From Novosphingobium sp. JCM 18896 (lineage in GTDB: Bacteria > Pseudomonadota > Alphaproteobacteria > Sphingomonadales > Sphingomonadaceae), in NCBI RefSeq assembly GCF_025938095.1, contig NZ_JAPCZF010000001.1, forward strand, positions 124,001 to 188,000: a stretch of 64,000 nucleotides of DNA, written 5' to 3'. The translations under genes and the position numbers were made by a program. Under the pieces are notes generated by a model. That model was given only the letters and a program-made list of their open reading frames with translations, was not told the origin of the DNA and searched no databases. Below are positions 1 to 64,000 of the stretch, one piece after another (positions within the stretch are counted from its first letter, which is position 1; each line of letters starts with the position of its first letter).

Positions 1-1025
1 CCGAAGACCTGCGCGCAGACCTGGGTCATCGCCTCGCATTGGGTCGGGTTGACCTTGCCGGGCATGATCGACGAGCCGGGCTCGTTCTCGGGCAGCGCCA
101 GTTCGCCGAGGCCCGATCTGGGCCCCGAGCCGAGGTAGCGGATGTCGTTGGCGATCTTGAACAGGCTCGCGGCCAGCGTGTTGAGCGCGCCGTGGGCGAA
201 GAGCAATGCGTCCTGCGCGGCCAGCGCTTCGAACTTGTTGGGCGCCGAGGTGAAGGGCAGGCGGGTGGCTTCGGCTATGCTCCTGGCCACGGCTTCGGCG
301 AAACCCAAGGGGGCGTTGAGCCCGGTGCCGACCGCGGTGCCGCCCTGGGCGAGTTCGCAGACGCCGGGCAGGGTGGTGCGCACCCGGTCGATGCCGTTCG
401 CGACTTGCCGGGCATAGCCCGAGAATTCCTGGCCCAGGGTCAGCGGCGTTGCGTCCTGCGTGTGGGTGCGGCCGATCTTGACGATGTGTTCCCAGGCGCG
501 CGCCTTGGCATCGAGCGCATCGTGCAGCGCGGTGAGCGCGGGCAGCAGCCGCGCGTCGATCTCGCTGACCGCGGCGACGTGGATCGCGGTGGGGAAGGTG
601 TCGTTCGACGACTGGCTCATGTTGACGTGGTCGTTGGGGTGGACCGGCGTCTTGGCGCCGAGTTCACCGCCGAGCAGCAGGTTGGCGCGGTTGGCGATGA
701 CCTCGTTGAGGTTCATGTTGGTCTGGGTGCCCGAGCCGGTCTGCCAGACGACCAGCGGGAACTCGTCGTCGAGCTGGCCCGCGACGATCTCGTCCGCCGC
801 CAGCACGATCGCATCGGCCAGCCTGCCGTCGAGCAGGCCGAGATCCTGGTTGACCCGCGCGGCGGCGCGCTTGACCACGGCGAGGGCGTGGATCAGCGGG
901 CGCGGCATGCGCTCCTCGCCGATGCGGAAGTTTTCGGAAGAGCGTTGCGTCTGCGCGCCCCAGAGGTGCCGGGCCGGGACTTCGATCGCCCCCATCGTGT
1001 CGCGTTCGGTGCGGGTCTCGGTCAC
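1..1025 (-). CDS. fumC: Class II fumarate hydratase (3' end beyond window)
   Basis: This is fumarase C of the TCA cycle, which interconverts fumarate and L-malate in the cytoplasm as an iron-independent homotetramer. The reading frame leaves the window at its left edge, so about 341 codons are visible and the C-terminal tail is missing. The fumarase/aspartase signature [11 protein letters not shown] lies near residues 316-327, and the [10 protein letters not shown] and N-D-x-x-P-T substrate-binding stretches are intact. Translation starts at GTG ([12 protein letters not shown]...), preceded by AGAGGA at a normal distance; this matches the family's usual N-terminus. A 58-codon reading frame lies 22 bp upstream on the same strand. 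Family assignment is very secure. Confidence 0.96.
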
Positions 1026-1047
1026 GGTGGTCCTCTTTGCGCGGGGG

Positions 1048-1224
1048 TCAGGACGGATCGCTGGGCTTCGCGCGGTTCCGGCGCCGGCGCCAGACGTAGT
1101 AGCCGCAACCGGCCACCCCGCCGCCGACGAGCACGGCCTGGCCGGCCACCGTCGCGGCGGCGGTAAGGCCGCCCACGGTCACGCCCCAGGCCAGTTGCGA
1201 GAGAACCGAGATGATCGCCTGCAT
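1048..1224 (-). CDS. Small hypothetical membrane protein (58 aa)
   Basis: The frame starts at the ATG at 1224 ([10 protein letters not shown]...), 8 bp from an AGGTG that could be a weak ribosome site. It encodes a largely hydrophobic peptide (residues 4-42, rich in Ala, Gly and Val, enough for one or two membrane segments) followed by a basic tail with R-R-R-R-N-R. It ends 22 bp before the fumC start, so the two could be cotranscribed. I do not recognise a family. A longer version starting at 1365 would run through the palindromic repeat upstream and is unlikely. Codon use is compatible with a real gene, but at this size confidence is moderate. Confidence 0.5.
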
Positions 1225-1350
1225 CACCTGAAGATCGGCCTGCGGGGCGCCGGGGTCAAGGGTACGGCACTCGGCCCGACGCTTCTGCACCCCTGCCGGC
1301 GTGCAAAAAGGCCAAAGGAAAGGGCGATCATGTCGTTTGCTGATGCGGCG

Positions 1351-1477
1351 GATCCTCCCCTGCAAGGGGAGGTGGCAGGCCGGAGGCCTGACGGAGGGGT
1401 GTCAGCCTCTCGGAGAAGGGGACACCCCTCCACCACCCGCTACGCGGGCGGTCCCCCTCCCCTTGCAGGGGAGGATC
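1351..1477. repeat. Palindromic intergenic repeat, family A, copy 1
   Basis: The element begins with GATCCTCCCCTGCAAGGGG and ends with CCCCTTGCAGGGGAGGATC, so its termini are inverted repeats, with further inverted GGAGGGGTGT / ACACCCCTCC blocks inside. A second copy in the opposite orientation lies at 50626-50754. It fills most of the 332-bp gap between 1225 and 1556; the rest of that gap is a terminator and about 125 bp in which I see nothing. Confidence 0.85.
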
Positions 1478-1480
1478 GAC

Positions 1481-1518
1481 AAAGAAAAAGGGCGCGGACC
1501 TTTGCGATCCGCGCCCTT
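1481..1518 (-). terminator. Rho-independent terminator after the TauD-family gene
   Basis: Read on the minus strand, a perfect 11-bp stem (AAGGGCGCGGA / TCCGCGCCCTT, loop of 9) is followed by TTTTTCTTT. It lies 38 bp past the stop codon at 1557. This is the cleanest intrinsic terminator in the window. Confidence 0.85.
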
Positions 1519-1556
1519 CCTTGGCTTCCTCTCGCAGAAGCTCGAAAATCAGGCCT

Positions 1557-2507
1557 TTAGGCCATCGCGTCGACCGTCTCGGTCTGCGCCTGGGGTTCGG
1601 TTTCCCAGCGGCCGAAGCCGTAGTCGCCCTTGATCGTCGTGCGGTGGACGACGCGATCGTACTTGGGATTGCAGCCGCAGGCCTCGTGGAGCATGCGCCA
1701 GTTGTCCCAGATCACCATGTCGGTGGGCTTCCACTGGTGGTAGTAGGGCTCGATCGTCGCTTCGACGTTTTCCCAGATCTCGGCGCAGAGCGCGTTGCCC
1801 TCGGGGGTCTCGTTGCCGACGATGCCGCGGCAGCCGTAGGGCGTCATGTGCAGCACCTTCTCGCCGGTCTCGCGCGTCCACACCGCGGGGTGGATCGAGC
1901 GCGGCAGCTTCTTGGCATATTCGAGGATGTCGTCGTTCTTCGGCTGGATTTCCTTGAAGGTCTTGGGCAGGCCGAAGAACTGGCGCTCGTAATGCATGTC
2001 GAGCGTGTAGAGCAGCTCGATGTTCTCGGCCTTGTCGCGCAGGGTCGGATCCATGTCGTTGTAGATCTGGATGCCGTCGGCGAAGGCGGTCAGGCCGCCC
2101 TCGGGCGCGATCACTTCGGCGCGGAGCACGCCGGCGCGGTTGAGCTCGTTGTTGTAGGTGTGGTCGAAGTGCCAGGGCTGCCAGGTGACCAGGGTCTTGC
2201 CCTCGATCTCGCAGATCGCCGAGTCCGACTGCGCGCGGATCGTGATGACGCCGGGATAGCTGTCGTTGTCGAGGCGCTCGACCATCTTGACCGGGTGGTC
2301 CTTGAGCGGGCCGAAGACGTTGCTGATCTCGACCTGCATCTTGGCGCTGGGCTCGACGTTCTCGAACACGATCATGCCGCGGTCTTCGAACAGCTGCTGG
2401 AGCTGCTTGCGCACGCCCTCGTCGGCCAGCGTCTCCCAGGTCACGCCATCGACGCGCGCACCGAAGGACAGGCCTTCCTGCAGCGGTTTCACTTCGATCG
2501 AAGCCAT
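1557..2507 (-). CDS. TauD/TfdA-family Fe(II)/2-oxoglutarate dioxygenase
   Basis: The 316-aa protein belongs to the TauD/TfdA family, which couples decarboxylation of 2-oxoglutarate to hydroxylation of an organic substrate. The iron triad is visible: H113-x-D115 (W-H-F-D-H-T-Y) and the distal H274 (D-N-W-R-M-L-H), with R289 placed to bind 2-oxoglutarate. The ATG at 2507 is chosen because GGGAG lies 9 bp upstream; an in-frame TTG at 2516 overlaps that site. It is the last gene of a minus-strand set with the DUF2889 and hydratase-like genes, but a 104-bp gap and an operator-like palindrome suggest its own promoter. It ends at a strong terminator. The substrate is unknown; the neighbours point to an acyl or aromatic acid. 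Confidence 0.9.
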   Translation of the reverse strand: MASIEVKPLQEGLSFGARVDGVTWETLADEGVRKQLQQLFEDRGMIVFENVEPSAKMQVEISNVFGPLKDHPVKMVERLDNDSYPGVITIRAQSDSAICEIEGKTLVTWQPWHFDHTYNNELNRAGVLRAEVIAPEGGLTAFADGIQIYNDMDPTLRDKAENIELLYTLDMHYERQFFGLPKTFKEIQPKNDDILEYAKKLPRSIHPAVWTRETGEKVLHMTPYGCRGIVGNETPEGNALCAEIWENVEATIEPYYHQWKPTDMVIWDNWRMLHEACGCNPKYDRVVHRTTIKGDYGFGRWETEPQAQTETVDAMA

Positions 2508-2537
2508 CTGATCCAACTCCCGCCTATTAGGCTGTAT

Positions 2538-2554
2538 GTGTTACAAGGTAATAC
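2538..2554. promoter_or_regulatory. Operator-like palindrome upstream of the TauD gene
   Basis: GTGTTAC-aag-GTAATAC is a near-perfect 17-bp palindrome (one mismatch) typical in size of a TetR-type site. A further TGTAACA half-site lies at 2567-2573, inverted relative to the TGTTACA at 2539-2545. It is 31 bp before the TauD start. No bound protein can be named. Confidence 0.4.
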
Positions 2555-2611
2555 GATGAGGCACTATGTAACATGATTGGTGGGTGGCGTATAGAGGAAT
2601 GATGCGCTGGC

Positions 2612-3364
2612 CTACATTGCCGCGAACGCCTCCGCGGGTTCGAAGCCTTCGAGCGGCTGGTGCCCCGATTGCGAGAAGTCGCGGTGCCAGTTCGGCGTGC
2701 GGGTCGAGCTCTCGGCCTGCGGCAGCTGGTAGTTGAAGCAGACGCCCATGCGGCCCTGGTTGAGCGCGGCGGTCTGTTCGAGCGACGGCGCGACGTATTG
2801 GCGCGCGCCCGAGACGAAGACCGCGCGGCGCAGCAGGGTGGCCCATTCGGCCTCCTGCGGCGAAAGCTCGCGCTTCCAGAGCGACAGGCGGCGCAGGTCG
2901 CGGCCAGAAGCGGAGTCGGCGGTGCCGTGGATCGCGGAGCCGTCGAGCTGCCAGCGCAGTTTCTCGATGCCGTTCTCGTGGAGCGTCGCCGTGGTCCGAC
3001 CCTCGACGCGATCGGCGACGGTCATGTCGAAGCGTGTCGGCGCGGTGTCCTCGGCATGGGCGGCGGCGAGGATCGCGAGATCGTAGAGATGCGTGCAGTG
3101 TTGCGCCGGATCGCGCGCGCCGACTTCGGTCAGCGGTAGGCCGGTGAGCTCGCGCGAGACGAAGTCGGTCGCGCCGGGGCAGGCCGACCACGGATGACGC
3201 ACGGCATGGGCCGCGACCCGCGTGACGCGGCCCTCGGCGTGATCGAGCCGGATATGGAAGCGGTGCATGTCGTCTTCGAGCGCCCCGCCGATCCAGCCGG
3301 CTCCTGGCTGGAGCACGATCCGGCGGTGGAGGCCGGTAGGGTAGGCGGGGAACGCTGGTGTCAT
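2612..3364 (-). CDS. DUF2889 domain protein
   Basis: The 250-aa protein shows the hallmark C-T-H-L-x-D-L-A motif (residues 90-97) of DUF2889 proteins, which have no established biochemical role but are often found beside acyl-CoA enzymes. The N-terminal 60 residues carry the expected R-R-I and acid-rich beta-strand region, and the length is a little above the family norm. Its ATG overlaps the TGA of the upstream hydratase-like gene (ATGA at 3361-3364), which implies translational coupling and suggests the two work on the same compound. No signal peptide or membrane segment is visible. The family call rests on motif recognition; the function is unknown. Confidence 0.7.
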   Translation of the reverse strand: MTPAFPAYPTGLHRRIVLQPGAGWIGGALEDDMHRFHIRLDHAEGRVTRVAAHAVRHPWSACPGATDFVSRELTGLPLTEVGARDPAQHCTHLYDLAILAAAHAEDTAPTRFDMTVADRVEGRTTATLHENGIEKLRWQLDGSAIHGTADSASGRDLRRLSLWKRELSPQEAEWATLLRRAVFVSGARQYVAPSLEQTAALNQGRMGVCFNYQLPQAESSTRTPNWHRDFSQSGHQPLEGFEPAEAFAAM

Positions 3365-4332
3365 GTCTTTGCCTGGCGGCCTCGATAGGACAGCCGCCAT
3401 TCGGGCGGGAACTGGCTGTCGTTGTCCTTGACCGCCGCGGCCAGGCCCTTCTCGAAGGTCTCGGCGTCGACGGCGATCTCGTCGGCGCTGTCGGGCTTGA
3501 CCGCGGGCAGCATGCCCTCGAGCCAGCCGGCGAGGATCGAGCCCATGTATTCGCCCTGTTGCTGCTTGAACACCTCGAAGAAGGTCTTCTGCATGACCAC
3601 GGTATCGGTCGGCCGGTTGCGCGAACAGGCGAGCGCATATTTCATCGTCTCGGCCTCGAGATCCTCCCTGGGCACGACTGAGTTGACGAAGTGCAGGTCC
3701 TTCATCTCCTTGGCGGTGAAGGGGCGGCCGGTGAAGACCATCTCCATGAAGGGCCTCAGGCCCATGGTCAGGGCCCACTGCCACATGCGCGCGGCCCAGC
3801 CGACGTAGCGGAAGGCCGAATGGCCGAACAGCGCGTCGTCCGAGGCGATGACGATGTCGGCGTCGGCGGCCTGGTAGAAGTGCCAGCCGTAGCAATAGCC
3901 CTTGGCCTCGACGATCGAGATCTTCTTGAAGTCCTGCAGGCTGCGCAGGCCGAAGCGCGCGTCGGCATAGAGATTGGTGACGTTGGCGATGTAGCGATAG
4001 GAATCGCGCGGCGGATAGGTCACGTCCTCATCGGCGCCAATGCGGAATTCGGGCAGTGGCGAATAGTCCTCGTCGCCGTTGAACATGCCCGCCATCTCGG
4101 GAAGGTCGGCGCCCGAGCCCAGATGCTCGCCGACCCCGCGGATGATCAGCACCTTGACGTCGTCGTCGACATTGGCGCGCAGTACGAGGTCGGCGAAGCG
4201 CTGGCGCGCGGCGATCGTCGGCGCGTTGAGATAGCCGGGGCGGTTGAGCGTGATGATCGCGATCTTGGTCGCCTTGTCCTTCTCGTAGAGGACGATGTCC
4301 TCGGCGCTCGGCTGGCCCGTTTCGTCTGGCAT
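3361..4332 (-). CDS. Enoyl-CoA hydratase/isomerase-like protein lacking both catalytic glutamates
   Basis: The 323-aa protein has the crotonase fold, with the oxyanion-hole region near residues 70-80 (H-L-G-S-G-A-D-L) and the central helix region G-Y-C-Y-G-W-H-F-Y-Q-A-A-D. Aligned by eye to rat mitochondrial hydratase, Glu144 becomes Tyr153 and Glu164 (F-G-x-P-E) becomes Ala173 (F-G-H-S-A). It should therefore not be a standard hydratase; crotonase-fold decarboxylases, hydrolases and C-C lyases use other residues. It is also about 60 residues longer than a typical hydratase. It is the first gene of the operon, divergent from a TetR gene, and overlaps the DUF2889 gene by 4 bp. Fold assignment is secure, reaction unknown. 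Confidence 0.85.
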   Translation of the reverse strand: MPDETGQPSAEDIVLYEKDKATKIAIITLNRPGYLNAPTIAARQRFADLVLRANVDDDVKVLIIRGVGEHLGSGADLPEMAGMFNGDEDYSPLPEFRIGADEDVTYPPRDSYRYIANVTNLYADARFGLRSLQDFKKISIVEAKGYCYGWHFYQAADADIVIASDDALFGHSAFRYVGWAARMWQWALTMGLRPFMEMVFTGRPFTAKEMKDLHFVNSVVPREDLEAETMKYALACSRNRPTDTVVMQKTFFEVFKQQQGEYMGSILAGWLEGMLPAVKPDSADEIAVDAETFEKGLAAAVKDNDSQFPPEWRLSYRGRQAKT

Positions 4333-4403
4333 GTCCCGCGTGTTCCTAATCTGTGGTGCTGCCGAGCTTTAGGTCTTTCACCTTGCCCGGCGATTCAATT
4401 GTC

Positions 4404-4427
4404 TGGAACGGTGCCATGATCCGTTCT
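4404..4427. promoter_or_regulatory. Operator-like inverted repeat between the divergent hydratase-like and tetR genes
   Basis: TGGAACGG-N9-CCGTTCT contains 6-bp arms GAACGG/CCGTTC with a 9-bp spacer. The same layout (TGGAACGA-N9-TCGTTCCA) occurs at 25436-25460 between the acyl-CoA synthetase and the SDR operon. Its position 73 bp from one start and 67 bp from the other suits autoregulation by the TetR protein, which is inference. Confidence 0.5.
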
Positions 4428-4493
4428 CCTTGCGCATTCGTCCAGCCGCGTTAGGCTCGCGGGCAAAGGGAAAGCGGCCGCAAGCGCCGCCGA

Positions 4494-5222
4494 ATGGGAG
4501 CTCGTGATCCGGTGAACCAGGTCGTGCCGCAATCGACGTTCGAGGACGACGTCCAGGTCGTGCCCTACGATCCCGCGCGGCCGATCCCGCTGTTCCAGGG
4601 GCTCGGCCGCAGCAACCCGCCGCCGCGGCGCAACCAGCGGCTGCGCCGCGCGCAGATCCTCGCGACGATCCGCCGGCTGCTGACCGAGGACGGGCTCGAC
4701 GGCGTCACCGTGCGCGGTATCGCCCAGGAATCGGGTCATGCCGTGCAGACGATCTACAACCTCGTCGGCCCGCGCGACCAGGCGATCGTCGAGGCGATCA
4801 GCGAGTACACCCGCTATGTCGGCCACACCGCGCTGCCCGATCCCGGCGATCCCGAGGCCGTGGTCGAGATCATCGGCCGCTGGCTCCAGTCGATCGAGGC
4901 CGCGCCCGAGTTCTGCCGTCAGGTCTGCCTGATTTTCTTCACCCCCTCGCGCGGGATCTTCTACCACTTCCGCGACAAGCAGCGGAAGGCGATGCAGGGC
5001 CTGCTGGTCAAGCAGCAGAAATGCGGCGTGCTGCGCGCCGACGCCAATCTGGGCGAACTGGCTGAACAGCTGGTGACCTTCGCCACGGCCTCGTGCGTCG
5101 AATGGTCCGACCGGCCTTTCCCGCTGCCGCAGCTCCACCAGCGCATCCGCTCGGGCTTCGGCAACCTGCTCGACGGCGCCCGCGTCAACCCGACGGCGCC
5201 GCAGTGGAGCTATGCGTCCTAA
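4494..5222 (+). CDS. TetR-family transcriptional regulator
   Basis: The 242-aa protein has a TetR DNA-binding domain at about residues 50-100 (R-R-A-Q-I-L-A-T...V-T-V-R-G-I-A-Q-E-S-G...T-I-Y-N-L-V), including the helix-turn-helix and the recognition-helix Y-N-L in place of the usual Y-Y/H-F. The C-terminal ligand domain follows. An unusual 45-residue N-terminal extension rich in Pro precedes the domain; a GTG at 4512 with GGGAG upstream is an alternative start that shortens it by six residues. It is transcribed away from the hydratase-like operon, the usual arrangement for a local repressor, and its stop overlaps the stop of the phytase-like gene by 3 bp on the opposite strand. Confidence 0.88.
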   Translation: MGARDPVNQVVPQSTFEDDVQVVPYDPARPIPLFQGLGRSNPPPRRNQRLRRAQILATIRRLLTEDGLDGVTVRGIAQESGHAVQTIYNLVGPRDQAIVEAISEYTRYVGHTALPDPGDPEAVVEIIGRWLQSIEAAPEFCRQVCLIFFTPSRGIFYHFRDKQRKAMQGLLVKQQKCGVLRADANLGELAEQLVTFATASCVEWSDRPFPLPQLHQRIRSGFGNLLDGARVNPTAPQWSYAS

Positions 5223-6691
5223 GGCTTGGATGGCGGCAGGGTCACACGGTAGACCAATAGCCGGTTGTGATTGTCGAAGTCCGAATTGCAGGCTTGCCCC
5301 GACATTCGGCAACGACGCGCGACGAAGTCGTTGTCGTTGCCGACGAAGAGGAAATGGTCGTTCGGATGATCGGTCTCAAGCGCCGGAACGAGATCGAGCG
5401 CCTCCCACTTCTCGGAAAGATCCGAAACCGCAAGTCCGAAGCGCGCGAGTTGCGCGGGGTTGAGCAGGTTCACGAATTCGGTCGTGTCGGCCGGGACGAT
5501 GTCGGCGCGCAAAGTCGTGGAGGCCGAATCCTGCAGGATCGAGCTCGTGCCCGTCTCGCTCTCGCTGCCGGCGAGATTGGTCGCGCCCGCGAGATCGACC
5601 AGCAGCACGCTCTTGTAGACGATCGGCGACTTGCCTGCACCGAGGCCGGCACCATCGCGCGCGAGCATGAAAAACCGGCTATCGTCGAGCGCGAGGATCT
5701 CGCTCTGCGCGGCGGTCTTGTCGGGAGGTCCGCCCTGGCCGTCCTCGGTATAGGCCGGCAATCGCACGACATGATGCGCGACGGGGCGGGCTGGCGTGGG
5801 CGTGCGGCTGACGTCATAGACCAGCACCCGTGTGTTGATACGCCCGGCGGCGTTGCCCTGGGCAGTGTCCTGGACCAGCGCGCTCTGCAGCGCCACGAAC
5901 AGTCTGCTGCCGTCGGGTGAAAGCGAGAGGCCTTCCGGGCCCTGGTTGTTGCGACGGCCGCTGTCGGGTGCCTGCAGCGATCCGAAGAACGGCGCGCCTG
6001 CGCGGCGCGGCACGATCGCCGGGGGCGGGCTGATCACGCCCTGCAACCGCCCGCTTCGGTCGAAATAGTAGACGTTGGCCGTGTATTCGTCGCCGACGTA
6101 GAAGCCGCCGTCGCGGGTGAACTGCAGCGCTTCGGCGTCGAGCGAGACCTTGCCGCGGCCCACGCCGCTGGCCGGGGCCGGGAAGACGATGCCGCGCTCG
6201 GTCAGCGTGCCCGTGCCGGGATCGGCGCCGGTGAATGGCTTGCCATTGAAGTCGCGCAGTTCGAGCCCGCCATCGGGGACCAGCGTGACCTGGCCGTCGC
6301 CGGGCGTGAAGCGCAGCCGCAGACGCTCTAGCCGGGCGGGATAGTCGAAGAACAGGTTTGCCGCGGGATCGTTGCGACCGCGGTCGGGCAGGGTCCAGAG
6401 CACGCCTTCGTAGTGATCGCCGACCCGCTTCCAGCTGCCCGGCGCGATCTTGAGCGAGGAAAACGATCCCAGCGTATCGCCGAGAAAGTCGACCGTATCG
6501 GCAGCCAGCCGGCCGCTGCCGACCAGACCCTGGTTGATGAAGGTCTGGCCGCGCAAGGTGACGCTGTGCGCGCCGGCGGTCTGATCGAGATGCGGCCGGG
6601 TCACGGGCTCTTCCCCGCCGGCAAAGGCGGGGAAGGCCGGAAACAGCGACAGCAGGATCAGCAGCGCGGCGCGCGAAGGCTTAGAAATCAA
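5219..6691 (-). CDS. Esterase-like activity of phytase family protein (phytase-like beta-propeller)
   Basis: The protein (490 aa from the TTG at 6691) matches the phytase-like family by D-A-E-A-L-x-F...F-Y-V-G-D-E-Y-x-x-x-V-Y-Y-F and N-Q-G-P-E-G-L-S-L-S-P-D-G-S-R-L-F. Residues 2-25 form a signal peptide ending A-F-A/G, so it is exported. The TTG start is chosen because the signal peptide begins there; the frame upstream is only the shadow of the receptor gene, which it overlaps by 11 bp. Being coupled to a TonB-dependent receptor suggests periplasmic or surface processing of the ligand taken up, possibly an organic phosphate or an ester. Members have been annotated by similarity more than by assay. 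Confidence 0.8.
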   Translation of the reverse strand: MISKPSRAALLILLSLFPAFPAFAGGEEPVTRPHLDQTAGAHSVTLRGQTFINQGLVGSGRLAADTVDFLGDTLGSFSSLKIAPGSWKRVGDHYEGVLWTLPDRGRNDPAANLFFDYPARLERLRLRFTPGDGQVTLVPDGGLELRDFNGKPFTGADPGTGTLTERGIVFPAPASGVGRGKVSLDAEALQFTRDGGFYVGDEYTANVYYFDRSGRLQGVISPPPAIVPRRAGAPFFGSLQAPDSGRRNNQGPEGLSLSPDGSRLFVALQSALVQDTAQGNAAGRINTRVLVYDVSRTPTPARPVAHHVVRLPAYTEDGQGGPPDKTAAQSEILALDDSRFFMLARDGAGLGAGKSPIVYKSVLLVDLAGATNLAGSESETGTSSILQDSASTTLRADIVPADTTEFVNLLNPAQLARFGLAVSDLSEKWEALDLVPALETDHPNDHFLFVGNDNDFVARRCRMSGQACNSDFDNHNRLLVYRVTLPPSKP

Positions 6692-9014
6692 AACCGATCG
6701 TCCCGAACACCTGCCGCGGCGCCGACGAGTGGAACACGACGACGCTGCCCGTCGGATCGTTCGGCGCGAACACGCTGCTGTCGAAGTTCGAGGCATAGCG
6801 CTTGTTGGTCAGGTTCGTCACGTTGAGCGAGAGCCTGGCGCCCTTGAGCGGGCCGACTTCGCCGAAGTCGTAGCTCAGGCCGAGGTCGGCGGTGAAGTAG
6901 CCGGCGAAGCTCTGGTCGTTGGTGTAGGTGTAGTAGCGGCGGCCCGTGTACTTGCCCTGGATCGAGGCCCCGAAGCCGCCCTGCTTCACGCTGAGCACGC
7001 TGGCCAGCATGGTCTTGGGCGTGTCGACCTGCTGCTTGCCCGCGGTGGCGTAGAGCACGCAGGTGGTCGTGCACCAGTTGAGGTCGTCGTCGTAGGTCGA
7101 CTTGTTGAACGAGGCCGAATTGTACCAGTTCAGCCAGGGCAGCGGCTTCCACAGCACGCCGATTTCGGCGCCCTTGCTGGTGACGCTGTCGGCGTTGTGG
7201 AACGAGTTGCCGCAACCCGGATTCTGCTGCTGGTTGGTCGGGCAGGGGTTGTACTGCAGCAGGCGGTCGTGGAACTTCACGTAGTAGCCGCTGAGCGAGA
7301 CCTGCAGCGGGCCGCTGACATAGCGGTAGCCGCCTTCGAAGCTCTTCGAGGTCTCGGGCTTCAAGGTCTTGCCCTGGACGTCCCAGACCGCCTGCGAGAC
7401 CGACTGCGGCCCCAGCTTGAAGCCGCCCTGGTACATGGCCATGTTCTCGGCATAGGAGGCGAACAGCTCGTGCTGCGAGGCGACCTGCCAGTGCAGGCCG
7501 ATCTGCGGCAGGAAGTTGTCCTTCGCGACGAGCGAGCCGGTGGCGAACTGGCTCGAGGCCGGCGGTGCCGCCTTGGCGATGCCGCGGATCGCCGTGGCGT
7601 CGGACCGGGCGTAGGTGCTCTTGAAGCCGAAATCGATGGTCAGCGCGTCATCGAGCAGCTTGACCGTGTCCTGGACGTAGAACTGGCGCGTCTTCCACGC
7701 GGTTTCCTGGACCCACTGCGCGAGATCGGGCTGGCCCTTGAGGAACTGCGCGAGGCTGAACGGGCCGGTGACGTTGGTCCACAGGTAGCGCGCGGCGCTG
7801 CTGGTGTTGTCCTCGATCCAGAAGCCGGCCTGGAGCTGGTTGAAGCCCAGCTGCCAGCTCAGGCTGCCGACCACGCCGGTGCGATCGATCGTATAGCGCG
7901 TGTCGCGGATCTGGACCGGGATGTCGTCGGTGGTGACCGTCGTGCCCTGGTTCGACAGGCCGGCGATCCAGTTGTTGCCCGCGCCCTTGTCGTTGTGGTG
8001 GTAGACCTGCAGGTGCGCCTTGAGGTGCGCGGTGACGTCCACGTCGGTGGCGATGTAGAACAGGTTGTCGTTGCGCAGGATCTGGCCGTTGGTGAAGGTC
8101 ACGTCGGCGTTCTTCTGCGGCGCCGGGGCGGCGGCGCACTTGATCGGCGTGGTGGTCACCGTGCAGGCGGCGACGCCCAGATAGCGGTTCCAGTCGGGCG
8201 CATAGCCGGCCCAATCCCAGCCGAGGCGGTTCAGCATGTCCTTCGACAGATAGGCGTCGTCGGCCTGGTTGGTGCGCGAAAGGTCGGCGAAGGCGGTGAT
8301 CTTGACGCCCTCGATCTCGTACTTGACCTTGGCGTTGAGCTGCTTGCCGGTCGACCGGATGTAGTCGCCCTGGTTCACGAACAGGTCCTGTTCGACGTAG
8401 TGGCCCGAAACGTAGGCCGAGAAGCCGTCATGCTCGCCCGTATCGAAGCGCGCGAAGACCCGGCGGCTGCGTTCGCTGCCGATCGTGCCGTTGACCTTGA
8501 GGCCGAGGTCCGCCTTCGGGTCGCTGCTGAAATAGGTCAGCGCGCCGCCGAGGTTGCTGGTCGAGGCGATGCCGAGGCCGGCGATGCCCGTGGCGAGATC
8601 GGCGCGGGCGAGGTTCTCCGAGATCAGCGCGCGGCTGATCGTCAGGCCGTTGTAGTTGTTGTAGGCGCCGTCGCCGAGCGGCATGCCGTCGAGCGTGTAG
8701 CCGAGATGGGTGGTGTTGAAGCCGCGTACCTGCAGGGTCAGCGACTGCTCGTTGGTGCCGAGTGCATCGATCGACTGCGCGCTCACGCCCGGCAGGAAGT
8801 TCAGCGCCTTCTGGATGCTGGTGCCGGGCGGCAGAATGTCGAGGTTCGCGGGAACCAGCGTCGAGACCGAGCGGGTCTCGCCGGTGCCGACGACGACGAT
8901 GTCCTGGCTTCCGGTGCTGTCTGCCTCCGCGGTGCCAGCCTCTTCGGCATGGGCCTGAACGGAAACAGTCAGACACGCAGCAGTCGTCAACGCGAAAACA
9001 AACTTCTTCAACAC
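6681..9014 (-). CDS. TonB-dependent outer-membrane receptor (first of two)
   Basis: The 777-aa protein has a signal peptide (K-K-F-V-F-A-L-T-T-A-A-C-L-T-V-S-V-Q-A-H-A), a plug domain with the L-P-G-V-S-A and V-R-G-F motifs, and a long beta-barrel that ends with Phe (G-T-I-G-F-D-F), as expected for an outer-membrane barrel. A recognisable TonB box stretch D-I-V-V-V-G lies near residue 38. GTG at 9014 or the adjacent TTG at 9011 is the likely start, both just after GAGGG; upstream codons do not look like signal sequence. It overlaps the phytase-like gene, forming a two-gene operon. The family imports siderophores, sugars, aromatics or phosphorylated compounds; this ligand is unknown. Confidence 0.92.
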   Translation of the reverse strand: MLKKFVFALTTAACLTVSVQAHAEEAGTAEADSTGSQDIVVVGTGETRSVSTLVPANLDILPPGTSIQKALNFLPGVSAQSIDALGTNEQSLTLQVRGFNTTHLGYTLDGMPLGDGAYNNYNGLTISRALISENLARADLATGIAGLGIASTSNLGGALTYFSSDPKADLGLKVNGTIGSERSRRVFARFDTGEHDGFSAYVSGHYVEQDLFVNQGDYIRSTGKQLNAKVKYEIEGVKITAFADLSRTNQADDAYLSKDMLNRLGWDWAGYAPDWNRYLGVAACTVTTTPIKCAAAPAPQKNADVTFTNGQILRNDNLFYIATDVDVTAHLKAHLQVYHHNDKGAGNNWIAGLSNQGTTVTTDDIPVQIRDTRYTIDRTGVVGSLSWQLGFNQLQAGFWIEDNTSSAARYLWTNVTGPFSLAQFLKGQPDLAQWVQETAWKTRQFYVQDTVKLLDDALTIDFGFKSTYARSDATAIRGIAKAAPPASSQFATGSLVAKDNFLPQIGLHWQVASQHELFASYAENMAMYQGGFKLGPQSVSQAVWDVQGKTLKPETSKSFEGGYRYVSGPLQVSLSGYYVKFHDRLLQYNPCPTNQQQNPGCGNSFHNADSVTSKGAEIGVLWKPLPWLNWYNSASFNKSTYDDDLNWCTTTCVLYATAGKQQVDTPKTMLASVLSVKQGGFGASIQGKYTGRRYYTYTNDQSFAGYFTADLGLSYDFGEVGPLKGARLSLNVTNLTNKRYASNFDSSVFAPNDPTGSVVVFHSSAPRQVFGTIGFDF

Positions 9015-9309
9015 ATGGCCCTCACTGATGCGGAAGCGCCTTGAGAACACGTGTCCGGCGCCCCGATTTCGTTGCGGGCGTGCCTATTTCACGCGTTGAT
9101 GACAGTCTGGCGACAAACGTTGGTCGACGGAAAAAATAGCAATGTTCGGAAACAATCCCTGCTGTGCCGGCCGCTTAGGCGATCGGGCCGAGGCTGGCGC
9201 CGGTCGTGGCTGGCTGCCGATAATCCGGTCAGTTGGTCTGCGTGCTCGCTGCCAGGCCGAATGACGCCTTTAGTTCGGAACGTTCAAGCCGTCGGGGCAT
9301 TTGCAGGCG
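9015..9309. other. Intergenic region between divergent genes
   Basis: This 295-bp stretch separates the TonB receptor from the AsmA-like gene and must hold promoters for both. It is noticeably less GC-rich around 9100-9160. I see no convincing -35/-10 pair, palindrome or small gene. Confidence 0.5.
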
Positions 9310-11154
9310 ATGATCTCCCTCGGGCGGCGCACGAAAATCGCCACAGTCATCTGCGTCGTTGTCGTCGGCAGCCTTTTCATAGGTCTCGCCGTGTTTCCCG
9401 CTGGATGGCTCAAGGGCATTGCCGAGCAGAGGTTGAGCAAGCAGATCGGCCGACCCGTCACCATTCGTTCGGTGAGCCGCGAAAGCGGTTTCTCGTTCAC
9501 GCCGGTTTTCCGGGTCGGAGGCCTGCAAATTCCCCAGGCGAAGTGGGCGGGGCGCGGCAAGCTCGCGTCTGTCGAGAGCCTGCGGATTCGCATCGCCATG
9601 TTGCCTGCTCTCGTGGGGCGAGTGGAGCCCGAACTGCTGTCTGCCGAGGGCGTGCAGCTCGACTTCGTGCGCGATGCGAGCCGGCGCGTGAACTGGCGCG
9701 ATGGCGATCCTGCGCGCGGTGAGCAGGGCGGGGGGATTTCGCTGGCGGCGATCGACAGGCTGGAGGCGAACGTGCGCTATCGCGATGCCTTGCAGAAACG
9801 CTCGATGTCGCTTGCCGTCACGATCGATCCGCACCGTGGATTGGTCGCGACGGGGCAAGGCGAGATCGAGGGAAATCCCGTTGGGCTGTCTCTGAAGGGA
9901 CCGATCAAGGCGAAGCAGGAAGCCTGGCCGTTCGAGGCGAGCATCGTCGGGCCCGCTGTCGACATGCGCATGAAAGGGGTGACCATCGGGCCGCTGAACA
10001 CGTCGGACATGACCTTACGGATGTCGGCGCGCGCGAACGATCTGAAGCTCGTCGATCGGGTGATCGAGGCGGGCCTCTTCGGTACCCAGCCCGTCAATGT
10101 CGCGGCCGACGTGACCCATCGGAACAGGCGTTGGACGATACGGGGTCTGGCGGGGACGATCGGCAGCAGTCAGCTCAGCGGAAACCTGACCGTCGACAAG
10201 AGCAGCGGTCGATCGAAACTCGACGGCGATCTGCGCTTCGCGCGCCTGGACTTCGCGGATCTATCGACCGACGCGGGTCAGCAGAAGGCGATCGCTCTGG
10301 TGCGCGCAGAGGGACCGAGAATCGTCCCCAATACCCGGATCAACATAGGCAAGATCAAGAATACCGACGGCCGCATCGCCATTCGCATCGACCAGATCAT
10401 CGGTGCCGGGAACTCTGGCCTGCGGAGCGCGGAAGGCGTTCTGACGATGGATCACCGGCTCTTGATCGCCAAGCCGTTCACCCTGCGTCTAAGCCGGGGC
10501 ACCCTGGCCGGCGAGATCCGTGTCGATCAGCGCAAGGGGCAGGCCGAACCGCAGGTCTCGATCGCGCTCGATTTGCGCGGCAGCAGCATCGATGCTCTCG
10601 CAGGCGGAGACGGTGCCGTCGATGCCACCGTGGACGGACGCCTGCGCCTCGTCGGAACCGGCAGCACCTTGCGCGAGGTCGTGGGCCGATCGGATGGCGC
10701 TATCGGCGTGATCGCGCATGACGGGATCCTTCCCGCCAAGCTGGCCCGGCTTCTCGGCTTCGACGTCGGCAAGGGGCTCTTCACCGGCGAGGATCAGCAG
10801 GCCAGGCTGCGCTGCGCCGCCATCCGGCTCGACATGCGCCGCGGCGTCGGGACCGCTTCTTCGGCGGTCGTCGACACCAGCGAGAGCCAGACCCGCGCCA
10901 CCGGTTCGGTCACCTTTCCCGAAGAACGGATCGCGCTCACCCTGACCGGGGCGCCGAAGCGAAGTTCCGTGCTCAGGTTGCCCGGCTCCGTTTCCGTGTT
11001 GGGAACGATCCGCGAGCCGTCGATCATGGTTCCCAGAGACGTGAAATCGCTGGGCAACGTGCTCAAGGCCGTGGGGCGGGCGCTCACCGGCAAGCAGGGG
11101 CCGGAGGCGGCGGATGCCGACTGCGGCGCCCTGACGGCACAGATCCTGCGCTAG
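9310..11154 (+). CDS. AsmA-family protein
   Basis: The 614-aa protein has a single N-terminal membrane anchor (residues 9-31, T-V-I-C-V-V-V-V-G-S-L-F-I-G-L-A) followed by a long periplasmic region of repeated beta strands typical of AsmA-like proteins. Known members of this superfamily bridge inner and outer membranes and influence phospholipid or outer-membrane protein homeostasis. The C-terminal AsmA segment with G-x-I-x-V-x-x-G and the paired Cys near the end (A-D-A-D-C-G-A-L) is present. ATG at 9310 is preferred to the TTG at 9301. It stands alone between divergent and convergent neighbours, so context adds nothing to its role. Confidence 0.82.
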   Translation: MISLGRRTKIATVICVVVVGSLFIGLAVFPAGWLKGIAEQRLSKQIGRPVTIRSVSRESGFSFTPVFRVGGLQIPQAKWAGRGKLASVESLRIRIAMLPALVGRVEPELLSAEGVQLDFVRDASRRVNWRDGDPARGEQGGGISLAAIDRLEANVRYRDALQKRSMSLAVTIDPHRGLVATGQGEIEGNPVGLSLKGPIKAKQEAWPFEASIVGPAVDMRMKGVTIGPLNTSDMTLRMSARANDLKLVDRVIEAGLFGTQPVNVAADVTHRNRRWTIRGLAGTIGSSQLSGNLTVDKSSGRSKLDGDLRFARLDFADLSTDAGQQKAIALVRAEGPRIVPNTRINIGKIKNTDGRIAIRIDQIIGAGNSGLRSAEGVLTMDHRLLIAKPFTLRLSRGTLAGEIRVDQRKGQAEPQVSIALDLRGSSIDALAGGDGAVDATVDGRLRLVGTGSTLREVVGRSDGAIGVIAHDGILPAKLARLLGFDVGKGLFTGEDQQARLRCAAIRLDMRRGVGTASSAVVDTSESQTRATGSVTFPEERIALTLTGAPKRSSVLRLPGSVSVLGTIREPSIMVPRDVKSLGNVLKAVGRALTGKQGPEAADADCGALTAQILR

Positions 11155-11179
11155 CAGGCGGGCTCGTCATCCTTTTCCC

Positions 11180-11494
11180 TCAGCCCTGCTCGCGGCGGCG
11201 GCGGCGCTCGATTTCTTCGGGCTCGTCTTCGTCGACGTGCTCGAGTTCGCTGCGCGCCTCGGGATGTTCGCGCAGCAATTCGTCGACCTTGGCATGGATG
11301 GCCTGGGTATCGCGGTGGGCGGCACGCTGGATGAGGAAGGTCATCGCCCAGGCCGCCAGGACCGCGCAGGCGTGCCAGTCGAACGTTTCGGGCTCGAACC
11401 AGGCCCAACCCGCGGCATAGACGGGAACGACGAGAATGGCCGCGGGTCTCGCGGTCGCGACGCCGATCGTCGTCAAGAGATTGGCAAATCCCAT
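11180..11494 (-). CDS. Low-affinity iron permease family small membrane protein
   Basis: The 104-aa protein has two hydrophobic segments (about residues 12-30 and 36-54) followed by the family-typical Q-R-A-x-H-R-D-T-Q-A-I-H-x-K-V-D-E-L motif and a charged tail (E-E-I-E-R-R-R-R-R-E). Bacterial members are named after a yeast low-affinity iron transporter, but transport has rarely been shown for them. The ATG at 11494 is preferred because GGAG lies 9 bp upstream; the ATG at 11503 sits directly on that GGAG. It converges on the AsmA-like gene with a 25-bp gap. Confidence 0.75.
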   Translation of the reverse strand: MGFANLLTTIGVATARPAAILVVPVYAAGWAWFEPETFDWHACAVLAAWAMTFLIQRAAHRDTQAIHAKVDELLREHPEARSELEHVDEDEPEEIERRRRREQG

Positions 11495-11712
11495 GTGGCT
11501 CATCTCCGTAGAACGACCGGCACAGCATTCGGTGCCGATTGCGATTTTCGGTCGTTCTCGTGAGGCGAACCTGTGAAGTCCCGCGCCTTGCCCGCGCTTT
11601 ACCCGGCCCTTGCTGCGGTCGAGGTGATCTTCTTGCGCGCGCGGGAACGGTATCCACGTTTTCGACGTTCAGGGTCCGAGGCTTGGCGGGATCCATGCCT
11701 CCTCGGAGGAAT

Positions 11713-13383
11713 ATGGCGGGTCTGCTTCAGTTCAAGTCTGACGAACGGATGAGCGCGCGCGGCGAAAGCGCGCAAGACGATCTCAGTGATATCGAGCTGC
11801 TACACAGCATCAGCGTCGCTTTGATCGGCGAGCAGGACAGGCTCGAGCTTTACGGCAAGATCGTCGATGCTGCGGTATCGATAACGGGCTCGCAGTTCGG
11901 GACGATGCAATTGCTTTGCCCGCCGGGTGATCCGTCGGGCCACGGCGGTGAATTGAACCTGCTATGTTCGCGGGGACTGCCGACCGATGCCGTCGCATTC
12001 TGGCAGTGGGTCAGTCCCGCGGCTCACAGCAGTTGCACGGCTGCGTTGAAGACCGGCCGGCGCGCCATCATTCCCGACTTCGAGAAATGGCAGGAGATCG
12101 CCGGGACCGAAGATCTCATAGCCTTCCGCCGAACCGGGATACGCTCGGCCCAGACGACGCCGCTCCTGTCGCGCGGCGGCGAACTGCTCGGCATGATCTC
12201 GACGCACTGGAGCGAGCCGCACGAGCCTACCGAGCGCGACCTCAGGCTCCTCGACATCCTGGCGCGCCAGGCGGCAGACCTTCTCGAGCGCACCATCGCC
12301 GAGGAGAAGCTGCGCGAGCGCGAGCAGGAGTTGAAGCGCAATTGTGCGGTCCTGCGCGAAACCGAGGCACTGCAGCGCATGCTCACGGGCGAACTCAGCC
12401 ACCGCGTCAAGAACATGCTCGCCACGGTCCAGGCGATCGCTTCGCAGACTCTGCGCAACTGCGAGGATCCGGCTGAATTCGTCGAGAGCTTCGGTGGCCG
12501 CATCCAGTCGATGTCACGCGTCCATTCGCAACTCAGCACCAACGAATGGAAAGCCACGCAGCTCCACGACGTCGTTCGCGACCAGATGAAGCTGGGGCCG
12601 GTCGACGAGACGCAGATTTCCGCAACCGGGCCAAACGTCGATCTAGGGGCTGCGATCGTGCCGCAGGTGGCCATGATCCTTCACGAACTCGGCACCAACT
12701 CCCTCAAATATGGCGCCCTGTCCGCGTCTGAGGGCTCGGTTTCGATCGATTGGTCGGTCTCGGGCCAGACGCTCAAGCTCCGCTGGGCCGAGCGCGGCGG
12801 GCCAAGCGTCAATGCGCCCATCCGGCGCGGGTTCGGTACGCGGCTCATCGAAGCGAGTGCGCGGGGGATCGGCGGAGACGCCCGGATGTCGATCGACGCC
12901 GGCGGGGTTCGCTGGAACATCACGCTCACCTTGCCGATCGTGCCGAGCGAGCCGCTCGCTGCGGATATGTCGGAGAAGCGCGCGCAGGCTTCGGGCAAGG
13001 CGCAGGCAAGCCTCGCTCCCGGAGCGCGGCTGCTCGAGGGAAAGCGAATTCTCGTGGTCGAGGATGAGCCGCTCTTGGCACTCGAGGTCGCCGCGGAACT
13101 CGAAATGTCCGGTGCCTTCGTGGTCGGCCCGGCCGGAAACCTCGAGGCGGCTATGAAGCTCATCGAGCAGTACCGGTTTCATGGGGCTCTGCTCGACGCC
13201 AATCTCGGTGGTCAGGGAGTCGATGACATTGCCACCAGGCTGGCCGAACAGGGAATCCCGTTCGCCTTCGTGAGCGGCTACGACCGATCATCGCTCCCCG
13301 ACGCCTTTCGCAAGATCCCCTTGCTCGGCAAGCCTTTCGATCGTCGACAATTGCTCGACGCTGCGGTCGCTCTCGTCACCTAA
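11713..13383 (+). CDS. GAF-HWE hybrid sensor histidine kinase with C-terminal receiver
   Basis: The 556-aa protein has an N-terminal GAF domain (about residues 20-190), an HWE-type kinase core with the phospho-acceptor in L-S-H-R-V-K-N-M-L-A-T-V-Q-A-I-A, the N-box H-E-L-G-T-N-S-L-K-Y-G-A-L-S, the W-A-E-R-G-G-P block and the G-box R-G-F-G-T-R-L. A receiver domain follows (V-V-E-D-E-P, phospho-acceptor Asp in A-L-L-D-A-N-L, Lys in L-G-K-P-F). HWE kinases are characteristic of alphaproteobacteria and often feed general stress or light responses. No transmembrane segment is seen, so it is cytoplasmic. Several starts are possible; ATG 11713 follows GGAGGA closely, and ATG 11749 is an alternative. 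No partner regulator lies nearby. Confidence 0.88.
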   Translation: MAGLLQFKSDERMSARGESAQDDLSDIELLHSISVALIGEQDRLELYGKIVDAAVSITGSQFGTMQLLCPPGDPSGHGGELNLLCSRGLPTDAVAFWQWVSPAAHSSCTAALKTGRRAIIPDFEKWQEIAGTEDLIAFRRTGIRSAQTTPLLSRGGELLGMISTHWSEPHEPTERDLRLLDILARQAADLLERTIAEEKLREREQELKRNCAVLRETEALQRMLTGELSHRVKNMLATVQAIASQTLRNCEDPAEFVESFGGRIQSMSRVHSQLSTNEWKATQLHDVVRDQMKLGPVDETQISATGPNVDLGAAIVPQVAMILHELGTNSLKYGALSASEGSVSIDWSVSGQTLKLRWAERGGPSVNAPIRRGFGTRLIEASARGIGGDARMSIDAGGVRWNITLTLPIVPSEPLAADMSEKRAQASGKAQASLAPGARLLEGKRILVVEDEPLLALEVAAELEMSGAFVVGPAGNLEAAMKLIEQYRFHGALLDANLGGQGVDDIATRLAEQGIPFAFVSGYDRSSLPDAFRKIPLLGKPFDRRQLLDAAVALVT

Positions 13384-13423
13384 AGGGTGGGGCGCGGCGG
13401 AAGCGCCGTCCTCGCAGCCGGCG

Positions 13424-13445
13424 AACCTTGGAACAGTCCAAGGTT
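13424..13445. promoter_or_regulatory. Perfect inverted repeat upstream of the P450 gene
   Basis: AACCTTGGA-acag-TCCAAGGTT has perfect 9-bp arms and lies 93 bp before the P450 start at 13539. It could be an operator or the hairpin that ends the kinase transcript 41 bp downstream of the kinase stop. There is no T-tract, which favours a regulatory site. Confidence 0.45.
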
Positions 13446-13538
13446 TCAATCCATACTCGGGGCCCGAAGCCGCGGGGCAGCTTGTATGATGGCCTCCTAC
13501 GTAAGCCGGTGACGAGCCTTACGCTCTCGGAGGGGATC

Positions 13539-14774
13539 ATGGCCGATACGATAGCGGACGTCGGAGTGGACGCCCTCGATCTCCCATTACTGGCCATCGA
13601 GGATTCCGGGTTTTCGCTCGATCCGGTCGCGCGCTTTGCCGAGGCGCGAACCAGGCACCCTTGGCTCGCGCGGATTTCGGTCGGCTACATCATCACCGAG
13701 CACGCGGCCATGCGCGACATCATGCGCAACGACGCGAGCATGGAAATCGGCTTCAACGACCTCGTCGAATATATGGGCGCCACGGGCACGCCGTGGGGCG
13801 AATTCATTCGCGGCACGGTGCAGACCCAGAGCGGCGAGACGCACCACCGCTTGCGCGAAGCGCTGCGCGGTGCCTTCTCGCCGCGCATGGCGAACCGCTA
13901 TCGCGGCGTGATGCGCGAACAGATCGAGGCTCTGCTCGACGAATGGCTGCCCCGGGGCGCGTTCGATTTCGAGGAGTTCGCCTCGTTCTATCCGATCTCG
14001 GTGATGTGCCGCATGATCGGCGTACCGACCGACATCATCCCTAGCCTGCGCGCTTCGCTCGAAGCGCTCGGTCTCGCCATGAGCATGGATCGCAAGCATC
14101 TGCCCGAACTCCAGCGCGGCACGCTGCTGCTCGAGGAAACCGCGCGTCGCGTCATCGCGGCAAGGCGCGGGGCGGGCCGCTCCGATGGCGAGCCCGACCT
14201 GCTCGAGGCGGTGCTTGCCGTTCGCGAGGAGGGGCAGATGAGCGAGGAGGAACTGGTGAACCTCCTCGTCTTCATGTTCGTGGGCGGTTACGACACCTCG
14301 AAGAACGTGATCACGCTGATCATGTTCACCCTGCTCGACAAGCCTGAAGTCTACGCGCGGTGCGCGGAGAGCCTCGACTATACCCGCAAGGCCATGCACG
14401 AGACCTTCCGGTACCATTCGCCTTCGACCGCGACGCGCAAGGTCGCGCAGGAATTCAGCTTCCGCGGCGTGCGCTTTCCGGCCGGCACGCTGATCATGTT
14501 CCCCTGGGGCATGTCGGGGCGCGATGCGACGGCGACGGAAAATCCCGACAGCTTCGATCCCGATCGCAAGGGCCTGCGCGGCAGCCACTTCGCCTTCGGC
14601 ATGGGCGCGCACATCTGCCTCGGGCAGTTCATCGGCCTTGCCCAGATCGAGGAGGGATTCCACGTCATCGCGCGGTGTCTGAAGAACCCGCGCTTGACCG
14701 GACAGCCGGGTTGGCGCCCGTTTCCCGGCGTGTGGGGCATCGCGGGGTTGCCGATAGCCTTCGATCCCGCCTGA
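13539..14774 (+). CDS. Cytochrome P450 (first of five)
   Basis: The 411-aa soluble bacterial P450 shows the I-helix oxygen-activation motif G-G-Y-D-T, the E-x-x-R motif (H-E-T-F-R-Y) and the haem loop F-G-M-G-A-H-I-C-L-G with the thiolate Cys. The ATG at 13539 has GGAGGGG directly upstream; the frame stays open to 13428 but that part contains a 22-bp inverted repeat and is unlikely to be coding. No ferredoxin or reductase gene is adjacent, so it must borrow electrons from elsewhere. It converges with a TonB receptor gene, which may import its substrate. Substrate cannot be predicted from the motifs. Confidence 0.93.
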   Translation: MADTIADVGVDALDLPLLAIEDSGFSLDPVARFAEARTRHPWLARISVGYIITEHAAMRDIMRNDASMEIGFNDLVEYMGATGTPWGEFIRGTVQTQSGETHHRLREALRGAFSPRMANRYRGVMREQIEALLDEWLPRGAFDFEEFASFYPISVMCRMIGVPTDIIPSLRASLEALGLAMSMDRKHLPELQRGTLLLEETARRVIAARRGAGRSDGEPDLLEAVLAVREEGQMSEEELVNLLVFMFVGGYDTSKNVITLIMFTLLDKPEVYARCAESLDYTRKAMHETFRYHSPSTATRKVAQEFSFRGVRFPAGTLIMFPWGMSGRDATATENPDSFDPDRKGLRGSHFAFGMGAHICLGQFIGLAQIEEGFHVIARCLKNPRLTGQPGWRPFPGVWGIAGLPIAFDPA

Positions 14775-14784
14775 GCAATACTTT

Positions 14785-14810
14785 CCCGGCCGACCGCGAG
14801 GCCGGCCGGG
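14785..14810. terminator. Hairpin between convergent P450 and receptor genes
   Basis: CCCGGCCG (14785-14792) pairs with CGGCCGGG (14803-14810) around a 10-nt loop. It sits in the 45-bp gap between two convergent stop codons, where a bidirectional terminator is expected, but neither side has a good T-tract. Confidence 0.45.
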
Positions 14811-14819
14811 ATCAGGGCG

Positions 14820-17306
14820 TCAGCGCCGGCCGCCTGGGCGCAGCGTCAGCCGCAGCCAGACCTCGCGGCCGTTGTCGTAGGAGCACCAGATCTCGTCGCT
14901 GCCCGCCGGTCCCTTGCTCGGGCCGCCCTGGATGCCGCCGGGGAAGAAGATGCCGCCGGCATTGTTCGAATTGAAGCAGAGGCCGCTGGTGTACTGGTTG
15001 GTCAGGTTGCTGCCGATCAGCGAGACCTGCCAGCTGTCATCCTCGGCGGCGAGCGTGATGTTGGCGCCGAGCTTGAAGAAGTCGTCCTGGTAGAAGTCGT
15101 CGCGGCGCCCGAGGTTGGTCAGATAGCGCGAGGAATACTGGCCATTGGTGCCGAGCCGCAGCTTCATGTTGCGGCCGACGGGAAGCTCGTAGTCGATGCC
15201 GAAGCTCGCCTGCCATTCGGGCGCACGGCTGAGCGGCGTATTCGACAGGTCCTGCGCCGAATAGAGGAACGGCGCGCCGGTGGCGGCATTCGTGAAGAAG
15301 TTGCCCGTGGCCAGGGCGACGGCGTCCGCGGTCGGGTCGAGCGGCCGCGGCGTCAGGTTGCAGCCTTCGGCGAAGGTCTGGCCGCCGGCGCAAGGCGCGC
15401 CGACGAAGCTGGTGAACTTCGCCTTGTTCCAGTTGACCGCGGCGCGCAGGCTCAATCCTTCGACGTCGCGCGGCTGGTAGCTCATGTCGAAATCGACGCC
15501 GTAGACGCGTGCCGTGCCGGCATTGCGCGTCGACAGCACCGGCAGGCCGCCGATCTCGGGCGGTTGGTTTATGCCCACCTGCAGGCCGTTGTAGTTATAG
15601 TAGTAGCCGGCGAGGTTGAGGTTGAGCTGACGGTCGGCCAGCCGGGTCTTGATGCCGATCTCGCCACCGCGCACGCGTTCGTCGCCGTAGGAATTGTCCT
15701 CGCCCGGCGCGATCGGCTGGACGATGTTGTACGAGCCCGACTTGTAGCCCTGCTTGAGCGAACCGAACACGGTCAGGTCGTCGGTCGGGGTGAAGGTCAC
15801 GGTGAATTCGGGCGACCAGTTCTTCGAGACCAGATCGGGCGCCGTCGGAAACAGCAGCGGCAGTCCCGGATACTGCGTGGTCATGGCGATCGAGCGCCGC
15901 TCGTCGGTGTAGCGCACGCCCGCGGCCAGTTCGAGCTTCGGGGTCACCTTGTAGAGCAACTGGCCGAAACCGGATACGGATTCGATGTCGAGGTCGAACG
16001 TGCCGGCCACCAGCGACGCAGGGAAGCCGAGCGCCGAATTGCCGGGAAGCCGGGCGTCGTCGTAGATGTCGCCCTTCTGGTAGAAGGCACCCGCAAGGAA
16101 GTTGAACGGGCTGTCGAAGTCCGACGACAGACGGAATTCCTGGGTGAAGTCCTTGCGATGATAGAACTTCGAGGCGGCGAAGGCCGAATAGGTGCCGAAC
16201 AGTGATCCCGAGGTCAGCGAACGGCTCTTCAGGTCGTAGTAGCCGGTCACCGAGGACAGGACGACGGCGGGGGACAGGTTGTAATTCATCTCCAGCGTCG
16301 CGAAGGCCTGCTTCACGCGGCTGAAGGGTTTGCCGTCGTTCGGCAGGCCGCCATAGAACGCCGGATTGAGATAGATCTGGCCGGTATCACGATCGACCCG
16401 GCAATCTTCCGAGGCCGGGAAGAACGAGGGCAGGGCGATCCCCAGCGAAGGCAGATAGTTCGTCGTTCCCTCGGGGCACGATTTGTACTGAAACGGACCG
16501 CCGCCCTCGGTGTATTCGTTCGAGTAGTTGAGCTTGAGGCGCGCGGTGAAACTGCCCGGGTTCTCGTAGAGCAAGGTGCCGCGCAGGAACACGCCCTGGC
16601 CCTGGCCGAGCCGATCGGGCGGCTGGACGGCGCCGAGGGCCGGAATGCCCTCCGCACGGTTGCGGAAGTAGCCTTCGGTCGAACTGTAGGCCGCCGCGAG
16701 GCGAAGGCCCAGGCTGTCGGTCAGCGGCGTGGAGATGATCGCCTCGCCGCGCAGGGCGCGGGCATAAGCTTCGTAGCCGATCGTGCCGCTGACTTCGGTC
16801 TCGCTCGTCGGATCGGCGGTGCGGATCGAAACGACGCCGCCGGGGCTGTTCTTGCCGAAGAACAGCGCCTGGGGGCCTTTCAGCACCTCGACCTGGGCCA
16901 TGTCGAACAGACCGATCGAATAGGCCGAGCCTTGCGTGAACTGCATGCCGTCGATGTTGAGCGAGACCGACTGGTCGATGCCCGGATCGAGCGAGGTCGT
17001 ACCGATGCCGCGGATCGAGACCTGCGCGCCGTTTTCGAGCACCGATTGGCCGAGCACGAAGCCCGGTGTGAACTGGGTCACGTCCTGGAGATTGACCACT
17101 TGCGCCTGGGCTATGACGTCCTGCGTCAGGACGTTGGCGACGACGGGCACTTCGAGGATCGATTCCTGGCGCTTGCGCGCCGTCACGATGATGTCACCGC
17201 TTTCGACCGATGCTCGATCTTGGGCCCGATCCTGAGCCTGCGCCTGTGCCATCGGCGTGGCGACGGCAACGGCGGCGCTCGCCAGCGCGATCACTTTGAG
17301 TTGCAT
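14820..17306 (-). CDS. TonB-dependent outer-membrane receptor (second of two)
   Basis: The 828-aa protein carries a signal peptide (M-Q-L-K-V-I-A-L-A-S-A-A-V-A-V-A-T-P-M-A), a plug with D-I-I-V-T-A-R-K-R-Q-E-S (the TonB-box region usual in sphingomonads) and T-P-G-F-V-L-G, and a full barrel. GAGGGGAAAG lies just upstream of the ATG. The last residues are L-T-L-R-P-G-G-R-R, with no terminal Phe or Tyr, which is atypical for a barrel that relies on the BamA C-terminal signal. The 335-bp upstream region separates it from pirin. Sphingomonads encode dozens of such receptors and their ligands include aromatic and plant compounds; nothing here fixes the ligand. Confidence 0.92.
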   Translation of the reverse strand: MQLKVIALASAAVAVATPMAQAQAQDRAQDRASVESGDIIVTARKRQESILEVPVVANVLTQDVIAQAQVVNLQDVTQFTPGFVLGQSVLENGAQVSIRGIGTTSLDPGIDQSVSLNIDGMQFTQGSAYSIGLFDMAQVEVLKGPQALFFGKNSPGGVVSIRTADPTSETEVSGTIGYEAYARALRGEAIISTPLTDSLGLRLAAAYSSTEGYFRNRAEGIPALGAVQPPDRLGQGQGVFLRGTLLYENPGSFTARLKLNYSNEYTEGGGPFQYKSCPEGTTNYLPSLGIALPSFFPASEDCRVDRDTGQIYLNPAFYGGLPNDGKPFSRVKQAFATLEMNYNLSPAVVLSSVTGYYDLKSRSLTSGSLFGTYSAFAASKFYHRKDFTQEFRLSSDFDSPFNFLAGAFYQKGDIYDDARLPGNSALGFPASLVAGTFDLDIESVSGFGQLLYKVTPKLELAAGVRYTDERRSIAMTTQYPGLPLLFPTAPDLVSKNWSPEFTVTFTPTDDLTVFGSLKQGYKSGSYNIVQPIAPGEDNSYGDERVRGGEIGIKTRLADRQLNLNLAGYYYNYNGLQVGINQPPEIGGLPVLSTRNAGTARVYGVDFDMSYQPRDVEGLSLRAAVNWNKAKFTSFVGAPCAGGQTFAEGCNLTPRPLDPTADAVALATGNFFTNAATGAPFLYSAQDLSNTPLSRAPEWQASFGIDYELPVGRNMKLRLGTNGQYSSRYLTNLGRRDDFYQDDFFKLGANITLAAEDDSWQVSLIGSNLTNQYTSGLCFNSNNAGGIFFPGGIQGGPSKGPAGSDEIWCSYDNGREVWLRLTLRPGGRR

Positions 17307-17641
17307 GTGATCTTTCCCCTCGTGAGTCGAATTCTTGTTTTTGTGTTTCGGTTTTGATCGACCCGCCGCGCATCGACGCCGAAGATGTCAGTCATCGCGC
17401 CGGCCGCCTTGCTCGGAAGATACCACGGCGCAATTTCCGCGAGCGGGCCAAGGGGTAAAGGCCGCGAGCTGAAAACTATGGAGCAATCTCGACGGCGCGT
17501 TCTTATCTTTCCCGCAACACCGCAACCTTGGGTGCGATCACGTCGCCTTTTCGAGAATGGAGCCGCCGTTCGATGTGGCTTTTGTCGCCAGGTTCTTCAT
17601 ATCGCTCCGGCGAGGCGGTGCTCTTTGGCGGGAGTAGTTAG
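17307..17641. other. Intergenic region between divergent receptor and pirin genes
   Basis: The region is 335 bp long and includes an A/T-rich stretch at 17330-17355 next to the receptor start. I see no palindrome, repeat, RNA gene or small coding frame that I can support, only the ribosome sites of the two flanking genes. Confidence 0.5.
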
Positions 17642-18340
17642 ATGATCACGTTCCGGGACCGCGGCGCGCGGGGAAGGCTGAAAGGCTCGACGCTCGATGC
17701 CTTCTACAGCTTCTCTTTCGGCGACTACCGCGACCCCAAGAACATGGGCTTTCGCGCGTTGCGCGTGCTCAACGAGGATTTCGTCATCCCCGGCGCCGGC
17801 TTTTCCGAACACGGCCATGCCGACATGGAGATCGTCACGATCGTGCTCGCCGGCGCGATCGCGCATCGCGACGATCTCGGCAACGAGGCGCTGATCCGCG
17901 CTGGCGACGTTCAGCGCATGAGTGCGGGCACCGGCATCCGGCATAGCGAGATGAACCCGAGCCTCGAGGAGCGTGCCCATGCCCTGCAACTGTGGATCAT
18001 ACCGCGTTCCGCGGGCGGTGATCCGTCCTACGAGCAGAAGCACTTTGCGGAGGAAGCGGGGCGCAACCAGTGGGTGCTCGTCGCCAGCCTGGATGGAGAG
18101 GGCGCTTCGCTGACGCTGCGGCAGGACGCCCGCCTCGAGATCGCGAGGTTGGACGAGGGCGCCCTTCTGTCACGCGCGCTGTCTCCCGACCGGGGCTACT
18201 GGGTCCAGGTCATGGGTGGGATCATCGGGCTCAACGGCACGGAGATGCGCGAGGGCGATGGTGCTGCCATCACCGCGGAAGCGATACTGACGATCGAGGC
18301 CGAGACGCGGGCCGAAGTCCTGCTGATCGATTTGCCGTGA
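17642..18340 (+). CDS. Pirin family protein
   Basis: The 232-aa protein is a bicupin of the pirin (YhaK/YhhW) family, some of which show quercetin 2,3-dioxygenase activity. The metal ligands of the N-terminal cupin are all present: H57, H59 (E-H-G-H-A-D-M-E), H101 and E103 (I-R-H-S-E). Length fits the family (about 230). A GGGAG site lies 10 bp before the ATG. It is transcribed divergently from the TonB receptor and converges with a YbaK gene 22 bp downstream. The physiological role of bacterial pirins is usually unclear; they are often stress-linked. Confidence 0.92.
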   Translation: MITFRDRGARGRLKGSTLDAFYSFSFGDYRDPKNMGFRALRVLNEDFVIPGAGFSEHGHADMEIVTIVLAGAIAHRDDLGNEALIRAGDVQRMSAGTGIRHSEMNPSLEERAHALQLWIIPRSAGGDPSYEQKHFAEEAGRNQWVLVASLDGEGASLTLRQDARLEIARLDEGALLSRALSPDRGYWVQVMGGIIGLNGTEMREGDGAAITAEAILTIEAETRAEVLLIDLP

Positions 18341-18362
18341 GGCGACGATTCGGGCCCTCAGT

Positions 18363-18830
18363 CTAATCGGCAAGCCGGCATATATCGGTCCACTGCGCAC
18401 CGACGAGCGAGCAGAGGCGATCCGGCTCGATCTCCACGGACGTGGTACGAGATCCTGCGGCTGGAAAGACGGTGGCAAATGGCCTGATCGAGAGGTCGCA
18501 GAAGATTTGAAGGGGCGTGCTCAGACCAAACGGGCAGACGCCGCCGACCGGGTGTCCGGTCAAGGTTTCGGTTTCTGCGGCTTGAAGCATCCGCGGCCGT
18601 GCCCCGAACACAGCCTTGCACTTCGCATTGTCGAGCCTGGCGTCGCCGCGGGCGACGACGATCATGACTTGATCGTTGATGCGAAGGGCCAGCGTCTTGG
18701 CAATCCGCCCTGCGTCGACGCCGAGGGCCTGCGCCGCCTCGCTCACAGTCGCGACGCTCTGACCGTTTTCTACGATGCGGAGATCGGGCGCATGTTCGGC
18801 TAGCCAGGCGGCTGCGGTTTCAGCTGTCAA
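18363..18830 (-). CDS. YbaK/EbsC-family aminoacyl-tRNA deacylase
   Basis: The 155-aa protein belongs to the YbaK/ProX superfamily, which hydrolyses mischarged tRNAs such as Cys- or Ala-tRNA(Pro) in the cytoplasm. Family features are A-K-T-L-A-L-R-I (catalytic Lys region), V-V-A-R-G-D-A-R-L-D, the G-x-P-V-G-G-V-C-P-F-G loop and the V-E-I-E-P-D-R-L end. The TTG at 18830 is chosen as start because GGAAAG lies 6 bp upstream and the length then equals the family norm (about 155-160); upstream in-frame codons show no homology. It is monocistronic. Annotation at family level is secure, tRNA specificity is not. Confidence 0.85.
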   Translation of the reverse strand: MTAETAAAWLAEHAPDLRIVENGQSVATVSEAAQALGVDAGRIAKTLALRINDQVMIVVARGDARLDNAKCKAVFGARPRMLQAAETETLTGHPVGGVCPFGLSTPLQIFCDLSIRPFATVFPAAGSRTTSVEIEPDRLCSLVGAQWTDICRLAD

Positions 18831-19047
18831 TTTGGGCTTTCCGAATAGAATGGGCTCGCAACCTGGCCTCGGTATAGTACGACGGAGGCCACTGCAAAGC
18901 CTGGTCGATGACATTGCCGGCGCTGCTGGACGGCGATTGCACTTAGGGCGGGGCTTACACATCGCGGGCACGAAATTCCCGCAGCGACGCGATTTCCCTG
19001 TGTGCCGTTGCTAGTCTCGGAACTCAATTCGGGCTGCCGGGAGATGC

Positions 19048-19413
19048 ATGATGGCGAACGCCGATATCGTCAGGACCTTCCTCCACCATTGGGACGAAAG
19101 CGAAATCGACAGCGCTTTCGCGCTGATGTCGGAGGACATCGTCTACAAGAACACCGGGTACCCCGATGCGGTCGGTCACGATGCGGTTCGCAAGACCCTG
19201 GCCGCGCTCATCGACGGCAGCACGCCGATGACGTCGGTCATTCATGCCGTCGCGGAAAACGCGGACGGTGTGGTCATGACCGAGCGCACCGATACCCTGC
19301 ATCATCCCAAAGGGGCGATCTCGTTCCCGGTGATGGGGGCTTTCGACGTGGCCGGCGGTCTGATCACCGGCTGGCGCGACTATTTCGACGCGAGCATCTT
19401 CAAGGCGGGCTAG
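19048..19413 (+). CDS. Limonene-1,2-epoxide hydrolase-like protein
   Basis: The 121-aa protein has the NTF2-like fold of the limonene-epoxide hydrolase family. The catalytic set seen in the Rhodococcus enzyme is recognisable: Y33-x-N35 (V-Y-K-N-T-G), R80-x-D82 (T-E-R-T-D) and an Asp in W-R-D-Y-F-D at 109-114. The enzyme opens an epoxide with water without a covalent intermediate. A CGGGAG site precedes the ATG. The next gene, on the other strand, is an LLM-class oxidoreductase and P450s are nearby, so an epoxide produced by a monooxygenase is a reasonable substrate class, but that is inference. Some relatives are only SnoaL-like proteins. Confidence 0.75.
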   Translation: MMANADIVRTFLHHWDESEIDSAFALMSEDIVYKNTGYPDAVGHDAVRKTLAALIDGSTPMTSVIHAVAENADGVVMTERTDTLHHPKGAISFPVMGAFDVAGGLITGWRDYFDASIFKAG

Positions 19414-19440
19414 CGGCAGCCGGCGGAGCTCGGCGCTTCG

Positions 19441-20475
19441 TCAGCCGTTCGCGATGCGTGCGATCGCTTCGATCGCGGCAAGATCGGGATTGCCGAGGCG
19501 CAGCAGCGTAAAGCGGGAATCGCGCCAGCGCCGGAAGCGCTCGGCAATGCGCTCGACCGGGCCGATCAGGGCACCTTCGTCGACGTATTCGTCGGGCACG
19601 GCAGCCAGTGCCTCGTCCTTGCGACCGGCCAGGAACAGCTCCTGGATGCGCTCGGCGGCGGCACCGTAACCACGCTCTACCATCGCGTTCTTGTGGAAGT
19701 TCTTCCCCTGCGCGCCCATTCCGCCAACATAGAGCGCGATGGTCGCCTTGGCGGAAGCCAGCGCGCTCTCGACGTCGTCGGTCACGATGACGCGGACATT
19801 GCCGACGATCTCGAGGGTATCGATCGTCCGGGAATCGGCGCGGCGCGCGAGCCCTTCATCCAGCAGATCGAGCTTGGCGGCCAAGGTGTCTGGCGTGAGA
19901 TGCATCGACAGCCACCCGTCGGCGATCTCGCCGGTCAGGCGGATGTTTACGGGAGTCGACGTGCCCAGATAGATCGGGATGTCGGGATTGCCGTGAAGGA
20001 TCGATTTGAGCGGCTTGCCGAGGCCCGACGCGCCCGGCCCCTCGTAGGGCAGGCTGATCTCGCTGCCGGCATGGGATACCGGTCCCTCGCGTTGCCAGAT
20101 CCGGCGCATGATCGCGACATAGTCGCGCAGGCGCGCCGAGGGCTTCCCCCAGGGCTGGCCATACCAGCCTTCGACGATCTGCGGTCCGGACACGCCGAGC
20201 CCCACCGCAACCCGGCCCGCTCCGGCCAGGGCGTCGATCGTCTGGGCGATCATCGCGCAGTTCGCGGGGGTGCGCGCCGCGAGCTGGGCAATGCCGCTGC
20301 ACAGGCGGATGCGGCTGGTCCTGGCGGCGATGAAGGCCAGCGGGCTGAACACGTCGCTGCCGTAGGACTCCGCCGTCCAGATCGAATCGAAGCCCAGCGC
20401 CTCGGCGCGCGAGATCGCCTCCATGGGCAGGTCGAGCCGCGCCCCGCTGTAACCGATGTCCAAACCCAGCTTCAT
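19441..20475 (-). CDS. LLM-class (luciferase-like) flavin/F420-dependent oxidoreductase
   Basis: The 344-aa protein is a TIM-barrel bacterial-luciferase-like oxidoreductase; the N-terminus M-K-L-G-L-D-I-G-Y-S-G and G-F-D-S-I-W-T-A-E-S-Y-G-S-D match the F420-type subgroup by eye, as does G-V-G-L-G-V-S-G-P-Q-I-V-E-G-W-Y-G. Alphaproteobacteria mostly use FMN in such enzymes, so the cofactor is open. AAGGGAAA precedes the ATG. A segment R-R-I-W-Q-R-E-G near residue 120 belongs to the barrel insert. It converges on the epoxide-hydrolase-like gene and diverges from an enoyl-CoA hydratase gene, consistent with a role in a catabolic pathway. Confidence 0.85.
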   Translation of the reverse strand: MKLGLDIGYSGARLDLPMEAISRAEALGFDSIWTAESYGSDVFSPLAFIAARTSRIRLCSGIAQLAARTPANCAMIAQTIDALAGAGRVAVGLGVSGPQIVEGWYGQPWGKPSARLRDYVAIMRRIWQREGPVSHAGSEISLPYEGPGASGLGKPLKSILHGNPDIPIYLGTSTPVNIRLTGEIADGWLSMHLTPDTLAAKLDLLDEGLARRADSRTIDTLEIVGNVRVIVTDDVESALASAKATIALYVGGMGAQGKNFHKNAMVERGYGAAAERIQELFLAGRKDEALAAVPDEYVDEGALIGPVERIAERFRRWRDSRFTLLRLGNPDLAAIEAIARIANG

Positions 20476-20659
20476 GGCGTTTCCCTTTCGAGAGCGGTTC
20501 TTCGGGCCTGGTGCGGAGATCGCAAGGCGGATTCGGCAATATCGTGGGGAGAGTATCGGCGGTTCGCACGCGTGAAGAATTTTAGATTGAAGCAGTGGCA
20601 ATTTATTGATGGTCGACGCGACGGAGAAGCGTTCCCCTGATTTGTAGAGAGGCTTGAGC

Positions 20660-21466
20660 ATGATCACCGAGACCGAGCGCCACGGCGAAAGCGCGGCTGT
20701 CGTCCTGTTCGAGATGATCGAGCCGCATCTGGCTCTCGTCACGCTGAACCGCCCGGAAAAGCGCAATGCGGTCAATGGCGAGGTGGCCGCGGCGCTCGAG
20801 GTGATCGTCCGCCGGATCGAGGACGATCCGCAGGTGCGTGCCGTGATCCTCACCTCGTCGCAGGACAAGGTGTTCTGCGCCGGGGCGGACCTGGGCGCGG
20901 TGGCGAGTGGTACCGGGCTCAGCATGGAGACCGCGCATGGCGGCTTTGCGGGCTTCGTCTTCGCCAATCGCGTCAAGCCCTGGATCGCCGCGATAGAGGG
21001 CTTGGCGGTCGCGGGCGGTTTCGAGATTTGCCTCGCCTGCGACATGATCGTCGCCTCGCGCCAGGCGCGCTTTGGCCTGCCCGAGGTGAAACGCGGGCTC
21101 ATGGCGGGTGCCGGCGGCGTCCATCGCCTGCCCAATCGGATTCCCGCCTCGCTCGCCTATGAGCTGATCGCCACGGGTGAGCCGATCGATGCCGAACGCG
21201 CCTATGCCACCGGCTTGGTCAACCGCCTGGTCGAGCCTGGCCAGGCCCTGGCGGCGGCTCGCGATCTGGCCGGACGGATCACGCCCAACGCCCCGCTGGC
21301 CGTGCAGCATTCGCTGGCCGTGGCGCGCGCCGGCGCGGCTCTGCCCGACGGTGCGGCACGCGTGCTCGCCAGCGAACGCATGGCGATGCTGCGCAAGACC
21401 GAGGATTTCCGCGAGGGGCCGCGCGCCTTCGTCGAGAAGCGCGATCCGGTCTGGACGGGACGCTGA
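20660..21466 (+). CDS. Enoyl-CoA hydratase/isomerase, canonical active site
   Basis: The 268-aa crotonase-family enzyme retains both glutamates, one in A-G-G-F-E-I-C-L-A-C-D (Glu144 equivalent) and one in F-G-L-P-E-V-K (Glu164 equivalent), plus the oxyanion-hole C-A-G-A-D-L. Length is normal for a hydratase. It adds water across a 2,3-double bond of an acyl-CoA in beta-oxidation. The ATG at 20660 is preferred to the TTG at 20654 because of spacing to AGAGAGG. The molybdopterin oxidoreductase begins 2 bp after its stop, so the two are cotranscribed. This contrasts with the paralogue at 3361-4332, which lacks both residues. Confidence 0.93.
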   Translation: MITETERHGESAAVVLFEMIEPHLALVTLNRPEKRNAVNGEVAAALEVIVRRIEDDPQVRAVILTSSQDKVFCAGADLGAVASGTGLSMETAHGGFAGFVFANRVKPWIAAIEGLAVAGGFEICLACDMIVASRQARFGLPEVKRGLMAGAGGVHRLPNRIPASLAYELIATGEPIDAERAYATGLVNRLVEPGQALAAARDLAGRITPNAPLAVQHSLAVARAGAALPDGAARVLASERMAMLRKTEDFREGPRAFVEKRDPVWTGR

Positions 21467-21468
21467 CC

Positions 21469-23598
21469 GTGGCGCGGGGGCTCGGGCCGGGGCAGAATGG
21501 CGAGCATCTGAGCTTTTGCCGCCTATGCGAGGCGCTCTGCGGCCTGACTGTCGAGGTCCGGGACGGGCGCATCGTCAAGGTTGGTCCCGATCGCGATCAT
21601 CCGGTTTCCGAAGGGCACATGTGCGTGAAGGGCGCGCGCATGGTCGACGTGGTGCACGACCCCGATCGCGTGCTCCATCCGCTGCGGCGGACGGGCGGGC
21701 CCGGCGAATTCGAGCGGGTATCCTGGGATGAGGCGCTCGACGATATCGCGGCACGTCTGACGGCCATCGTCGCCGAGCACGGCGGCGAGGCGGTGAGCGC
21801 CTATCTGGGCAACCCGGCTTCCTTCGCGACGATGCACCCGGCCTATATGAACGGCTTTCTCAAGGCCCTGGGCGCCGACAAGAAGTTCAATTCGATGCAC
21901 ACCGACACGGGGGCCAAGAACCTCGTGCTCGAGCTGACCTACGGCAATCCCTATCGCTACACCTTTCCCGACCTAGAGGATTGCGATTTCCTGATCGTGA
22001 TCGGCGGCAATCCCGCGGTCTCGCACATGTCGCTGATCTCCGAGCCGCGGGCGCTGCAGAAGCTCGATGCGATCGCGGCGCGGGGCGGCATCGTCGTGGT
22101 GGACCCGCGGCGAACCGAGACGGCGAGACGTTACGAACATCTGGCCGTGCGACCGGACAGTGACGTGTGGCTGCTCGCCATGCTGTTGCGCACGGTATTC
22201 GAAGAAGGTCTGTTCGATCCCGCCGCGCTCGATGCCCGGGCGCATGGCTGGCGCGAGCTGCGCGACGCGGTGACGGCGGTTCCCTTCGCGCTGGCCGCCG
22301 AGCGCTGCGGCGTGAGCGAACAGGCGGCCCGCGAACTCGCGCGTCGCTTCGCCGGCGCCCGCACCGCTGCCTGCTACACGCGGCTCGGCACGGGGCGCGG
22401 CAGCTTTTCGACGCTCACCAACCTGATGATCGAGGCGTTGAACATCGTCACCGGCAGGCTGGGGCAGCAGGGCGGCTGGGTGATCGGACAGGCGCCGATC
22501 GAGCTCTTCAAGGTCAATGCCAACCCCTATGGCACGCGCCGCTCACGGATCGGCGATCTCCCTCTGGTTCTGGGCATAACGCCGGGCGGATCGCTGGCCG
22601 ACGAAATCACCACGCCGGGCAAGGGACAACTGCGCGCGCTGTTCTGCGATTCCGGCAATCCCGTGCTGTCCTATCCGCGCGGCGATCGGTTGGAGGCTGC
22701 GCTCGACCAGTTGGACCTGATGGTCTCGTTCGATCTCTACGTGACCGAGACCACGCGCTGGTCGCACTATGTCCTGCCTTCGACCACCTTCTTCGAGCGC
22801 GCCGATCTCAACGAGCTGTGGGGCGCCAACGCGCCGCGGCCCTGGGTGCAATACGCGCCGCCGGTCCTCGATCCGCAAGGCGAAGCCCGCGGCGAGTATG
22901 AGATCTACGCGGCGATCCTCCAGCGCATGGGGCTGCCTTCGCCGCTGGCCATGCTGGGCAGTCCCGCCAATCCCGATCCCACGCCGATCGAGGCCGCCGA
23001 CGCATTGTTGCGCCATGGCCCCTGGGGCGGCGAGGATGGCCTTTCGGTGGCGAAGCTCTCGGCCGAGCACCCGCACGGGCTGCGCTACATGGACCGGGTC
23101 GATGCCGCCGCGACCTTCGACCTCGTCCACTACGCAGACCGCAAGGCGCGGCTGTGGGGTGATGTTCAGGCGGCGGAATTCGCGCGACTGAGCGATGCCG
23201 GAGCCCGGCCGGACGGCATGCGCCTGTTCGGCCGCCGTCGCTTGCAGTCGCTCAACAGCTGGATGCACAATTCCGAGCGTCTGACGCGCGGCGACTTGTT
23301 CAGCCTTCAAGTCCATCCCGACGACGCGCGGCGCTTCGGCATCGAGGACGGCGCACCGGTGCGCGTGACGAGCGCTGCCAATGCGCTGATCGTCATGGCC
23401 GAGGTCACCGACGACGTGATGCCCGGCTCGGTCTGCTATCCGCACGGCTGGGGGCACCGCGGCGGTGGCTGGCAGAGGGCGAATGCGATCGGCGGCGCCA
23501 ATATCAATCTGCTCGCCTCCGACGACCCCGCCGATTGGGAACAGGTATCGGGCATGTGCCTGCTCGATGGGATTCCGGTGACCCTGGAGCCGGCCTAA
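21469..23598 (+). CDS. Molybdopterin-dependent oxidoreductase with N-terminal [4Fe-4S] site
   Basis: The 709-aa protein belongs to the DMSO-reductase/formate dehydrogenase superfamily. C17, C20, C24 and C52 (C-x2-C-x3-C-x27-C) form the [4Fe-4S] site, followed by the molybdopterin domains (I-V-I-G-G-N-P-A, V-V-D-P-R-R-T-E-T-A, C-D-S-G-N-P) and the C-terminal molybdopterin-guanine-dinucleotide binding domain (L-Q-V-H-P-D-D-A). No Tat signal is seen, so it is cytoplasmic. Start is GTG, 2 bp after the hydratase stop. No electron-transfer subunits are next to it. Related single-gene enzymes are annotated as formate dehydrogenase-like or acetylene-hydratase-like; I cannot name the substrate. Pairing with a hydratase hints at an acyl-CoA or acid. 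Confidence 0.88.
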   Translation: MARGLGPGQNGEHLSFCRLCEALCGLTVEVRDGRIVKVGPDRDHPVSEGHMCVKGARMVDVVHDPDRVLHPLRRTGGPGEFERVSWDEALDDIAARLTAIVAEHGGEAVSAYLGNPASFATMHPAYMNGFLKALGADKKFNSMHTDTGAKNLVLELTYGNPYRYTFPDLEDCDFLIVIGGNPAVSHMSLISEPRALQKLDAIAARGGIVVVDPRRTETARRYEHLAVRPDSDVWLLAMLLRTVFEEGLFDPAALDARAHGWRELRDAVTAVPFALAAERCGVSEQAARELARRFAGARTAACYTRLGTGRGSFSTLTNLMIEALNIVTGRLGQQGGWVIGQAPIELFKVNANPYGTRRSRIGDLPLVLGITPGGSLADEITTPGKGQLRALFCDSGNPVLSYPRGDRLEAALDQLDLMVSFDLYVTETTRWSHYVLPSTTFFERADLNELWGANAPRPWVQYAPPVLDPQGEARGEYEIYAAILQRMGLPSPLAMLGSPANPDPTPIEAADALLRHGPWGGEDGLSVAKLSAEHPHGLRYMDRVDAAATFDLVHYADRKARLWGDVQAAEFARLSDAGARPDGMRLFGRRRLQSLNSWMHNSERLTRGDLFSLQVHPDDARRFGIEDGAPVRVTSAANALIVMAEVTDDVMPGSVCYPHGWGHRGGGWQRANAIGGANINLLASDDPADWEQVSGMCLLDGIPVTLEPA

Positions 23599-23656
23599 CG
23601 GTCAAGACGCGGGGGGCCTAATTACGCCGGCAAGTCCGCCCTTCGCGGATCGATCT

Positions 23657-25258
23657 TCACCCTCGCTCGATCAACTCACCCAATTCGTGCAGCTTGAGCT
23701 TGCCCGTGGCGGTGCGCGGGATCTGGCGCTCTTCGATGAACACGATCCGCCTGGGCACCTTGTAGCTCGACAGAGTCTCGCGCAGCGCCGTGCGCAGACT
23801 GTCCTCGGTGGGCGCGAAACCCTCCGCCGGGACCACGGCAGCGGCGACCACCTGGCCGAATTCGGCATCGTCGAGCCCGGTGACCACGGCTAGTGCCACT
23901 TCGGGCAGTTCGTTCAGCGCGGCCTCTACCTCGAGCCGCGACACGTTGGCGGCGCGGGTCTTGATCATGTCGTTGCGGCGCGCGACGAAGTAGAGGCAGT
24001 CGTCGGCGTCGATGCGTACGAGGTCGCCGGTAGGATAGAAGCCGTCGGGCGTGAACACCTCGTCGTCGCGGCGCTTGTACATTCCGCGCATCAGCGCACC
24101 GCCGCGCAGTTGCAGTTCGCCGATCTCGCCCACGGGCACTGGCGCGCCCGTCTCGGGATCGACCACGCGGCGCTCGTAGCCGTTCACCGGGCGGCCGCAG
24201 GCGAAGGGCTTGTCCGCGGGCATCCGGTAGTCGAGCGGTTCGGCGCTGTGCGGCGCGAAGGTCTCGCTCATGCCGAGCATGCCCGACTGGAACTGCGGCG
24301 GGATCAGTTCGCCGTTCTCGTCGCGGAACGGGCCGAGGCCGACGATGGCGTCGATGTCGATGCCGCGTGTCGGCGCCAGCTTGCGCAGCCGCGCGAGGCC
24401 GTCGCCCCAGCCGTTGAGGCGGTTGACCTTCAGCGCCTTGATCGTCTCGACCACGACTTCGAGATCGGGCGAGGCGGGATAGACCAGCGTCGCGCCCTGG
24501 CTCAGCACCTGGAAGAACATCGCCATGCCGCCGAGCCAGAAGGCGGGCAGCATCGGCAGCATGCGGTCCTCGGGGCTTATCAGGAACAGCCTGGCCAATT
24601 CGACCGGGTGGCGCGTGACGTTCCATTGCGTGTGGACCACGGCCTTGGGCAGCGAGGTGCTGCCCGAAGTGTAGACGATCACTGCCTCGTCGCTCGGCGC
24701 GACCTGCGCCTCGACCGAGGTCAGGATTGCCGGGGAGACCTCCGCGGCGCTTGCGCGCAGATCGTCGATCGCGCCGGCCCAGGGCAGGTCTGCGGCATCG
24801 TCGAACCAGACCGCGCGCAGGTAGGGCGCCTCTTCCAGTCGCAGCGCGCCGGGCGCGCAATCGGCGAGCGCGGGGAAGGCGGCCTCGAGCGTCCGTGCGT
24901 AGTCGTGGCTGAGGAAGCGCCGCGCCGAGATCAGCACCTGGGTGTCGCTGTTGCGCAGGATGTGCGCGAGTTCCTTGGGCGTCGCCATCGTCGAGACGCA
25001 GGTGATCAGGCCGCCGATCCGCAGGCTCGCGAGGAAGGCGGTCGCCCAGAGCAGCCCGTCGGGGGCGATCAGTGCGATCCGCGTGCCCTTGCCCGCGCCG
25101 GTCGCCAGCAAGGCCCGCGCCATCTCCCCGCTGCGCCGGTCGAGTTCTGCATAGGTCACGGTTTCGGCAACTGTGGCGATGGCGTCGTGATCGGCGCGCG
25201 CGGCGACGAGGCCGGCGAGCATCGCGGGTATCGTGGAGGCCGGTTCGGTTCCGGTCAT
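23657..25258 (-). CDS. AMP-forming acyl-CoA synthetase
   Basis: The 533-aa adenylate-forming enzyme activates a carboxylic acid to its CoA thioester. The P-loop is at residues 196-206 (Y-T-S-G-S-T-S-L-P-K-A, with S-L in place of the usual G-x), G-M-S-E-T-F near 300, Y-P-T-G-D near 405 and the C-terminal catalytic Lys in R-T-A-T-G-K-L-K. AGGGAGA precedes the ATG. It converges with the molybdopterin gene and is divergent from the SDR-SDR-P450 operon across a 286-bp region holding a 31-bp inverted repeat and an operator-like site. It probably provides the entry step for one of the local CoA pathways. Confidence 0.92.
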   Translation of the reverse strand: MTGTEPASTIPAMLAGLVAARADHDAIATVAETVTYAELDRRSGEMARALLATGAGKGTRIALIAPDGLLWATAFLASLRIGGLITCVSTMATPKELAHILRNSDTQVLISARRFLSHDYARTLEAAFPALADCAPGALRLEEAPYLRAVWFDDAADLPWAGAIDDLRASAAEVSPAILTSVEAQVAPSDEAVIVYTSGSTSLPKAVVHTQWNVTRHPVELARLFLISPEDRMLPMLPAFWLGGMAMFFQVLSQGATLVYPASPDLEVVVETIKALKVNRLNGWGDGLARLRKLAPTRGIDIDAIVGLGPFRDENGELIPPQFQSGMLGMSETFAPHSAEPLDYRMPADKPFACGRPVNGYERRVVDPETGAPVPVGEIGELQLRGGALMRGMYKRRDDEVFTPDGFYPTGDLVRIDADDCLYFVARRNDMIKTRAANVSRLEVEAALNELPEVALAVVTGLDDAEFGQVVAAAVVPAEGFAPTEDSLRTALRETLSSYKVPRRIVFIEERQIPRTATGKLKLHELGELIERG

Positions 25259-25293
25259 GGCGCTCTCCCTTTCGGACATCATCGTACCTGAAC

Positions 25294-25370
25294 GGCTCCG
25301 GCCCACGCCCCCACCCGACCTCCCAACGATAGTACCCTAGGGAGGTCGGGTGGGGGCGTGGGCCGGAGCC
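25294..25370. repeat. Perfect 31-bp inverted repeat, family B
   Basis: Arms at 25294-25324 and 25340-25370 are perfectly complementary (starting GGCTCCGGCCCACGCCCCC) around a 15-bp loop. It lies 35 bp upstream of the acyl-CoA synthetase start in the divergent intergenic region. Its position is not that of a terminator for either flanking gene, so I treat it as a palindromic intergenic repeat. Confidence 0.85.
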
Positions 25371-25435
25371 GCCTCCCCGCAACGCGGGTAAACTCAAAAT
25401 GCCGCGAGGGGCAGGGCGGGTCCACTGGCATTGGC

Positions 25436-25460
25436 TGGAACGATGATAGGCTTCGTTCCA
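25436..25460. promoter_or_regulatory. Operator-like inverted repeat upstream of the SDR-SDR-P450 operon
   Basis: TGGAACGA-N9-TCGTTCCA has perfect 8-bp arms and matches the layout and most bases of the site at 4404-4427. It lies 84 bp before the SDR start and 177 bp before the divergent acyl-CoA synthetase start. Shared control by the TetR protein at 4494-5222 is a hypothesis. Confidence 0.5.
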
Positions 25461-25544
25461 CGCTCCCGATGAGTCGCCGATTGTGCCGCGCGCGGCACCT
25501 GTGCGACCCCGTGAGCCAACGATAGAACGAGAGAGGAAGAGACG

Positions 25545-26291
25545 ATGGCGGAGAAGATCGCTTTCGTGACGGGCGCAGGTTCCGGCATCGGCCGGGCGAC
25601 CGCGCGGCTGTTCGCCGAACGCGGCCATGCCGTGGCGCTGGTCGACATGAACGAGGCCGGCGGGCGCGAGACCGAGGCGATGATCCGCGAGGCCGGCGGC
25701 GAGGCGCGCTTCATCCAGGCCAACGTCGCCGACGACGATTCGGTGCGCAACGCGGTCGAGCAGACGCTGGCCGCCTATGGACGGATCGATGCCGCCTTCA
25801 ACGCCGCGGGGATCGACGGCGAGGTCGGCAAGCTGACCGCCGAGGGCTCGCTCGACAACTGGCACCGGGTGATCGGGGTGAACCTGACCGGTGTCTGGCA
25901 CTGCCTGCGCCACCAGATCCCGGCGATGCTGGCGACCGGTGGCGGTGCCATCGTCAACTGTGCGTCGACCGCGGGCATCCGCGGCGCGGCCTTCTGTGGC
26001 GCCTATTCAGCCTCGAAGCACGGCGTCGTCGGGCTGACCAAGGCCGCAGCGCTCGAATATGCGAGCCAGGGAATCCGCATCAACGCGGTCTGCCCCGGCA
26101 TGATCGAGACGCCGATGACGCAGCGCCCGGGCATGGGCGAGATCATCCAGGAACTGGTCAAGACCAGCCCGCTCGAGCGCATCGGCCAGCCGCAGGAGAT
26201 CGGCGCCGCGGTCTGGTGGCTCTGCGGCCCCGACGCCAGCTTCGTCCACGGCCAGGCCGTCGCCGTCGACGGCGCCTTGACCAGCCGCTGA
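25545..26291 (+). CDS. SDR-family NAD(P)-dependent oxidoreductase (operon gene 1)
   Basis: The 248-aa classical short-chain dehydrogenase has T-G-A-G-S-G-I-G (residues 9-16), N-A-A-G near 87, the catalytic Ser in N-C-A-S-T-A-G and Y-S-A-S-K near 154. An Asp at the end of strand 2 (V-A-L-V-D-M-N) favours NAD. AGAGAGGAAGAG precedes the ATG. It is the first gene of an operon with a second SDR (13-bp gap) and a P450, so it probably oxidises an alcohol made by that P450 or handles a hydroxyacyl intermediate. Substrate unknown. Confidence 0.92.
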   Translation: MAEKIAFVTGAGSGIGRATARLFAERGHAVALVDMNEAGGRETEAMIREAGGEARFIQANVADDDSVRNAVEQTLAAYGRIDAAFNAAGIDGEVGKLTAEGSLDNWHRVIGVNLTGVWHCLRHQIPAMLATGGGAIVNCASTAGIRGAAFCGAYSASKHGVVGLTKAAALEYASQGIRINAVCPGMIETPMTQRPGMGEIIQELVKTSPLERIGQPQEIGAAVWWLCGPDASFVHGQAVAVDGALTSR

Positions 26292-26304
26292 GGCGGACGC
26301 GGAC

Positions 26305-27240
26305 ATGACCGAATTGCGTTTCGAAGGCCGTACCGCGATCGTCACCGGCGCCGGCGGCAATCCCAGCCTGGGCCGCGCCCATGCGCTGCTGCTCGGCGCG
26401 CGCGGGGCCAACGTCGTGGTCAACGACATCGGCGTCGATCCCGAGCAGCGTCACTATCCGGGCGCGGCCTCGGCCGAAGCCGTCGCCGCCGAGATCCGCG
26501 CGGCCGGCGGCAAGGCGATCGCGAACACGGCCTCCGTGGCCACGCCCGAGGGCGCCGAGGCCATCGTCCAGGCCGCGCTTGACGCCTTCGGCTCGGTGGA
26601 TATCCTTGTGAACAACGCGGGGATATCGATCGGCGCCCCGTTCGACCAGATTTCCGCGCGCGACCTCCAGCGGCATATCGACATCAACCTGATGGGCACG
26701 ATCTGGTGCAGCCGCGCCGCCTGGCCGCACATGAAGGCCGCCGGCTATGGCCGTATCGTCAACATCACCTCGAGCTCGATGACCGGCTTCGCCGACCAGG
26801 CCGCCTATGCCGCGAGCAAGGGCGGCGTGTGGTCGCTGACGCGCGCGCTGGCGGCCGAGGGCGAGAAGCTGGGCATCAAGGTCAATGCGGTCAGCCCCGG
26901 TGGCTACACGCGGCTCGTCATCTCGACGATGGAGGACGATTCGCCGCTGCTGGCCCACGCCAAGCAGACCCTGCCGCCGCACCTGTCCTCGCCCGCCGTG
27001 GCCTTCCTCGCGCACGCGGATTGCCCGGTCACCGGCGAATGCATCGATTCGGTCGGGGGCGAGGTGCAGCGCTGCTATATCGGCCGGACGACGGGCTTCA
27101 ACGAGCGCGACCACACGATCGAGACGATCGGCGAACGCTGGGCGAGCGTGATGGACACCGACGGCGCCGTCGTGGTCGGCCTGGCGACGATGGACACCTC
27201 GGACTGGGGCCTGCGCGCCTACGACGGGGCGGAAGCGTAG
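26305..27240 (+). CDS. SDR-family oxidoreductase, FabG/multifunctional-enzyme-like (operon gene 2)
   Basis: The 311-aa protein has T-G-A-G-G-N-P-S-L-G-R, a longer glycine loop of the kind found in the hydroxyacyl-CoA dehydrogenase domain of peroxisomal multifunctional enzyme, then N-N-A-G, I-T-S-S-S as catalytic Ser and Y-A-A-S-K. The C-terminal 50 residues extend beyond a classical SDR, also as in that subgroup. Its TAG overlaps the GTG of the P450 gene by one base (TAGTG), giving translational coupling. A 3-hydroxyacyl-CoA or ring-hydroxyl dehydrogenase role is plausible and not proven. Confidence 0.9.
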   Translation: MTELRFEGRTAIVTGAGGNPSLGRAHALLLGARGANVVVNDIGVDPEQRHYPGAASAEAVAAEIRAAGGKAIANTASVATPEGAEAIVQAALDAFGSVDILVNNAGISIGAPFDQISARDLQRHIDINLMGTIWCSRAAWPHMKAAGYGRIVNITSSSMTGFADQAAYAASKGGVWSLTRALAAEGEKLGIKVNAVSPGGYTRLVISTMEDDSPLLAHAKQTLPPHLSSPAVAFLAHADCPVTGECIDSVGGEVQRCYIGRTTGFNERDHTIETIGERWASVMDTDGAVVVGLATMDTSDWGLRAYDGAEA

Positions 27241-28502
27241 TGGAACTGACGGGCCAGGAAACCCGGCTCGATCCGGCTATCCGCAACGATCCGTTCCCGT
27301 TCTACCGCGCGCTGCGCGAGGAGCGGCCGGTCTACTACGATCCCGGCCTCGATCTCTATCTGGTGACCCGCTACGACGATGCCGCGGCGGTGCTGCGCGA
27401 CGACGTCAACTTCTCGCTCGAGCACGGCTACCAGGACCGCTACGGCAACGGCTTCCTCGACGAGTTCGCGGCGATCCTCGAGCGAGACGGCGGCGGCTTC
27501 ATCCGCGACATGGCGATCGATCCGCCCCAGCACACGCGCTATCGCAAGCTGACCGAGAAGGCCTTCACCGCGCACCGGGTCAAGGATCTCGAAGGGCGCA
27601 TCCGCCAGATCGTCGTCGGCCTGGTCGAAGCCATGGCCGCGCGTGGCGCGGGCGACGGCATGAAGGACTTCGGCGGCCCGGTGACCGCGCAGATCATCTG
27701 CGAGCAGCTCGGCTTCGATCCGCAGGAGGTCACCGCCGAGCGGATCGCGATCTGGACCAAGGCCGTGCTCGACCAGATCGGCCGCATGCAGACGCGCGAG
27801 GACATGTTCGAGAACGCGGCCGTCATGTGCGAGCTGCAGAACTACATCATCAAGCACATCAGGGACCGCCAGGCGAACCGCCGCGAGGACATGATCTCCG
27901 ATCTCGTCCACGCGCGGCTCGACGAGGGCGAGGATGCCGAACCCGTGCTCTCGTGGACCGAGCAGATCGCCACGGTGCGCGGCTTTCTGATCGCCGGCAA
28001 CGACACCACCGCGGCGGCGATCGTCAACCTGCTGCTGGTCCTGGCGACCGAACCGGGGCTGGCCGACCGGCTCCATGCCCAGGTCGACGACGACCGCGTC
28101 ATGACGCGCTTCGTCGAGGAGGTGCTGCGGCTGCAGCCGCCCGTGCATGGCCTGTTCCGCACGGCGATGAACGACGTCACGCTGTCGGGCATCACCATCC
28201 CGGCCAAGGCGCAGGTCTGCATCATGTATGCCGCGGCCAATCACGACCACGCCAAGTTCGCCGATGCCGACGCCCTCGACATAGACCGACCGAACGTGGG
28301 CGCCAACCTGACCTTCGGGCTCGGCATCCACCGCTGCGTCGGCATCGCGCTGGCGCGGATGGAGATCAAGGTCGCCGCGCAGGAGATCATTCGGCGGCTC
28401 AAGGACATCAAGCTGGCGATCGACCCGGCCGAGATAACCTATCTGCCGACCCTGGCGACGCATACGATCGAGCGACTGCCGCTGACCTTTGCGCGGCGCT
28501 GA
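27240..28502 (+). CDS. Cytochrome P450 (second of five, operon gene 3)
   Basis: The 420-aa protein shows A-G-N-D-T-T in the I helix, E-E-V-L-R-L as E-x-x-R and F-G-L-G-I-H-R-C-V-G as haem loop. The start is GTG at 27240, overlapping the upstream stop codon by one base and preceded by GGCGGAAG. Its own TGA (28500-28502) lies inside the left end of palindromic repeat C, so the repeat may have set the present C-terminus (F-A-R-R). Class I electron partners are not adjacent. Operon context with two SDRs suggests hydroxylation followed by dehydrogenation of one substrate. Confidence 0.93.
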   Translation: MELTGQETRLDPAIRNDPFPFYRALREERPVYYDPGLDLYLVTRYDDAAAVLRDDVNFSLEHGYQDRYGNGFLDEFAAILERDGGGFIRDMAIDPPQHTRYRKLTEKAFTAHRVKDLEGRIRQIVVGLVEAMAARGAGDGMKDFGGPVTAQIICEQLGFDPQEVTAERIAIWTKAVLDQIGRMQTREDMFENAAVMCELQNYIIKHIRDRQANRREDMISDLVHARLDEGEDAEPVLSWTEQIATVRGFLIAGNDTTAAAIVNLLLVLATEPGLADRLHAQVDDDRVMTRFVEEVLRLQPPVHGLFRTAMNDVTLSGITIPAKAQVCIMYAAANHDHAKFADADALDIDRPNVGANLTFGLGIHRCVGIALARMEIKVAAQEIIRRLKDIKLAIDPAEITYLPTLATHTIERLPLTFARR

Positions 28503-28666
28503 TGCCACCCTCATCCAAGCTCCGCTAACACCCTGCGGGTGCAAGCTGCGCTATCCTTCTCCCGCCAGCGGGAGAAGGGCGCGCTTACCTTATCCCGCTG
28601 GCGGGAGAAGGATACGTAGGCTTGTGAGCGCAGCGAACTAGCCGGAGTTGGATGAGGGTGGCATCA
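28500..28666. repeat. Nested palindromic repeat, family C
   Basis: The ends TGATGCCACCCTCATCCA and TGGATGAGGGTGGCATCA are perfect inverted repeats. Two smaller palindromes built on CCCGC-x2-GCGGG (28551-28574 and 28590-28613) lie inside as an inverted pair. The first three bases are the stop codon of the P450 gene, and the right end stops 8 bp before the YnfA start. Confidence 0.85.
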
Positions 28667-28674
28667 CGCAACCC

Positions 28675-29370
28675 ATGACCGCCTTCGCCTACATCGCCGC
28701 CGCGCTTGCCGAGATCGCCGGCTGCTTCGCCTTCTGGGCCTGGCTCAAGCTCGGCAAGTCGGTCTGGTGGCTGATCCCGGGCATGCTGTCGCTGGCGCTG
28801 TTCGCCTGGCTGCTGACCCTGGTCGACACCGACAACGCGGGCCGCGCCTATGCGGCCTATGGCGGGGTCTACATCGCTTCGGCGCTGCTCTGGTTGTGGC
28901 TGGTCGAGGGCGCGCGGCCCGATCGCTGGGACCTGATCGGCGCCGGCGTGTGTCTGGCCGGCGCGGCGATCATCCTGTTCGGGCCGCGGACGGCTCAGCC
29001 GTTCTCCACCGCCGCCCTGGCTTCCATGATCTCGCCGATCAGGCTCTTGGCCATGCCCGCCGTCGCCGCGCCGTCGACCGAGAGGATCTGGCCCGAGACC
29101 TGGCGCGAGCGGTCGCTCGACAGGAACAGCGCGGCCTCGGCGATGTCGCGCGGGCTCCCCTGGCGCTTGAGCGGCTGCCAGCCCATGCGCACGTCGTTGA
29201 CCGCTTCCTGGATGCGCTTCTGCAGCCCGTCCTCGTCGGCCGCGGCGAAAGTGCCCATCGGCGTCGGGATGTTGCCCGGGCAGATGCAGTTGACGCGGAC
29301 CAGGTTCACGCCGAGCTCGATCGCCGCGCACTGGGTGAAGTTGACCACCGCCGCCTTCGACGCGCGGTAG
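28675..29370 (+). CDS. YnfA/UPF0060 family membrane protein with an abnormal C-terminal extension
   Basis: Residues 1-106 match the YnfA family closely ([36 protein letters not shown]-x-R-P-D-R-W-D, ending I-I-L-F-G-P-R) with four membrane segments. The usual stop after G-P-R is absent: the frame continues T-A-Q-P-F-S-T for another 125 codons, antisense to the SDR gene at 28995-29831, ending at 29370. The extension has no family resemblance and overlaps the opposing gene by 376 bp. Loss of the original 3' end through a deletion is the simplest explanation. The start has only a distant GAGGG. YnfA is a small multidrug-like membrane protein with an ill-defined role. Confidence 0.8.
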
Positions 29371-29831
29371 TTGAAGAAGCCGAAGCCGGCCTGGATGCCG
29401 CTGATCGACGAGACGTTGATCACCGAACCGCCGCCGTTCCTGGCCATGTGCCGCGCGGCGATCTGGGTGCCGAGCATCACGCCCTTGACATTGACCGCCA
29501 TGACCCGCTCGAAGGTGTCGAAATCGGCGTCGAGCAGCGAGCCGAAGGCATTGTCCGAAAGCCCGGCATTGTTGACGATCGCATGGAGCCCGCCGAATTC
29601 GCCGACCGCGTAGTCGACCAGCGCCTGGACGGCTTCGCGCTTCGACACGTCGGTCTGTTTGAAACGCACGTCGCTGCCGAGGTCCTTCGCCAGGGCCTGA
29701 CCTTCCTCCTCGAGGATGTCGGCGATGACCACGCGGGCACCTTCCTCGAGGAACAGCTCGACCATGCCGCGGCCCAGGCCGCGCGATCCACCGGTCACGA
29801 TCGCCACTTTTCCGGCCAGTTCGTTCGCCAT
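28995..29831 (-). CDS. SDR-family NAD(P)-dependent oxidoreductase
   Basis: The 278-aa protein has [20 protein letters not shown] as Ser site and Y-R-A-S-K. V-V-I-A-D at the end of strand 2 favours NAD. GGAGGAGAG precedes the ATG at 29831. It is close in sequence pattern to the SDR at 49769-50620 (both have M[10 protein letters not shown], P-G-x-I-P-T and Q-P-L-K-R), so the two are probably paralogues. It is divergent from the aldo/keto reductase operon, 124 bp away, and its 3' end faces YnfA. Confidence 0.92.
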
Positions 29832-29854
29832 TGTCGTCTCTCTCCTCCGCCTCG

Positions 29855-29868
29855 TCCCAACTTTGGGA
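29855..29868. promoter_or_regulatory. Short palindrome between divergent SDR and aldo/keto reductase genes
   Basis: TCCCAA-ct-TTGGGA is a perfect palindrome of 14 bp, 24 bp from the SDR start and 88 bp from the reductase start. It is a candidate operator for the divergent pair; chance occurrence is possible at this size. Confidence 0.3.
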
Positions 29869-29889
29869 GAGTTCCCCACGCCGTTCTAA

Positions 29890-31778
<1,889 letters not shown>

Positions 31779-31797
31779 GGCGGAGGGAGAGGCTGCC

Positions 31798-33087
31798 ATG
31801 ACCGTATTCACCAACGCACGAGTGTTCGACGGCCGCCAGGCCCTGCCGGGGCTGCACACGGTGGTGCTCGAAGGCAACCGTATCGCCTCGGTCTCGCAGG
31901 GGGCGGCCGAAGGCGAGGCGATCGACCTCGGCGGCATGACCCTGATGCCGGGGCTGATCACCTGCCATTTCCACCCCGATTTCTACAAGTTCACCCTGGC
32001 CCAGGGCTTCTCCGGCGAGCCCTTGGGCAAGGAGCTGCCACCGGGCGTGCTGATGGCGATCGGCGTGCGCAATTGCCGCGTGCTGCTGGAAAGCGGCTTC
32101 ACCGGCTATGTCGGCGCCACCGCCGGGCACGATATCGACGCGCAGCTCAAGATGGCGATCGAGCAGGGGATCATTCCTGGGCCGCGGCTGCGCGCCTGTT
32201 CGATGCACATCGGCACCACCGGCGATCTCAACCACTCGAAGAACTGGTGGCGCGAGATGACCTCGCCGGGCACCGACACCTTCGTCGACGGACCCGCCGA
32301 GATGCGCAAGACCGTGCGCGAATTCATCCGCCGCGGCGCCGAGACGATCAAGCTGTTCACCAGCGCGGGTCACGGCTTCCCGGGGCCGGTGCCGCGCAAC
32401 ATGGAGCGCGACGAGATCGAGGCCGCGGTCCAGGCCGCGCACCACCGCGGCGCCAAAGTCCGCGCGCACTGCGCCGACCGCGCGATGATCGAGGAATGCG
32501 TCGAGCTCGGCGTCGACATCATCGATCACGGCGACGAGATCGACGAGGCGCTGATCGCGCTGATGGCGCAGAAGGGCACCGTCTGGGTGCCGAGCCTGAT
32601 CTATCCCAAGTGCCTGCTCCAGCTCGGCTGGGGCGATGCGCGGATGCAGGAGCTCTACGACCACGTCCGCGCGATGCTGCCCAAGGCGCAGCAGGCGGGC
32701 GTCAGGATCCTGATAGGCGACGACTATTCGGGCGTCTTCCGCGAGGTGATTGCCGACGATCCGCTCGACCACCAGGTCGGCAACTATGGCCGCGAATTCG
32801 CCTACTATGCCGAAATCGACGGGCTCTCGCCGGCCGAAGTGCTGGCCTGGGGCACGGCCAATGCCGGCGAGGTGCTGACCGGCGGGCGCGACAGGCTGGG
32901 CGTGATCGAACCCGGCGCGCTGGCCGACCTGATCGTGGTCGACGGCGATCCGCTGTCCGACCTTTCGATCCTGTCGCGGCCCGAACAACACCTGAAGGCC
33001 GTCGTCCGTGACGGCCAGTTCGTCATCGACCGCGTGTCGCAAGCGCGTCTCGCGCCCGCCACGCTCATGGGAGTAGCCGCCGAATGA
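31798..33087 (+). CDS. Metal-dependent amidohydrolase, imidazolonepropionase/prolidase type (operon gene 3 of 7)
   Basis: The 429-aa protein has H57-x-H59 (I-T-C-H-F-H-P-D), a possible carboxylated Lys in E-T-I-K-L-F-T-S-A-G-H-G, metal His residues in V-R-A-H-C-A-D and I-I-D-H-G-D, and a C-terminal urease-type beta sandwich (G-V-I-E-P-G-A-L-A-D-L-I-V-V-D-G-D-P). Such enzymes hydrolyse amides, lactams or peptide-like bonds. The usual catalytic Asp appears in L-I-G-D-D-Y-S-G. A 19-bp gap precedes it and its stop overlaps the next ATG (ATGA, 33084-33087). It suggests that the operon substrate contains an amide, carbamate or lactone. Confidence 0.9.
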   Translation: MTVFTNARVFDGRQALPGLHTVVLEGNRIASVSQGAAEGEAIDLGGMTLMPGLITCHFHPDFYKFTLAQGFSGEPLGKELPPGVLMAIGVRNCRVLLESGFTGYVGATAGHDIDAQLKMAIEQGIIPGPRLRACSMHIGTTGDLNHSKNWWREMTSPGTDTFVDGPAEMRKTVREFIRRGAETIKLFTSAGHGFPGPVPRNMERDEIEAAVQAAHHRGAKVRAHCADRAMIEECVELGVDIIDHGDEIDEALIALMAQKGTVWVPSLIYPKCLLQLGWGDARMQELYDHVRAMLPKAQQAGVRILIGDDYSGVFREVIADDPLDHQVGNYGREFAYYAEIDGLSPAEVLAWGTANAGEVLTGGRDRLGVIEPGALADLIVVDGDPLSDLSILSRPEQHLKAVVRDGQFVIDRVSQARLAPATLMGVAAE

Positions 33088-33611
33088 TCCCCGCCCAGCG
33101 CAACAAGACCTATATGCAGCTCGCCTTCGTCGTGCCCAATCTCGAAGCGGCGATCGACCATTGGGTGCGCACCGCCGGGGCGGGGCCGTTCTTCGTGTTC
33201 GAGGAACTGCACTTCGACGAGAGCACCTATCGCGGCCAGTCGGCCGACGTGCAGCCCTGCCGCGCCGCGATCGGCCAGCACGGCGACATGCAGATCGAGC
33301 TGATCCAGCCGCTGACCGAAGGGCCGGGGATCTGGACCGACGTCGTGCCGCTGGGCGGCGCGGGCTTCCACCACACCGGGCTCTACTGCACCGACTACGA
33401 GGGCGAGCGTGCGGCTGCGCTGGCGGGCGGCGACATGGCCTTCGAGGGCCTGATGATGGGCGCCAAGACCTGCTATATCGACACCGTGAAGACCCTGGGC
33501 TTCATGACCGAACTGATCACCGCGAACCCCGTCGCCGAAATGGTCTTCGGCCAGATCAAGGCCGCCGCCGAAGGCTGGGACGGCAGCGATCCGATCCGGA
33601 CGATGGGCTAA
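33084..33611 (+). CDS. VOC-family (glyoxalase/extradiol-like) protein (operon gene 4 of 7)
   Basis: The 175-aa protein shows the vicinal-oxygen-chelate fold through M-Q-L-A-F-V-V-P-N-L-E-A-A-I-D-H-W at the N-terminus, Q-I-E-L-I-Q-P in the middle and G-F-H-H-T-G-L-Y-C at the start of the second module. Candidate metal ligands are E77 and H98/H99. The family includes isomerases, epimerases and dioxygenases, so the reaction is open. It is coupled to the amidohydrolase by a 4-bp overlap and is 4 bp from the next gene. Confidence 0.85.
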   Translation: MIPAQRNKTYMQLAFVVPNLEAAIDHWVRTAGAGPFFVFEELHFDESTYRGQSADVQPCRAAIGQHGDMQIELIQPLTEGPGIWTDVVPLGGAGFHHTGLYCTDYEGERAAALAGGDMAFEGLMMGAKTCYIDTVKTLGFMTELITANPVAEMVFGQIKAAAEGWDGSDPIRTMG

Positions 33612-33615
33612 GGTC

Positions 33616-33963
33616 ATGACCACGCTGCCGCCCGACTTCGCCGATCTCGAGCGCTTCGTGCCCGACTGGGTCCATGCCGACGCGCCCGCGCGCATGGCCA
33701 AGCGCCAGGGCTCGACGATCGCCGACATCAAGGCCTTCTACCAGGCCATGCTGCCGCGCGGCGAGGCCGTGCTCGCCTGCCTGCGCGGCCACCAGCTCGG
33801 CGACCTGCCGGCCGAGGTCGAGACGCTCCTGCGGCTGATGCTGATGCTGGCCGAGGTCGCGCCCGCGGTCGAATGGTACGACGATCCCGCGGTCTACGAC
33901 GGCTTTCCCGTCGGACGCATCTGCTACACCCGGCTGATCTCCGATACGGGAGCCCAGGCATGA
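33616..33963 (+). CDS. Hypothetical 115-aa protein between VOC and Rieske genes (operon gene 5 of 7)
   Basis: I do not recognise a family. The protein is soluble and mildly acidic, with an N-terminal F-A-D-L-E-R-F-V-P-D-W-V, a helical middle (I-K-A-F-Y-Q-A-M-L-P-R-G-E-A-V-L-A-C-L-R and a Leu-rich V-E-T-L-L-R-L-M-L-M-L-A-E-V) and a C-terminal E-W-Y-D-D-P-A-V-Y-D-G-F-P. No cysteine pairs or metal motif stand out. The A of the next gene's ATG lies within its last sense codon (ATGA, 33960-33963), so its synthesis is tied to the Rieske oxygenase. An accessory or assembly role for that oxygenase is a guess from position. Coding is supported by spacing and codon use. Confidence 0.75.
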   Translation: MTTLPPDFADLERFVPDWVHADAPARMAKRQGSTIADIKAFYQAMLPRGEAVLACLRGHQLGDLPAEVETLLRLMLMLAEVAPAVEWYDDPAVYDGFPVGRICYTRLISDTGAQA

Positions 33964-35207
33964 ACGAGCTCGCCACCCCGCCGGTCCCCGGCATCGGCCT
34001 GACCGCGCGCTATCCCGAGATCGACACCGGCCCGGTCGACACCGCGATCTATCACGAACCTGCGGCCTACGCGAAGGAGATGGAAGCCATCTTCAAGCGA
34101 TCCTGGTTCATGGTCGGCCGGACCGAACAGATCGCGCGGGCGGGCGACTTCTTCACCTATACCTTGCCGACCTTCCGCCAGGAGATCCTGGTCTGCCGCG
34201 ATCGCGACGGCCATGTGAACGCGTTCCACAACGTCTGCACCCACCGCGGCAACGTCGTCGAGCATCGCAAGGAGGGGCACAGCCAGGGCCTCTTCATGTG
34301 CCGCTTCCACGGCTGGGCCTTCGATCTCAAGGGCGGCCTCGCGCGTATCCGAGACGAGGAAGGCTTCTTCGGCGTCGACAAGAGCTGCAACGGCCTGAAG
34401 CGCATGCCCGTCGGGGTCTGGCAGGGCTTCATCTGGGTCTGCCCGAGCGACGAGCCGTACCAGAGCCTCGAGGATTTCCTCGGCGAACAGGGCCGCGACA
34501 CCGCCGGCTATCCCTGGGGCGCCTGCACGCAGTCCTACCAGTTCGAGGTCGAGGTCGACTGCAACTGGAAGCTGGTCAATGACAGCCCGGCCGAGGTCTA
34601 TCACATCCCCGTGCTGCACCCGAATTCGGCGGCGCCGACGATGATGGCCTCGGGCAACATCATGGGCCGGCTGCTCGGCACCGAGATCAAGGGTCACCAC
34701 CGCACCAATTCGCACTACAGCGTGATGGGCGAGCCCAAGCCCGTGCAGAAGCTCGCCTATTTCCACGCCGCCGCGGCGCAGAACGTGGCGGTGGACGACA
34801 AGGGCTACGAACTGCCCAAGGGGATCAATCCCACGCGCTCGCCGTGGTGGACGGTCGACCTGATCCAGTTCTTCCCGACGATCGGCTTCACCCTGTCGGC
34901 GGGCATGTACACCGCGCACCAGGTCTGGCCGCTGGGCCCGAACAAGTCGCTCTACCAGCAGCGCGTCTTCGTCCGACCGGCGAAGACCGCGGCCGAGCGC
35001 TTCGGCCAGGAGAACACCATGGTCGAGTTCCGCGACGTGGTGATGGAGGACTTCTCCACGCTCGAACGCATCCAGCGCGCGCTCGACACCGGCCAGATCA
35101 AGCAGTTCCACTATCACGACCACGAACTGGCGCTGCGGCACCAGCATCATGTCGTGACCACGATCCTCGCGGAATGGGACCGCGAGCAAGCCTCAGCACA
35201 AGGATAA
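33960..35207 (+). CDS. Rieske non-haem iron oxygenase, alpha subunit (operon gene 6 of 7)
   Basis: The 415-aa protein has a Rieske [2Fe-2S] site C93-x-H95...C114-x2-H117 and a mononuclear iron site N-D-S-P-A-E-V-Y-H-I-P-V-L-H with H215 and H220. The residue bridging the two centres of neighbouring subunits, Asp in naphthalene dioxygenase, is Glu212 here, as in carnitine-type monooxygenases. No beta subunit, ferredoxin or reductase gene is adjacent; it is therefore likely an alpha-only oxygenase using a separate electron chain. Aromatic, amine and steroid substrates are all known for such proteins. Its ATG overlaps the previous stop and the PhyH gene starts 4 bp downstream. Confidence 0.93.
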   Translation: MNELATPPVPGIGLTARYPEIDTGPVDTAIYHEPAAYAKEMEAIFKRSWFMVGRTEQIARAGDFFTYTLPTFRQEILVCRDRDGHVNAFHNVCTHRGNVVEHRKEGHSQGLFMCRFHGWAFDLKGGLARIRDEEGFFGVDKSCNGLKRMPVGVWQGFIWVCPSDEPYQSLEDFLGEQGRDTAGYPWGACTQSYQFEVEVDCNWKLVNDSPAEVYHIPVLHPNSAAPTMMASGNIMGRLLGTEIKGHHRTNSHYSVMGEPKPVQKLAYFHAAAAQNVAVDDKGYELPKGINPTRSPWWTVDLIQFFPTIGFTLSAGMYTAHQVWPLGPNKSLYQQRVFVRPAKTAAERFGQENTMVEFRDVVMEDFSTLERIQRALDTGQIKQFHYHDHELALRHQHHVVTTILAEWDREQASAQG

Positions 35208-35211
35208 GACG

Positions 35212-36024
35212 ATGGCGACGATCGCACAGACCGCCCCCTGCCGCGCGGTGACGCCCGAGGAAGTGGCGCATTACGAGACGCACGGCTGGGTCCAGCTCAA
35301 GCGCTTCATCTCGCCCGAGATGATCGCGACGATGCTGACCAAGGCCAAGGAACTGATGGGCGAGGACGGCGACAGCAACCCGCCCTATGGCATCGACCAG
35401 CCCTATTTTAACGCCTTCGCCGCCTCGGGCTACAACGACGAGCGGGTGAAGCCGGTGTTCGACGGGATCGGCCAGGCGGCCAAGGCGCTGATGAACCGCA
35501 AGTCGGACTATGGCGTGCGCCTGTTCAACGACTTCTTCGCGCCCAAGCTGCCCGCGGCCAAGAAGACGCGCAACCAGGGCAATGGCCCGACCTCGTTCCA
35601 CCAGGACTACATCACCTTCGCGGTCGATCGTTCGGGTGGCATGACCTTCTGGATCCCGCTCGAAGCCTATGGGCCCGAGGCGGGGACGATGTCGTTCCTC
35701 AACGGCTCGCACAAGCTGGGGGTGCTGGGGAACTATACCAGTTACGACGGCAAGGACATTCGCGAGGTCTGGCCCGAGCTCAAGGACTGCGAGGAGAGCC
35801 CGCAGATCGACTACGAGCTGGGCGACATCACCGTGCACACGCACCTGACCGTGCATGGGGCCGGCGCCAACCACCTCGACCGGCCGCGCTGGGCCTACCT
35901 CGTCCTGCCGCAACCTGCCGACGCACGATGGAACGGCGCGCCGCCCGAGGCCTTCGATCCCAAGGCGCATGGCATGGAGCCTTACGGCAAGTTCCCCGAC
36001 GAGGCGTTTCCGATCATCGGGTGA
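35212..36024 (+). CDS. Phytanoyl-CoA dioxygenase (PhyH) family protein (operon gene 7 of 7)
   Basis: The 270-aa Fe(II)/2-oxoglutarate enzyme has H130-x-D132 (S-F-H-Q-D-Y) and the distal H215 (L-T-V-H-G-A-G), with Arg in the R-P-R-W-A-Y strand for 2-oxoglutarate. PhyH proteins hydroxylate fatty acyl-CoAs, antibiotics and other secondary metabolites. It ends the operon; palindromic repeat D begins 17 bp after its stop. Having a Rieske and a PhyH oxygenase in consecutive genes suggests two oxidations of one molecule. Confidence 0.9.
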   Translation: MATIAQTAPCRAVTPEEVAHYETHGWVQLKRFISPEMIATMLTKAKELMGEDGDSNPPYGIDQPYFNAFAASGYNDERVKPVFDGIGQAAKALMNRKSDYGVRLFNDFFAPKLPAAKKTRNQGNGPTSFHQDYITFAVDRSGGMTFWIPLEAYGPEAGTMSFLNGSHKLGVLGNYTSYDGKDIREVWPELKDCEESPQIDYELGDITVHTHLTVHGAGANHLDRPRWAYLVLPQPADARWNGAPPEAFDPKAHGMEPYGKFPDEAFPIIG

Positions 36025-36041
36025 GGGGGCGGCGAAAGTTT

Positions 36042-36133
36042 CGTCATCCCCGCGAAAGCGGGGACCTTTGGCCTGTGTTTCTCCGCACCCTAGGACAAGG
36101 CCGAGAGAGGTCCCCGCTTTCGCGGGGATGACG
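36042..36133. repeat. Palindromic intergenic repeat, family D
   Basis: Perfect 26-bp arms at 36042-36067 and 36108-36133 begin CGTCATCCCCGCGAAAG; each arm can itself fold as CCCCG-CGAAAG-CGGGG. The 40-bp centre has no visible coding. The element fills most of the gap between the PhyH and PfkB-family genes. Confidence 0.9.
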
Positions 36134-36153
36134 GGGCTTGTAGGCTCACCCCC

Positions 36154-37083
36154 ATGAAATCCATCGCCACCCTGACGCTCAACCCGACGATCGATGCCTC
36201 CTACGACGTCGATCGGGTCATCCCGACGCACAAGATCCGCACGCGCAACGAGCGCTACGAGCCCGGCGGTGGCGGGATCAACGTCGCGCGCGTGTTCTGC
36301 CGGCTCGGCGGCAAGGTCGAATGCCTCTACCTCTCGGGTGGCGGCACCGGCGCGGCCTTCGATGGGCTGCTCGACGACATGGGCCTGCCGCGCCGCCACG
36401 TCACGATCGCCGAGCCGACGCGCGTCGCCAGCGCGGTGCACGAGGCCGAAACGGGCAAGGAATTCCGCTTCGTCCCCGCCGGGCCGACGATCTCGGAGGA
36501 AGAGTGTGCGGCTTGCCTCGACCTGCTGCGCGAAGTCGACTGCGACTACTTCGTCGCCAGCGGCTCGCTGCCGCCGGGCATCGCCGACGATTTCTACGTC
36601 CGCGCCGGCGCGCTCCTGCGCGAGCGCGGCATTCCGCTGGTGCTCGACACTTCGGGCCACGCGCTGAAGGAAACCCTGACCGCGGGCGGCGTCTATCTGG
36701 TCAAGCCGAGCGCTGGCGAATTGCGCCAGTTCACCGGCGAGGCGCTGGAAACGCCCGAGGACATCGCCGCGGCGGCCATGGCGATCGTCGCGGCGGGGCA
36801 GGCCGAACTCGTCGCGGTGACGCTCGGCCACAAGGGCGCGGTGCTGGCGCAGGCCTCGGGCACGACCTTCGTGCCGGCGCTGGAGATCGAGGCGCGCAGC
36901 GCCGTCGGTGCGGGCGACAGCTTCCTCGCGACAATGCTCTTCGCGCTGTCCGAGGGGCGCGATCCGGTCGAGGCCTTTCGCTACGGCATGGCCGGCGGCG
37001 CTGCCTCGGTGCTCAATCCGGGTACCGGCCTCGCGCATCCCGACGACATCGAGCGGCTGTTCGCGCAGGTCGCGCGGGCCTAG
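36154..37083 (+). CDS. PfkB-family hexose/1-phosphofructokinase
   Basis: The 309-aa ribokinase-superfamily kinase shows the start L-T-L-N-P-T-I-D-A-S, the substrate motif G-G-G-G-I-N-V-A-R and the catalytic Asp in S-A-V-G-A-G-D-S-F. This is the 1-phosphofructokinase/tagatose-6-phosphate kinase subgroup, which phosphorylates a phosphosugar with ATP, close in pattern to the minor phosphofructokinase PfkB. It is not coupled to the catabolic operon upstream (130 bp and a repeat away) and its stop overlaps that of the convergent alcohol dehydrogenase gene. I do not assign a gene symbol because the exact substrate is uncertain. Confidence 0.88.
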   Translation: MKSIATLTLNPTIDASYDVDRVIPTHKIRTRNERYEPGGGGINVARVFCRLGGKVECLYLSGGGTGAAFDGLLDDMGLPRRHVTIAEPTRVASAVHEAETGKEFRFVPAGPTISEEECAACLDLLREVDCDYFVASGSLPPGIADDFYVRAGALLRERGIPLVLDTSGHALKETLTAGGVYLVKPSAGELRQFTGEALETPEDIAAAAMAIVAAGQAELVAVTLGHKGAVLAQASGTTFVPALEIEARSAVGAGDSFLATMLFALSEGRDPVEAFRYGMAGGAASVLNPGTGLAHPDDIERLFAQVARA

Positions 37084-38021
37084 AACTCCGCGACGATCCG
37101 CCCGACCACGCCGCCCGCCTCCAGCCGTGCCAGCCCGGCCGGGATCTCGTCGAAGCCGATGGTCGAGGCCTCGATCGTCAGCTCGCCGCGCGCCATATGG
37201 GCGATGACCGCGGCGGTGTTCTCGGGCTGGCCGCCGCCCGAGCCCACGAGCGTGACCGACTTGCCGACGAGTTCCATCGTCGAGATCGTCGCCGATGTCC
37301 GGCCGAGCCCGACCTGGACCACGCGCCCACCGACGCTCACCGTGCGGATCGCGCCGGCCGTGGTCTCGCCGAAACCGGCGAAGTCGACGATCAGGTCGAG
37401 CCCGAGCCCGACCATGTCGAGCACGTCGGGAAACACCTCGATCACGCCCTGCTCGCGCGCCGCGGGCCAGGCCTCGCGCCGCGGTTCGGCGGCCCAGACC
37501 TGCGTGCCGCCGAGCACGGCGAGCCTTGCGCCGGTCATGCCCAGGCCGCCGAGACCGATCACGCCGACCTTCATCCCCGGCTGCAGCGCACCGGCCTTGT
37601 AGAGCGCGGTATGCGAGGTCTGGCCGGCGTCGGTCGCGGCCGCGCCCTGCGCGAAGCTGACCGTGTCGGGCAGGGGGATCAGGCAGGCGGGCGGCACCAG
37701 GCAATGCGTGGCATAGCCACCGTCGGCGTGGCGCCCGGGGCAGAACTCAAGGCTGCCCGAGGCGACGACGCGTTGGCCCACGGCAAGGCCGCCGACGCCG
37801 CCACCCAACGCGGCGATCTCGCCCGCGACCTCGTGGCCGAGGATCAGCGGCGGCGGCACCGGCATGAACGGGGTCAGCGTGCCGTCCATCCGGCCGACGT
37901 CGCTGTGGCAGAGCCCCGATGCGCGCACGCGCAACAGCACCTCGCCCGGACTGGGGCGCGGCGTCTCGCGCTCGATCCGTTCGAGCGGCCGATGCGCGCC
38001 GGTGAACAGCCAGGCTTCCAT
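37080..38021 (-). CDS. Zinc-type alcohol dehydrogenase, short form without structural zinc
   Basis: The 313-aa medium-chain dehydrogenase has catalytic-zinc ligands C38 (G-L-C-H-S-D) and H63-E64 (L-G-H-E-V-A-G) and the nucleotide-binding G-L-G-G-L-G. The lobe that normally holds four structural-zinc cysteines is reduced to S-G-S-L-E-F-C-P-G-R-H, with one Cys, and the protein is about 30 residues shorter than usual. ATG at 38021 is one base from the stop of the upstream SDR gene, so they form an operon. It converges on the PfkB-family gene with overlapping stop codons. Substrate is an alcohol or aldehyde of unknown kind. Confidence 0.88.
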   Translation of the reverse strand: MEAWLFTGAHRPLERIERETPRPSPGEVLLRVRASGLCHSDVGRMDGTLTPFMPVPPPLILGHEVAGEIAALGGGVGGLAVGQRVVASGSLEFCPGRHADGGYATHCLVPPACLIPLPDTVSFAQGAAATDAGQTSHTALYKAGALQPGMKVGVIGLGGLGMTGARLAVLGGTQVWAAEPRREAWPAAREQGVIEVFPDVLDMVGLGLDLIVDFAGFGETTAGAIRTVSVGGRVVQVGLGRTSATISTMELVGKSVTLVGSGGGQPENTAAVIAHMARGELTIEASTIGFDEIPAGLARLEAGGVVGRIVAEF

Positions 38022-38022
38022 C

Positions 38023-38790
38023 CTAGAGCTTGAAGCCGCCCGAGGCGTCGATCGTCTGCGCGGTGATCCAGCGGCCGAGCGGCGAGGCGAGGGCATAGAC
38101 GATGTCGGCGATCTCTTTGGGCTGGCCGAAGCGCTTGAGCGCGGTGAAGTCGATCACGCCCTTGGCCAGTTCGGGATCCTCGGTGACGTGGAGGTTGGTC
38201 TCGCCCGCAGTGAAGCCCGGCGAGACCGCGTTGACCGTGATGCCGCGATGGCCGAGGTCCTGCGCCAGCACGCGGGTGAAGGCCTCGACCGCCGCCTTGG
38301 CCATCGAATAGACGATGATGCCGGGATCGGTCAGCCGCGATCCGGTCGACGAGATGTTCACCACGCGGCCGTGGTCGCGCAGATGGTGGTAGAGCGCGCG
38401 GGTCAGCAGGAAGGGGCCGCGCACGTTGTTGTTGAAGGTCTGGTCGTAGAGCGCCTCAGTGCTGTCGAGGATCGTCGCATAGTCGCCGCCGCCGATGTTG
38501 TTGATCAGGATGTCGATCTCTTTCGAGCCGGTGCGGGCGGTGAATTCCTTGTCGAGCGCGGCGATCAGCTTCTCGTTCTCGCCGGGCTCGCCGATCCTGG
38601 CCTGGACGGTGAAGGCCTGGCCGCCGGCGGCCTCGATCGCGGCGACCGTGTCGGCCGCGGCCTGGTGGTTGCCCGCATAGTTGACCGCGACCAGCGCGCC
38701 CGCCGCCGCCAGCCGCTCGGCCATGGCGCGGCCGATGCCGCGTCCGCCGCCGGTGACCAGCGCCGTCTTGCCTGCCAGATCCTTCTGCAT
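38023..38790 (-). CDS. SDR-family oxidoreductase
   Basis: The 255-aa protein has T-G-G-G-R-G-I-G-R, N-N-I-G (variant of N-N-A-G), N-I-S-S-T-G as Ser site and Y-S-M-A-K. V-N-Y-A-G at the end of strand 2 lacks Asp, which favours NADPH. Its start lies 49 bp beyond the stop of the TetR gene on the same strand, and its stop is one base from the alcohol dehydrogenase start. The three genes may form one unit under TetR control. Confidence 0.9.
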   Translation of the reverse strand: MQKDLAGKTALVTGGGRGIGRAMAERLAAAGALVAVNYAGNHQAAADTVAAIEAAGGQAFTVQARIGEPGENEKLIAALDKEFTARTGSKEIDILINNIGGGDYATILDSTEALYDQTFNNNVRGPFLLTRALYHHLRDHGRVVNISSTGSRLTDPGIIVYSMAKAAVEAFTRVLAQDLGHRGITVNAVSPGFTAGETNLHVTEDPELAKGVIDFTALKRFGQPKEIADIVYALASPLGRWITAQTIDASGGFKL

Positions 38791-38839
38791 TCGCTCGTTC
38801 CTCTCCCTGGCCGTCCCGCGGGACCGGCCGAGGAGGACC

Positions 38840-39493
38840 TCAGGCGACGATCGCGCGGCGGCAGAATTCCCAGATTTCGTCGGCGAGCCGCGGCCGGCGA
38901 TAGCTGGCCTGCTCTCCGCTTTCTTCCATCAGCGTCTCGATGTGGACGGTGCTCGCGATCAGATTGTAGATCAGCGTGGCTTGCAAGATGGGATCGCACT
39001 CGCGCACCTGACCGATGCGGATGCCCGCGCTGATCCTTTCGGCAATCATCGTGATCAGCGGCTGCAGCGCGGCTTCGAGCTCGGCCGGGCGGCTCTGCGC
39101 GAGCCGCATGTGCTCGCGCACCATGGCCGAGATGCGGCGCATGCCGATCCGGCCCTGATGGGGCTGCGAGCCGAGCACGAGCAGATCGACGACCACGCGG
39201 AGCTGGTCGAGCGGCTCGGCGAGATGCGCCGTCTCGCGTTCGAGGTGTTCGGCGGATTCGCGCAAGGTCTCGGCGAAGACCGCGACGACGAGATCGTCCT
39301 TGCCCTCGAACCGCTCGTAGAACGCGCGGCGGGCGAGGCCGGTGCGCTTGAGCATCGCGCGGATGGTCAGCCCGTCGAGGCCTTCTTCCTCGAGCAGTTC
39401 GTTGGCGGCGGCGATGATGCTTGCCCTGCGGACGCACTCGGCGTCATTGTCGGGCGTATCGGCGGAGACTGCCAGGTCGGCGTGTGGCGACAT
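38840..39493 (-). CDS. TetR-family regulator next to the ferredoxin-P450 pair
   Basis: The 217-aa protein has the TetR helix-turn-helix at residues 24-70 (A-S-I-I-A-A-A-N-E-L-L-E-E-E-G-L-D-G-L-T-I...T-G-L-A-R-R-A-F-Y-E-R-F), followed by a ligand-binding domain. It is divergent from the ferredoxin and P450 genes and the intergenic region contains a 15-bp palindrome just downstream of a plausible promoter for them. It probably represses the pair, and perhaps the SDR/ADH genes behind it, until a pathway compound binds. Confidence 0.9.
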   Translation of the reverse strand: MSPHADLAVSADTPDNDAECVRRASIIAAANELLEEEGLDGLTIRAMLKRTGLARRAFYERFEGKDDLVVAVFAETLRESAEHLERETAHLAEPLDQLRVVVDLLVLGSQPHQGRIGMRRISAMVREHMRLAQSRPAELEAALQPLITMIAERISAGIRIGQVRECDPILQATLIYNLIASTVHIETLMEESGEQASYRRPRLADEIWEFCRRAIVA

Positions 39494-39539
39494 GGCACTT
39501 CGGTTACCGTGTCCGGGGCCGCAGGTCCAGCCGCGGACA

Positions 39540-39585
39540 TTGACAAAATCGGGTATAGGTTCTACAAAACGAGAACACTGTTCTC
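39540..39585 (+). promoter_or_regulatory. Promoter with operator palindrome for the ferredoxin-P450 genes
   Basis: TTGACA at 39540-39545 and TACAAA at 39563-39568 are 17 bp apart. GAGAACA-c-TGTTCTC, a palindrome with perfect 7-bp arms, lies at 39571-39585, over the expected start site. This is the geometry of steric repression by the divergent TetR protein. Confidence 0.65.
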
Positions 39586-39608
39586 AACTGTTTCTGGAGT
39601 ATTTCGCA

Positions 39609-39935
39609 ATGCCGCTAGTCACCTACGTCGATCATGATGGAACCCGCCATGAGGTCGAGGTGGAGGTCGGCGACAACGTGATGCGCGGTGCGGTCAACAA
39701 CGGCGTCGAGGGCATCGTCGGCGAATGCAGCGGTGGCCTGGCCTGTGCGACCTGCCATTGCTACGTCGCGGCCGACTGGGCCGACGTGGCGGGCACGCCG
39801 ACCTCGGACGACGAGCGCGACATGCTCGAATCCGCTGCGGCCGAGGTGCGTCCGACCAGCCGCCTGAGCTGCCAGATCGAAGTCACCGCCGAGCTCGACG
39901 GTCTCGTGGTCGAACTGCCCGAGCGTCAGTACTGA
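39609..39935 (+). CDS. [2Fe-2S] ferredoxin, adrenodoxin/putidaredoxin type
   Basis: The 108-aa ferredoxin has the cluster cysteines C-x5-C-x2-C (E-C-S-G-G-L-A-C-A-T-C-H-C-Y) and the fourth in L-S-C-Q-I-E, as in putidaredoxin-like electron donors to class I P450s. GGAG lies 9 bp before the ATG. The P450 gene follows after 21 bp. It is the only such ferredoxin in the window, so it may serve other P450s and perhaps the Rieske oxygenase. The matching ferredoxin reductase is not here. Confidence 0.93.
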   Translation: MPLVTYVDHDGTRHEVEVEVGDNVMRGAVNNGVEGIVGECSGGLACATCHCYVAADWADVAGTPTSDDERDMLESAAAEVRPTSRLSCQIEVTAELDGLVVELPERQY

Positions 39936-39956
39936 GCGGAACTGGGAGAGAAAACC

Positions 39957-41228
39957 ATGGCCACCGCCCCCATCGTCATTCCCGAGAACGATCCGCGCAA
40001 TCCGGTGCCGTTCCCGCTGCCGCGCCTGGCCGGCCCGGACCAGGTGCCCGATCACGTTCCCGAAGCGCTGATCCGCTCGACGAACATGCTGTTCAACCCG
40101 GAATTCCTCGCCGATCCCTATGCCTATTTCTCGGGCATGCACGAGAAGCTGCCGCCGATCTATTATGACGTCGGCCGCATGGGCAACGCCTGGAACCTCA
40201 CCAAGCACGAGGACGCCTTCTTCGCGCTGCGCCATGGCGAGTATTTCTCCTCGGCCAGCTCGACGCCGTTCCCGCGCGATCCCAGCGACTACTTCTACTT
40301 CCTGCCGATCGAGATCGATCCGCCGATGCACCGCAAGTATCGCGCGATCGTCGATCCGCTGGTCAATCCCCAAGCCGTGCTCAAGTGGGAAGAGCGCATC
40401 CGCAAGTTGTCGAACGACCTGATCGACGCGGTGATTGCCAAGGGCGAGTGCGAGTTCACCGAGGACTTCGCGCGGCCGCTGCCGGTCTGCGTATTCCTCG
40501 ACCTCATGGGCCTGCCGCAGGACATGCGCGACCAGTTCGTCACCTGGGTGGTGCAGCTGCTCAAGAACTTCGATCCCGCGCAGATGATCCCGACGATGAA
40601 GATCATCGGCGACTATCTGAAGAGCGCGATCGAGGACAAGCGCAAGAACCCCGACGAGGGCATGATCAGCCGCATCGTCCACGCCGCGCCGAACGGCGAG
40701 CCGCTGTCCGACAAGGAGATCTTCGGCTTCGTCTTCTTCGTCTTCATCGCCGGGATCGACACGGTCTACGCGACGCTCAACAACATCTGGTACTGGCTCG
40801 CGCGCAATCCCGATCGCCGGCACGAGATGATGGCCGATCCCGACAACATCAACGCCCAGGTCGAAGAGCTGCTGCGCGTGTTCTCGGTGACCTTCTCGGG
40901 CCGCATCCTCAAGCAGGATCTCGAGCTGCGCGGCGTGCAGATGAAGGCCGGCGATCGCCTGACTTCGATCCTGCCCGCCTGCAACTACGATCCCGAGGTC
41001 TTCCCCGAACCGCGCAAGATCGACTTCCATCGCCCGCGCAAGCCGATCCTGGCCTTCGCCGGCGGCGTGCACTCGTGCATGGGCGCGCACCTGGCGCGGC
41101 TCGAGATCAAGATCGGCCTGCAGGAATGGCTCAAGCGCATCCCCGAGTTCTCGGTGAAGCCCGGCGCCGAGATCAAGTATCCGCCGAGCGCGGTGGTCGG
41201 CCCCGAGCCGCTGCCGCTGGTCTGGTAA
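39957..41228 (+). CDS. Cytochrome P450 (third of five), paired with ferredoxin
   Basis: The 423-aa protein has A-G-I-D-T in the I helix, E-E-L-L-R-V as E-x-x-R and F-A-G-G-V-H-S-C-M-G as haem loop. The pattern of the N-terminal region (P-F-P-L-P-R-L...N-M-L-F-N-P-E-F) resembles camphor/terpene hydroxylases such as CYP101-type enzymes, an impression only. GGGAGAG precedes the ATG. It forms an operon with the ferredoxin under the TetR-flanked promoter, so this is the best-defined P450 system of the window. Confidence 0.93.
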   Translation: MATAPIVIPENDPRNPVPFPLPRLAGPDQVPDHVPEALIRSTNMLFNPEFLADPYAYFSGMHEKLPPIYYDVGRMGNAWNLTKHEDAFFALRHGEYFSSASSTPFPRDPSDYFYFLPIEIDPPMHRKYRAIVDPLVNPQAVLKWEERIRKLSNDLIDAVIAKGECEFTEDFARPLPVCVFLDLMGLPQDMRDQFVTWVVQLLKNFDPAQMIPTMKIIGDYLKSAIEDKRKNPDEGMISRIVHAAPNGEPLSDKEIFGFVFFVFIAGIDTVYATLNNIWYWLARNPDRRHEMMADPDNINAQVEELLRVFSVTFSGRILKQDLELRGVQMKAGDRLTSILPACNYDPEVFPEPRKIDFHRPRKPILAFAGGVHSCMGAHLARLEIKIGLQEWLKRIPEFSVKPGAEIKYPPSAVVGPEPLPLVW

Positions 41229-41231
41229 GGC

Positions 41232-41888
41232 TCAGCAGCCGCCACGTTCGGGACGGAAACGCACCTCCCGATCGTGGCGGATCAGCAGCAGTTCGCGTCC
41301 GTCGACCGTCAGCGGCTCGTGCGCGAAGGCGATCTGGCCGAGGTCGTTGGGCGCGAAGCTGAAGCGGGCTTCGCTCGCGCTGCCGGCGGTCAGCGCGAAG
41401 CGCTCGCTCTCGAGATCGAGCGCGGGCAGCTGGAACTTCACCGACACCACCGTCTGCCCGGGCTTAAGCGGCACGACCCAGGTCTGGTAGCCGAGCGGGC
41501 TGCCCAGGGTCGAACCGTCGCTGAGCACGATCAGCGCGTTGAAGAACTGCGGCGAAAGCCCGTCGGGCAGGTCGAGCTTGAGGCGGAATTCGTCCGCGCC
41601 GGCTGCACTCTCGCCGACGAGGGCAAAGCGCGGCGGATTGACCGGATCGCTGTCGAGCAGGACCTGCGTGCCATCGCTCTCCCAGCGTCCCTGCGCGCGC
41701 TCGTCGATCGCGCCATAGGACAGGCCGTAGCGAAATCGCCCGTCGGAGGCGAGGATCAGCTCTGCGGCGACCTCGGTCGCGCCGCCGTTGTACTGGCCCG
41801 CAAGGCAGCGGGCGGGCGCGGCGTAGGCAGCAGAGGCAAGCTGGATCGTCAGCGCGAGCGCGCCAAACAAAGATAGTGGACGCAACAT
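41232..41888 (-). CDS. Exported hypothetical protein (218 aa)
   Basis: An N-terminal signal peptide (L-S-L-F-G-A-L-A-L-T-I-Q-L-A-S-A-A-Y-A/A) indicates export. The mature part starts A-P-A-R-C-L-A-G-Q-Y-N-G-G and is mostly predicted beta structure, with Cys near each end that might form a disulphide. I do not recognise the family. The stop is 4 bp from the P450 stop on the other strand, and the start is divergent from the second TauD-type gene. Confidence 0.75.
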   Translation of the reverse strand: MLRPLSLFGALALTIQLASAAYAAPARCLAGQYNGGATEVAAELILASDGRFRYGLSYGAIDERAQGRWESDGTQVLLDSDPVNPPRFALVGESAAGADEFRLKLDLPDGLSPQFFNALIVLSDGSTLGSPLGYQTWVVPLKPGQTVVSVKFQLPALDLESERFALTAGSASEARFSFAPNDLGQIAFAHEPLTVDGRELLLIRHDREVRFRPERGGC

Positions 41889-41905
41889 AAGACTGGCAAG
41901 CGACT

Positions 41906-41936
41906 CCGGTTTGCTGCACCATTCGCGGCAAACGGG
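41906..41936. promoter_or_regulatory. Inverted repeat between divergent exported-protein and TauD genes
   Basis: CCGGTTTGC and GCAAACGGG pair with one mismatch across a 13-bp spacer in the 84-bp intergenic region. Its position suits an operator for one or both genes. Confidence 0.35.
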
Positions 41937-41972
41937 GGCCGCGGCAAGAGGCCCCAGATTGGAGAGCGGGCC

Positions 41973-42791
41973 ATGGAGTTTCGCCCACTGCATCGCGATT
42001 TCGGCGTCGAGGTCCTCGGCTTCGACCTGCAGCACGGCGGCACGCGCGACGAGATCGCCGTCTTGCGAGAGGCCTACGACCGGCATCACCTGTTGCTGTT
42101 CCGCAAGGGTGGGCGCGTCTCGGCAGATCGGCACGTCGAGATCGCCGGCTGGTTCGGCCCGCCCGCGCCGATCGCCAACGATGCCGATGGCAGCCTCGTG
42201 ACCGTGCTGCAGAACGAGGAGGCCGCGGGCCGGCTCGAGCTGCCGTTCCATTCGGACTTGACCTATACCGCGGATCCGATCGACGCGATCTGCCTCCATG
42301 CGATCGCCGTGCCCGAGGGCGGTAGCTCGACGACGTTCGTCAGCAGCGCCGCCGCCTGGGACAAGCTGCCCGCGGCGCTGCAGGCCGAACTGGCCGACAA
42401 GACCCTGCGCCATTTCTACAATTCGCGGCTGATGGTCGCCGACTGGCCGAGCTTCGCCGCCGAGCACCCGGTGCGGCTCGCGCATCCGCGTACCGGTCGG
42501 CCGATCCTGTTCGTCACCGAGAACCACGCCGAGCGCATCCTGGAGATGGACGCGGCGCGCAGCCGGGCGGTGATCGAGGAGCTGTTCGGCGTGCTCTACG
42601 CACCCGAAGCGCGGTATCAGCACTGGTGGGAGCTCGACGACCTGGTGATGTGGGACAATCTCGCGATCCAGCACGCGCGCACCGAGGAAGCGCATCCGCG
42701 CTCGGGCAAGCGCGCGCTGCAGCGCGTGGCGCTGGCCAGGGTGGGATTCCACGAACTGCTCGAACGCGCGCGGGCGGCCGAGGCGGTTTAG
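41973..42791 (+). CDS. TauD/TfdA-family dioxygenase (second)
   Basis: The 272-aa Fe(II)/2-oxoglutarate enzyme has H-x-D in P-F-H-S-D-L-T-Y, the distal His in D-N-L-A-I-Q-H-A-R and Arg in L-Q-R-V-A-L-A-R. Size and layout are those of TauD/TfdA. It differs clearly from the enzyme at 1557-2507. The stop codon overlaps that of the convergent MFS gene by 4 bp. Substrates in the family include sulfonates, aryloxyalkanoates and other carboxylates; the neighbouring transporter may carry it. Confidence 0.9.
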   Translation: MEFRPLHRDFGVEVLGFDLQHGGTRDEIAVLREAYDRHHLLLFRKGGRVSADRHVEIAGWFGPPAPIANDADGSLVTVLQNEEAAGRLELPFHSDLTYTADPIDAICLHAIAVPEGGSSTTFVSSAAAWDKLPAALQAELADKTLRHFYNSRLMVADWPSFAAEHPVRLAHPRTGRPILFVTENHAERILEMDAARSRAVIEELFGVLYAPEARYQHWWELDDLVMWDNLAIQHARTEEAHPRSGKRALQRVALARVGFHELLERARAAEAV

Positions 42792-44041
42792 GCGGTCAGT
42801 GGTTCCGCCTGGCGCCGCCCCGGCAGCATCAGCGCCGCCAGCGCCGCGGCCACGCCGAACAGGCCGGCGATCATGAAGGCCGGGGCGTAGGTGCCCCATT
42901 CCTCGCGGATGATCCCGGCGCCGAGCGCGGCCGTGGCGGCGCCGATCTGGTGGCCGACCATGACCCAGCCGAACACGATCGGCGCGTCGCGCTCGCCGAA
43001 GGTGCGGTTGGTGATCGCGACGGTCGGCGGCACGGTGGCGATCCAGTCGAGCCCGTAGAACACCGCGAAGACCGCGAGGCTGGTTGCGCTGAAATCGATG
43101 AAGGGCAGGGCGACGAGGCTGAGCCCGCGCAGGCCGTAGTAGACGAAAAGCAGCCGGCGCGGATCGTAGCGGTCGGTCAGCCAGCCCGAGGCGGTGGTGC
43201 CGAACAGGTCGAACAGCCCCATCGTCGAGAGCAGGCCCGCGGCGGCGACGGGGGCGATGCCGTGGTCGCCGCAATAGGCGATCAGATGCGTGCCGACGAG
43301 GCCGTTGGTGGTCAGCCCGCAGACGAAGAAGGTGCCGAACAGCAGCCAGAACACCGGGCTGCGCGAGGCCTGGACCAGCACGGTGATCGCCAGCGCCGGA
43401 TTGGCCGCCTGGCGCGGCGCGGGCGGGGCGTCGCCCGGTTCCTCGCCGAAGCGGGCGACGCCGACGTCCTGCGGCCGCTCGGGCACGAGCAGCGCGACCA
43501 GCGGGATCAGCGCGAGGCAGGCGAGGCTGACGACGAGGACCACCGGCTTCCACGCGCCCTCGCGCGTCAGCCAGGCGAGCACGGGCAGGAACACCAGCGC
43601 GCCGGTCGCCGCGCTGGCGCTGAACAGGCCCATGACCAGGCCCTGGCGCGCGGCGAACCAGCGGTTCACCACGGCCGCGCCGAGCACCATGGTGATCGCG
43701 CCGGTGCCCACGCCCGAGAACACGCCCCAGAGCAGCAGGTAGTGCCAGGCCTCGCTCATCCACTGGCTGGCGAAGGTCGATGCCGCCATCAGCGAAAGGC
43801 CCGCGATCATCGTCCGCTTGATGCCGAAGCTCTGCATCAGCGCTGCCGCGAAAGGGCCAACCAGGCCATAGAGGAAGATGCCGAGCGCGGCTGTGGCCGA
43901 GATCGTCGCGCGGTCCCAGCCGAAGTGCACTTCGAGCGGCACCATCAGCACGCTCGGCGCCGAACGCAGCCCGGCGGCGGCCAGCAGCGCAACGAAGGTG
44001 ACGGCGGCGACGATTGCCGGCCAGCGCAGCGCCGGCCTCAT
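42788..44041 (-). CDS. MFS transporter, monocarboxylate-type
   Basis: The 417-aa protein has about twelve hydrophobic segments in two halves, with G-x-x-x-D-R-x-x-x-R type loops (G-W-L-T-D-R-Y-D-P-R-R between helices 8 and 9). The pattern resembles the oxalate/monocarboxylate porter branch used for organic acids. ATG at 44041 overlaps the stop of the MarR gene (ATGA), so regulator and transporter are coupled. It likely moves an organic acid handled by the TauD enzyme or the surrounding pathway; direction is not evident. Confidence 0.88.
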   Translation of the reverse strand: MRPALRWPAIVAAVTFVALLAAAGLRSAPSVLMVPLEVHFGWDRATISATAALGIFLYGLVGPFAAALMQSFGIKRTMIAGLSLMAASTFASQWMSEAWHYLLLWGVFSGVGTGAITMVLGAAVVNRWFAARQGLVMGLFSASAATGALVFLPVLAWLTREGAWKPVVLVVSLACLALIPLVALLVPERPQDVGVARFGEEPGDAPPAPRQAANPALAITVLVQASRSPVFWLLFGTFFVCGLTTNGLVGTHLIAYCGDHGIAPVAAAGLLSTMGLFDLFGTTASGWLTDRYDPRRLLFVYYGLRGLSLVALPFIDFSATSLAVFAVFYGLDWIATVPPTVAITNRTFGERDAPIVFGWVMVGHQIGAATAALGAGIIREEWGTYAPAFMIAGLFGVAAALAALMLPGRRQAEPLTA

Positions 44042-44487
44042 GACGTCATCTCCCCCTGGGCCGCACCGACCAGCCGATCGAGCGTGCCGAGCAGCACCTG
44101 CCATTCGTTCGCCGGGATCTCGCCGAGCAGGTCGTCCTGCGCGGCCTCCCAGTCGCCCTCGGCGCCCTGCATCGCGGCGCGGCCGGCGGGGGTGAGGCGG
44201 GCCAGCTTCGAGCGGCGGGGGCCCGAGGCGAGCGCGATCCAGCCCACGCGCTCGACCGGCGTCAGGGTGCGGTACAGCGAGGTCCGGTCCATCACCAGCT
44301 TCTCGGCGAGTCGGCTCAGTGGCATTTCGCCCTCGGCGCGCGCCAGGTTGCGCAGGATCGAGAACTGCGTCGTCGTCATGCCGTGCGCGGCGAGACGCTC
44401 GTCGTAGAGCCGAGTCACCGCGCGCGAGGCCTTGCGCAGCGCGGTGCAGGCACAGGCGGAAATCTTTTCATGATGCATATGCATCAT
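44038..44487 (-). CDS. MarR-family transcriptional regulator
   Basis: The 149-aa protein has the MarR winged helix (T-T-T-Q-F-S-I-L-R-N-L-A-R...L-S-R-L-A-E-K-L-V-M-D-R-T-S-L-Y-R-T-L) and the wing with S-G-P-R-R-S-K-L-A-R-L-T-P-A-G. The N-terminus M-M-H-M-H-H-E-K and C-x-C (A-C-A-C-T) could bind metal, which is speculation. The start codon lies within an 18-bp perfect palindrome. It is coupled to the MFS gene downstream and divergent from an EmrB-type exporter, a typical setting for a repressor that responds to a toxic or phenolic compound. Confidence 0.9.
   Translation of the reverse strand: MMHMHHEKISACACTALRKASRAVTRLYDERLAAHGMTTTQFSILRNLARAEGEMPLSRLAEKLVMDRTSLYRTLTPVERVGWIALASGPRRSKLARLTPAGRAAMQGAEGDWEAAQDDLLGEIPANEWQVLLGTLDRLVGAAQGEMTS
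44470..44487. promoter_or_regulatory. 18-bp perfect palindrome over the marR start codon
   Basis: ATGATGCATATGCATCAT is self-complementary over 18 bp and includes the first codons of marR. A bound dimer here would block its own translation start region and perhaps the divergent exporter promoter. Some of the symmetry is forced by coding Met-Met-His-Met-His-His, so the site needs testing. Confidence 0.5.
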
Positions 44488-44571
44488 CGTGGTTGCCCGT
44501 GACGGCGATGTCAACCGCTCTCGAAGGTCCATCGCTTGTCGCTGCCCATCGGGCGTGCGAAGTCCTCGGCG

Positions 44572-46116
44572 ATGACCGCCGGCGCCATATCCTATCCCGA
44601 TCCGTTCACGCGTTCGATGCTGACGATCGCCGCGACCACGGCGGTGATGATGGTGACGATCGACGGCACGATCGCGATCATCGCCTTGCCGAGCATCCAG
44701 AGCAATCTCGCCGCCTCGCACGAGCAGATCGCCTGGGTGCTGACCTCCTACCTTATCGCCGCGGCCATCGCGACGCCGCTGTCGGGCTGGCTGGCCGATC
44801 GCTTCGGGCGCAACAAGATCATCGCGCTGTCGGTGGCGAGCTTCACCCTGGCCTCGATCGGCTGCGGCCTCTCGCCGAACCTAGAGACCTTGGTGTTCTT
44901 CCGCTTCCTCCAGGGTGCCACGGGGGCGAGCGTAGTGCCGCTGACCCAGGTGCTGTTGCTCGACATCAACCCACCCGAGCGCCATGGGCCGGCAATCGCG
45001 CTGTTCGGCATGGGATCGCTGTTCGGGCCGATGATCGGGCCGACCTTGGGCGGCTGGCTGACCGAATACGTGTCCTGGCGCTCGATCTTCCTGATCAACG
45101 CGCCGATCGGCCTGCTCAGCCTGGGCATTTTTGTGGTGTTCGGCCGCGAGCGGCTGCGCGAGGGCGTGCGCAAGTTCGACGGCAAGGGCTTCATGATGGT
45201 CGCGGTCGCGTTGACCGCGATGCAGCTGATGATCGACCGCGGTCAGATGCTCGACTGGTTCTCCTCGCCCGAGATCGTGCTCGAAGCGACCGTCGCCGGG
45301 CTCTTCGCCTATGTCGCGGTGGTCCACATGTTTACCTCGCGCGATCCCTTCATCAAGCCGGCGATCTTCCGCGACCGCAACTTCCTGCTCGGCACGGTGA
45401 TGACCGCCTTGCTCGGCGTTCTGCTCAACGGCGTGATCCCGATGGTCACCAACATGATGCAGCAGTTGCTCGGCTATCCGGTGATCCTGACCGGCATCCT
45501 CTCGGCGCCGCGCGCGGTGGGCAACATGCTGACGATCCTGTTCGTCGGGCGCATGGTCTCGAAGGTCGACGGGCGGCTGCTGATCTTCGCCGGCATGCTG
45601 ATGCTGGTCTGGAGCCTGCATATCCTGACCGGGCTGTCGCTCGATGCGAGCCAGGAGGAACTGGCCTTCGTCGGCTTCCTTCAGGGCTGCGGTTCGGGCT
45701 TCCTGTTCCTGCCGCTCAACCTGATCGTGTTCAACACGCTGCCGATCGAACTGCGCAACGAGGGTTCGACGCTCTTTGCGCTGACGCGCAACCTCGGCGG
45801 GGCGGTCGGGATTTCGATGATCCAGGCCGCGACGGTGCGCGACACCAGCATCGCGCAGTCCTATCTGGTCGAGGGCGTGCGGCCTGACAATCCGCTGGTC
45901 GGCTGGTGCTGGCCCGATCTCGACTTCGTCGATCCCGCCGCAATCGGCGGCGTGCTCGGCGAGGTCGTGCGGCAGGCGACGATGGTCGCCTATGTCGATT
46001 CGTTCCGCGTGCTGATGTTCCTGGCGATCGGCGTGGCGCCGCTGTGCCTGATGATGAAGATGGGTCGCGGGCCGGCCCAGGCCGCGGGCACGCCGCCGCC
46101 GATCCACGCCGAATAG
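44572..46116 (+). CDS. DHA2-family (EmrB/QacA-like) MFS drug exporter
   Basis: The protein (514 aa from ATG 44572; an in-frame TTG at 44536 is possible) has about fourteen hydrophobic segments, motif A as G-W-L-A-D-R-F-G-R-N-K, motif C region G-P-M-I-G-P-T-L-G-G-W-L-T and D-G-T-I-A-I-I-A-L-P-S-I-Q in helix 1, all usual for EmrB-like proton-driven exporters. There is no EmrA-type adaptor beside it. It is divergent from marR, so probably MarR-controlled. It may protect against the hydrophobic substrates degraded locally. The gene is followed by palindromic repeat E. Confidence 0.92.
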   Translation: MTAGAISYPDPFTRSMLTIAATTAVMMVTIDGTIAIIALPSIQSNLAASHEQIAWVLTSYLIAAAIATPLSGWLADRFGRNKIIALSVASFTLASIGCGLSPNLETLVFFRFLQGATGASVVPLTQVLLLDINPPERHGPAIALFGMGSLFGPMIGPTLGGWLTEYVSWRSIFLINAPIGLLSLGIFVVFGRERLREGVRKFDGKGFMMVAVALTAMQLMIDRGQMLDWFSSPEIVLEATVAGLFAYVAVVHMFTSRDPFIKPAIFRDRNFLLGTVMTALLGVLLNGVIPMVTNMMQQLLGYPVILTGILSAPRAVGNMLTILFVGRMVSKVDGRLLIFAGMLMLVWSLHILTGLSLDASQEELAFVGFLQGCGSGFLFLPLNLIVFNTLPIELRNEGSTLFALTRNLGGAVGISMIQAATVRDTSIAQSYLVEGVRPDNPLVGWCWPDLDFVDPAAIGGVLGEVVRQATMVAYVDSFRVLMFLAIGVAPLCLMMKMGRGPAQAAGTPPPIHAE

Positions 46117-46140
46117 GATGGATCGCTACTGGTGATCTCG

Positions 46141-46278
46141 CGTCATCCTGACGAAAGTCAGGATCCATTATGCACTCCGTTGTCCGGTCACCCGCGACAC
46201 TCGCGCCATAGTGCCACACGGCCAGCCTTGGCCGGCTCGCGCGGTTCCGAATAGATCCTGACTTTCGTCAGGATGACG
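46141..46278. repeat. Palindromic intergenic repeat, family D-like variant (E)
   Basis: Perfect 25-bp arms at 46141-46165 and 46254-46278 begin CGTCATCCTGACGAAAG, around an 88-bp centre that holds a smaller GGCCAGCC-type palindrome. The arm shares CGTCATCC and the CGAAAG core with the repeat at 36042-36133 but has different, still complementary, stem bases. The 258-bp gap between the exporter and the small gene holds nothing else that I can identify. Confidence 0.88.
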
Positions 46279-46374
46279 GAAGCGCACCGGAGCATTTCCG
46301 CTGTGCCAAACGAATTGGCCCGCCACACCGGAGTGCGACGGGCCAGCTTTCCTCCCCAGGAAAGGCGTGTCGTC

Positions 46375-46536
46375 TTAGCGCCCGCGCGTGGCGGTGCCGA
46401 GACGGTGATAGAGGTTCGAGTACTTCGCGGAATCCGGCGCGTCCTCGTTGGCCTGTAGGTAGAACCGTACGGCCTCTTTCAGCAACTTGAAATCGTCGGT
46501 CGACAGGACGGCACGGGCCAGAGTGGGTTCGCTCAT
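46375..46536 (-). CDS. Small 53-aa protein downstream of isocitrate lyase
   Basis: The frame encodes MSEPTLARAV...TRGR with an AAGGAG site 8 bp before the ATG, giving it the best ribosome site in the area. The sequence is soluble and helical (L-S-T-D-D-F-K-L-L-K-E-A-V-R-F-Y-L-Q-A-N-E-D-A-P) and ends with Y-H-R-L-G-T-A-T-R-G-R. It follows aceA by 91 bp on the same strand, with a hairpin in between. I do not know a function; a modulator of the glyoxylate shunt is only a guess from position. Confidence 0.72.
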   Translation of the reverse strand: MSEPTLARAVLSTDDFKLLKEAVRFYLQANEDAPDSAKYSNLYHRLGTATRGR

Positions 46537-46556
46537 CGTATCGCTCCTTCTTCCTG

Positions 46557-46585
46557 GGCTCGCGGTGATACGAATACCGCGAGCC
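46557..46585 (-). promoter_or_regulatory. Hairpin in the aceA / small gene intergenic region
   Basis: GGCTCGCGGT pairs perfectly with ACCGCGAGCC around a 9-nt loop, ending 20 bp before the small gene's start. No T-tract follows, so it is more likely a processing or mRNA-stabilising structure or a partial attenuator than a full terminator. Confidence 0.5.
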
Positions 46586-46627
46586 TGGTTGCCTGCGGCT
46601 TAGGCCGCCAGTTGGTTCCCCGCGGCC

Positions 46628-48217
46628 TTAGGCCGCGAACTGGTTCATCGTGTTGGCGGCGCCACCGGCCTTCAGCGCCGCTTCGCCCGAGAAGTATTCC
46701 TTGTGGTCGTCGCCGATGTCCGAGCCCGACATGTTCTGGTGCTTCACGCAGGCGATGCCCTGGCGGATCTCCTGGCGCTGGACGCCCTTGACGTAGCCGA
46801 GCATGCCCTGGTCGCCGAAGTATTCCTTGGCGAGGTTGTCGGTGCTCAGCGCGGCCGTGTGATAGGTCGGCAGCGTGATCAGGTGGTGGAAGATGCCGGC
46901 GCGCGCCGCGGCGTCGCGCTGGAAGGTGCGGATGCGCTCGTCGGCTTCGTCGGCCAGCGGCGTGCCGTCGTAGTCGACGCTCATCAGCTTGGCGCGGTCG
47001 TAGGCCGACATGTCCTGGCCTTCCGCCGACCAGCGGTCGAACACCTGCTGACGGAAGTTCAGCGTCCAGTTGAAGCTGGGCGAGTTGTTGTAGACCAGCT
47101 TGGCATTGGGCACGACTTCGCGGATGCGATCGACCATGCCGGCGATCTGCTCGATGTGCGGCTTCTCGGTCTCGATCCACAGCAGGTCGGCGCCGTTCTG
47201 CAGCGAGGTGATGCAGTCGAGGACGCAGCGGTCTTCGCCGGTGCCCGTGCGGAACTGGAACAGGTTCGAAGGCAGGCGCTTGGGGCGCATCAGCTTGCCG
47301 TCGCGGCTGATCAGGACTTCGCCGTGGCCGACCGTGGTGACTTCCTCGCAGTCGAGGAAGGCGTTGTACTGGTCGCCGATGTCGCCGGCTTCCTTGGTGA
47401 AGGCGATCTGCTTGGTCAGGCCGGCGCCGAGCGAGTCGGTGCGGGCGACGATCACGCCGTCATCGACGCCGAGTTCCATGAAGGCGTAACGGACCGCGCG
47501 GATCTTGGCGATGAAGTCCTCGTGCGGGACCGTGACCTTGCCGTCCTGGTGGCCGCACTGCTTCTCGTCCGAGACCTGGTTCTCGATCTGGATGCAGCAG
47601 GCGCCGGCCTCGATGAACTTCTTGGCGAGCAGGTAGGTCGCCTCGGCATTGCCGAAGCCCGCGTCGATGTCGGCGACGATCGGCACGATGTGCGTCTGAT
47701 AGTCGTCGATCTTGTGCAGCAGGCGGTGCGTGGTGACCGCGTCGCCCGCCGCCTTGGCGGCGTCGAGCTCGCGGAACAGCATGCCCAGCTCGCGCGCGTC
47801 GGCCTGGCGCAGGAAGGTGTAGAGCTCTTCGATCAGCGCGGGGACCGAGGTCTTCTCGTGCATCGACTGGTCGGGCAGCGGGCCGAACTCGCTGCGCAGC
47901 GCGGCGACCATCCAGCCCGAGAGGTAGAGGTAGCGGCCCTCGGTCGTGCCGAAGTGCTTCTTGATCGAGATCATCTTCTGCTGACCGATGAAGCCGTGCC
48001 AGCAGCCGAGCGACTGCGTGTAGGCGGCCGGATCGAGGTCATAGGCGGCCATGTCGGCGCGCATGATCTTGGCGGTGTACTTGGCGATGTCGAGGCCCGT
48101 GCGGAAGCGGTTCTGCAGGCGCATGCGCGCGACCGATTCGGCTTCGATGCCGTTCCAGGTCTGCTGGTTGTCGCCGATCGTCTGGCGGGCTTCGGTGATG
48201 GTCTGCGAGTAGGTCAC
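46628..48217 (-). CDS. aceA: Isocitrate lyase, long form
   Basis: The 529-aa enzyme splits isocitrate to glyoxylate and succinate, the first step of the glyoxylate shunt needed for growth on acetate, fatty acids or other acetyl-CoA sources. The active-site loop reads S-D-E-K-Q-C-G-H-Q-D-G-K-V-T-V-P, with the catalytic Cys, as in the long Pseudomonas-type enzymes of about 530 residues. Metal and substrate residues in D-I-D-A-G-F-G-N, I-E-N-Q-V and W-I-E-T-E-K-P are intact. GTG at 48217 follows AGGGA at 8 bp. It is divergent from a ScfR/RamB-type regulator, a known pairing for glyoxylate-shunt control. Malate synthase is not in the window. Confidence 0.96.
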   Translation of the reverse strand: MTYSQTITEARQTIGDNQQTWNGIEAESVARMRLQNRFRTGLDIAKYTAKIMRADMAAYDLDPAAYTQSLGCWHGFIGQQKMISIKKHFGTTEGRYLYLSGWMVAALRSEFGPLPDQSMHEKTSVPALIEELYTFLRQADARELGMLFRELDAAKAAGDAVTTHRLLHKIDDYQTHIVPIVADIDAGFGNAEATYLLAKKFIEAGACCIQIENQVSDEKQCGHQDGKVTVPHEDFIAKIRAVRYAFMELGVDDGVIVARTDSLGAGLTKQIAFTKEAGDIGDQYNAFLDCEEVTTVGHGEVLISRDGKLMRPKRLPSNLFQFRTGTGEDRCVLDCITSLQNGADLLWIETEKPHIEQIAGMVDRIREVVPNAKLVYNNSPSFNWTLNFRQQVFDRWSAEGQDMSAYDRAKLMSVDYDGTPLADEADERIRTFQRDAAARAGIFHHLITLPTYHTAALSTDNLAKEYFGDQGMLGYVKGVQRQEIRQGIACVKHQNMSGSDIGDDHKEYFSGEAALKAGGAANTMNQFAA

Positions 48218-48308
48218 GGTGAAAATCCCTGCAAAAGCGCGTGTTCGATGATTTCGCCTAGGCCAGGGATCTGCGCGGCGGAACGGCTCGCGGAGTGCGG
48301 CTGTCAAG

Positions 48309-48331
48309 CTTTACAGATTATCATTGTAAAG
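48309..48331. promoter_or_regulatory. Likely ScfR/RamB-type operator between aceA and its regulator
   Basis: CTTTACA-N9-TGTAAAG is an inverted repeat with perfect 7-bp arms, and further TTGTA half-sites follow up to the regulator start. The region is A/T-rich. RamB-like regulators bind TTTGC/TTTAC-type repeats near glyoxylate genes, so the assignment is reasonable. Confidence 0.55.
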
Positions 48332-48360
48332 TTGTATAGATATGACAAAGATCGATTGTA

Positions 48361-49755
48361 ATGGTTGACAACCGCTCCCTCTATCTCGGCCCGCGGATCA
48401 AGCGGCTGCGGCGCGAGCTCGGCCTGACCCAGCAGGCCATGGCCGAGGACCTGGCGATCTCGCCCAGCTACGTCGCATTGCTCGAGCGCAACCAGCGGCC
48501 GCTGACCGCACCGCTGCTGCTGCGCCTCGCGCGGACCTACAAGCTTGACATGGAGGACCTCGCGGCCGAGGAGGGCGAGGACTACGCCCGCCGCGTCGCC
48601 GAGGTGCTGCGCGATCCGATCTTCTCCGACATCGACCTGCCGGCGCTCGAAGTGGCCGACCTCGCGACCAACTTTCCCGGGGTCAGCGAGGCGCTGCTGC
48701 GGCTCCACGGCGCCTACCTGCGCGAGCAGCAGGCCCTGGCCGAGCAACGCGTGCCCGGCGCCGAGGAGGGCGCCGATCCCGTGGCAGAGGCGCGCCGCTT
48801 CGTCGCGCGCGAGCGCAATCATTTCCCCGATCTCGACGCGCGCGCCGAGGCGCTGGCGGCCGAGATCGCCGAGGCGGGCGGCGCGCAGGAATTCCTGCGC
48901 AAGCGCGGGCTCAGGGTGCGCTTCCTGCCGCCCGAAGTGCTGGTCGATACGATCCGCCGCTACGACCGCCACAACGAGCAACTGCTGATCGACGAGACGC
49001 TCGATGCCGCGGGGCGCGCCTGGCAGCTCGCGATCCATATCGCCTATACCGTCATGCGCAGCGACATCGCCCGGATCGTCCGCGCCGAGACCTTCGCGAG
49101 CCAGACCGCGGCGACGCTCGTCCGCCGCGCGCTCGCGGGCTATGCCGCGGCGGCGCTGGTCATGCCTTACGACAAGTTCGCGCGCGCGGCCGAGAGCCGG
49201 CGCTACGACATCGAGGCCCTGGCCAGCCTGTTCGGCACGAGCTTCGAGCAGACCGCGCATCGCCTGACCACGCTCGGACGGCCTGGGCGCGAGGGTGTGC
49301 CGTTCTTCTTCATCCGCGTCGACCAGGCTGGCAATGTCTCGAAACGCCTCGACGGCGCGGGTTTCCCTTTCGCCGCGCATGGCGGGTCGTGCCCGCTGTG
49401 GAGCGTCCATTCGGTGTTCGGCCGGCCGGGCGAGGTGGTGACGCAGTGGCTCGAGCTGCCCGACGGCCAGCGCTTCTTCTCGATCGCGCGCCGCGTGACG
49501 AGCGGCGGCGGGCGCTGGGGGCGGTCGCAGGTGCACGGGGCCATCGCGCTGGCCTGCGCCGCCGAGCATGCGCCCAAGCTGGTCTATGCCGAGGGGCACG
49601 ATCCGCGGAGCGTACCGGCAACGCCGATCGGCGTGACCTGCCGCCTGTGCCACCGCGCATCGTGCCCCGCGCGTGCCGCGCCACCGATCGGCCGCGAAAT
49701 CCTGCCCGACGACTATCGCCGCGCCGCCGAACCGTTCACCCTGGGCGAAAGCTGA
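48361..49755 (+). CDS. XRE-family regulator of the ScfR/RamB type (short-chain fatty acyl regulator)
   Basis: The 464-aa protein has an N-terminal XRE helix-turn-helix (residues 10-66, L-T-Q-Q-A-M-A-E-D-L-A-I-S-P-S-Y-V-A-L-L-E-R-N-Q-R-P), a middle IrrE-like segment, and the C-terminal ScfR domain with H-G-G-S-C-P-L-W and a Cys cluster (C-R-L-C-H-R-A-S-C-P-A-R). In actinobacteria and alphaproteobacteria these proteins control glyoxylate and propionyl-CoA metabolism genes. No ribosome site is apparent before the ATG, so the mRNA may be leaderless. An SDR gene follows after 13 bp and may share the transcript. Confidence 0.88.
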   Translation: MVDNRSLYLGPRIKRLRRELGLTQQAMAEDLAISPSYVALLERNQRPLTAPLLLRLARTYKLDMEDLAAEEGEDYARRVAEVLRDPIFSDIDLPALEVADLATNFPGVSEALLRLHGAYLREQQALAEQRVPGAEEGADPVAEARRFVARERNHFPDLDARAEALAAEIAEAGGAQEFLRKRGLRVRFLPPEVLVDTIRRYDRHNEQLLIDETLDAAGRAWQLAIHIAYTVMRSDIARIVRAETFASQTAATLVRRALAGYAAAALVMPYDKFARAAESRRYDIEALASLFGTSFEQTAHRLTTLGRPGREGVPFFFIRVDQAGNVSKRLDGAGFPFAAHGGSCPLWSVHSVFGRPGEVVTQWLELPDGQRFFSIARRVTSGGGRWGRSQVHGAIALACAAEHAPKLVYAEGHDPRSVPATPIGVTCRLCHRASCPARAAPPIGREILPDDYRRAAEPFTLGES

Positions 49756-49768
49756 AGGGAGAAGCGGG

Positions 49769-50620
49769 ATGGGACAGTTCGACGGTAAGGTTGCCATCGT
49801 CACCGGCGGCACGATGGGTATCGGCGCCGCCATCGCCGAGGTCTTCGTCGAGGAAGGCGCCAAGGTCGTGATCGCCAGCCGCAATGCCGCACAGGGCGAG
49901 GCGCTTGCGGAAAGGCTCGGCGCCGCGGTCCGCTATCGGCGCACCGACGTGGCGCAGCGCGATCAGGTCCAGACGCTGGTCGACTTCGCCCTGGCCGAGT
50001 TCGGCGGGCTCGACGCGATGGTCAACAACGCCGCGATCACCGGTGCCTTCCACAACCGCTTCCTCGACGACGACATGGCCGACTTCGACGCGGTCGTGCG
50101 GGTGAACCTCGCGGGGGTGATGTACGGCAGCCAGATCGCCGCACGGCACATGGCGGGGCAGGGCGGCGGGGCGATCGTCAACCTCTCGTCGATCGCCGCC
50201 GAGGTGCCGGGCTTTGCATTGCTCGCCTATCGCGCGGCCAAGGCCGGGGTCGAGAACTTCACGCGCTCCTTGGCGATCGACCTCGGCGAATACGGCGTGC
50301 GGGTGAATGCGATCCAGCCCGGGCACATCCCCACGCGCAACAGCGACTTCGGCGGCCATCCGGGGCTGACGCCCGAGCAGAGCGCCGAGCTGAACGCGAT
50401 CGTCGATACGATCTACAACGCCGACCAGCCGCTCAAGCGCCGCGGCGACCCGCGCGACGTCGCCTATGCCGCCGCCTTCCTCGCCAGCGACCGCGCCGCC
50501 TATATCACCGGCCAGGTGATCGCGGTCGATGGCGGTGTCACCGCGGGCTCCGCGTTCAACCAGAACAAGCTGCTCGGCGACGCGCGTCGCGACTATCTGG
50601 CGAAGTTCGGGCTGGAATAG
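49769..50620 (+). CDS. SDR-family oxidoreductase (paralogue of the 28995-29831 gene)
   Basis: The 283-aa protein has T-G-G-T-M-G-I-G, N-N-A-A-I (variant of N-N-A-G), N-L-S-S-I-A as Ser site and Y-R-A-A-K. It shares several unusual stretches with the SDR at 28995-29831, including Q-I-A-A-R-H-M-A and P-G-H-I-P-T. GGGAGAAG precedes the ATG. It lies 13 bp after the ScfR gene and just before repeat A copy 2. Its substrate is unknown and its link to glyoxylate metabolism is probably only positional. Confidence 0.9.
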   Translation: MGQFDGKVAIVTGGTMGIGAAIAEVFVEEGAKVVIASRNAAQGEALAERLGAAVRYRRTDVAQRDQVQTLVDFALAEFGGLDAMVNNAAITGAFHNRFLDDDMADFDAVVRVNLAGVMYGSQIAARHMAGQGGGAIVNLSSIAAEVPGFALLAYRAAKAGVENFTRSLAIDLGEYGVRVNAIQPGHIPTRNSDFGGHPGLTPEQSAELNAIVDTIYNADQPLKRRGDPRDVAYAAAFLASDRAAYITGQVIAVDGGVTAGSAFNQNKLLGDARRDYLAKFGLE

Positions 50621-50625
50621 GAAAA

Positions 50626-50754
50626 GATCCTCCCCTCCAAGGGGAGGGGGACCGCCAGCGAAGCTGGTGGTGGAGGGGTGTTACCCTCTCCGAGACGGCG
50701 ACACCCCTCCGTCGGGCGCTACGCGCCTGCCACCTCCCCTTGCAGGGGAGGATC
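50626..50754. repeat. Palindromic intergenic repeat, family A, copy 2 (inverted)
   Basis: The reverse complement of this 129-bp element matches the 127-bp element at 1351-1477 over nearly its full length, beginning GATCCTCCCCTGCAAGGGG. Differences cluster in the small GCTACGCGC / GCTTCGCTG loops. It starts 6 bp after the SDR stop. Confidence 0.88.
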
Positions 50755-50813
50755 CCACCGTAGAACCGTCCCCGCGATCCTTGTGTGGAGACCTGCGTTC
50801 TCGTTGATCCCGC

Positions 50814-50836
50814 CTGTGATCGCCGGTAGATCACAG
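50814..50836. promoter_or_regulatory. Operator-like inverted repeat upstream of the fourth P450
   Basis: CTGTGATC-N7-GATCACAG has perfect 8-bp arms and ends 29 bp before the P450 GTG. It could equally form an mRNA hairpin in the leader. No T-tract follows, so termination is unlikely. Confidence 0.5.
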
Positions 50837-50865
50837 CGCATAATAGTTGGTGAGAGGAGAATGCC

Positions 50866-52113
50866 GTGGCCGCGCTCAGCGAAGCCGTTCCCGTTCCCGC
50901 CCATGTGCCGCCCGAGGCGGTCTATGACTTCGACATGCGCGCCGATCCCGGGCTTCTCGCCAATCCGCACGAGCGTGTGCGCGAGATGCTGCGCGAGGCG
51001 CCGCCGGTGTTCTGGACGCCGCGCAACGGCGGGCGCTGGATCGCCATCGGCCATCCCGAGATCTTCCAGGCCTCGCGCGATCCCGAGAACTTTTCCAGCG
51101 GGCTGATGCCGCGCGAGATGCTGGCGGCGGCCATGGCGATGATGCCCAAGGATATGCCGCGCATCCCGCAGGCGACCCCGATCACGATGGACCCGCCCGA
51201 GCATGGCAAGTTCCGCGGGCCGCTGCAGAAGACCTTCTCGCCGCGCGCGGCGATGAACCAGATCGAGGAGATCCGCGGTCTTTGCGACGAACTGATCGAC
51301 AAGGTCATCGACCAGGGCCACTGCGATTTCATCGCCGCGATCGCCGAGCCGCTGCCCGTCACGGTCTTCCTCAAGATGATGGGACTGCCGGTCTCGCGGC
51401 TGGCCGAGTTCCGCGAGCTCGTGCACGAATTTCTCGCCAACACCGCCTCGGGCGACATGATGGCCAGTGCGGCGATGTCGCGGAAGGTCGCCGACGCGAT
51501 GCTGGCCGACATCCTCGCGCGCAAGGACGATCGCCGCGACGACATCATCAGCCTGCTCTGGGCGACCGAGATCGACGGCGAGCCGATGACGCTCGAACTG
51601 ATGGAGGACTATGCCGTCCTGCTGTTCATCGCCGGGCTCGATACGGTGATCAACGGCATGGGCTTCGGCGTCCGCCACCTCGCCACCCACCCCGAACTGC
51701 AGGAGAAGCTGCGCGCGGAGCCCGAACTGATCGTCGAGGCGGCCGAGGAACTGCTGCGCCGCTACAGCTTCACCATTCCGATGCGCCGCGTGGCGCAGGA
51801 CACGACGCTCGGCGGCTTCGACCTCAAGCAGGGCGAGTGGCTGGCGCTCTATATCCCCGGTGCCGATCTCGATCCGCGCGAGTTCGCCGAGCCCGAGCGG
51901 TTCGACCTCGATCGCGAGAACAAGGTTCATATCGCCTTCGGCGCGGGGCCGCATCGTTGCCTGGGGGCGCATCTCGCGCGCGTCGAGCTGCAGGTGCTCT
52001 ACCAGCAATTGCTCACGCGGCTGCCGCCGTTCCGGCTCGACCCCGATGCCTCGGCCGCCTTCCATTCGGGCAATATCATCGCCTTCGATTCGCTGCCGAT
52101 CCGGTGGGATTGA
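50866..52113 (+). CDS. Cytochrome P450 (fourth of five)
   Basis: The 415-aa protein has A-G-L-D-T in the I helix, E-E-L-L-R-R as E-x-x-R and F-G-A-G-P-H-R-C-L-G as haem loop. The start is GTG at 50866 after GAGAGGAGA. A perfect inverted repeat lies just upstream. An IclR-type regulator gene follows on the same strand after 134 bp and may control it. No electron-transfer genes are adjacent. Confidence 0.93.
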   Translation: MAALSEAVPVPAHVPPEAVYDFDMRADPGLLANPHERVREMLREAPPVFWTPRNGGRWIAIGHPEIFQASRDPENFSSGLMPREMLAAAMAMMPKDMPRIPQATPITMDPPEHGKFRGPLQKTFSPRAAMNQIEEIRGLCDELIDKVIDQGHCDFIAAIAEPLPVTVFLKMMGLPVSRLAEFRELVHEFLANTASGDMMASAAMSRKVADAMLADILARKDDRRDDIISLLWATEIDGEPMTLELMEDYAVLLFIAGLDTVINGMGFGVRHLATHPELQEKLRAEPELIVEAAEELLRRYSFTIPMRRVAQDTTLGGFDLKQGEWLALYIPGADLDPREFAEPERFDLDRENKVHIAFGAGPHRCLGAHLARVELQVLYQQLLTRLPPFRLDPDASAAFHSGNIIAFDSLPIRWD

Positions 52114-52211
52114 TGGAACCGATCGCAGGATAGTTCAAAAACGAGTGCAACCTGTGTGCGAGCCGGCGCAGAGCTATTGACGGCGCATACGCGGGGGCCT
52201 AGGTCGGGCTT

Positions 52212-52228
52212 GTTCGAAATAGCGAAAC
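52212..52228. promoter_or_regulatory. IclR-type operator upstream of the IclR gene
   Basis: GTTCGAAATAGCGAAAC resembles the GTTCG-x5-6-CG-x-AC sites bound by IclR proteins such as PcaR. It ends 19 bp before the iclR-type ATG, fitting autoregulation. Its core GAAATAGCGA recurs at 53163-53172 (other strand), and as GAAATCGCGA at 61883 and 63271. Confidence 0.55.
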
Positions 52229-52247
52229 CTAGTCTATCAGGGGGAAG

Positions 52248-53108
52248 ATGTCGCGATCCTCACCGGGCGTCCGCCGCGTGGCCGCCATTCTCAATTTCAT
52301 CGCCGACCATCCGGGGCAGGCCTTTGCTCTGACCGATCTGGTGCGTGCGCTGAAGCTCAGCCGGGCGACCTGTCATGCCCTGCTGACGGGGCTCGTCGAT
52401 GTCGGCTACCTCTATCGCACCAGCGACAAGACCTACGTGCTCGGCCCGGCGCTGGCCTCGATCGGCCGCACCGCCGCGCAGCACTTCTCGCCGCTGCAGG
52501 TCGCACAGCCCGAGATGCGCAGCCTGGCCGACGAGTTCGACGTGGTCTGCTCGGCCTATTTCCTCGAAGGCGACATGATCCACCTGCGCGATCGCGCCGC
52601 CTCGCTCAGCCACCTCGGCTATCCGGTGCCGATCGGCACGCGGATGAAGCTGCGCTCGCCGCAGGCGACGGCCTTCTTCGCCTGGTCGCCGCGCGATGCC
52701 GAGGCCTGGCTTGAGACGGTCGATCCCAAGCCCACCGCCGACCGGCGCGACCTGATGTTCAAGGCGATGGACTTCGCCCGCGAACACGGTTTCGTCGTGC
52801 TCGTGCGCGGGCCGGGGTTCGAGGGCAGCGATGAGACCAGTGATCGCGCGATGGGCGTCGACAACGACGAGATTCCGGTAACGCCGATCGCCCATATCGA
52901 CGTGACCACGGTCTATCCGATCGGCGCGTTGATGGCGCCGATCCTCGACGAACGCGGCCAGGTGAGCTTCTGTCTGCTGCTCGCCGGGTTCCACGCGGCG
53001 ATGACCGGCGTCGAGGTCCTCGCTGCGGGCGATCGGTTGCGCGCCGCCTGTCAGCGTATCTCGAGCTTCGTGGCGGGCCGCGGCCGTCAGGTCACCGTCG
53101 AGGACTGA
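52248..53108 (+). CDS. IclR-family transcriptional regulator
   Basis: The 286-aa protein has an N-terminal winged helix (residues 6-65: V-R-R-V-A-A-I-L-N-F-I...F-A-L-T-D-L-V-R-A-L-K-L-S-R-A-T-C-H-A-L-L) and a C-terminal effector domain. IclR proteins usually control catabolic operons in response to an aromatic or organic acid. A candidate operator overlaps its promoter and related sites lie upstream of two other local transcription units, so it may run a small regulon that includes the phosphotransferases and the amidohydrolase-MFS-P450 operon. Confidence 0.9.
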   Translation: MSRSSPGVRRVAAILNFIADHPGQAFALTDLVRALKLSRATCHALLTGLVDVGYLYRTSDKTYVLGPALASIGRTAAQHFSPLQVAQPEMRSLADEFDVVCSAYFLEGDMIHLRDRAASLSHLGYPVPIGTRMKLRSPQATAFFAWSPRDAEAWLETVDPKPTADRRDLMFKAMDFAREHGFVVLVRGPGFEGSDETSDRAMGVDNDEIPVTPIAHIDVTTVYPIGALMAPILDERGQVSFCLLLAGFHAAMTGVEVLAAGDRLRAACQRISSFVAGRGRQVTVED

Positions 53109-53161
53109 ACTCCAGCACCCGTTTTCTCCGGCTCGGCTTGACGCTCGCCTTCGGCTGGCCT

Positions 53162-53202
53162 ATCGCTATTTCCCGAAAACAAATTCACTAATGGGAATTT
53201 GT
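53162..53202. promoter_or_regulatory. Two candidate sites upstream of the phosphotransferase gene
   Basis: TCGCTATTTC (53163-53172) is the reverse complement of the core in the IclR-type site. ACAAATTC-N8-GAATTTGT (53179-53202) is an inverted repeat with perfect 8-bp arms. Both lie within 75 bp of the start. Confidence 0.45.
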
Positions 53203-53237
53203 CCGCGCCGACTGGCGACGGATTTGGGAGATGGCGA

Positions 53238-54284
53238 TTGTCTGACGTGATCGTGGCGCCTTCGACGCGCGACCTGGAAATTCTGGCCGGCAAGCTGACG
53301 CAGTGGATGGCCGCGCGGATGCCCGAAGCCAGCGACCTGCGTTTGACCGAATTCTCCTATCCCAAGGGTGCGGGCCAGTCGCACGAGACGATCCTGTTCG
53401 ACGCCGAATGGCGCGAGGGCGGCGCGGCGCGCGCGCAGGGCTTCGTCGTGCGGATCAAGCCGTCGAGCTTCACCGTATTCCCCGACAACCTGTTCGACGA
53501 ACAGTACCAGCTGATGAAGGTGCTCAGCGACGGCGACTACGTCCGCGTTGCCAAGCCGCTGTGGTTCGAGGCCGACGCCGATCTGCTCGGTGCGCCGTTC
53601 TTCGTCATGGAGAAGGTCAAGGGCCGCGTGCCCGTCTCCGTGCCGCCCTATGCCAAGACCGGCTGGCTGTCCGAGGCGACCCCGGCGCAGCGCCGCCACC
53701 TGTGGGAGGGCGCGGTGCGCCAGCTCGCGGCGATCCAGCTCGTGCCGCTCGACAAGGTCCAGTTCCTCGCCGGCAGCGGCGACGCGCGCGAGGGCCTGGC
53801 ACAGGAGTGGGACAAGTACACGCGCTTCGTCGACTGGGTGAAGGACGATCCGCGCGCCGAGATCCTCGAGGCCGGCCGCCAGCGGCTGCTCTCGCTCTGG
53901 CCGAAGAACCAGCCCGAAGGCCTGGTCTGGGGCGATGCCCGCATCGGCAACATGATGTTCGACGAGAATTTCGACGTGGTCGCGGTGATGGACTGGGAGC
54001 AGCCCTCGCTCGGCGGCGCGCTGCAGGACCTGGCGTGGTTCTGCACACTGTCCGAGATCATGCACGGCAAGAACAGCCCGATCGGCGCACCGCTCGAAGG
54101 CATGGGCACGCGCGAGGAAACGATCGCGCTGTGGGAAGAGATCACCGGCAAGTCGGCCGCCGACCTCGCCTGGTACGAGGAATTCACCCAGCTCAAGATG
54201 GCCTGCACCGGCGTGCGCATGGACGGCATGCGCGGGACCCAGATGTCGAGCGCGGAAAGCCTCAAGGTGCGGCTCAAGGTCTAG
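53238..54284 (+). CDS. APH-fold phosphotransferase family protein (first of two)
   Basis: The 348-aa protein has the aminoglycoside-phosphotransferase fold: the nucleotide Lys region V-R-I-K-P, the Brenner motif as W-G-D-A-R-I-G-N and the metal Asp in V-M-D-W-E-Q-P. In bacteria such proteins next to acyl-CoA genes resemble the kinase domain of human ACAD10/11, which phosphorylates 4-hydroxyacyl-CoAs; here substrate is unknown. TTG at 53238 is chosen because GGGAG lies 8 bp upstream; the frame remains open upstream through the operator region. A second protein of this class begins at 63325. Confidence 0.88.
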   Translation: MSDVIVAPSTRDLEILAGKLTQWMAARMPEASDLRLTEFSYPKGAGQSHETILFDAEWREGGAARAQGFVVRIKPSSFTVFPDNLFDEQYQLMKVLSDGDYVRVAKPLWFEADADLLGAPFFVMEKVKGRVPVSVPPYAKTGWLSEATPAQRRHLWEGAVRQLAAIQLVPLDKVQFLAGSGDAREGLAQEWDKYTRFVDWVKDDPRAEILEAGRQRLLSLWPKNQPEGLVWGDARIGNMMFDENFDVVAVMDWEQPSLGGALQDLAWFCTLSEIMHGKNSPIGAPLEGMGTREETIALWEEITGKSAADLAWYEEFTQLKMACTGVRMDGMRGTQMSSAESLKVRLKV

Positions 54285-54372
54285 TTCGTCGCTTCGCGGA
54301 ACGGGCTCCCGTCCCGCTCGGGATCGGCCGCCAGCCGGCCGGGGGCGGGGTCCCGTTTCCGCGGGGCATCTG

Positions 54373-54389
54373 CGGCGGAGCTTCCGCCG
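54373..54389. terminator. Hairpin downstream of the phosphotransferase gene
   Basis: CGGCGGA-gct-TCCGCCG forms a 7-bp stem in the 147-bp gap before the AI-2E-family gene. It lacks a T-tract, so termination is uncertain. Confidence 0.35.
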
Positions 54390-54431
54390 GCCCCCATGGA
54401 TTTTCGTTTCGATTGATGCGACACCCTCGCC

Positions 54432-55532
54432 ATGAGCGATAGCGACTTGCGCAAGATGCGTTTCGAGGACGGCGGTTTCCTCGTCCTCGTCCTTCTGGTG
54501 ACACTGGCCTTCATCTGGCTGCTGATGCCCTATTTCGGCGCGGTCCTCTGGGGCGTGGTCGCGGCGATCGTCTTCGCGCCGGTCCAGCAGATGCTGGTCC
54601 GCCGCATGCACGGCCAGCGCAATTTCGCCGCGGCCTCGACCTTGATGCTGATCCTCGCGCTGGTCATCGTGCCCGCCATCTTCATCGCCGTCAGCCTCGT
54701 CCAGGAAGCCGCGGCGCTCTATACCAAGTTCCAGTCGGGCGAGATCAATCTCGCCGCGGTGTTCTCCGACCTGCGCGACGCGCTGCCCTATTGGGCGCGG
54801 CGCTGGCTCGACAGCCGCGGCCTCGCCGATTTCGAGGGCGTCCAGCGGCTGGTCGGCCAGGGCATCACCACCGGCCTCCAGACGATCGCCACGCGCGCGC
54901 TGCTGTTCGGCCAGGGCGCGCTGAGCTTCGTCGCGGCGCTCGGCGTCATGCTCTATCTCACCTATTTCCTGCTGCGCGACGGCAAGGAGATGGGCGCCAA
55001 GATCAAGGCGGCGGTGCCGCTGCGTCCGAACCTGCGCGACACGCTGTTCCAGCACTTCGTCGTCGTCGTCCGCGCGACGGTGAAGGGCACGGTGGTCGTC
55101 GCGATCATCCAGGGCCTCCTCGGTGGCCTGATCTTCTGGATTCTCGGGGTCGAGGGCGCCTTGCTCTGGGGCGTGGTCATGGGCTTCTTCTCGCTGGTGC
55201 CGGCGGTCGGCACGGCGATCATCTGGGTGCCCGTGGCGCTGTTCCTGCTGGTCACCGGCTCGATCTGGCAGGGCGCGGTGCTGGTGTTCTGCGGCGTCTT
55301 CATCATCGGCATGGTCGACAACCTGCTGCGTCCGATCCTGGTCGGCCAGGACACGCGCATGCCCGATTTCCTCGTGCTGATCGCGACGCTCGCGGGCATC
55401 GAGCTGTTCGGGCTCAACGGCTTCATCGTCGGCCCGGTGATCGCCGCGCTGTTCCTCGCGGTCTGGAACATCATCGCCGAGGAACGCGGCGCCGAACTGC
55501 CGCTGCCGACGGGAACCAGCAGCGGGACCTAA
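54432..55532 (+). CDS. AI-2E family transporter (PerM/UPF0118)
   Basis: The 366-aa membrane protein has two N-terminal membrane segments, a soluble loop at about 95-155 and five or more C-terminal segments with the family marks L-Y-L-T-Y-F-L-L-R-D-G-K, F-F-S-L-V-P-A-V-G-T and V-D-N-L-L-R-P-I-L-V-G. Members have been linked to AI-2 export or Na+/H+ antiport, with the transported species usually unknown. It converges with an amidohydrolase gene. There is no sign that it belongs to the catabolic genes around it. Confidence 0.92.
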   Translation: MSDSDLRKMRFEDGGFLVLVLLVTLAFIWLLMPYFGAVLWGVVAAIVFAPVQQMLVRRMHGQRNFAAASTLMLILALVIVPAIFIAVSLVQEAAALYTKFQSGEINLAAVFSDLRDALPYWARRWLDSRGLADFEGVQRLVGQGITTGLQTIATRALLFGQGALSFVAALGVMLYLTYFLLRDGKEMGAKIKAAVPLRPNLRDTLFQHFVVVVRATVKGTVVVAIIQGLLGGLIFWILGVEGALLWGVVMGFFSLVPAVGTAIIWVPVALFLLVTGSIWQGAVLVFCGVFIIGMVDNLLRPILVGQDTRMPDFLVLIATLAGIELFGLNGFIVGPVIAALFLAVWNIIAEERGAELPLPTGTSSGT

Positions 55533-55560
55533 GCCCCGCCGCTTTTCCATTTCCCCGCTC

Positions 55561-56862
55561 TCAGATCGGCAGGTTGTACAGCTCCGCCGCATTCTCCTGC
55601 AGCACGCGCTTGCGCGTGGCGTAGTCGTGCTGGCCGAGCGTCTCGACAAGCTTGTCCTGCACCCCGGGATAGAGCGAAGTCGGGTGCGGATAGTCGGTCT
55701 CGAACATCACGCGATCGACGCCGATCTCTTCGAGCATGTGCTTGGGGGCATAGTCCTCGAACCAGTAGCTGACCCAGAAGTGCTGCTTGAAGTATTCCTT
55801 CGGCCGCATCTTGAGCCCGCGGTTCTCGCGCGTGCGGAACTCGTCGAGCTGGTGCTCCATCGCCTCGAGCCAGAACGGCACCCAGCCCATGCCGCTCTCG
55901 ATCAGGCCGATCTTGAGCTTGGGGAAGGTGTCGAGGATGCCCGAGACCATGAAGTTCGACAGCGTCGCCGCGCAGCCGACGTGATGCAGCAGCGCGTGGA
56001 TCGGCAGCTTCTGGTCGAAGCCGAGGTTGTCCCAGATCGCCGAATTGGCGTCGAGCGAGGCGTTGAGGTGGTAGTTGAGCGGAATGCCCTGATCGTTGCA
56101 GATCTCGAAGACCTCGGCCCAGAAGGGCGAGACCTTGCCGTCGGGGCCGACATAGGCGCTCGAGCTGTCGACGCGCTCGGGCCGGTCGGGCAGGGTGATG
56201 CCCTTGAGGCCCATGTCGGCGATGCGGCGCATCTCCTTGTTCATCAGGTCCTTGTCCCAATAGGGCAGGGTTCCCATGCAGTTGATGCGGCCGCCGGACT
56301 CGTCCATCCGCTCCTTGCAGGCGTCGTTGTAGATCTCGGTGATCGCGACGGCGAGCGGCTCGTCGCCCAGCCCCAGCAGCGAGCCGACCTGGGTCACGCC
56401 GCCGTTCTGGAAGCAGATCTGGCCCCAGACCCCCATCGCGTCCATCTGCGCGAGCCGCGGCGCGACGAGGTAGGAGCCCGGATCGATCTGGTCGTAGTTC
56501 TGGAAGGCCAGCCGGCCGAGCAGCTTGTTGCGGTCCTTGGCGATGACGTTGCCGCCGATCGAGCCGAAGTGCTTGTCGCCGACGAACCACTGGTCGGCAC
56601 CGTCGATGCGGCGGACGTGCGGCATCTTGTCCTTCATCGCGGCCGGCGCGTGGCTGGTCCAGAGGTCCGCGGGCTCGGTGAAATGGGTGTCGCAGTCGAT
56701 GATCTTGATGCCTTCGAACAGCGGATCGACGCCGCGCATGTGTGCGTCGAAATCGACTTCGCGGATGTGACCGCCGGGTGCCCAGCCTTCGGCGAGCCAG
56801 TACCACTTGGCGTCGTCGACGCCGGCTTTCATCACGGTGCTCTTCGGATTGTCCTCGGCCAT
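55561..56862 (-). CDS. Amidohydrolase-2 family protein (first of two)
   Basis: The 433-aa protein is of the PF04909 type, a TIM-barrel family that includes decarboxylases such as ACMSD and several hydrolases. Motifs are I-I-D-C-D-T-H-F-T-E-P near residue 55, the metal His in Y-H-L-N-A-S and F-E-T-D-Y-P-H-P-T-S near the end. GAGAGGGAG precedes the ATG. It stands alone with a 20-bp perfect palindrome 53 bp upstream. It resembles the protein at 60643-61842 in motif pattern, so the two may act on related acids. Confidence 0.9.
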   Translation of the reverse strand: MAEDNPKSTVMKAGVDDAKWYWLAEGWAPGGHIREVDFDAHMRGVDPLFEGIKIIDCDTHFTEPADLWTSHAPAAMKDKMPHVRRIDGADQWFVGDKHFGSIGGNVIAKDRNKLLGRLAFQNYDQIDPGSYLVAPRLAQMDAMGVWGQICFQNGGVTQVGSLLGLGDEPLAVAITEIYNDACKERMDESGGRINCMGTLPYWDKDLMNKEMRRIADMGLKGITLPDRPERVDSSSAYVGPDGKVSPFWAEVFEICNDQGIPLNYHLNASLDANSAIWDNLGFDQKLPIHALLHHVGCAATLSNFMVSGILDTFPKLKIGLIESGMGWVPFWLEAMEHQLDEFRTRENRGLKMRPKEYFKQHFWVSYWFEDYAPKHMLEEIGVDRVMFETDYPHPTSLYPGVQDKLVETLGQHDYATRKRVLQENAAELYNLPI

Positions 56863-56914
56863 TTCGGCTCTCCCTCTCACGATTCGTTGGGGCGGAGCAT
56901 ACCGTGATCCATTT

Positions 56915-56934
56915 AACCAAGCAATTGCTTGGTT
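56915..56934. promoter_or_regulatory. 20-bp perfect palindrome upstream of the amidohydrolase gene
   Basis: AACCAAGCAATTGCTTGGTT is self-complementary and has the size and A/T-centred form of TetR-family operators. It lies 53 bp upstream of the amidohydrolase start and 89 bp from the divergent DUF6624 gene. No TetR gene is within 15 kb, so the regulator is probably encoded elsewhere. Confidence 0.65.
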
Positions 56935-57022
56935 GGCGTGAGGTTCGCCCAAACTCGTTGCACCTTCGCTTGGCGATGGCTGGCTCTGCGCTAGAGTTTC
57001 GGCAAGGCTATGGGAGCATCGG

Positions 57023-57685
57023 GTGATCGTCCTCCAGTTTTTGGCCGCGGTGGTGGCCGCTTTGCCGCCGTTGACCGTCGAGGCGCGTGCACGGCTCGAA
57101 CCTTTCGACGCCGTGGTTGCGCAAGTTCGCGCGGCGCATGATGCGGCCGGGCCGGCGAGCGACGATCGTGAGCGGCTGGCCCGGCTGTGGGATCTCGACC
57201 AGAAACCCATTCGCGCGGCGCAGGTCGTCAATGTCGAGGGACTCGACGCCGAACAGGCGAGGGCGGTGAAGCGCGAGGTCCAGGCCAGGCTGGAGACGAT
57301 CAACCGCGAGAACCTGGAGCAGCTCTATGCGCTTCTCCCGGCGGCGGGATGGTTCACGCGAACGGACTACGGCGACCATGGCGCCGAAGCCGCCTTCCTG
57401 GTCGTCCAGCATTCCACTGCCGAGGTCCAGCGGCGCTTCCTGCCGAGCCTGGAGCGGTTCGCGGCCTCGGGAGACGTCGCACCTTCGCAATATGCGCTGA
57501 TGTACGATCGCCTGGCCTTGGCCGATGGCAAGTTGCAGCGCTACGGCACCCAGATGCGCTGCGAGGCCGGTCGCATGGTTCCCGCGCCGACCGAGGATCC
57601 CGATCGCTTGGAGGAAAGGCGCGCGCCGATGGGTTTCCGCTGGCCGACCTATGCCGACTATTTGAAGAACTTCGGCGCCTGTTGA
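57023..57685 (+). CDS. DUF6624 domain protein, probably exported
   Basis: The 220-aa protein begins at GTG with a hydrophobic stretch (I-V-L-Q-F-L-A-A-V-V-A-A-L-P-P-L-T-V-E-A) that may be a signal peptide. The second half fits the DUF6624 pattern: N-R-E-N-L-E-Q-L, W-F-T-R-T-D-Y-G-D-H-G-A-E-A-A-F-L-V-V-Q-H, L-M-Y-D-R-L-A-L-A-D-G-K-L-Q-R-Y-G-T-Q. Function of the domain is unknown. It converges on the fifth P450 gene with a 22-bp gap. Confidence 0.72.
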   Translation: MIVLQFLAAVVAALPPLTVEARARLEPFDAVVAQVRAAHDAAGPASDDRERLARLWDLDQKPIRAAQVVNVEGLDAEQARAVKREVQARLETINRENLEQLYALLPAAGWFTRTDYGDHGAEAAFLVVQHSTAEVQRRFLPSLERFAASGDVAPSQYALMYDRLALADGKLQRYGTQMRCEAGRMVPAPTEDPDRLEERRAPMGFRWPTYADYLKNFGAC

Positions 57686-57707
57686 GAGGAGGCGGGCGGG
57701 GCCCTGC

Positions 57708-59021
57708 TCAGCGCAGCAGCACCGGTAGCCCCGAGACGCCCTGCTGTTCGAGCCCGCCGGTCATGAACGGCGCCTCGGCCGCGGGATCGAGCCGGAGATT
57801 GGGGAAGGCGTCGAGCAGCGCGTTGATGCCGGCCTCGATCTCCACCCGCGCGACGTTCATGCCCAGGCAGCGGTGGGTGCCGAGACCGAAGGCCATGTTG
57901 GTCAGCTTCTCGCGGTGCAGATCGAAAACGTCGGGATTTTCCCAGCGCGACGGATCGCGGTTGGCCGGGCCGAGGCCGAGTTCGAGCACCGATCCCGCGG
58001 CGATCTGGTGGCCGTAGAACTCGGTGTCGGTCGTGACCATGCGGTAGAAGTAGGGCGCGGTCGGGTTCCAGCGCAGGCCTTCCTCGATCGCATCGCCGAG
58101 CAGCGCGCGGTCGGCCTTGACCGCCTCGAACTGGTCGCGGTGGGTGAGCAGCGCGAACAGGGTGATGCCCATCTGCCGCCACGAGGTGCCGCCGCCGGCG
58201 ACCATGACGAGCTTGGCGTGGGTCATGATCTCGCGATCGCCGAGCGGGCGCGGATCCTCGCCGGGCATCATCAGCTTGGTCCTGGTCAGGAACGAGATCA
58301 GATCGTCCTGCGGTTCGGCGCGGCGCGCGGCGATCAGGCCGAGCAGGGTGTCCTCGACGATCTTGCCGTTGCGGACACGGTCTTCCGCCGTCGTGTTGCG
58401 GCTCTGCGAGGTCGAATGGAGATAGGCGTGGCGGAAGGTCAGCGCCTCGTCGCCCGACAGGCCGATCGCGGTGGTGATCGTGTAGACGGGCACGCGGGCG
58501 CAGAAGTCGAGGTTGAGCTCGGCGCGGTTCCCAGTCGCCATGCGGGCGATCAGCCGCGCGATGATGCCGTCGATCGTGCGCGTGCGCCACCAGCCCATCG
58601 CTTCGGGCATGAGGAACTTGGGCTGGATCGTCCGGCGATAGGCGCGGTGCATCGGCGGATCCATCTCGAGGATCCCCATGGTCTTCTCGTTGGCCGGGTT
58701 GTCGTTGCCCTGGACGCCGTTCGAGAAGGTCTGTGCGTCGCGGAAGGCGGCCTCGCAGGCTTCGTAGGTCAGCACCGAGTAGTGCTGGCGGCCGCGGGCG
58801 CGGACGTGGCGGTCGTGGTGCGGCAGGCCCAGCAGTTCACGCAGGCGGCCCTTGTGCACGGGCGCCTGCGCGCGCAGCGCGTGGACCTGCGGCATGATCG
58901 CGCCGACGTCGACGGCATTGCCGATGTCCTCGGCCTCGCGGCGGACATCGTAGAGTTCCTCGTAGAGCGGATCGTCGGCGACGAGGACGTCGGTTCCGGT
59001 GCCGGAGGTCATCAGGTTCAC
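57708..59021 (-). CDS. Cytochrome P450 (fifth of five) with atypical I-helix
   Basis: The 437-aa protein has E-E-G-L-R-W as E-x-x-R and F-G-L-G-T-H-R-C-L-G as haem loop, so it is a P450. The oxygen-activation motif is A-G-G-G-T-S: the usual acid before Thr is Gly, unlike the four other P450s here. This may slow normal proton delivery or mark a different chemistry. GTG at 59021 overlaps the MFS stop (GTGA), with GGGAG at 8 bp. It is the last gene of the amidohydrolase-MFS-P450 operon. Confidence 0.92.
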   Translation of the reverse strand: MNLMTSGTGTDVLVADDPLYEELYDVRREAEDIGNAVDVGAIMPQVHALRAQAPVHKGRLRELLGLPHHDRHVRARGRQHYSVLTYEACEAAFRDAQTFSNGVQGNDNPANEKTMGILEMDPPMHRAYRRTIQPKFLMPEAMGWWRTRTIDGIIARLIARMATGNRAELNLDFCARVPVYTITTAIGLSGDEALTFRHAYLHSTSQSRNTTAEDRVRNGKIVEDTLLGLIAARRAEPQDDLISFLTRTKLMMPGEDPRPLGDREIMTHAKLVMVAGGGTSWRQMGITLFALLTHRDQFEAVKADRALLGDAIEEGLRWNPTAPYFYRMVTTDTEFYGHQIAAGSVLELGLGPANRDPSRWENPDVFDLHREKLTNMAFGLGTHRCLGMNVARVEIEAGINALLDAFPNLRLDPAAEAPFMTGGLEQQGVSGLPVLLR

Positions 59022-60601
59022 GCGGCATTCTCCCGCGGTTCGCCGGCCGCTTCGGCGCGGGCGCGCCGGGCCTCGGGGGTTTCGTGGGGAAGGCGGCGCG
59101 CGGCCAGCCAGAGCAGCACGAGCGCGATCGGCGCCAGCGCCATCATCGACAGCAGGCCAGCGGTCAGCGAGCCGGTGACCGCGCTCACCTTGCCCGCCCA
59201 ATAGGGGCCGGTGCCCGAGGAGATCACGATCGCCACCAGCGAGAAGGCCGCGGCGGCGGCGCCGCGCATGCGCGGCAGGACGAGGTCCTGGACCATCGCG
59301 GCGATGCCGCCGCTCCACAGCGCGGTGATCAGGCCGAGCGCGAAATAGGCGGCAAGGAACACCCGATAGTCGATCACCGTCATCATCACGATGATGCAGG
59401 GGACCTGGCCGATCATGCTGATCCCGGCCATGCCCAGCGGCGCGCGGCGATCGCGCTGCTTCCAGCGGTCGGTGAAATAGCCGCCGAGCAGCACGCCGGC
59501 GATCGCGCCGATGATGTGGATCGCGCCGAGCGAGAAGCCGATCTCGTGCGCGGGGATCTGGTAGGTGCGCATAGCATAGGGCGCCGACCAGACGTTGACC
59601 GCTCCGCCGACGCAGGCGATCAGTGCGGTGGCGGCGGTGCCCATGACGAAGGTCGGGTCGCCGAAGGTCAGCTTGAACAGCGGCCGGTCGCGGTAGGACT
59701 GGATCTGGCCCCAGGTGAGCACGGCATAGGCGCCGAGCCCGAACGAGGCCCATTGCGCGAGGTCGCCCGTGGCGCGCGCCACCAGGGTGGCTATGGCGAC
59801 GATGACCGCGGCGATCAGCAGGTTGCTGACCAGGCCCTTGCGACCGCCGACGCGGTAGACGCTGAGCACGGTGAAGGGCGGGATGGCCGTGGCGAACTCG
59901 CCGAGCACGAAGCGCCCGGCCGAGCGCGCCTCGAGCGGGCGCGGCGGCTCATGGATGGCGAGCACGGCCAGCGCGAGCAGCAGGCCCGGCAGGCCCACCG
60001 AGATCAGCGCGGCCTTCCAGGGCGCCGTGGTGCAGGCGCCGGCGAGCGGCAGGGCCTGGCACATGTCTTTCCAGTGCGTGAGGAAATAGCCGCCGACGAA
60101 CATGGCCAGCGCGCCGCCGACGAAGACGCCCGAGAGCAGCACGCTCATCGCCATGGCGCGGCGGCGCTGGGGGACCATGTCGGCCAGCAGCGAATGCGAG
60201 CAGGGGTTGGCGACGGCCTCGCCGACGCCGACGCCGATGCGCGCGACGCCGAGCATCGCGAAGCTGGTCGCGGCGCCGCCCAGTGCGGTCATGACCGACC
60301 ACAGCGCCAGGCCGAAGGCCATGACCTTCTTGCGCGGCAGGCCGTCGGAGATCTTGCCCATGGCGATGCCGACGACCGAGTAGAAAACGGCGAACGCTGT
60401 ACCCAGGAGAAAGCCCAGGTCGGCGTCGTCGAGTTTCAGGTCATGCTTGATCGACTGCGCGAGGATCGAGACGATCTGGCGGTCGAGGTAGTTGAAGACG
60501 TTGGCGAGGGTCAGGATCGCGAGAGCGTACCAGGCCGCCTTGGGAATGGCCGGGGCGCGGCTTTCCTCCGAGGGCGAGGCGCCCTCCGTATTCGTCGCCA
60601 C
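59018..60601 (-). CDS. MFS transporter, spinster-like
   Basis: The 527-aa protein has twelve or so hydrophobic segments with N-Y-L-D-R-Q-I-V-S-I-L-A in helix 1, G-K-I-S-D-G-L-P-R-K-K as motif A and G-V-G-E-A-V-A-N-P as motif C region, typical of the spinster branch. Start is GTG at 60601. Bacterial relatives are often encoded with catabolic enzymes for steroids and aromatic acids, which suits import of the substrate for the coupled P450. It lies 41 bp after the amidohydrolase stop. Confidence 0.9.
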   Translation of the reverse strand: MATNTEGASPSEESRAPAIPKAAWYALAILTLANVFNYLDRQIVSILAQSIKHDLKLDDADLGFLLGTAFAVFYSVVGIAMGKISDGLPRKKVMAFGLALWSVMTALGGAATSFAMLGVARIGVGVGEAVANPCSHSLLADMVPQRRRAMAMSVLLSGVFVGGALAMFVGGYFLTHWKDMCQALPLAGACTTAPWKAALISVGLPGLLLALAVLAIHEPPRPLEARSAGRFVLGEFATAIPPFTVLSVYRVGGRKGLVSNLLIAAVIVAIATLVARATGDLAQWASFGLGAYAVLTWGQIQSYRDRPLFKLTFGDPTFVMGTAATALIACVGGAVNVWSAPYAMRTYQIPAHEIGFSLGAIHIIGAIAGVLLGGYFTDRWKQRDRRAPLGMAGISMIGQVPCIIVMMTVIDYRVFLAAYFALGLITALWSGGIAAMVQDLVLPRMRGAAAAAFSLVAIVISSGTGPYWAGKVSAVTGSLTAGLLSMMALAPIALVLLWLAARRLPHETPEARRARAEAAGEPRENAA

Positions 60602-60642
60602 GCCCTCGTCCCCTTCTTATCGTCTTTGCGGTTTCCCGCGCA

Positions 60643-61842
60643 TCAGGAGATGCGCAGGAACTTCTTGGCATTGTTGTAGATGATGTCCTGGATGTCCTTC
60701 TCGGGAACCCCGGCGAAGTCACGCTTGATGATCGCGTGGCTGTTCGGGAAGGTCGTTTCCGAGTGCGGATAGTCCGACGACCACATGATGTTCTTGCCGC
60801 CCGGCAGGTCGCGCGCGAGGATGCCAGTGCGGTCCTGGATGAACGAGCCCCAGACGTTCTGGTCCATGTAGTGGGACGGCAGCTTGTCGATCGGGCTGTC
60901 CATCCAATAGCGCTGCTTCTCCCAGGTACGGTCGCAGTATTCGGCGTACCAGGCGAACCAGCCCACGCCCGATTCCATCATGCCGATGCGCAGGTCGGGG
61001 AAGCGGTCGAAGATGCCGTTGAAGATGAAGATGCCCACGGTCTCTGCCATGGCCAGCTTCGACATCGGCATGTCGGGCAGGAAGTGCTGCTTCTCACCGA
61101 AGCGCGGCACGCGCCCACCGAGGTGGAAGGTGATGGTCATGCCGAGGTCGCAGAGCACCTTCCAGAGCTTGTCGAACTCGGGCTGGTAATACTGCAGCGC
61201 GCCCTTGGGATCGCCGGTCTGCGCCGAGACCTGGCCCGACTTCATGTTCTTGATCTCGGACGTGGTCTTCCAGGCTTCCGCGTTCTGCGGGAAGGCCGGG
61301 AGCTGGACCATCTTGAAGCCCATCTTGCCGAGTCGCTTGACGTGCTCGATCGTCTCGTCGACGTCGCGCATCGGCGCATGGCCGACGGGGAACAGGCGGT
61401 GCGGCGCGTTCGAGGCCCAGTCCATCACCCAGGTCGAGAAAGCCTCGAAGCTGGCGAGATAGAGGTCGTTGTCGAACGAGCCGAGCGGTCCGCCACCGAA
61501 CAGGATCGCCTGGTCGATGCCGTCGAGGTCCATGTCGGCGAGGCGCTTGGCCGGATCGTAGGTGTTGCGCTGGTCGGACAGGCGGCCGACCATCTTGAAG
61601 TCCTTGCCCGAGCGGCCGGCCTGGTTGTTGATCATCATGACCGGGCGGCGATTGCCCTCGAACAGGATGTAGTCGCACTCTTCGCCGTGCTCGATCACCG
61701 GAGCCTTGTGCTTCTGCGACTGGGGGAGGTATTCCTTCCACATGTCGTGCGGCGGATCGATGTGCGCATCGGCATCGAAGATCGGCCCCAGCGTCCAGTC
61801 TTCCTTGGTGGCGCTGCCAAATTTGGGATCGGCTTCGCTCAT
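60643..61842 (-). CDS. Amidohydrolase-2 family protein (second of two)
   Basis: The 399-aa PF04909-type protein has I-F-D-A-D-A-H-I-D-P-P-H near residue 22, a metal His in T-F-H-L-G-G and W-S-S-D-Y-P-H-S-E near 360. GGAG precedes the ATG. It heads the operon with the MFS and P450 genes and has a candidate IclR-type site 37 bp upstream. Family members catalyse non-oxidative decarboxylation of aromatic acids or hydrolysis; either fits a pathway for an aromatic or alicyclic acid. Confidence 0.9.
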   Translation of the reverse strand: MSEADPKFGSATKEDWTLGPIFDADAHIDPPHDMWKEYLPQSQKHKAPVIEHGEECDYILFEGNRRPVMMINNQAGRSGKDFKMVGRLSDQRNTYDPAKRLADMDLDGIDQAILFGGGPLGSFDNDLYLASFEAFSTWVMDWASNAPHRLFPVGHAPMRDVDETIEHVKRLGKMGFKMVQLPAFPQNAEAWKTTSEIKNMKSGQVSAQTGDPKGALQYYQPEFDKLWKVLCDLGMTITFHLGGRVPRFGEKQHFLPDMPMSKLAMAETVGIFIFNGIFDRFPDLRIGMMESGVGWFAWYAEYCDRTWEKQRYWMDSPIDKLPSHYMDQNVWGSFIQDRTGILARDLPGGKNIMWSSDYPHSETTFPNSHAIIKRDFAGVPEKDIQDIIYNNAKKFLRIS

Positions 61843-61878
61843 CTTCCAGGCTCCTTCCCGTTGTGTCTTGTTGCGTAA

Positions 61879-61894
61879 ATTCGAAATCGCGAAC
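61879..61894. promoter_or_regulatory. Candidate IclR-type site upstream of the amidohydrolase operon
   Basis: ATTCGAAATCGCGAAC differs little from the site at 52212-52228 upstream of the IclR gene. It lies in the 138-bp gap before the CoA transferase stop, close to the start of the amidohydrolase at 61842. Confidence 0.5.
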
Positions 61895-61980
61895 GCAGTA
61901 TCGCAGTTCTGAACGATTAAGTCAAGATTACGACTCGTCGCAGAAGCATTCCGTCGCGCCGCAGGAGCGGCGCGCCGAGG

Positions 61981-63192
61981 TCAGAATACGACGCCTTTGA
62001 CCTTGAGATCGATGATCGCTTCGTCGTCGTAGCCGAGGCTGGCGAGCACCGAGTCGCTATCGGCGCCGAGTTCGGGCGAACGACGCGCGGGCATGGGCTC
62101 GCCGTCGAAGACATAGGGCACGGCGACCAGCGGGATCGTCGTGCCGTCGCCGTAGTCGACGGTCTGGACGAAGTTGTTGGCCTTGACCTGGACGTCGTGC
62201 TGCAACTCGCCGACGTCCTGCACGGGATCCCACTGACCGTCCTGGCGGCCGAGCAGATCCTTCCATTCGGCCAGCGTCTTGCTGGCGAACAGCGCCTTCA
62301 CGTCGGCATAGCATTCGTCGACGTTGGCGGCGCGGGCCTTGGCATCGACATAGCGCGGGTCCGAGACCCATTCGGGCTTGCCCGAAACCTCGCAGAAGCC
62401 CTTCCAGTACTTGTCCGCCTGCAGCATGCAGAGCGAGACGAAGCGATCGTCCGACGTGCGATAGTTGCCGACCAGCACGTTGTAGGGCTTGGGCGCCTTG
62501 GGGCGCGGGAATTTCTGGGTCCCGTCCATCGTCGACTGGGCGATGAAGCGCTGCATCGACCACATCGCCGTGCCCAGCAGCGAGACGTCGACGGTCGACG
62601 GCTCGCCCGTCATCGCGCGCTTGGCCAGGGCCGCGCAGATCGCGCCGCAGAGCATCGAGCCCGACAGCGTGTCGCCGAAGGCCGGTCCCGGAGGGCCGAC
62701 GGGGTAATCCGCGTCGTCTTCGGTCAGCGACGACGAAACGCCGCCGCGCGCCCAGAACGAGATCGAATCGTAGCCGCCCTTGGCGCTGTCGGGGCCCTTG
62801 GGGCCGGTCGGACTGCCGCTGGCGTAGATGATCTTGGGAAACTGGCCGCGGATCGTGTCGGCGTCGATGCCCATGGCCTTGCGCGCGGGCGGCAGCAGGT
62901 TGGTCAGGAAGATGTCGGCATCGACCAGCAGCTTGGCCAGGACCTCGCGCCCCTCGGGCTGCTTGAGGTCGAGCGTGACCGACTTCTTGCCGCGGTTGTA
63001 GCTTTCCCACGACAGGTCGATCCTGTTGCCGCCGCCGATCGCGCCGATCGACAGGCCGCGCAGCGGATCGCCCGTCGGCGGCTCGATCTTGATGACCTCG
63101 GCGCCGAGGTCGGACAGCATACCGCCGCAGGCGGGCACGAAAGCCCACATCGCGACTTCGACGACCTTGATGCCTTCAAGCGGTTTGGACAT
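61981..63192 (-). CDS. Class III (CaiB/BaiF) CoA transferase
   Basis: The 403-aa enzyme moves CoA between carboxylic acids through an aspartyl-CoA intermediate. The N-terminal L-E-G-I-K-V-V-E-V-A, the L-G-A-E-V-I-K-I-E-P-P-T-G-D-P-x-R block and the nucleophile Asp in A-F-G-D-T-L-S-G are present. The Ala-Met-Trp in place of the usual L-A-G-P near residue 15 is unremarkable. It could activate the local substrate without ATP, in parallel with the AMP-forming ligase at 23657. It is divergent from a phosphotransferase gene across 132 bp that contain a 7-bp inverted repeat and an IclR-type core. Confidence 0.92.
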   Translation of the reverse strand: MSKPLEGIKVVEVAMWAFVPACGGMLSDLGAEVIKIEPPTGDPLRGLSIGAIGGGNRIDLSWESYNRGKKSVTLDLKQPEGREVLAKLLVDADIFLTNLLPPARKAMGIDADTIRGQFPKIIYASGSPTGPKGPDSAKGGYDSISFWARGGVSSSLTEDDADYPVGPPGPAFGDTLSGSMLCGAICAALAKRAMTGEPSTVDVSLLGTAMWSMQRFIAQSTMDGTQKFPRPKAPKPYNVLVGNYRTSDDRFVSLCMLQADKYWKGFCEVSGKPEWVSDPRYVDAKARAANVDECYADVKALFASKTLAEWKDLLGRQDGQWDPVQDVGELQHDVQVKANNFVQTVDYGDGTTIPLVAVPYVFDGEPMPARRSPELGADSDSVLASLGYDDEAIIDLKVKGVVF

Positions 63193-63258
63193 GCCGTTTT
63201 CCCTATCTCCCGGTGGCTTTTCCCGCGTTCGCGGATTCGCCGTTAAATTCTCTATTGT

Positions 63259-63298
63259 GACGCATGGACCGAAATCGCGAATCAGGTCAATATGCGTC
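63259..63298. promoter_or_regulatory. Regulatory region between divergent CoA transferase and phosphotransferase genes
   Basis: GACGCAT (63259-63265) and ATGCGTC (63292-63298) are inverted across 26 bp, about three helical turns centre to centre. Between them lies GAAATCGCGA (63271-63280), the core shared with the sites at 52212 and 61879. Confidence 0.45.
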
Positions 63299-63324
63299 GG
63301 TCATTGAAGACGAGAGGGAGAGTA

Positions 63325-64000
63325 ATGCCGGACGATCAATCAACAAGGCCGCCGATGACGTCGGGTCCGGCCGAGCCGAAGCTGCGCGTGCCCGATACGC
63401 GCGAAGAGGCGCTGGACCCGGCCTGGCTGAGCCAGGCGCTGGCATCGGTAGGGCAGGGCGCTCCGGTAACCTCGGTCGAAATCGTGGAGGTGATCAAGAC
63501 CGTTGCCACCAAGATTCGCTTCAAGGCGACCTTCGACGGTGCGGCGGGTACGCAGGACTTCTGCCTGAAGGGCCTGCTCGATGCCGACGAGATGACCAAG
63601 ATGGGCGGCTCGACCTGCGTGCTCGAGGGGGACTTCTATCTGAAGCTCGCGCCCAAGCTGAACGTGCAGGTGCCCGAGGCGGTCGCGGTCGTCACCGATC
63701 GCGAGGCCAAGCAGAGCGTGCTGATCATGCGCGACGTGATCGCCGCTGGCGGCCGTTTCTGCTCGGCGCTCGAGGCCTTCACGGTCGACGACGCGGCCAG
63801 CAGCCTCTCGCAGATCGCCAATCTCCACGCCGGCGGTCAGGCCTTGCTCGAAAGCACCCCTTGGGTGACGCCGCGCATCGCCTCGCTCGGCCGCATGCCG
63901 CACATGACCGCCGAGATCCTCCAGGGCCTGCTCGATGGCCCGCGCGGCGACAACCTGACGCCGGCGGTGCGCAACGGCGCACGGCTGATCGCGGGCATGC
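63325..64000 (+). CDS. APH-fold phosphotransferase family protein (second; 3' end beyond window)
   Basis: The frame starts at ATG 63325 after GAGAGGGAG and runs off the right edge, leaving 225 codons. The visible part is the N-terminal lobe and linker: V-A-T-K-I-R-F-K-A-T-F, the F-C-L-K-G strand with the nucleotide-binding Lys, V-L-I-M-R-D-V hinge and L-A-N-L-H-like segment (Q-I-A-N-L-H-A). The Brenner motif is not yet reached. It is of the same class as the protein at 53238-54284 and is divergent from the CoA transferase, so both may belong to one CoA-linked pathway. Confidence 0.8.
   Translation, partial: MPDDQSTRPPMTSGPAEPKLRVPDTREEALDPAWLSQALASVGQGAPVTSVEIVEVIKTVATKIRFKATFDGAAGTQDFCLKGLLDADEMTKMGGSTCVLEGDFYLKLAPKLNVQVPEAVAVVTDREAKQSVLIMRDVIAAGGRFCSALEAFTVDDAASSLSQIANLHAGGQALLESTPWVTPRIASLGRMPHMTAEILQGLLDGPRGDNLTPAVRNGARLIAGM

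Follow-up and report, generated by a model that had tools for sequence, protein, structure and literature searches.

The enzymes of the crotonase superfamily have a chemistry in common, the stabilisation of an enolate by an oxyanion hole, and the enoyl-CoA hydratases (EC 4.2.1.17) among them are recognised by glutamates at positions 144 and 164. Not every member keeps this pair. According to the passages of PMC3584854 that deal with them, 3q1t has neither glutamate, its proposed function is that of a beta-diketone hydrolase, as in Anabaena (ABDH, 2j5s), rather than that of a hydratase, and a histidine stands at the Glu164 position in both ABDH and 3q1t. EchA20 and BadI appear in passages of PMC5380842, which do not discuss their glutamates, as crotonases that open the rings of CoA esters, with EchA20 grouping with MenB. 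The best sequence and fold matches to the protein studied here are structural-genomics crotonases from Mycobacterium (3t3w and 3ome), M. smegmatis (3njb) and Xanthobacter (4k29), none of whose titles says more than enoyl-CoA hydratase or hydratase/isomerase.

Here we describe a crotonase encoded in a window of 64,000 nucleotides (the whole stretch of DNA that was analysed) from Novosphingobium sp. JCM 18896, where it is followed by a DUF2889-like gene (Table 1). The protein belongs to Pfam ECH_1 (E=1.4e-19), and no NCBIfam row reached its cut-off for it among the matches listed (the best 25 of 58). Its nearest public relatives are from Novosphingobium; the protein of MAG locus L005 is 96% identical to it. 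An earlier note on this DNA had placed the gene correctly at 3361-4332 without giving a strand, which is minus, and the 4-bp overlap with the DUF2889 gene that it reported is indeed there, as an ATGA at 3364-3361. Taken as a whole, that observation is sound, the DUF2889 gene was over-read as a partner, and the crotonase subfamily is well conserved but uncharacterised.

Table 1. Features of the window that bear on the crotonase locus; fractions are counts over 80 public loci with homologous crotonases.
Feature	Coordinates	Strand	Remarks
Crotonase-fold protein, 323 aa	4332..3361	minus	ATG start; Tyr153, His171, Ala173
DUF2889-like protein, 250 aa	3364..2612	minus	Pfam DUF2889 sub-threshold; remotely IscU-like
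TauD-family dioxygenase	1557..2516	minus	downstream of DUF2889-like gene
TetR-type regulator	4494..5222	plus	divergent from crotonase; homologues at 10/80 loci
AMP-forming acyl-CoA ligase	23657..25282	minus	homologues at 16/80 loci; Pfam for homologues L005, L008
SDR oxidoreductase	25545..26291	plus	homologues at 15/80 loci
SDR oxidoreductase	26305..27240	plus	homologues at 11/80 loci
Cytochrome P450	27240..28502	plus	homologues at 16/80 loci
Aldo-keto reductase	30013..30915	plus	homologue at L006 only (at least 45% identity)
Alpha/beta hydrolase	30912..31778	plus	homologues at 3 loci: L006, L018, L019
Prolidase-like amidohydrolase	31798..33087	plus	homologues at 18/80 loci
VOC/Glyoxalase_4 protein	33084..33611	plus	homologues at 15/80 loci
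115-aa orphan, no family found	33616..33963	plus	homologues at 6/80 loci
Rieske oxygenase alpha subunit	33960..35207	plus	homologues at 6/80 loci
PhyH-family oxygenase	35212..36024	plus	homologues at 15/80 loci
Enoyl-CoA hydratase-like protein (comparison only)	20660..21466	plus	both catalytic glutamates kept

The earlier note rested on two substitutions, and both hold. In an alignment with hydratases, with a canonical hydratase of the same genome (motif FGQPE) as a further reference, Tyr153 occupies the Glu144 column and Ala173 the Glu164 column, whereas the hydratase-like protein of the window has glutamate in both. His171 lies in the column of the glutamine of the canonical FGQPE. At the oxyanion-hole columns (Ala98 and Gly141), the aligned sequences suggest that Ala75 of the GADL loop is kept and that Trp150 takes the Gly141 position. 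The protein resembles an enoyl-CoA hydratase in its fold and GADL loop, and differs from it in both glutamates, in Trp150 and in residues 78-109 (about 32 residues), which have no counterpart in the hydratase-like protein of the window.

These features are conserved among the relatives. We aligned 83 distinct rows: 80 from public loci, one from the window and two for further copies in its own genome, with three own-genome repeats excluded. Glutamate stands at neither catalytic column in any of the 83; Tyr153, Trp150, Asp157, His171, Arg175 and Arg182 are each invariant (83/83); position 173 is either Ala (36/83) or Ser (47/83); and the Ala75 position holds Ala in 74 rows. The public loci were the best 80 of 495 retrieved with six peptide patterns, and as YCYGWHFY was one of these, the conservation of Tyr153 and Trp150 is in part selected. 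His171 and Arg175 lie outside all six patterns. In addition, Tyr153 is present in members found without the YCYGWHFY pattern: the two own-genome copies and a Mycobacterium branderi gene, which came from plain similarity, and L184, met by chance beside a DUF2889 gene. A Streptomyces relative (L106, 35% identical) keeps HPAFRY and has lost Tyr153, so the histidine motif looks older than the tyrosine.

The structural model agrees with this register. The AlphaFold2 model of the crotonase, built from 62 rows (mean pLDDT 89, pTM 0.89), places Tyr153 in a helix at 149-157 and Ala173 in a helix at 172-176, as predicted from the alignment. Its best match in the PDB is 4k29 (Z 29.3, rmsd 2.3 over 262 residues), followed by 3njb (Z 28.6), 3t3w (27.8) and 3ome (27.5), and all 1000 chains ranked highest by Foldseek gave a Z of at least 8. 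Identity to these four over the fold is about 24-28%. Although 3t3w and 3ome also lack glutamate at both columns, they are without the YGWHFY and FGHxxFRY motifs as aligned. The protein shares the crotonase superfamily with ABDH and 3q1t, for which the parts of the source cited above give C-C bond chemistry as known and proposed, respectively. However, His171 comes two residues before the Glu164 position, where the subfamily has Ala or Ser, and the protein therefore falls outside the ABDH/3q1t group.

We considered whether the double loss of glutamate is itself a rarity, and rejected this. The same genome encodes 38 crotonases (from 40 PF00378 matches, two second fragments having been merged; one of the counted genes has an internal TGA), and 15 of them lack both glutamates, 13 have both and 10 have one only (the second in six, the first in four). 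Missing glutamates are thus ordinary for this genome, and the distinctive feature is the conserved subfamily, not the loss as such. Its motifs are YCYGWHFY and FGHxxFRY, and the active-site signature is common to members from Pseudomonadota and Actinomycetota: two further members in the same genome are 70% and 65% identical to the window protein, and relatives in Nocardia, Mycobacterium and Frankia have 61-65% identity. The subfamily is therefore conserved across two phyla. It is also uncharacterised; we found no publication on it among the matches listed in the literature searched. One member in an annotated record is named enoyl-CoA hydratase/isomerase family protein, yet the textbook hydratase mechanism is impossible for it.

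Genes of the subfamily turn up repeatedly in clusters from sphingomonads, Solimonas-type bacteria, Nocardia, Mycobacterium and Frankia, so a single assay would re-annotate many genes; it could also reveal a new catabolic pathway. Using tblastn, with minima of 40% identity and 60% of the length, we counted partner homologues in the sequences flanking the 80 loci. Of these loci, 29 have one or more of the seven commonest partners, while four other genes of the window, taken from 5219-13383 as a control, are found at none (0/80). The TauD-family dioxygenase lies beside the crotonase (at least 40% identity) only in the nearest relative, L005. In the window, the homologues of the recurrent partners lie together at 23657-36024; in L005, the genes for the ligase, the two SDRs and the P450 stand directly beyond the TetR gene, and by comparison the partner block of the window genome lies some 20 kb away. 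On a plasmid of M. branderi, genes for a TetR regulator, an amidohydrolase, a PhyH protein and a VOC protein precede a ligase homologue, which is absent from that plasmid's gene table; the crotonase, a further amidohydrolase and an SDR come next.

Most actinomycetotal loci have another set of neighbours, made up of an Amidohydro_2 protein, two M24 peptidase-like proteins, the crotonase and a fused double CoA-transferase III. Among the 83 loci clustered, Amidohydro_2 was counted at 35, the M24 proteins at 36 and 25, and the fused CaiB-type CoA-transferase at 40, all from Actinomycetota; these counts rest on codon-based gene calling, in which some genes were called on the wrong strand (cluster 6, for example). 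Both sets contain prolidase-like hydrolases, although of different families, together with a CoA-activating enzyme, which hints at a substrate with an amide group and at a step on a CoA ester. For the ten proteins of the block, no NCBIfam row reached its cut-off among the matches listed, and the crotonase looks like part of an uncharacterised catabolic pathway, encoded in an unnamed catabolic cluster.

Our data show a predicted crotonase fold, a subfamily-wide loss of both glutamates and recurrent partners. The best explanation, to which we give an even chance, is that the protein is an acyl-CoA-processing non-hydratase of the crotonase superfamily, from a conserved and uncharacterised subfamily, that works by the mechanism proposed below. 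That it is a non-hydratase enzyme acting on CoA esters is in itself very probable: with both catalytic glutamates absent from all 83 rows, a hydratase is not expected, and their loss makes a changed reaction reasonable. In the proposed mechanism, the ligase or a CaiB-type CoA-transferase would convert an oxidised substrate to its CoA ester, whose thioester would be held by the crotonase oxyanion hole; His171, perhaps together with Tyr153, with Arg175 or with a glutamate that is invariant at some other position, could serve as acid/base; and the reaction could then pass through an enolate to a hydrolytic or retro-Claisen C-C cleavage. The genomic setting of CoA chemistry comprises the ligase homologues (16/80), the amidohydrolase homologues (18/80) and the CaiB-type transferase cluster (40/83), and what is described of EchA20 and BadI in the passages cited above gives them a similar CoA-ester catabolic setting. 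The C-C cleavage, taken by itself, is a tentative first guess by analogy with the precedents 3q1t/ABDH, EchA20 and BadI, and against it stands the different place of the histidine in 3q1t and ABDH, the nearest of these in mechanism.

These data are also compatible with decarboxylation or isomerisation. It is possible, though we doubt it, that the protein is a decarboxylase, lyase or isomerase, resembling methylmalonyl-CoA decarboxylase or HCHL, and not a C-C hydrolase: a tyrosine and a histidine in place of the glutamates fit an enolate chemistry that dispenses with hydration, and the VOC/Glyoxalase_4 partner at 15/80 loci is also in keeping with it.

The earlier note had gone further and suggested that the crotonase and DUF2889 could form a functional pair with a new reaction. 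The expectation of a non-hydratase stands, as argued above, whereas the partnership finds no support in that form, for the co-occurrence check went against it: a DUF2889-like gene lies beside the crotonase at only four of the 80 homologous loci (L005, L007, L008 and L013), plus the window. All four belong to one Novosphingobium clade, so the gene is optional, and on this distribution we rejected it as an obligate partner. In a tree of 66 rows, the five paired crotonases fall within a single 9-row Novosphingobium clade, with support of 92/92, just under the 95/80 mark, inside a 16-row group supported at 100/97. The other four members of the 9-row clade (L006, L011, L032 and L037) have no DUF2889-like gene. 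In L032 and L037 its slot is filled by an unrelated protein that matches TonB_C weakly and below the threshold (the scan was made on the L032 protein, to which that of L037 is 66% identical). The window shares the ATGA overlap with L005, L008 and L013, whereas L007 lacks it, and as the gene of the unrelated protein in L037 has the same overlap, the 4 bp alone prove little.

Seen from the other side, DUF2889-like genes do favour the neighbourhood of crotonases. We examined 29 such sites, three from the same genome besides the window and 26 from other genomes of the genus (27 were matched by the DUF2889-like query in 19 genomes, and the G339 fragment was left out); one, L163, is on the same contig as crotonase locus L007. 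A crotonase match lies within 400 bp at nine of the 29, plus the window site, where chance would give about 1.6% (an estimate from 38 crotonases in 5.33 Mb), and within 3 kb at 16. At 11 of the 29, the stretch covered shows no crotonase match, but three of these lie on short contigs (up to about 7 kb). The adjacent crotonases have varied residues at the two catalytic positions: Tyr/Ala, Ser/Gln, Ala/Ala, Met/Phe, Met/Val, Gln/Gly, Glu/Ala and Glu/Glu. We also considered a preference of DUF2889 for crotonases lacking glutamate, and discarded it, because no clear excess over the own-genome background was apparent by eye.

An obligate two-protein system, in which DUF2889 and the crotonase make up one enzyme with a new reaction, is therefore quite improbable. 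The ATGA overlap, kept at four of the five paired loci with the window included, and the excess of close neighbours over chance speak for it. However, the pairing is confined to a few loci of one clade, DUF2889-like genes of the genus adjoin crotonases whose active sites are of unrelated types, both glutamates being present in some, and the DUF2889-like genes of L164 and L165, which are 50% identical to that of the window, have no crotonase match in the stretch covered, although the L164 stretch is only 3.8 kb long. Clusters for CoA catabolism would bring DUF2889 and crotonases together without direct pairing. We infer that the DUF2889-like protein is an optional accessory acquired late, perhaps a metal-binding one.

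Returning to the crotonase itself, retention of hydratase or dehydratase activity, with Glu142, Glu261 or Glu272 taking over, is very unlikely. These glutamates are nearly or fully invariant (82/83, 83/83 and 83/83) and remain candidate pocket residues, but they align with neither catalytic position, and in the AlphaFold model the two helices follow one another in the usual order. A catalytically inactive crotonase with a binding or scaffolding role would fit the loss of both glutamates, and is scarcely credible given that Asp157, His171, Arg175, Arg182, Glu261 and Glu272 are each kept in 83/83 rows across two phyla and that the genes lie steadily within enzyme clusters.

Against Pfam DUF2889 (PF11136) the DUF2889-like protein scored 21.5 bits, below the gathering cut-off of 25; DUF2889 was matched by all seven members of its alignment, and the sole other family, DUF5801, weakly by two of the seven. 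Comparison of the profiles of the classic and the genus alignments gave a probability of 97%. Four residues are invariant in the genus family (His34, Cys62, Cys90 and His92, in 7/7 rows) and four in classic DUF2889 (His58, Cys87, Cys120 and His122, in 24/24), and on our reading of the sequences these would correspond in that order, so that the two share a His-Cys-Cys-His set. In the literature searched, the passages that mention the family give it no function. In passages of PMC4520260, DUF2889 is related to a SCOP superfamily that is left unnamed there; SufE, NifU and IscU are absent from the main text of that paper.

The model of the protein hints at a remote resemblance to IscU. It was built from five rows and has a mean pLDDT of 69.5, and for residues 19-109 four IscU entries were the top VIA-align rows. 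The first, 1q48, gave Z 8.3 with an rmsd of 2.5 over 89 residues, where best Z values of 7-8 are typical without a clear match; the next three gave 7.3, 7.1 and 6.9, a value that MHC-like MICA rows reached as well. IscU was not among the best 50 of Foldseek, which were MHC-like chains with TM-scores below 0.35. In sequence searches, PF01592 (IscU/NifU_N) matched none of the seven DUF2889-like members at E up to 1 and nothing in the window genome at 1e-10, and a search of PDB sequences with the 7-row alignment gave no match up to E=10. Profile comparison with 25 near-identical IscU sequences gave a probability below 1%, and global alignment gave nothing useful.

With a more varied reference, the signal rose above its controls. 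HHalign of a joint profile of 58 DUF2889 rows against 19 IscU/SufU rows (eight near-identical IscU and 11 more diverse NifU_N sequences, with fragments L252 and L253 left out) scored 27.5, at a probability of only 17%; among 60 controls whose columns had been shuffled or put in reverse order, the highest score was 14.7. For three smaller DUF2889 profiles the scores were 19.1 (best control 17.3), 25.7 (18.4) and 21.5 (19.7). These results are suggestive, not proof; a remote kinship of DUF2889 with IscU is likely, with a possible metal site, and this is not membership of that family. The resemblance is a testable hint of a metal site for the DUF2889 family as a whole. It is tempting to combine the two halves of the locus and speculate that the YGWHFY/FGHxxFRY crotonases are a new class that would use a His171/Tyr153 site to cleave a C-C bond of a CoA-esterified substrate resembling an amide or a terpenoid, in Actinomycetota and Pseudomonadota alike, and that DUF2889 could be an offshoot of the IscU fold with a His-Cys-Cys-His metal site, recruited several times as a helper of such non-hydratase crotonases; we consider this combination unlikely.

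The full ligand set of IscU consists of three cysteines, an aspartate and a histidine. Set against IscU/SufU/NifU_N (PF01592), DUF2889 has only part of this set: on our reading of the register the first IscU cysteine is absent and a histidine replaces the IscU aspartate, and Cys62 and Cys90 fall on two IscU cysteines in the profile alignment.

In relatives, the crotonase is flanked by homologues of genes from a stretch of the window that appears to be a catabolic gene block. Within this block, a 115-aa protein matched no Pfam family at an E-value of 0.001 or below and no NCBIfam family at 1e-30 or below; its gene holds a conserved position, with the VOC gene on one side and the Rieske gene on the other, and homologues were found at 6 of the 80 crotonase loci.

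A different conserved gene run was seen at actinobacterial loci (e.g. L036, L042, L049 and L050), where the crotonase follows Amidohydro_2 and two M24 genes and precedes a fused double CoA-transferase III (825 aa at L049), with some members absent at some loci. This combination bears a possible resemblance to DMSP-cleavage enzyme families.

DUF2889 (PF11136), the family resembled by the product of the gene overlapping that of the crotonase, was found in 26 of 299 Pseudomonadota genomes, each carrier having a single copy except the window's own genome (G000), which has four.

G000 also encodes two other members of the crotonase subfamily, L097 and L101, as well as a crotonase reading frame that is interrupted by a TGA and is possibly a pseudogene.

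Features of the window and of crotonase-related loci in G000
Feature	Location	Percentage identity	Content
Apparent catabolic block	window 23657-36024		ligase, SDRs, P450, AKR, alpha/beta hydrolase, prolidase-like amidohydrolase, VOC, 115-aa orphan, Rieske, PhyH
115-aa protein	window 33616-33963
L097	C1:61548-62480	70%
L101	C22:108017-108961	65%
Frame with internal TGA	C22:351555-352064

Both L097 and L101 lie in clusters with CaiB-like transferases, that of L101 also containing AKR, Rieske, amidohydrolase, ferredoxin-like and P450-like genes, most of these labels being assigned by eye or BLAST resemblance.
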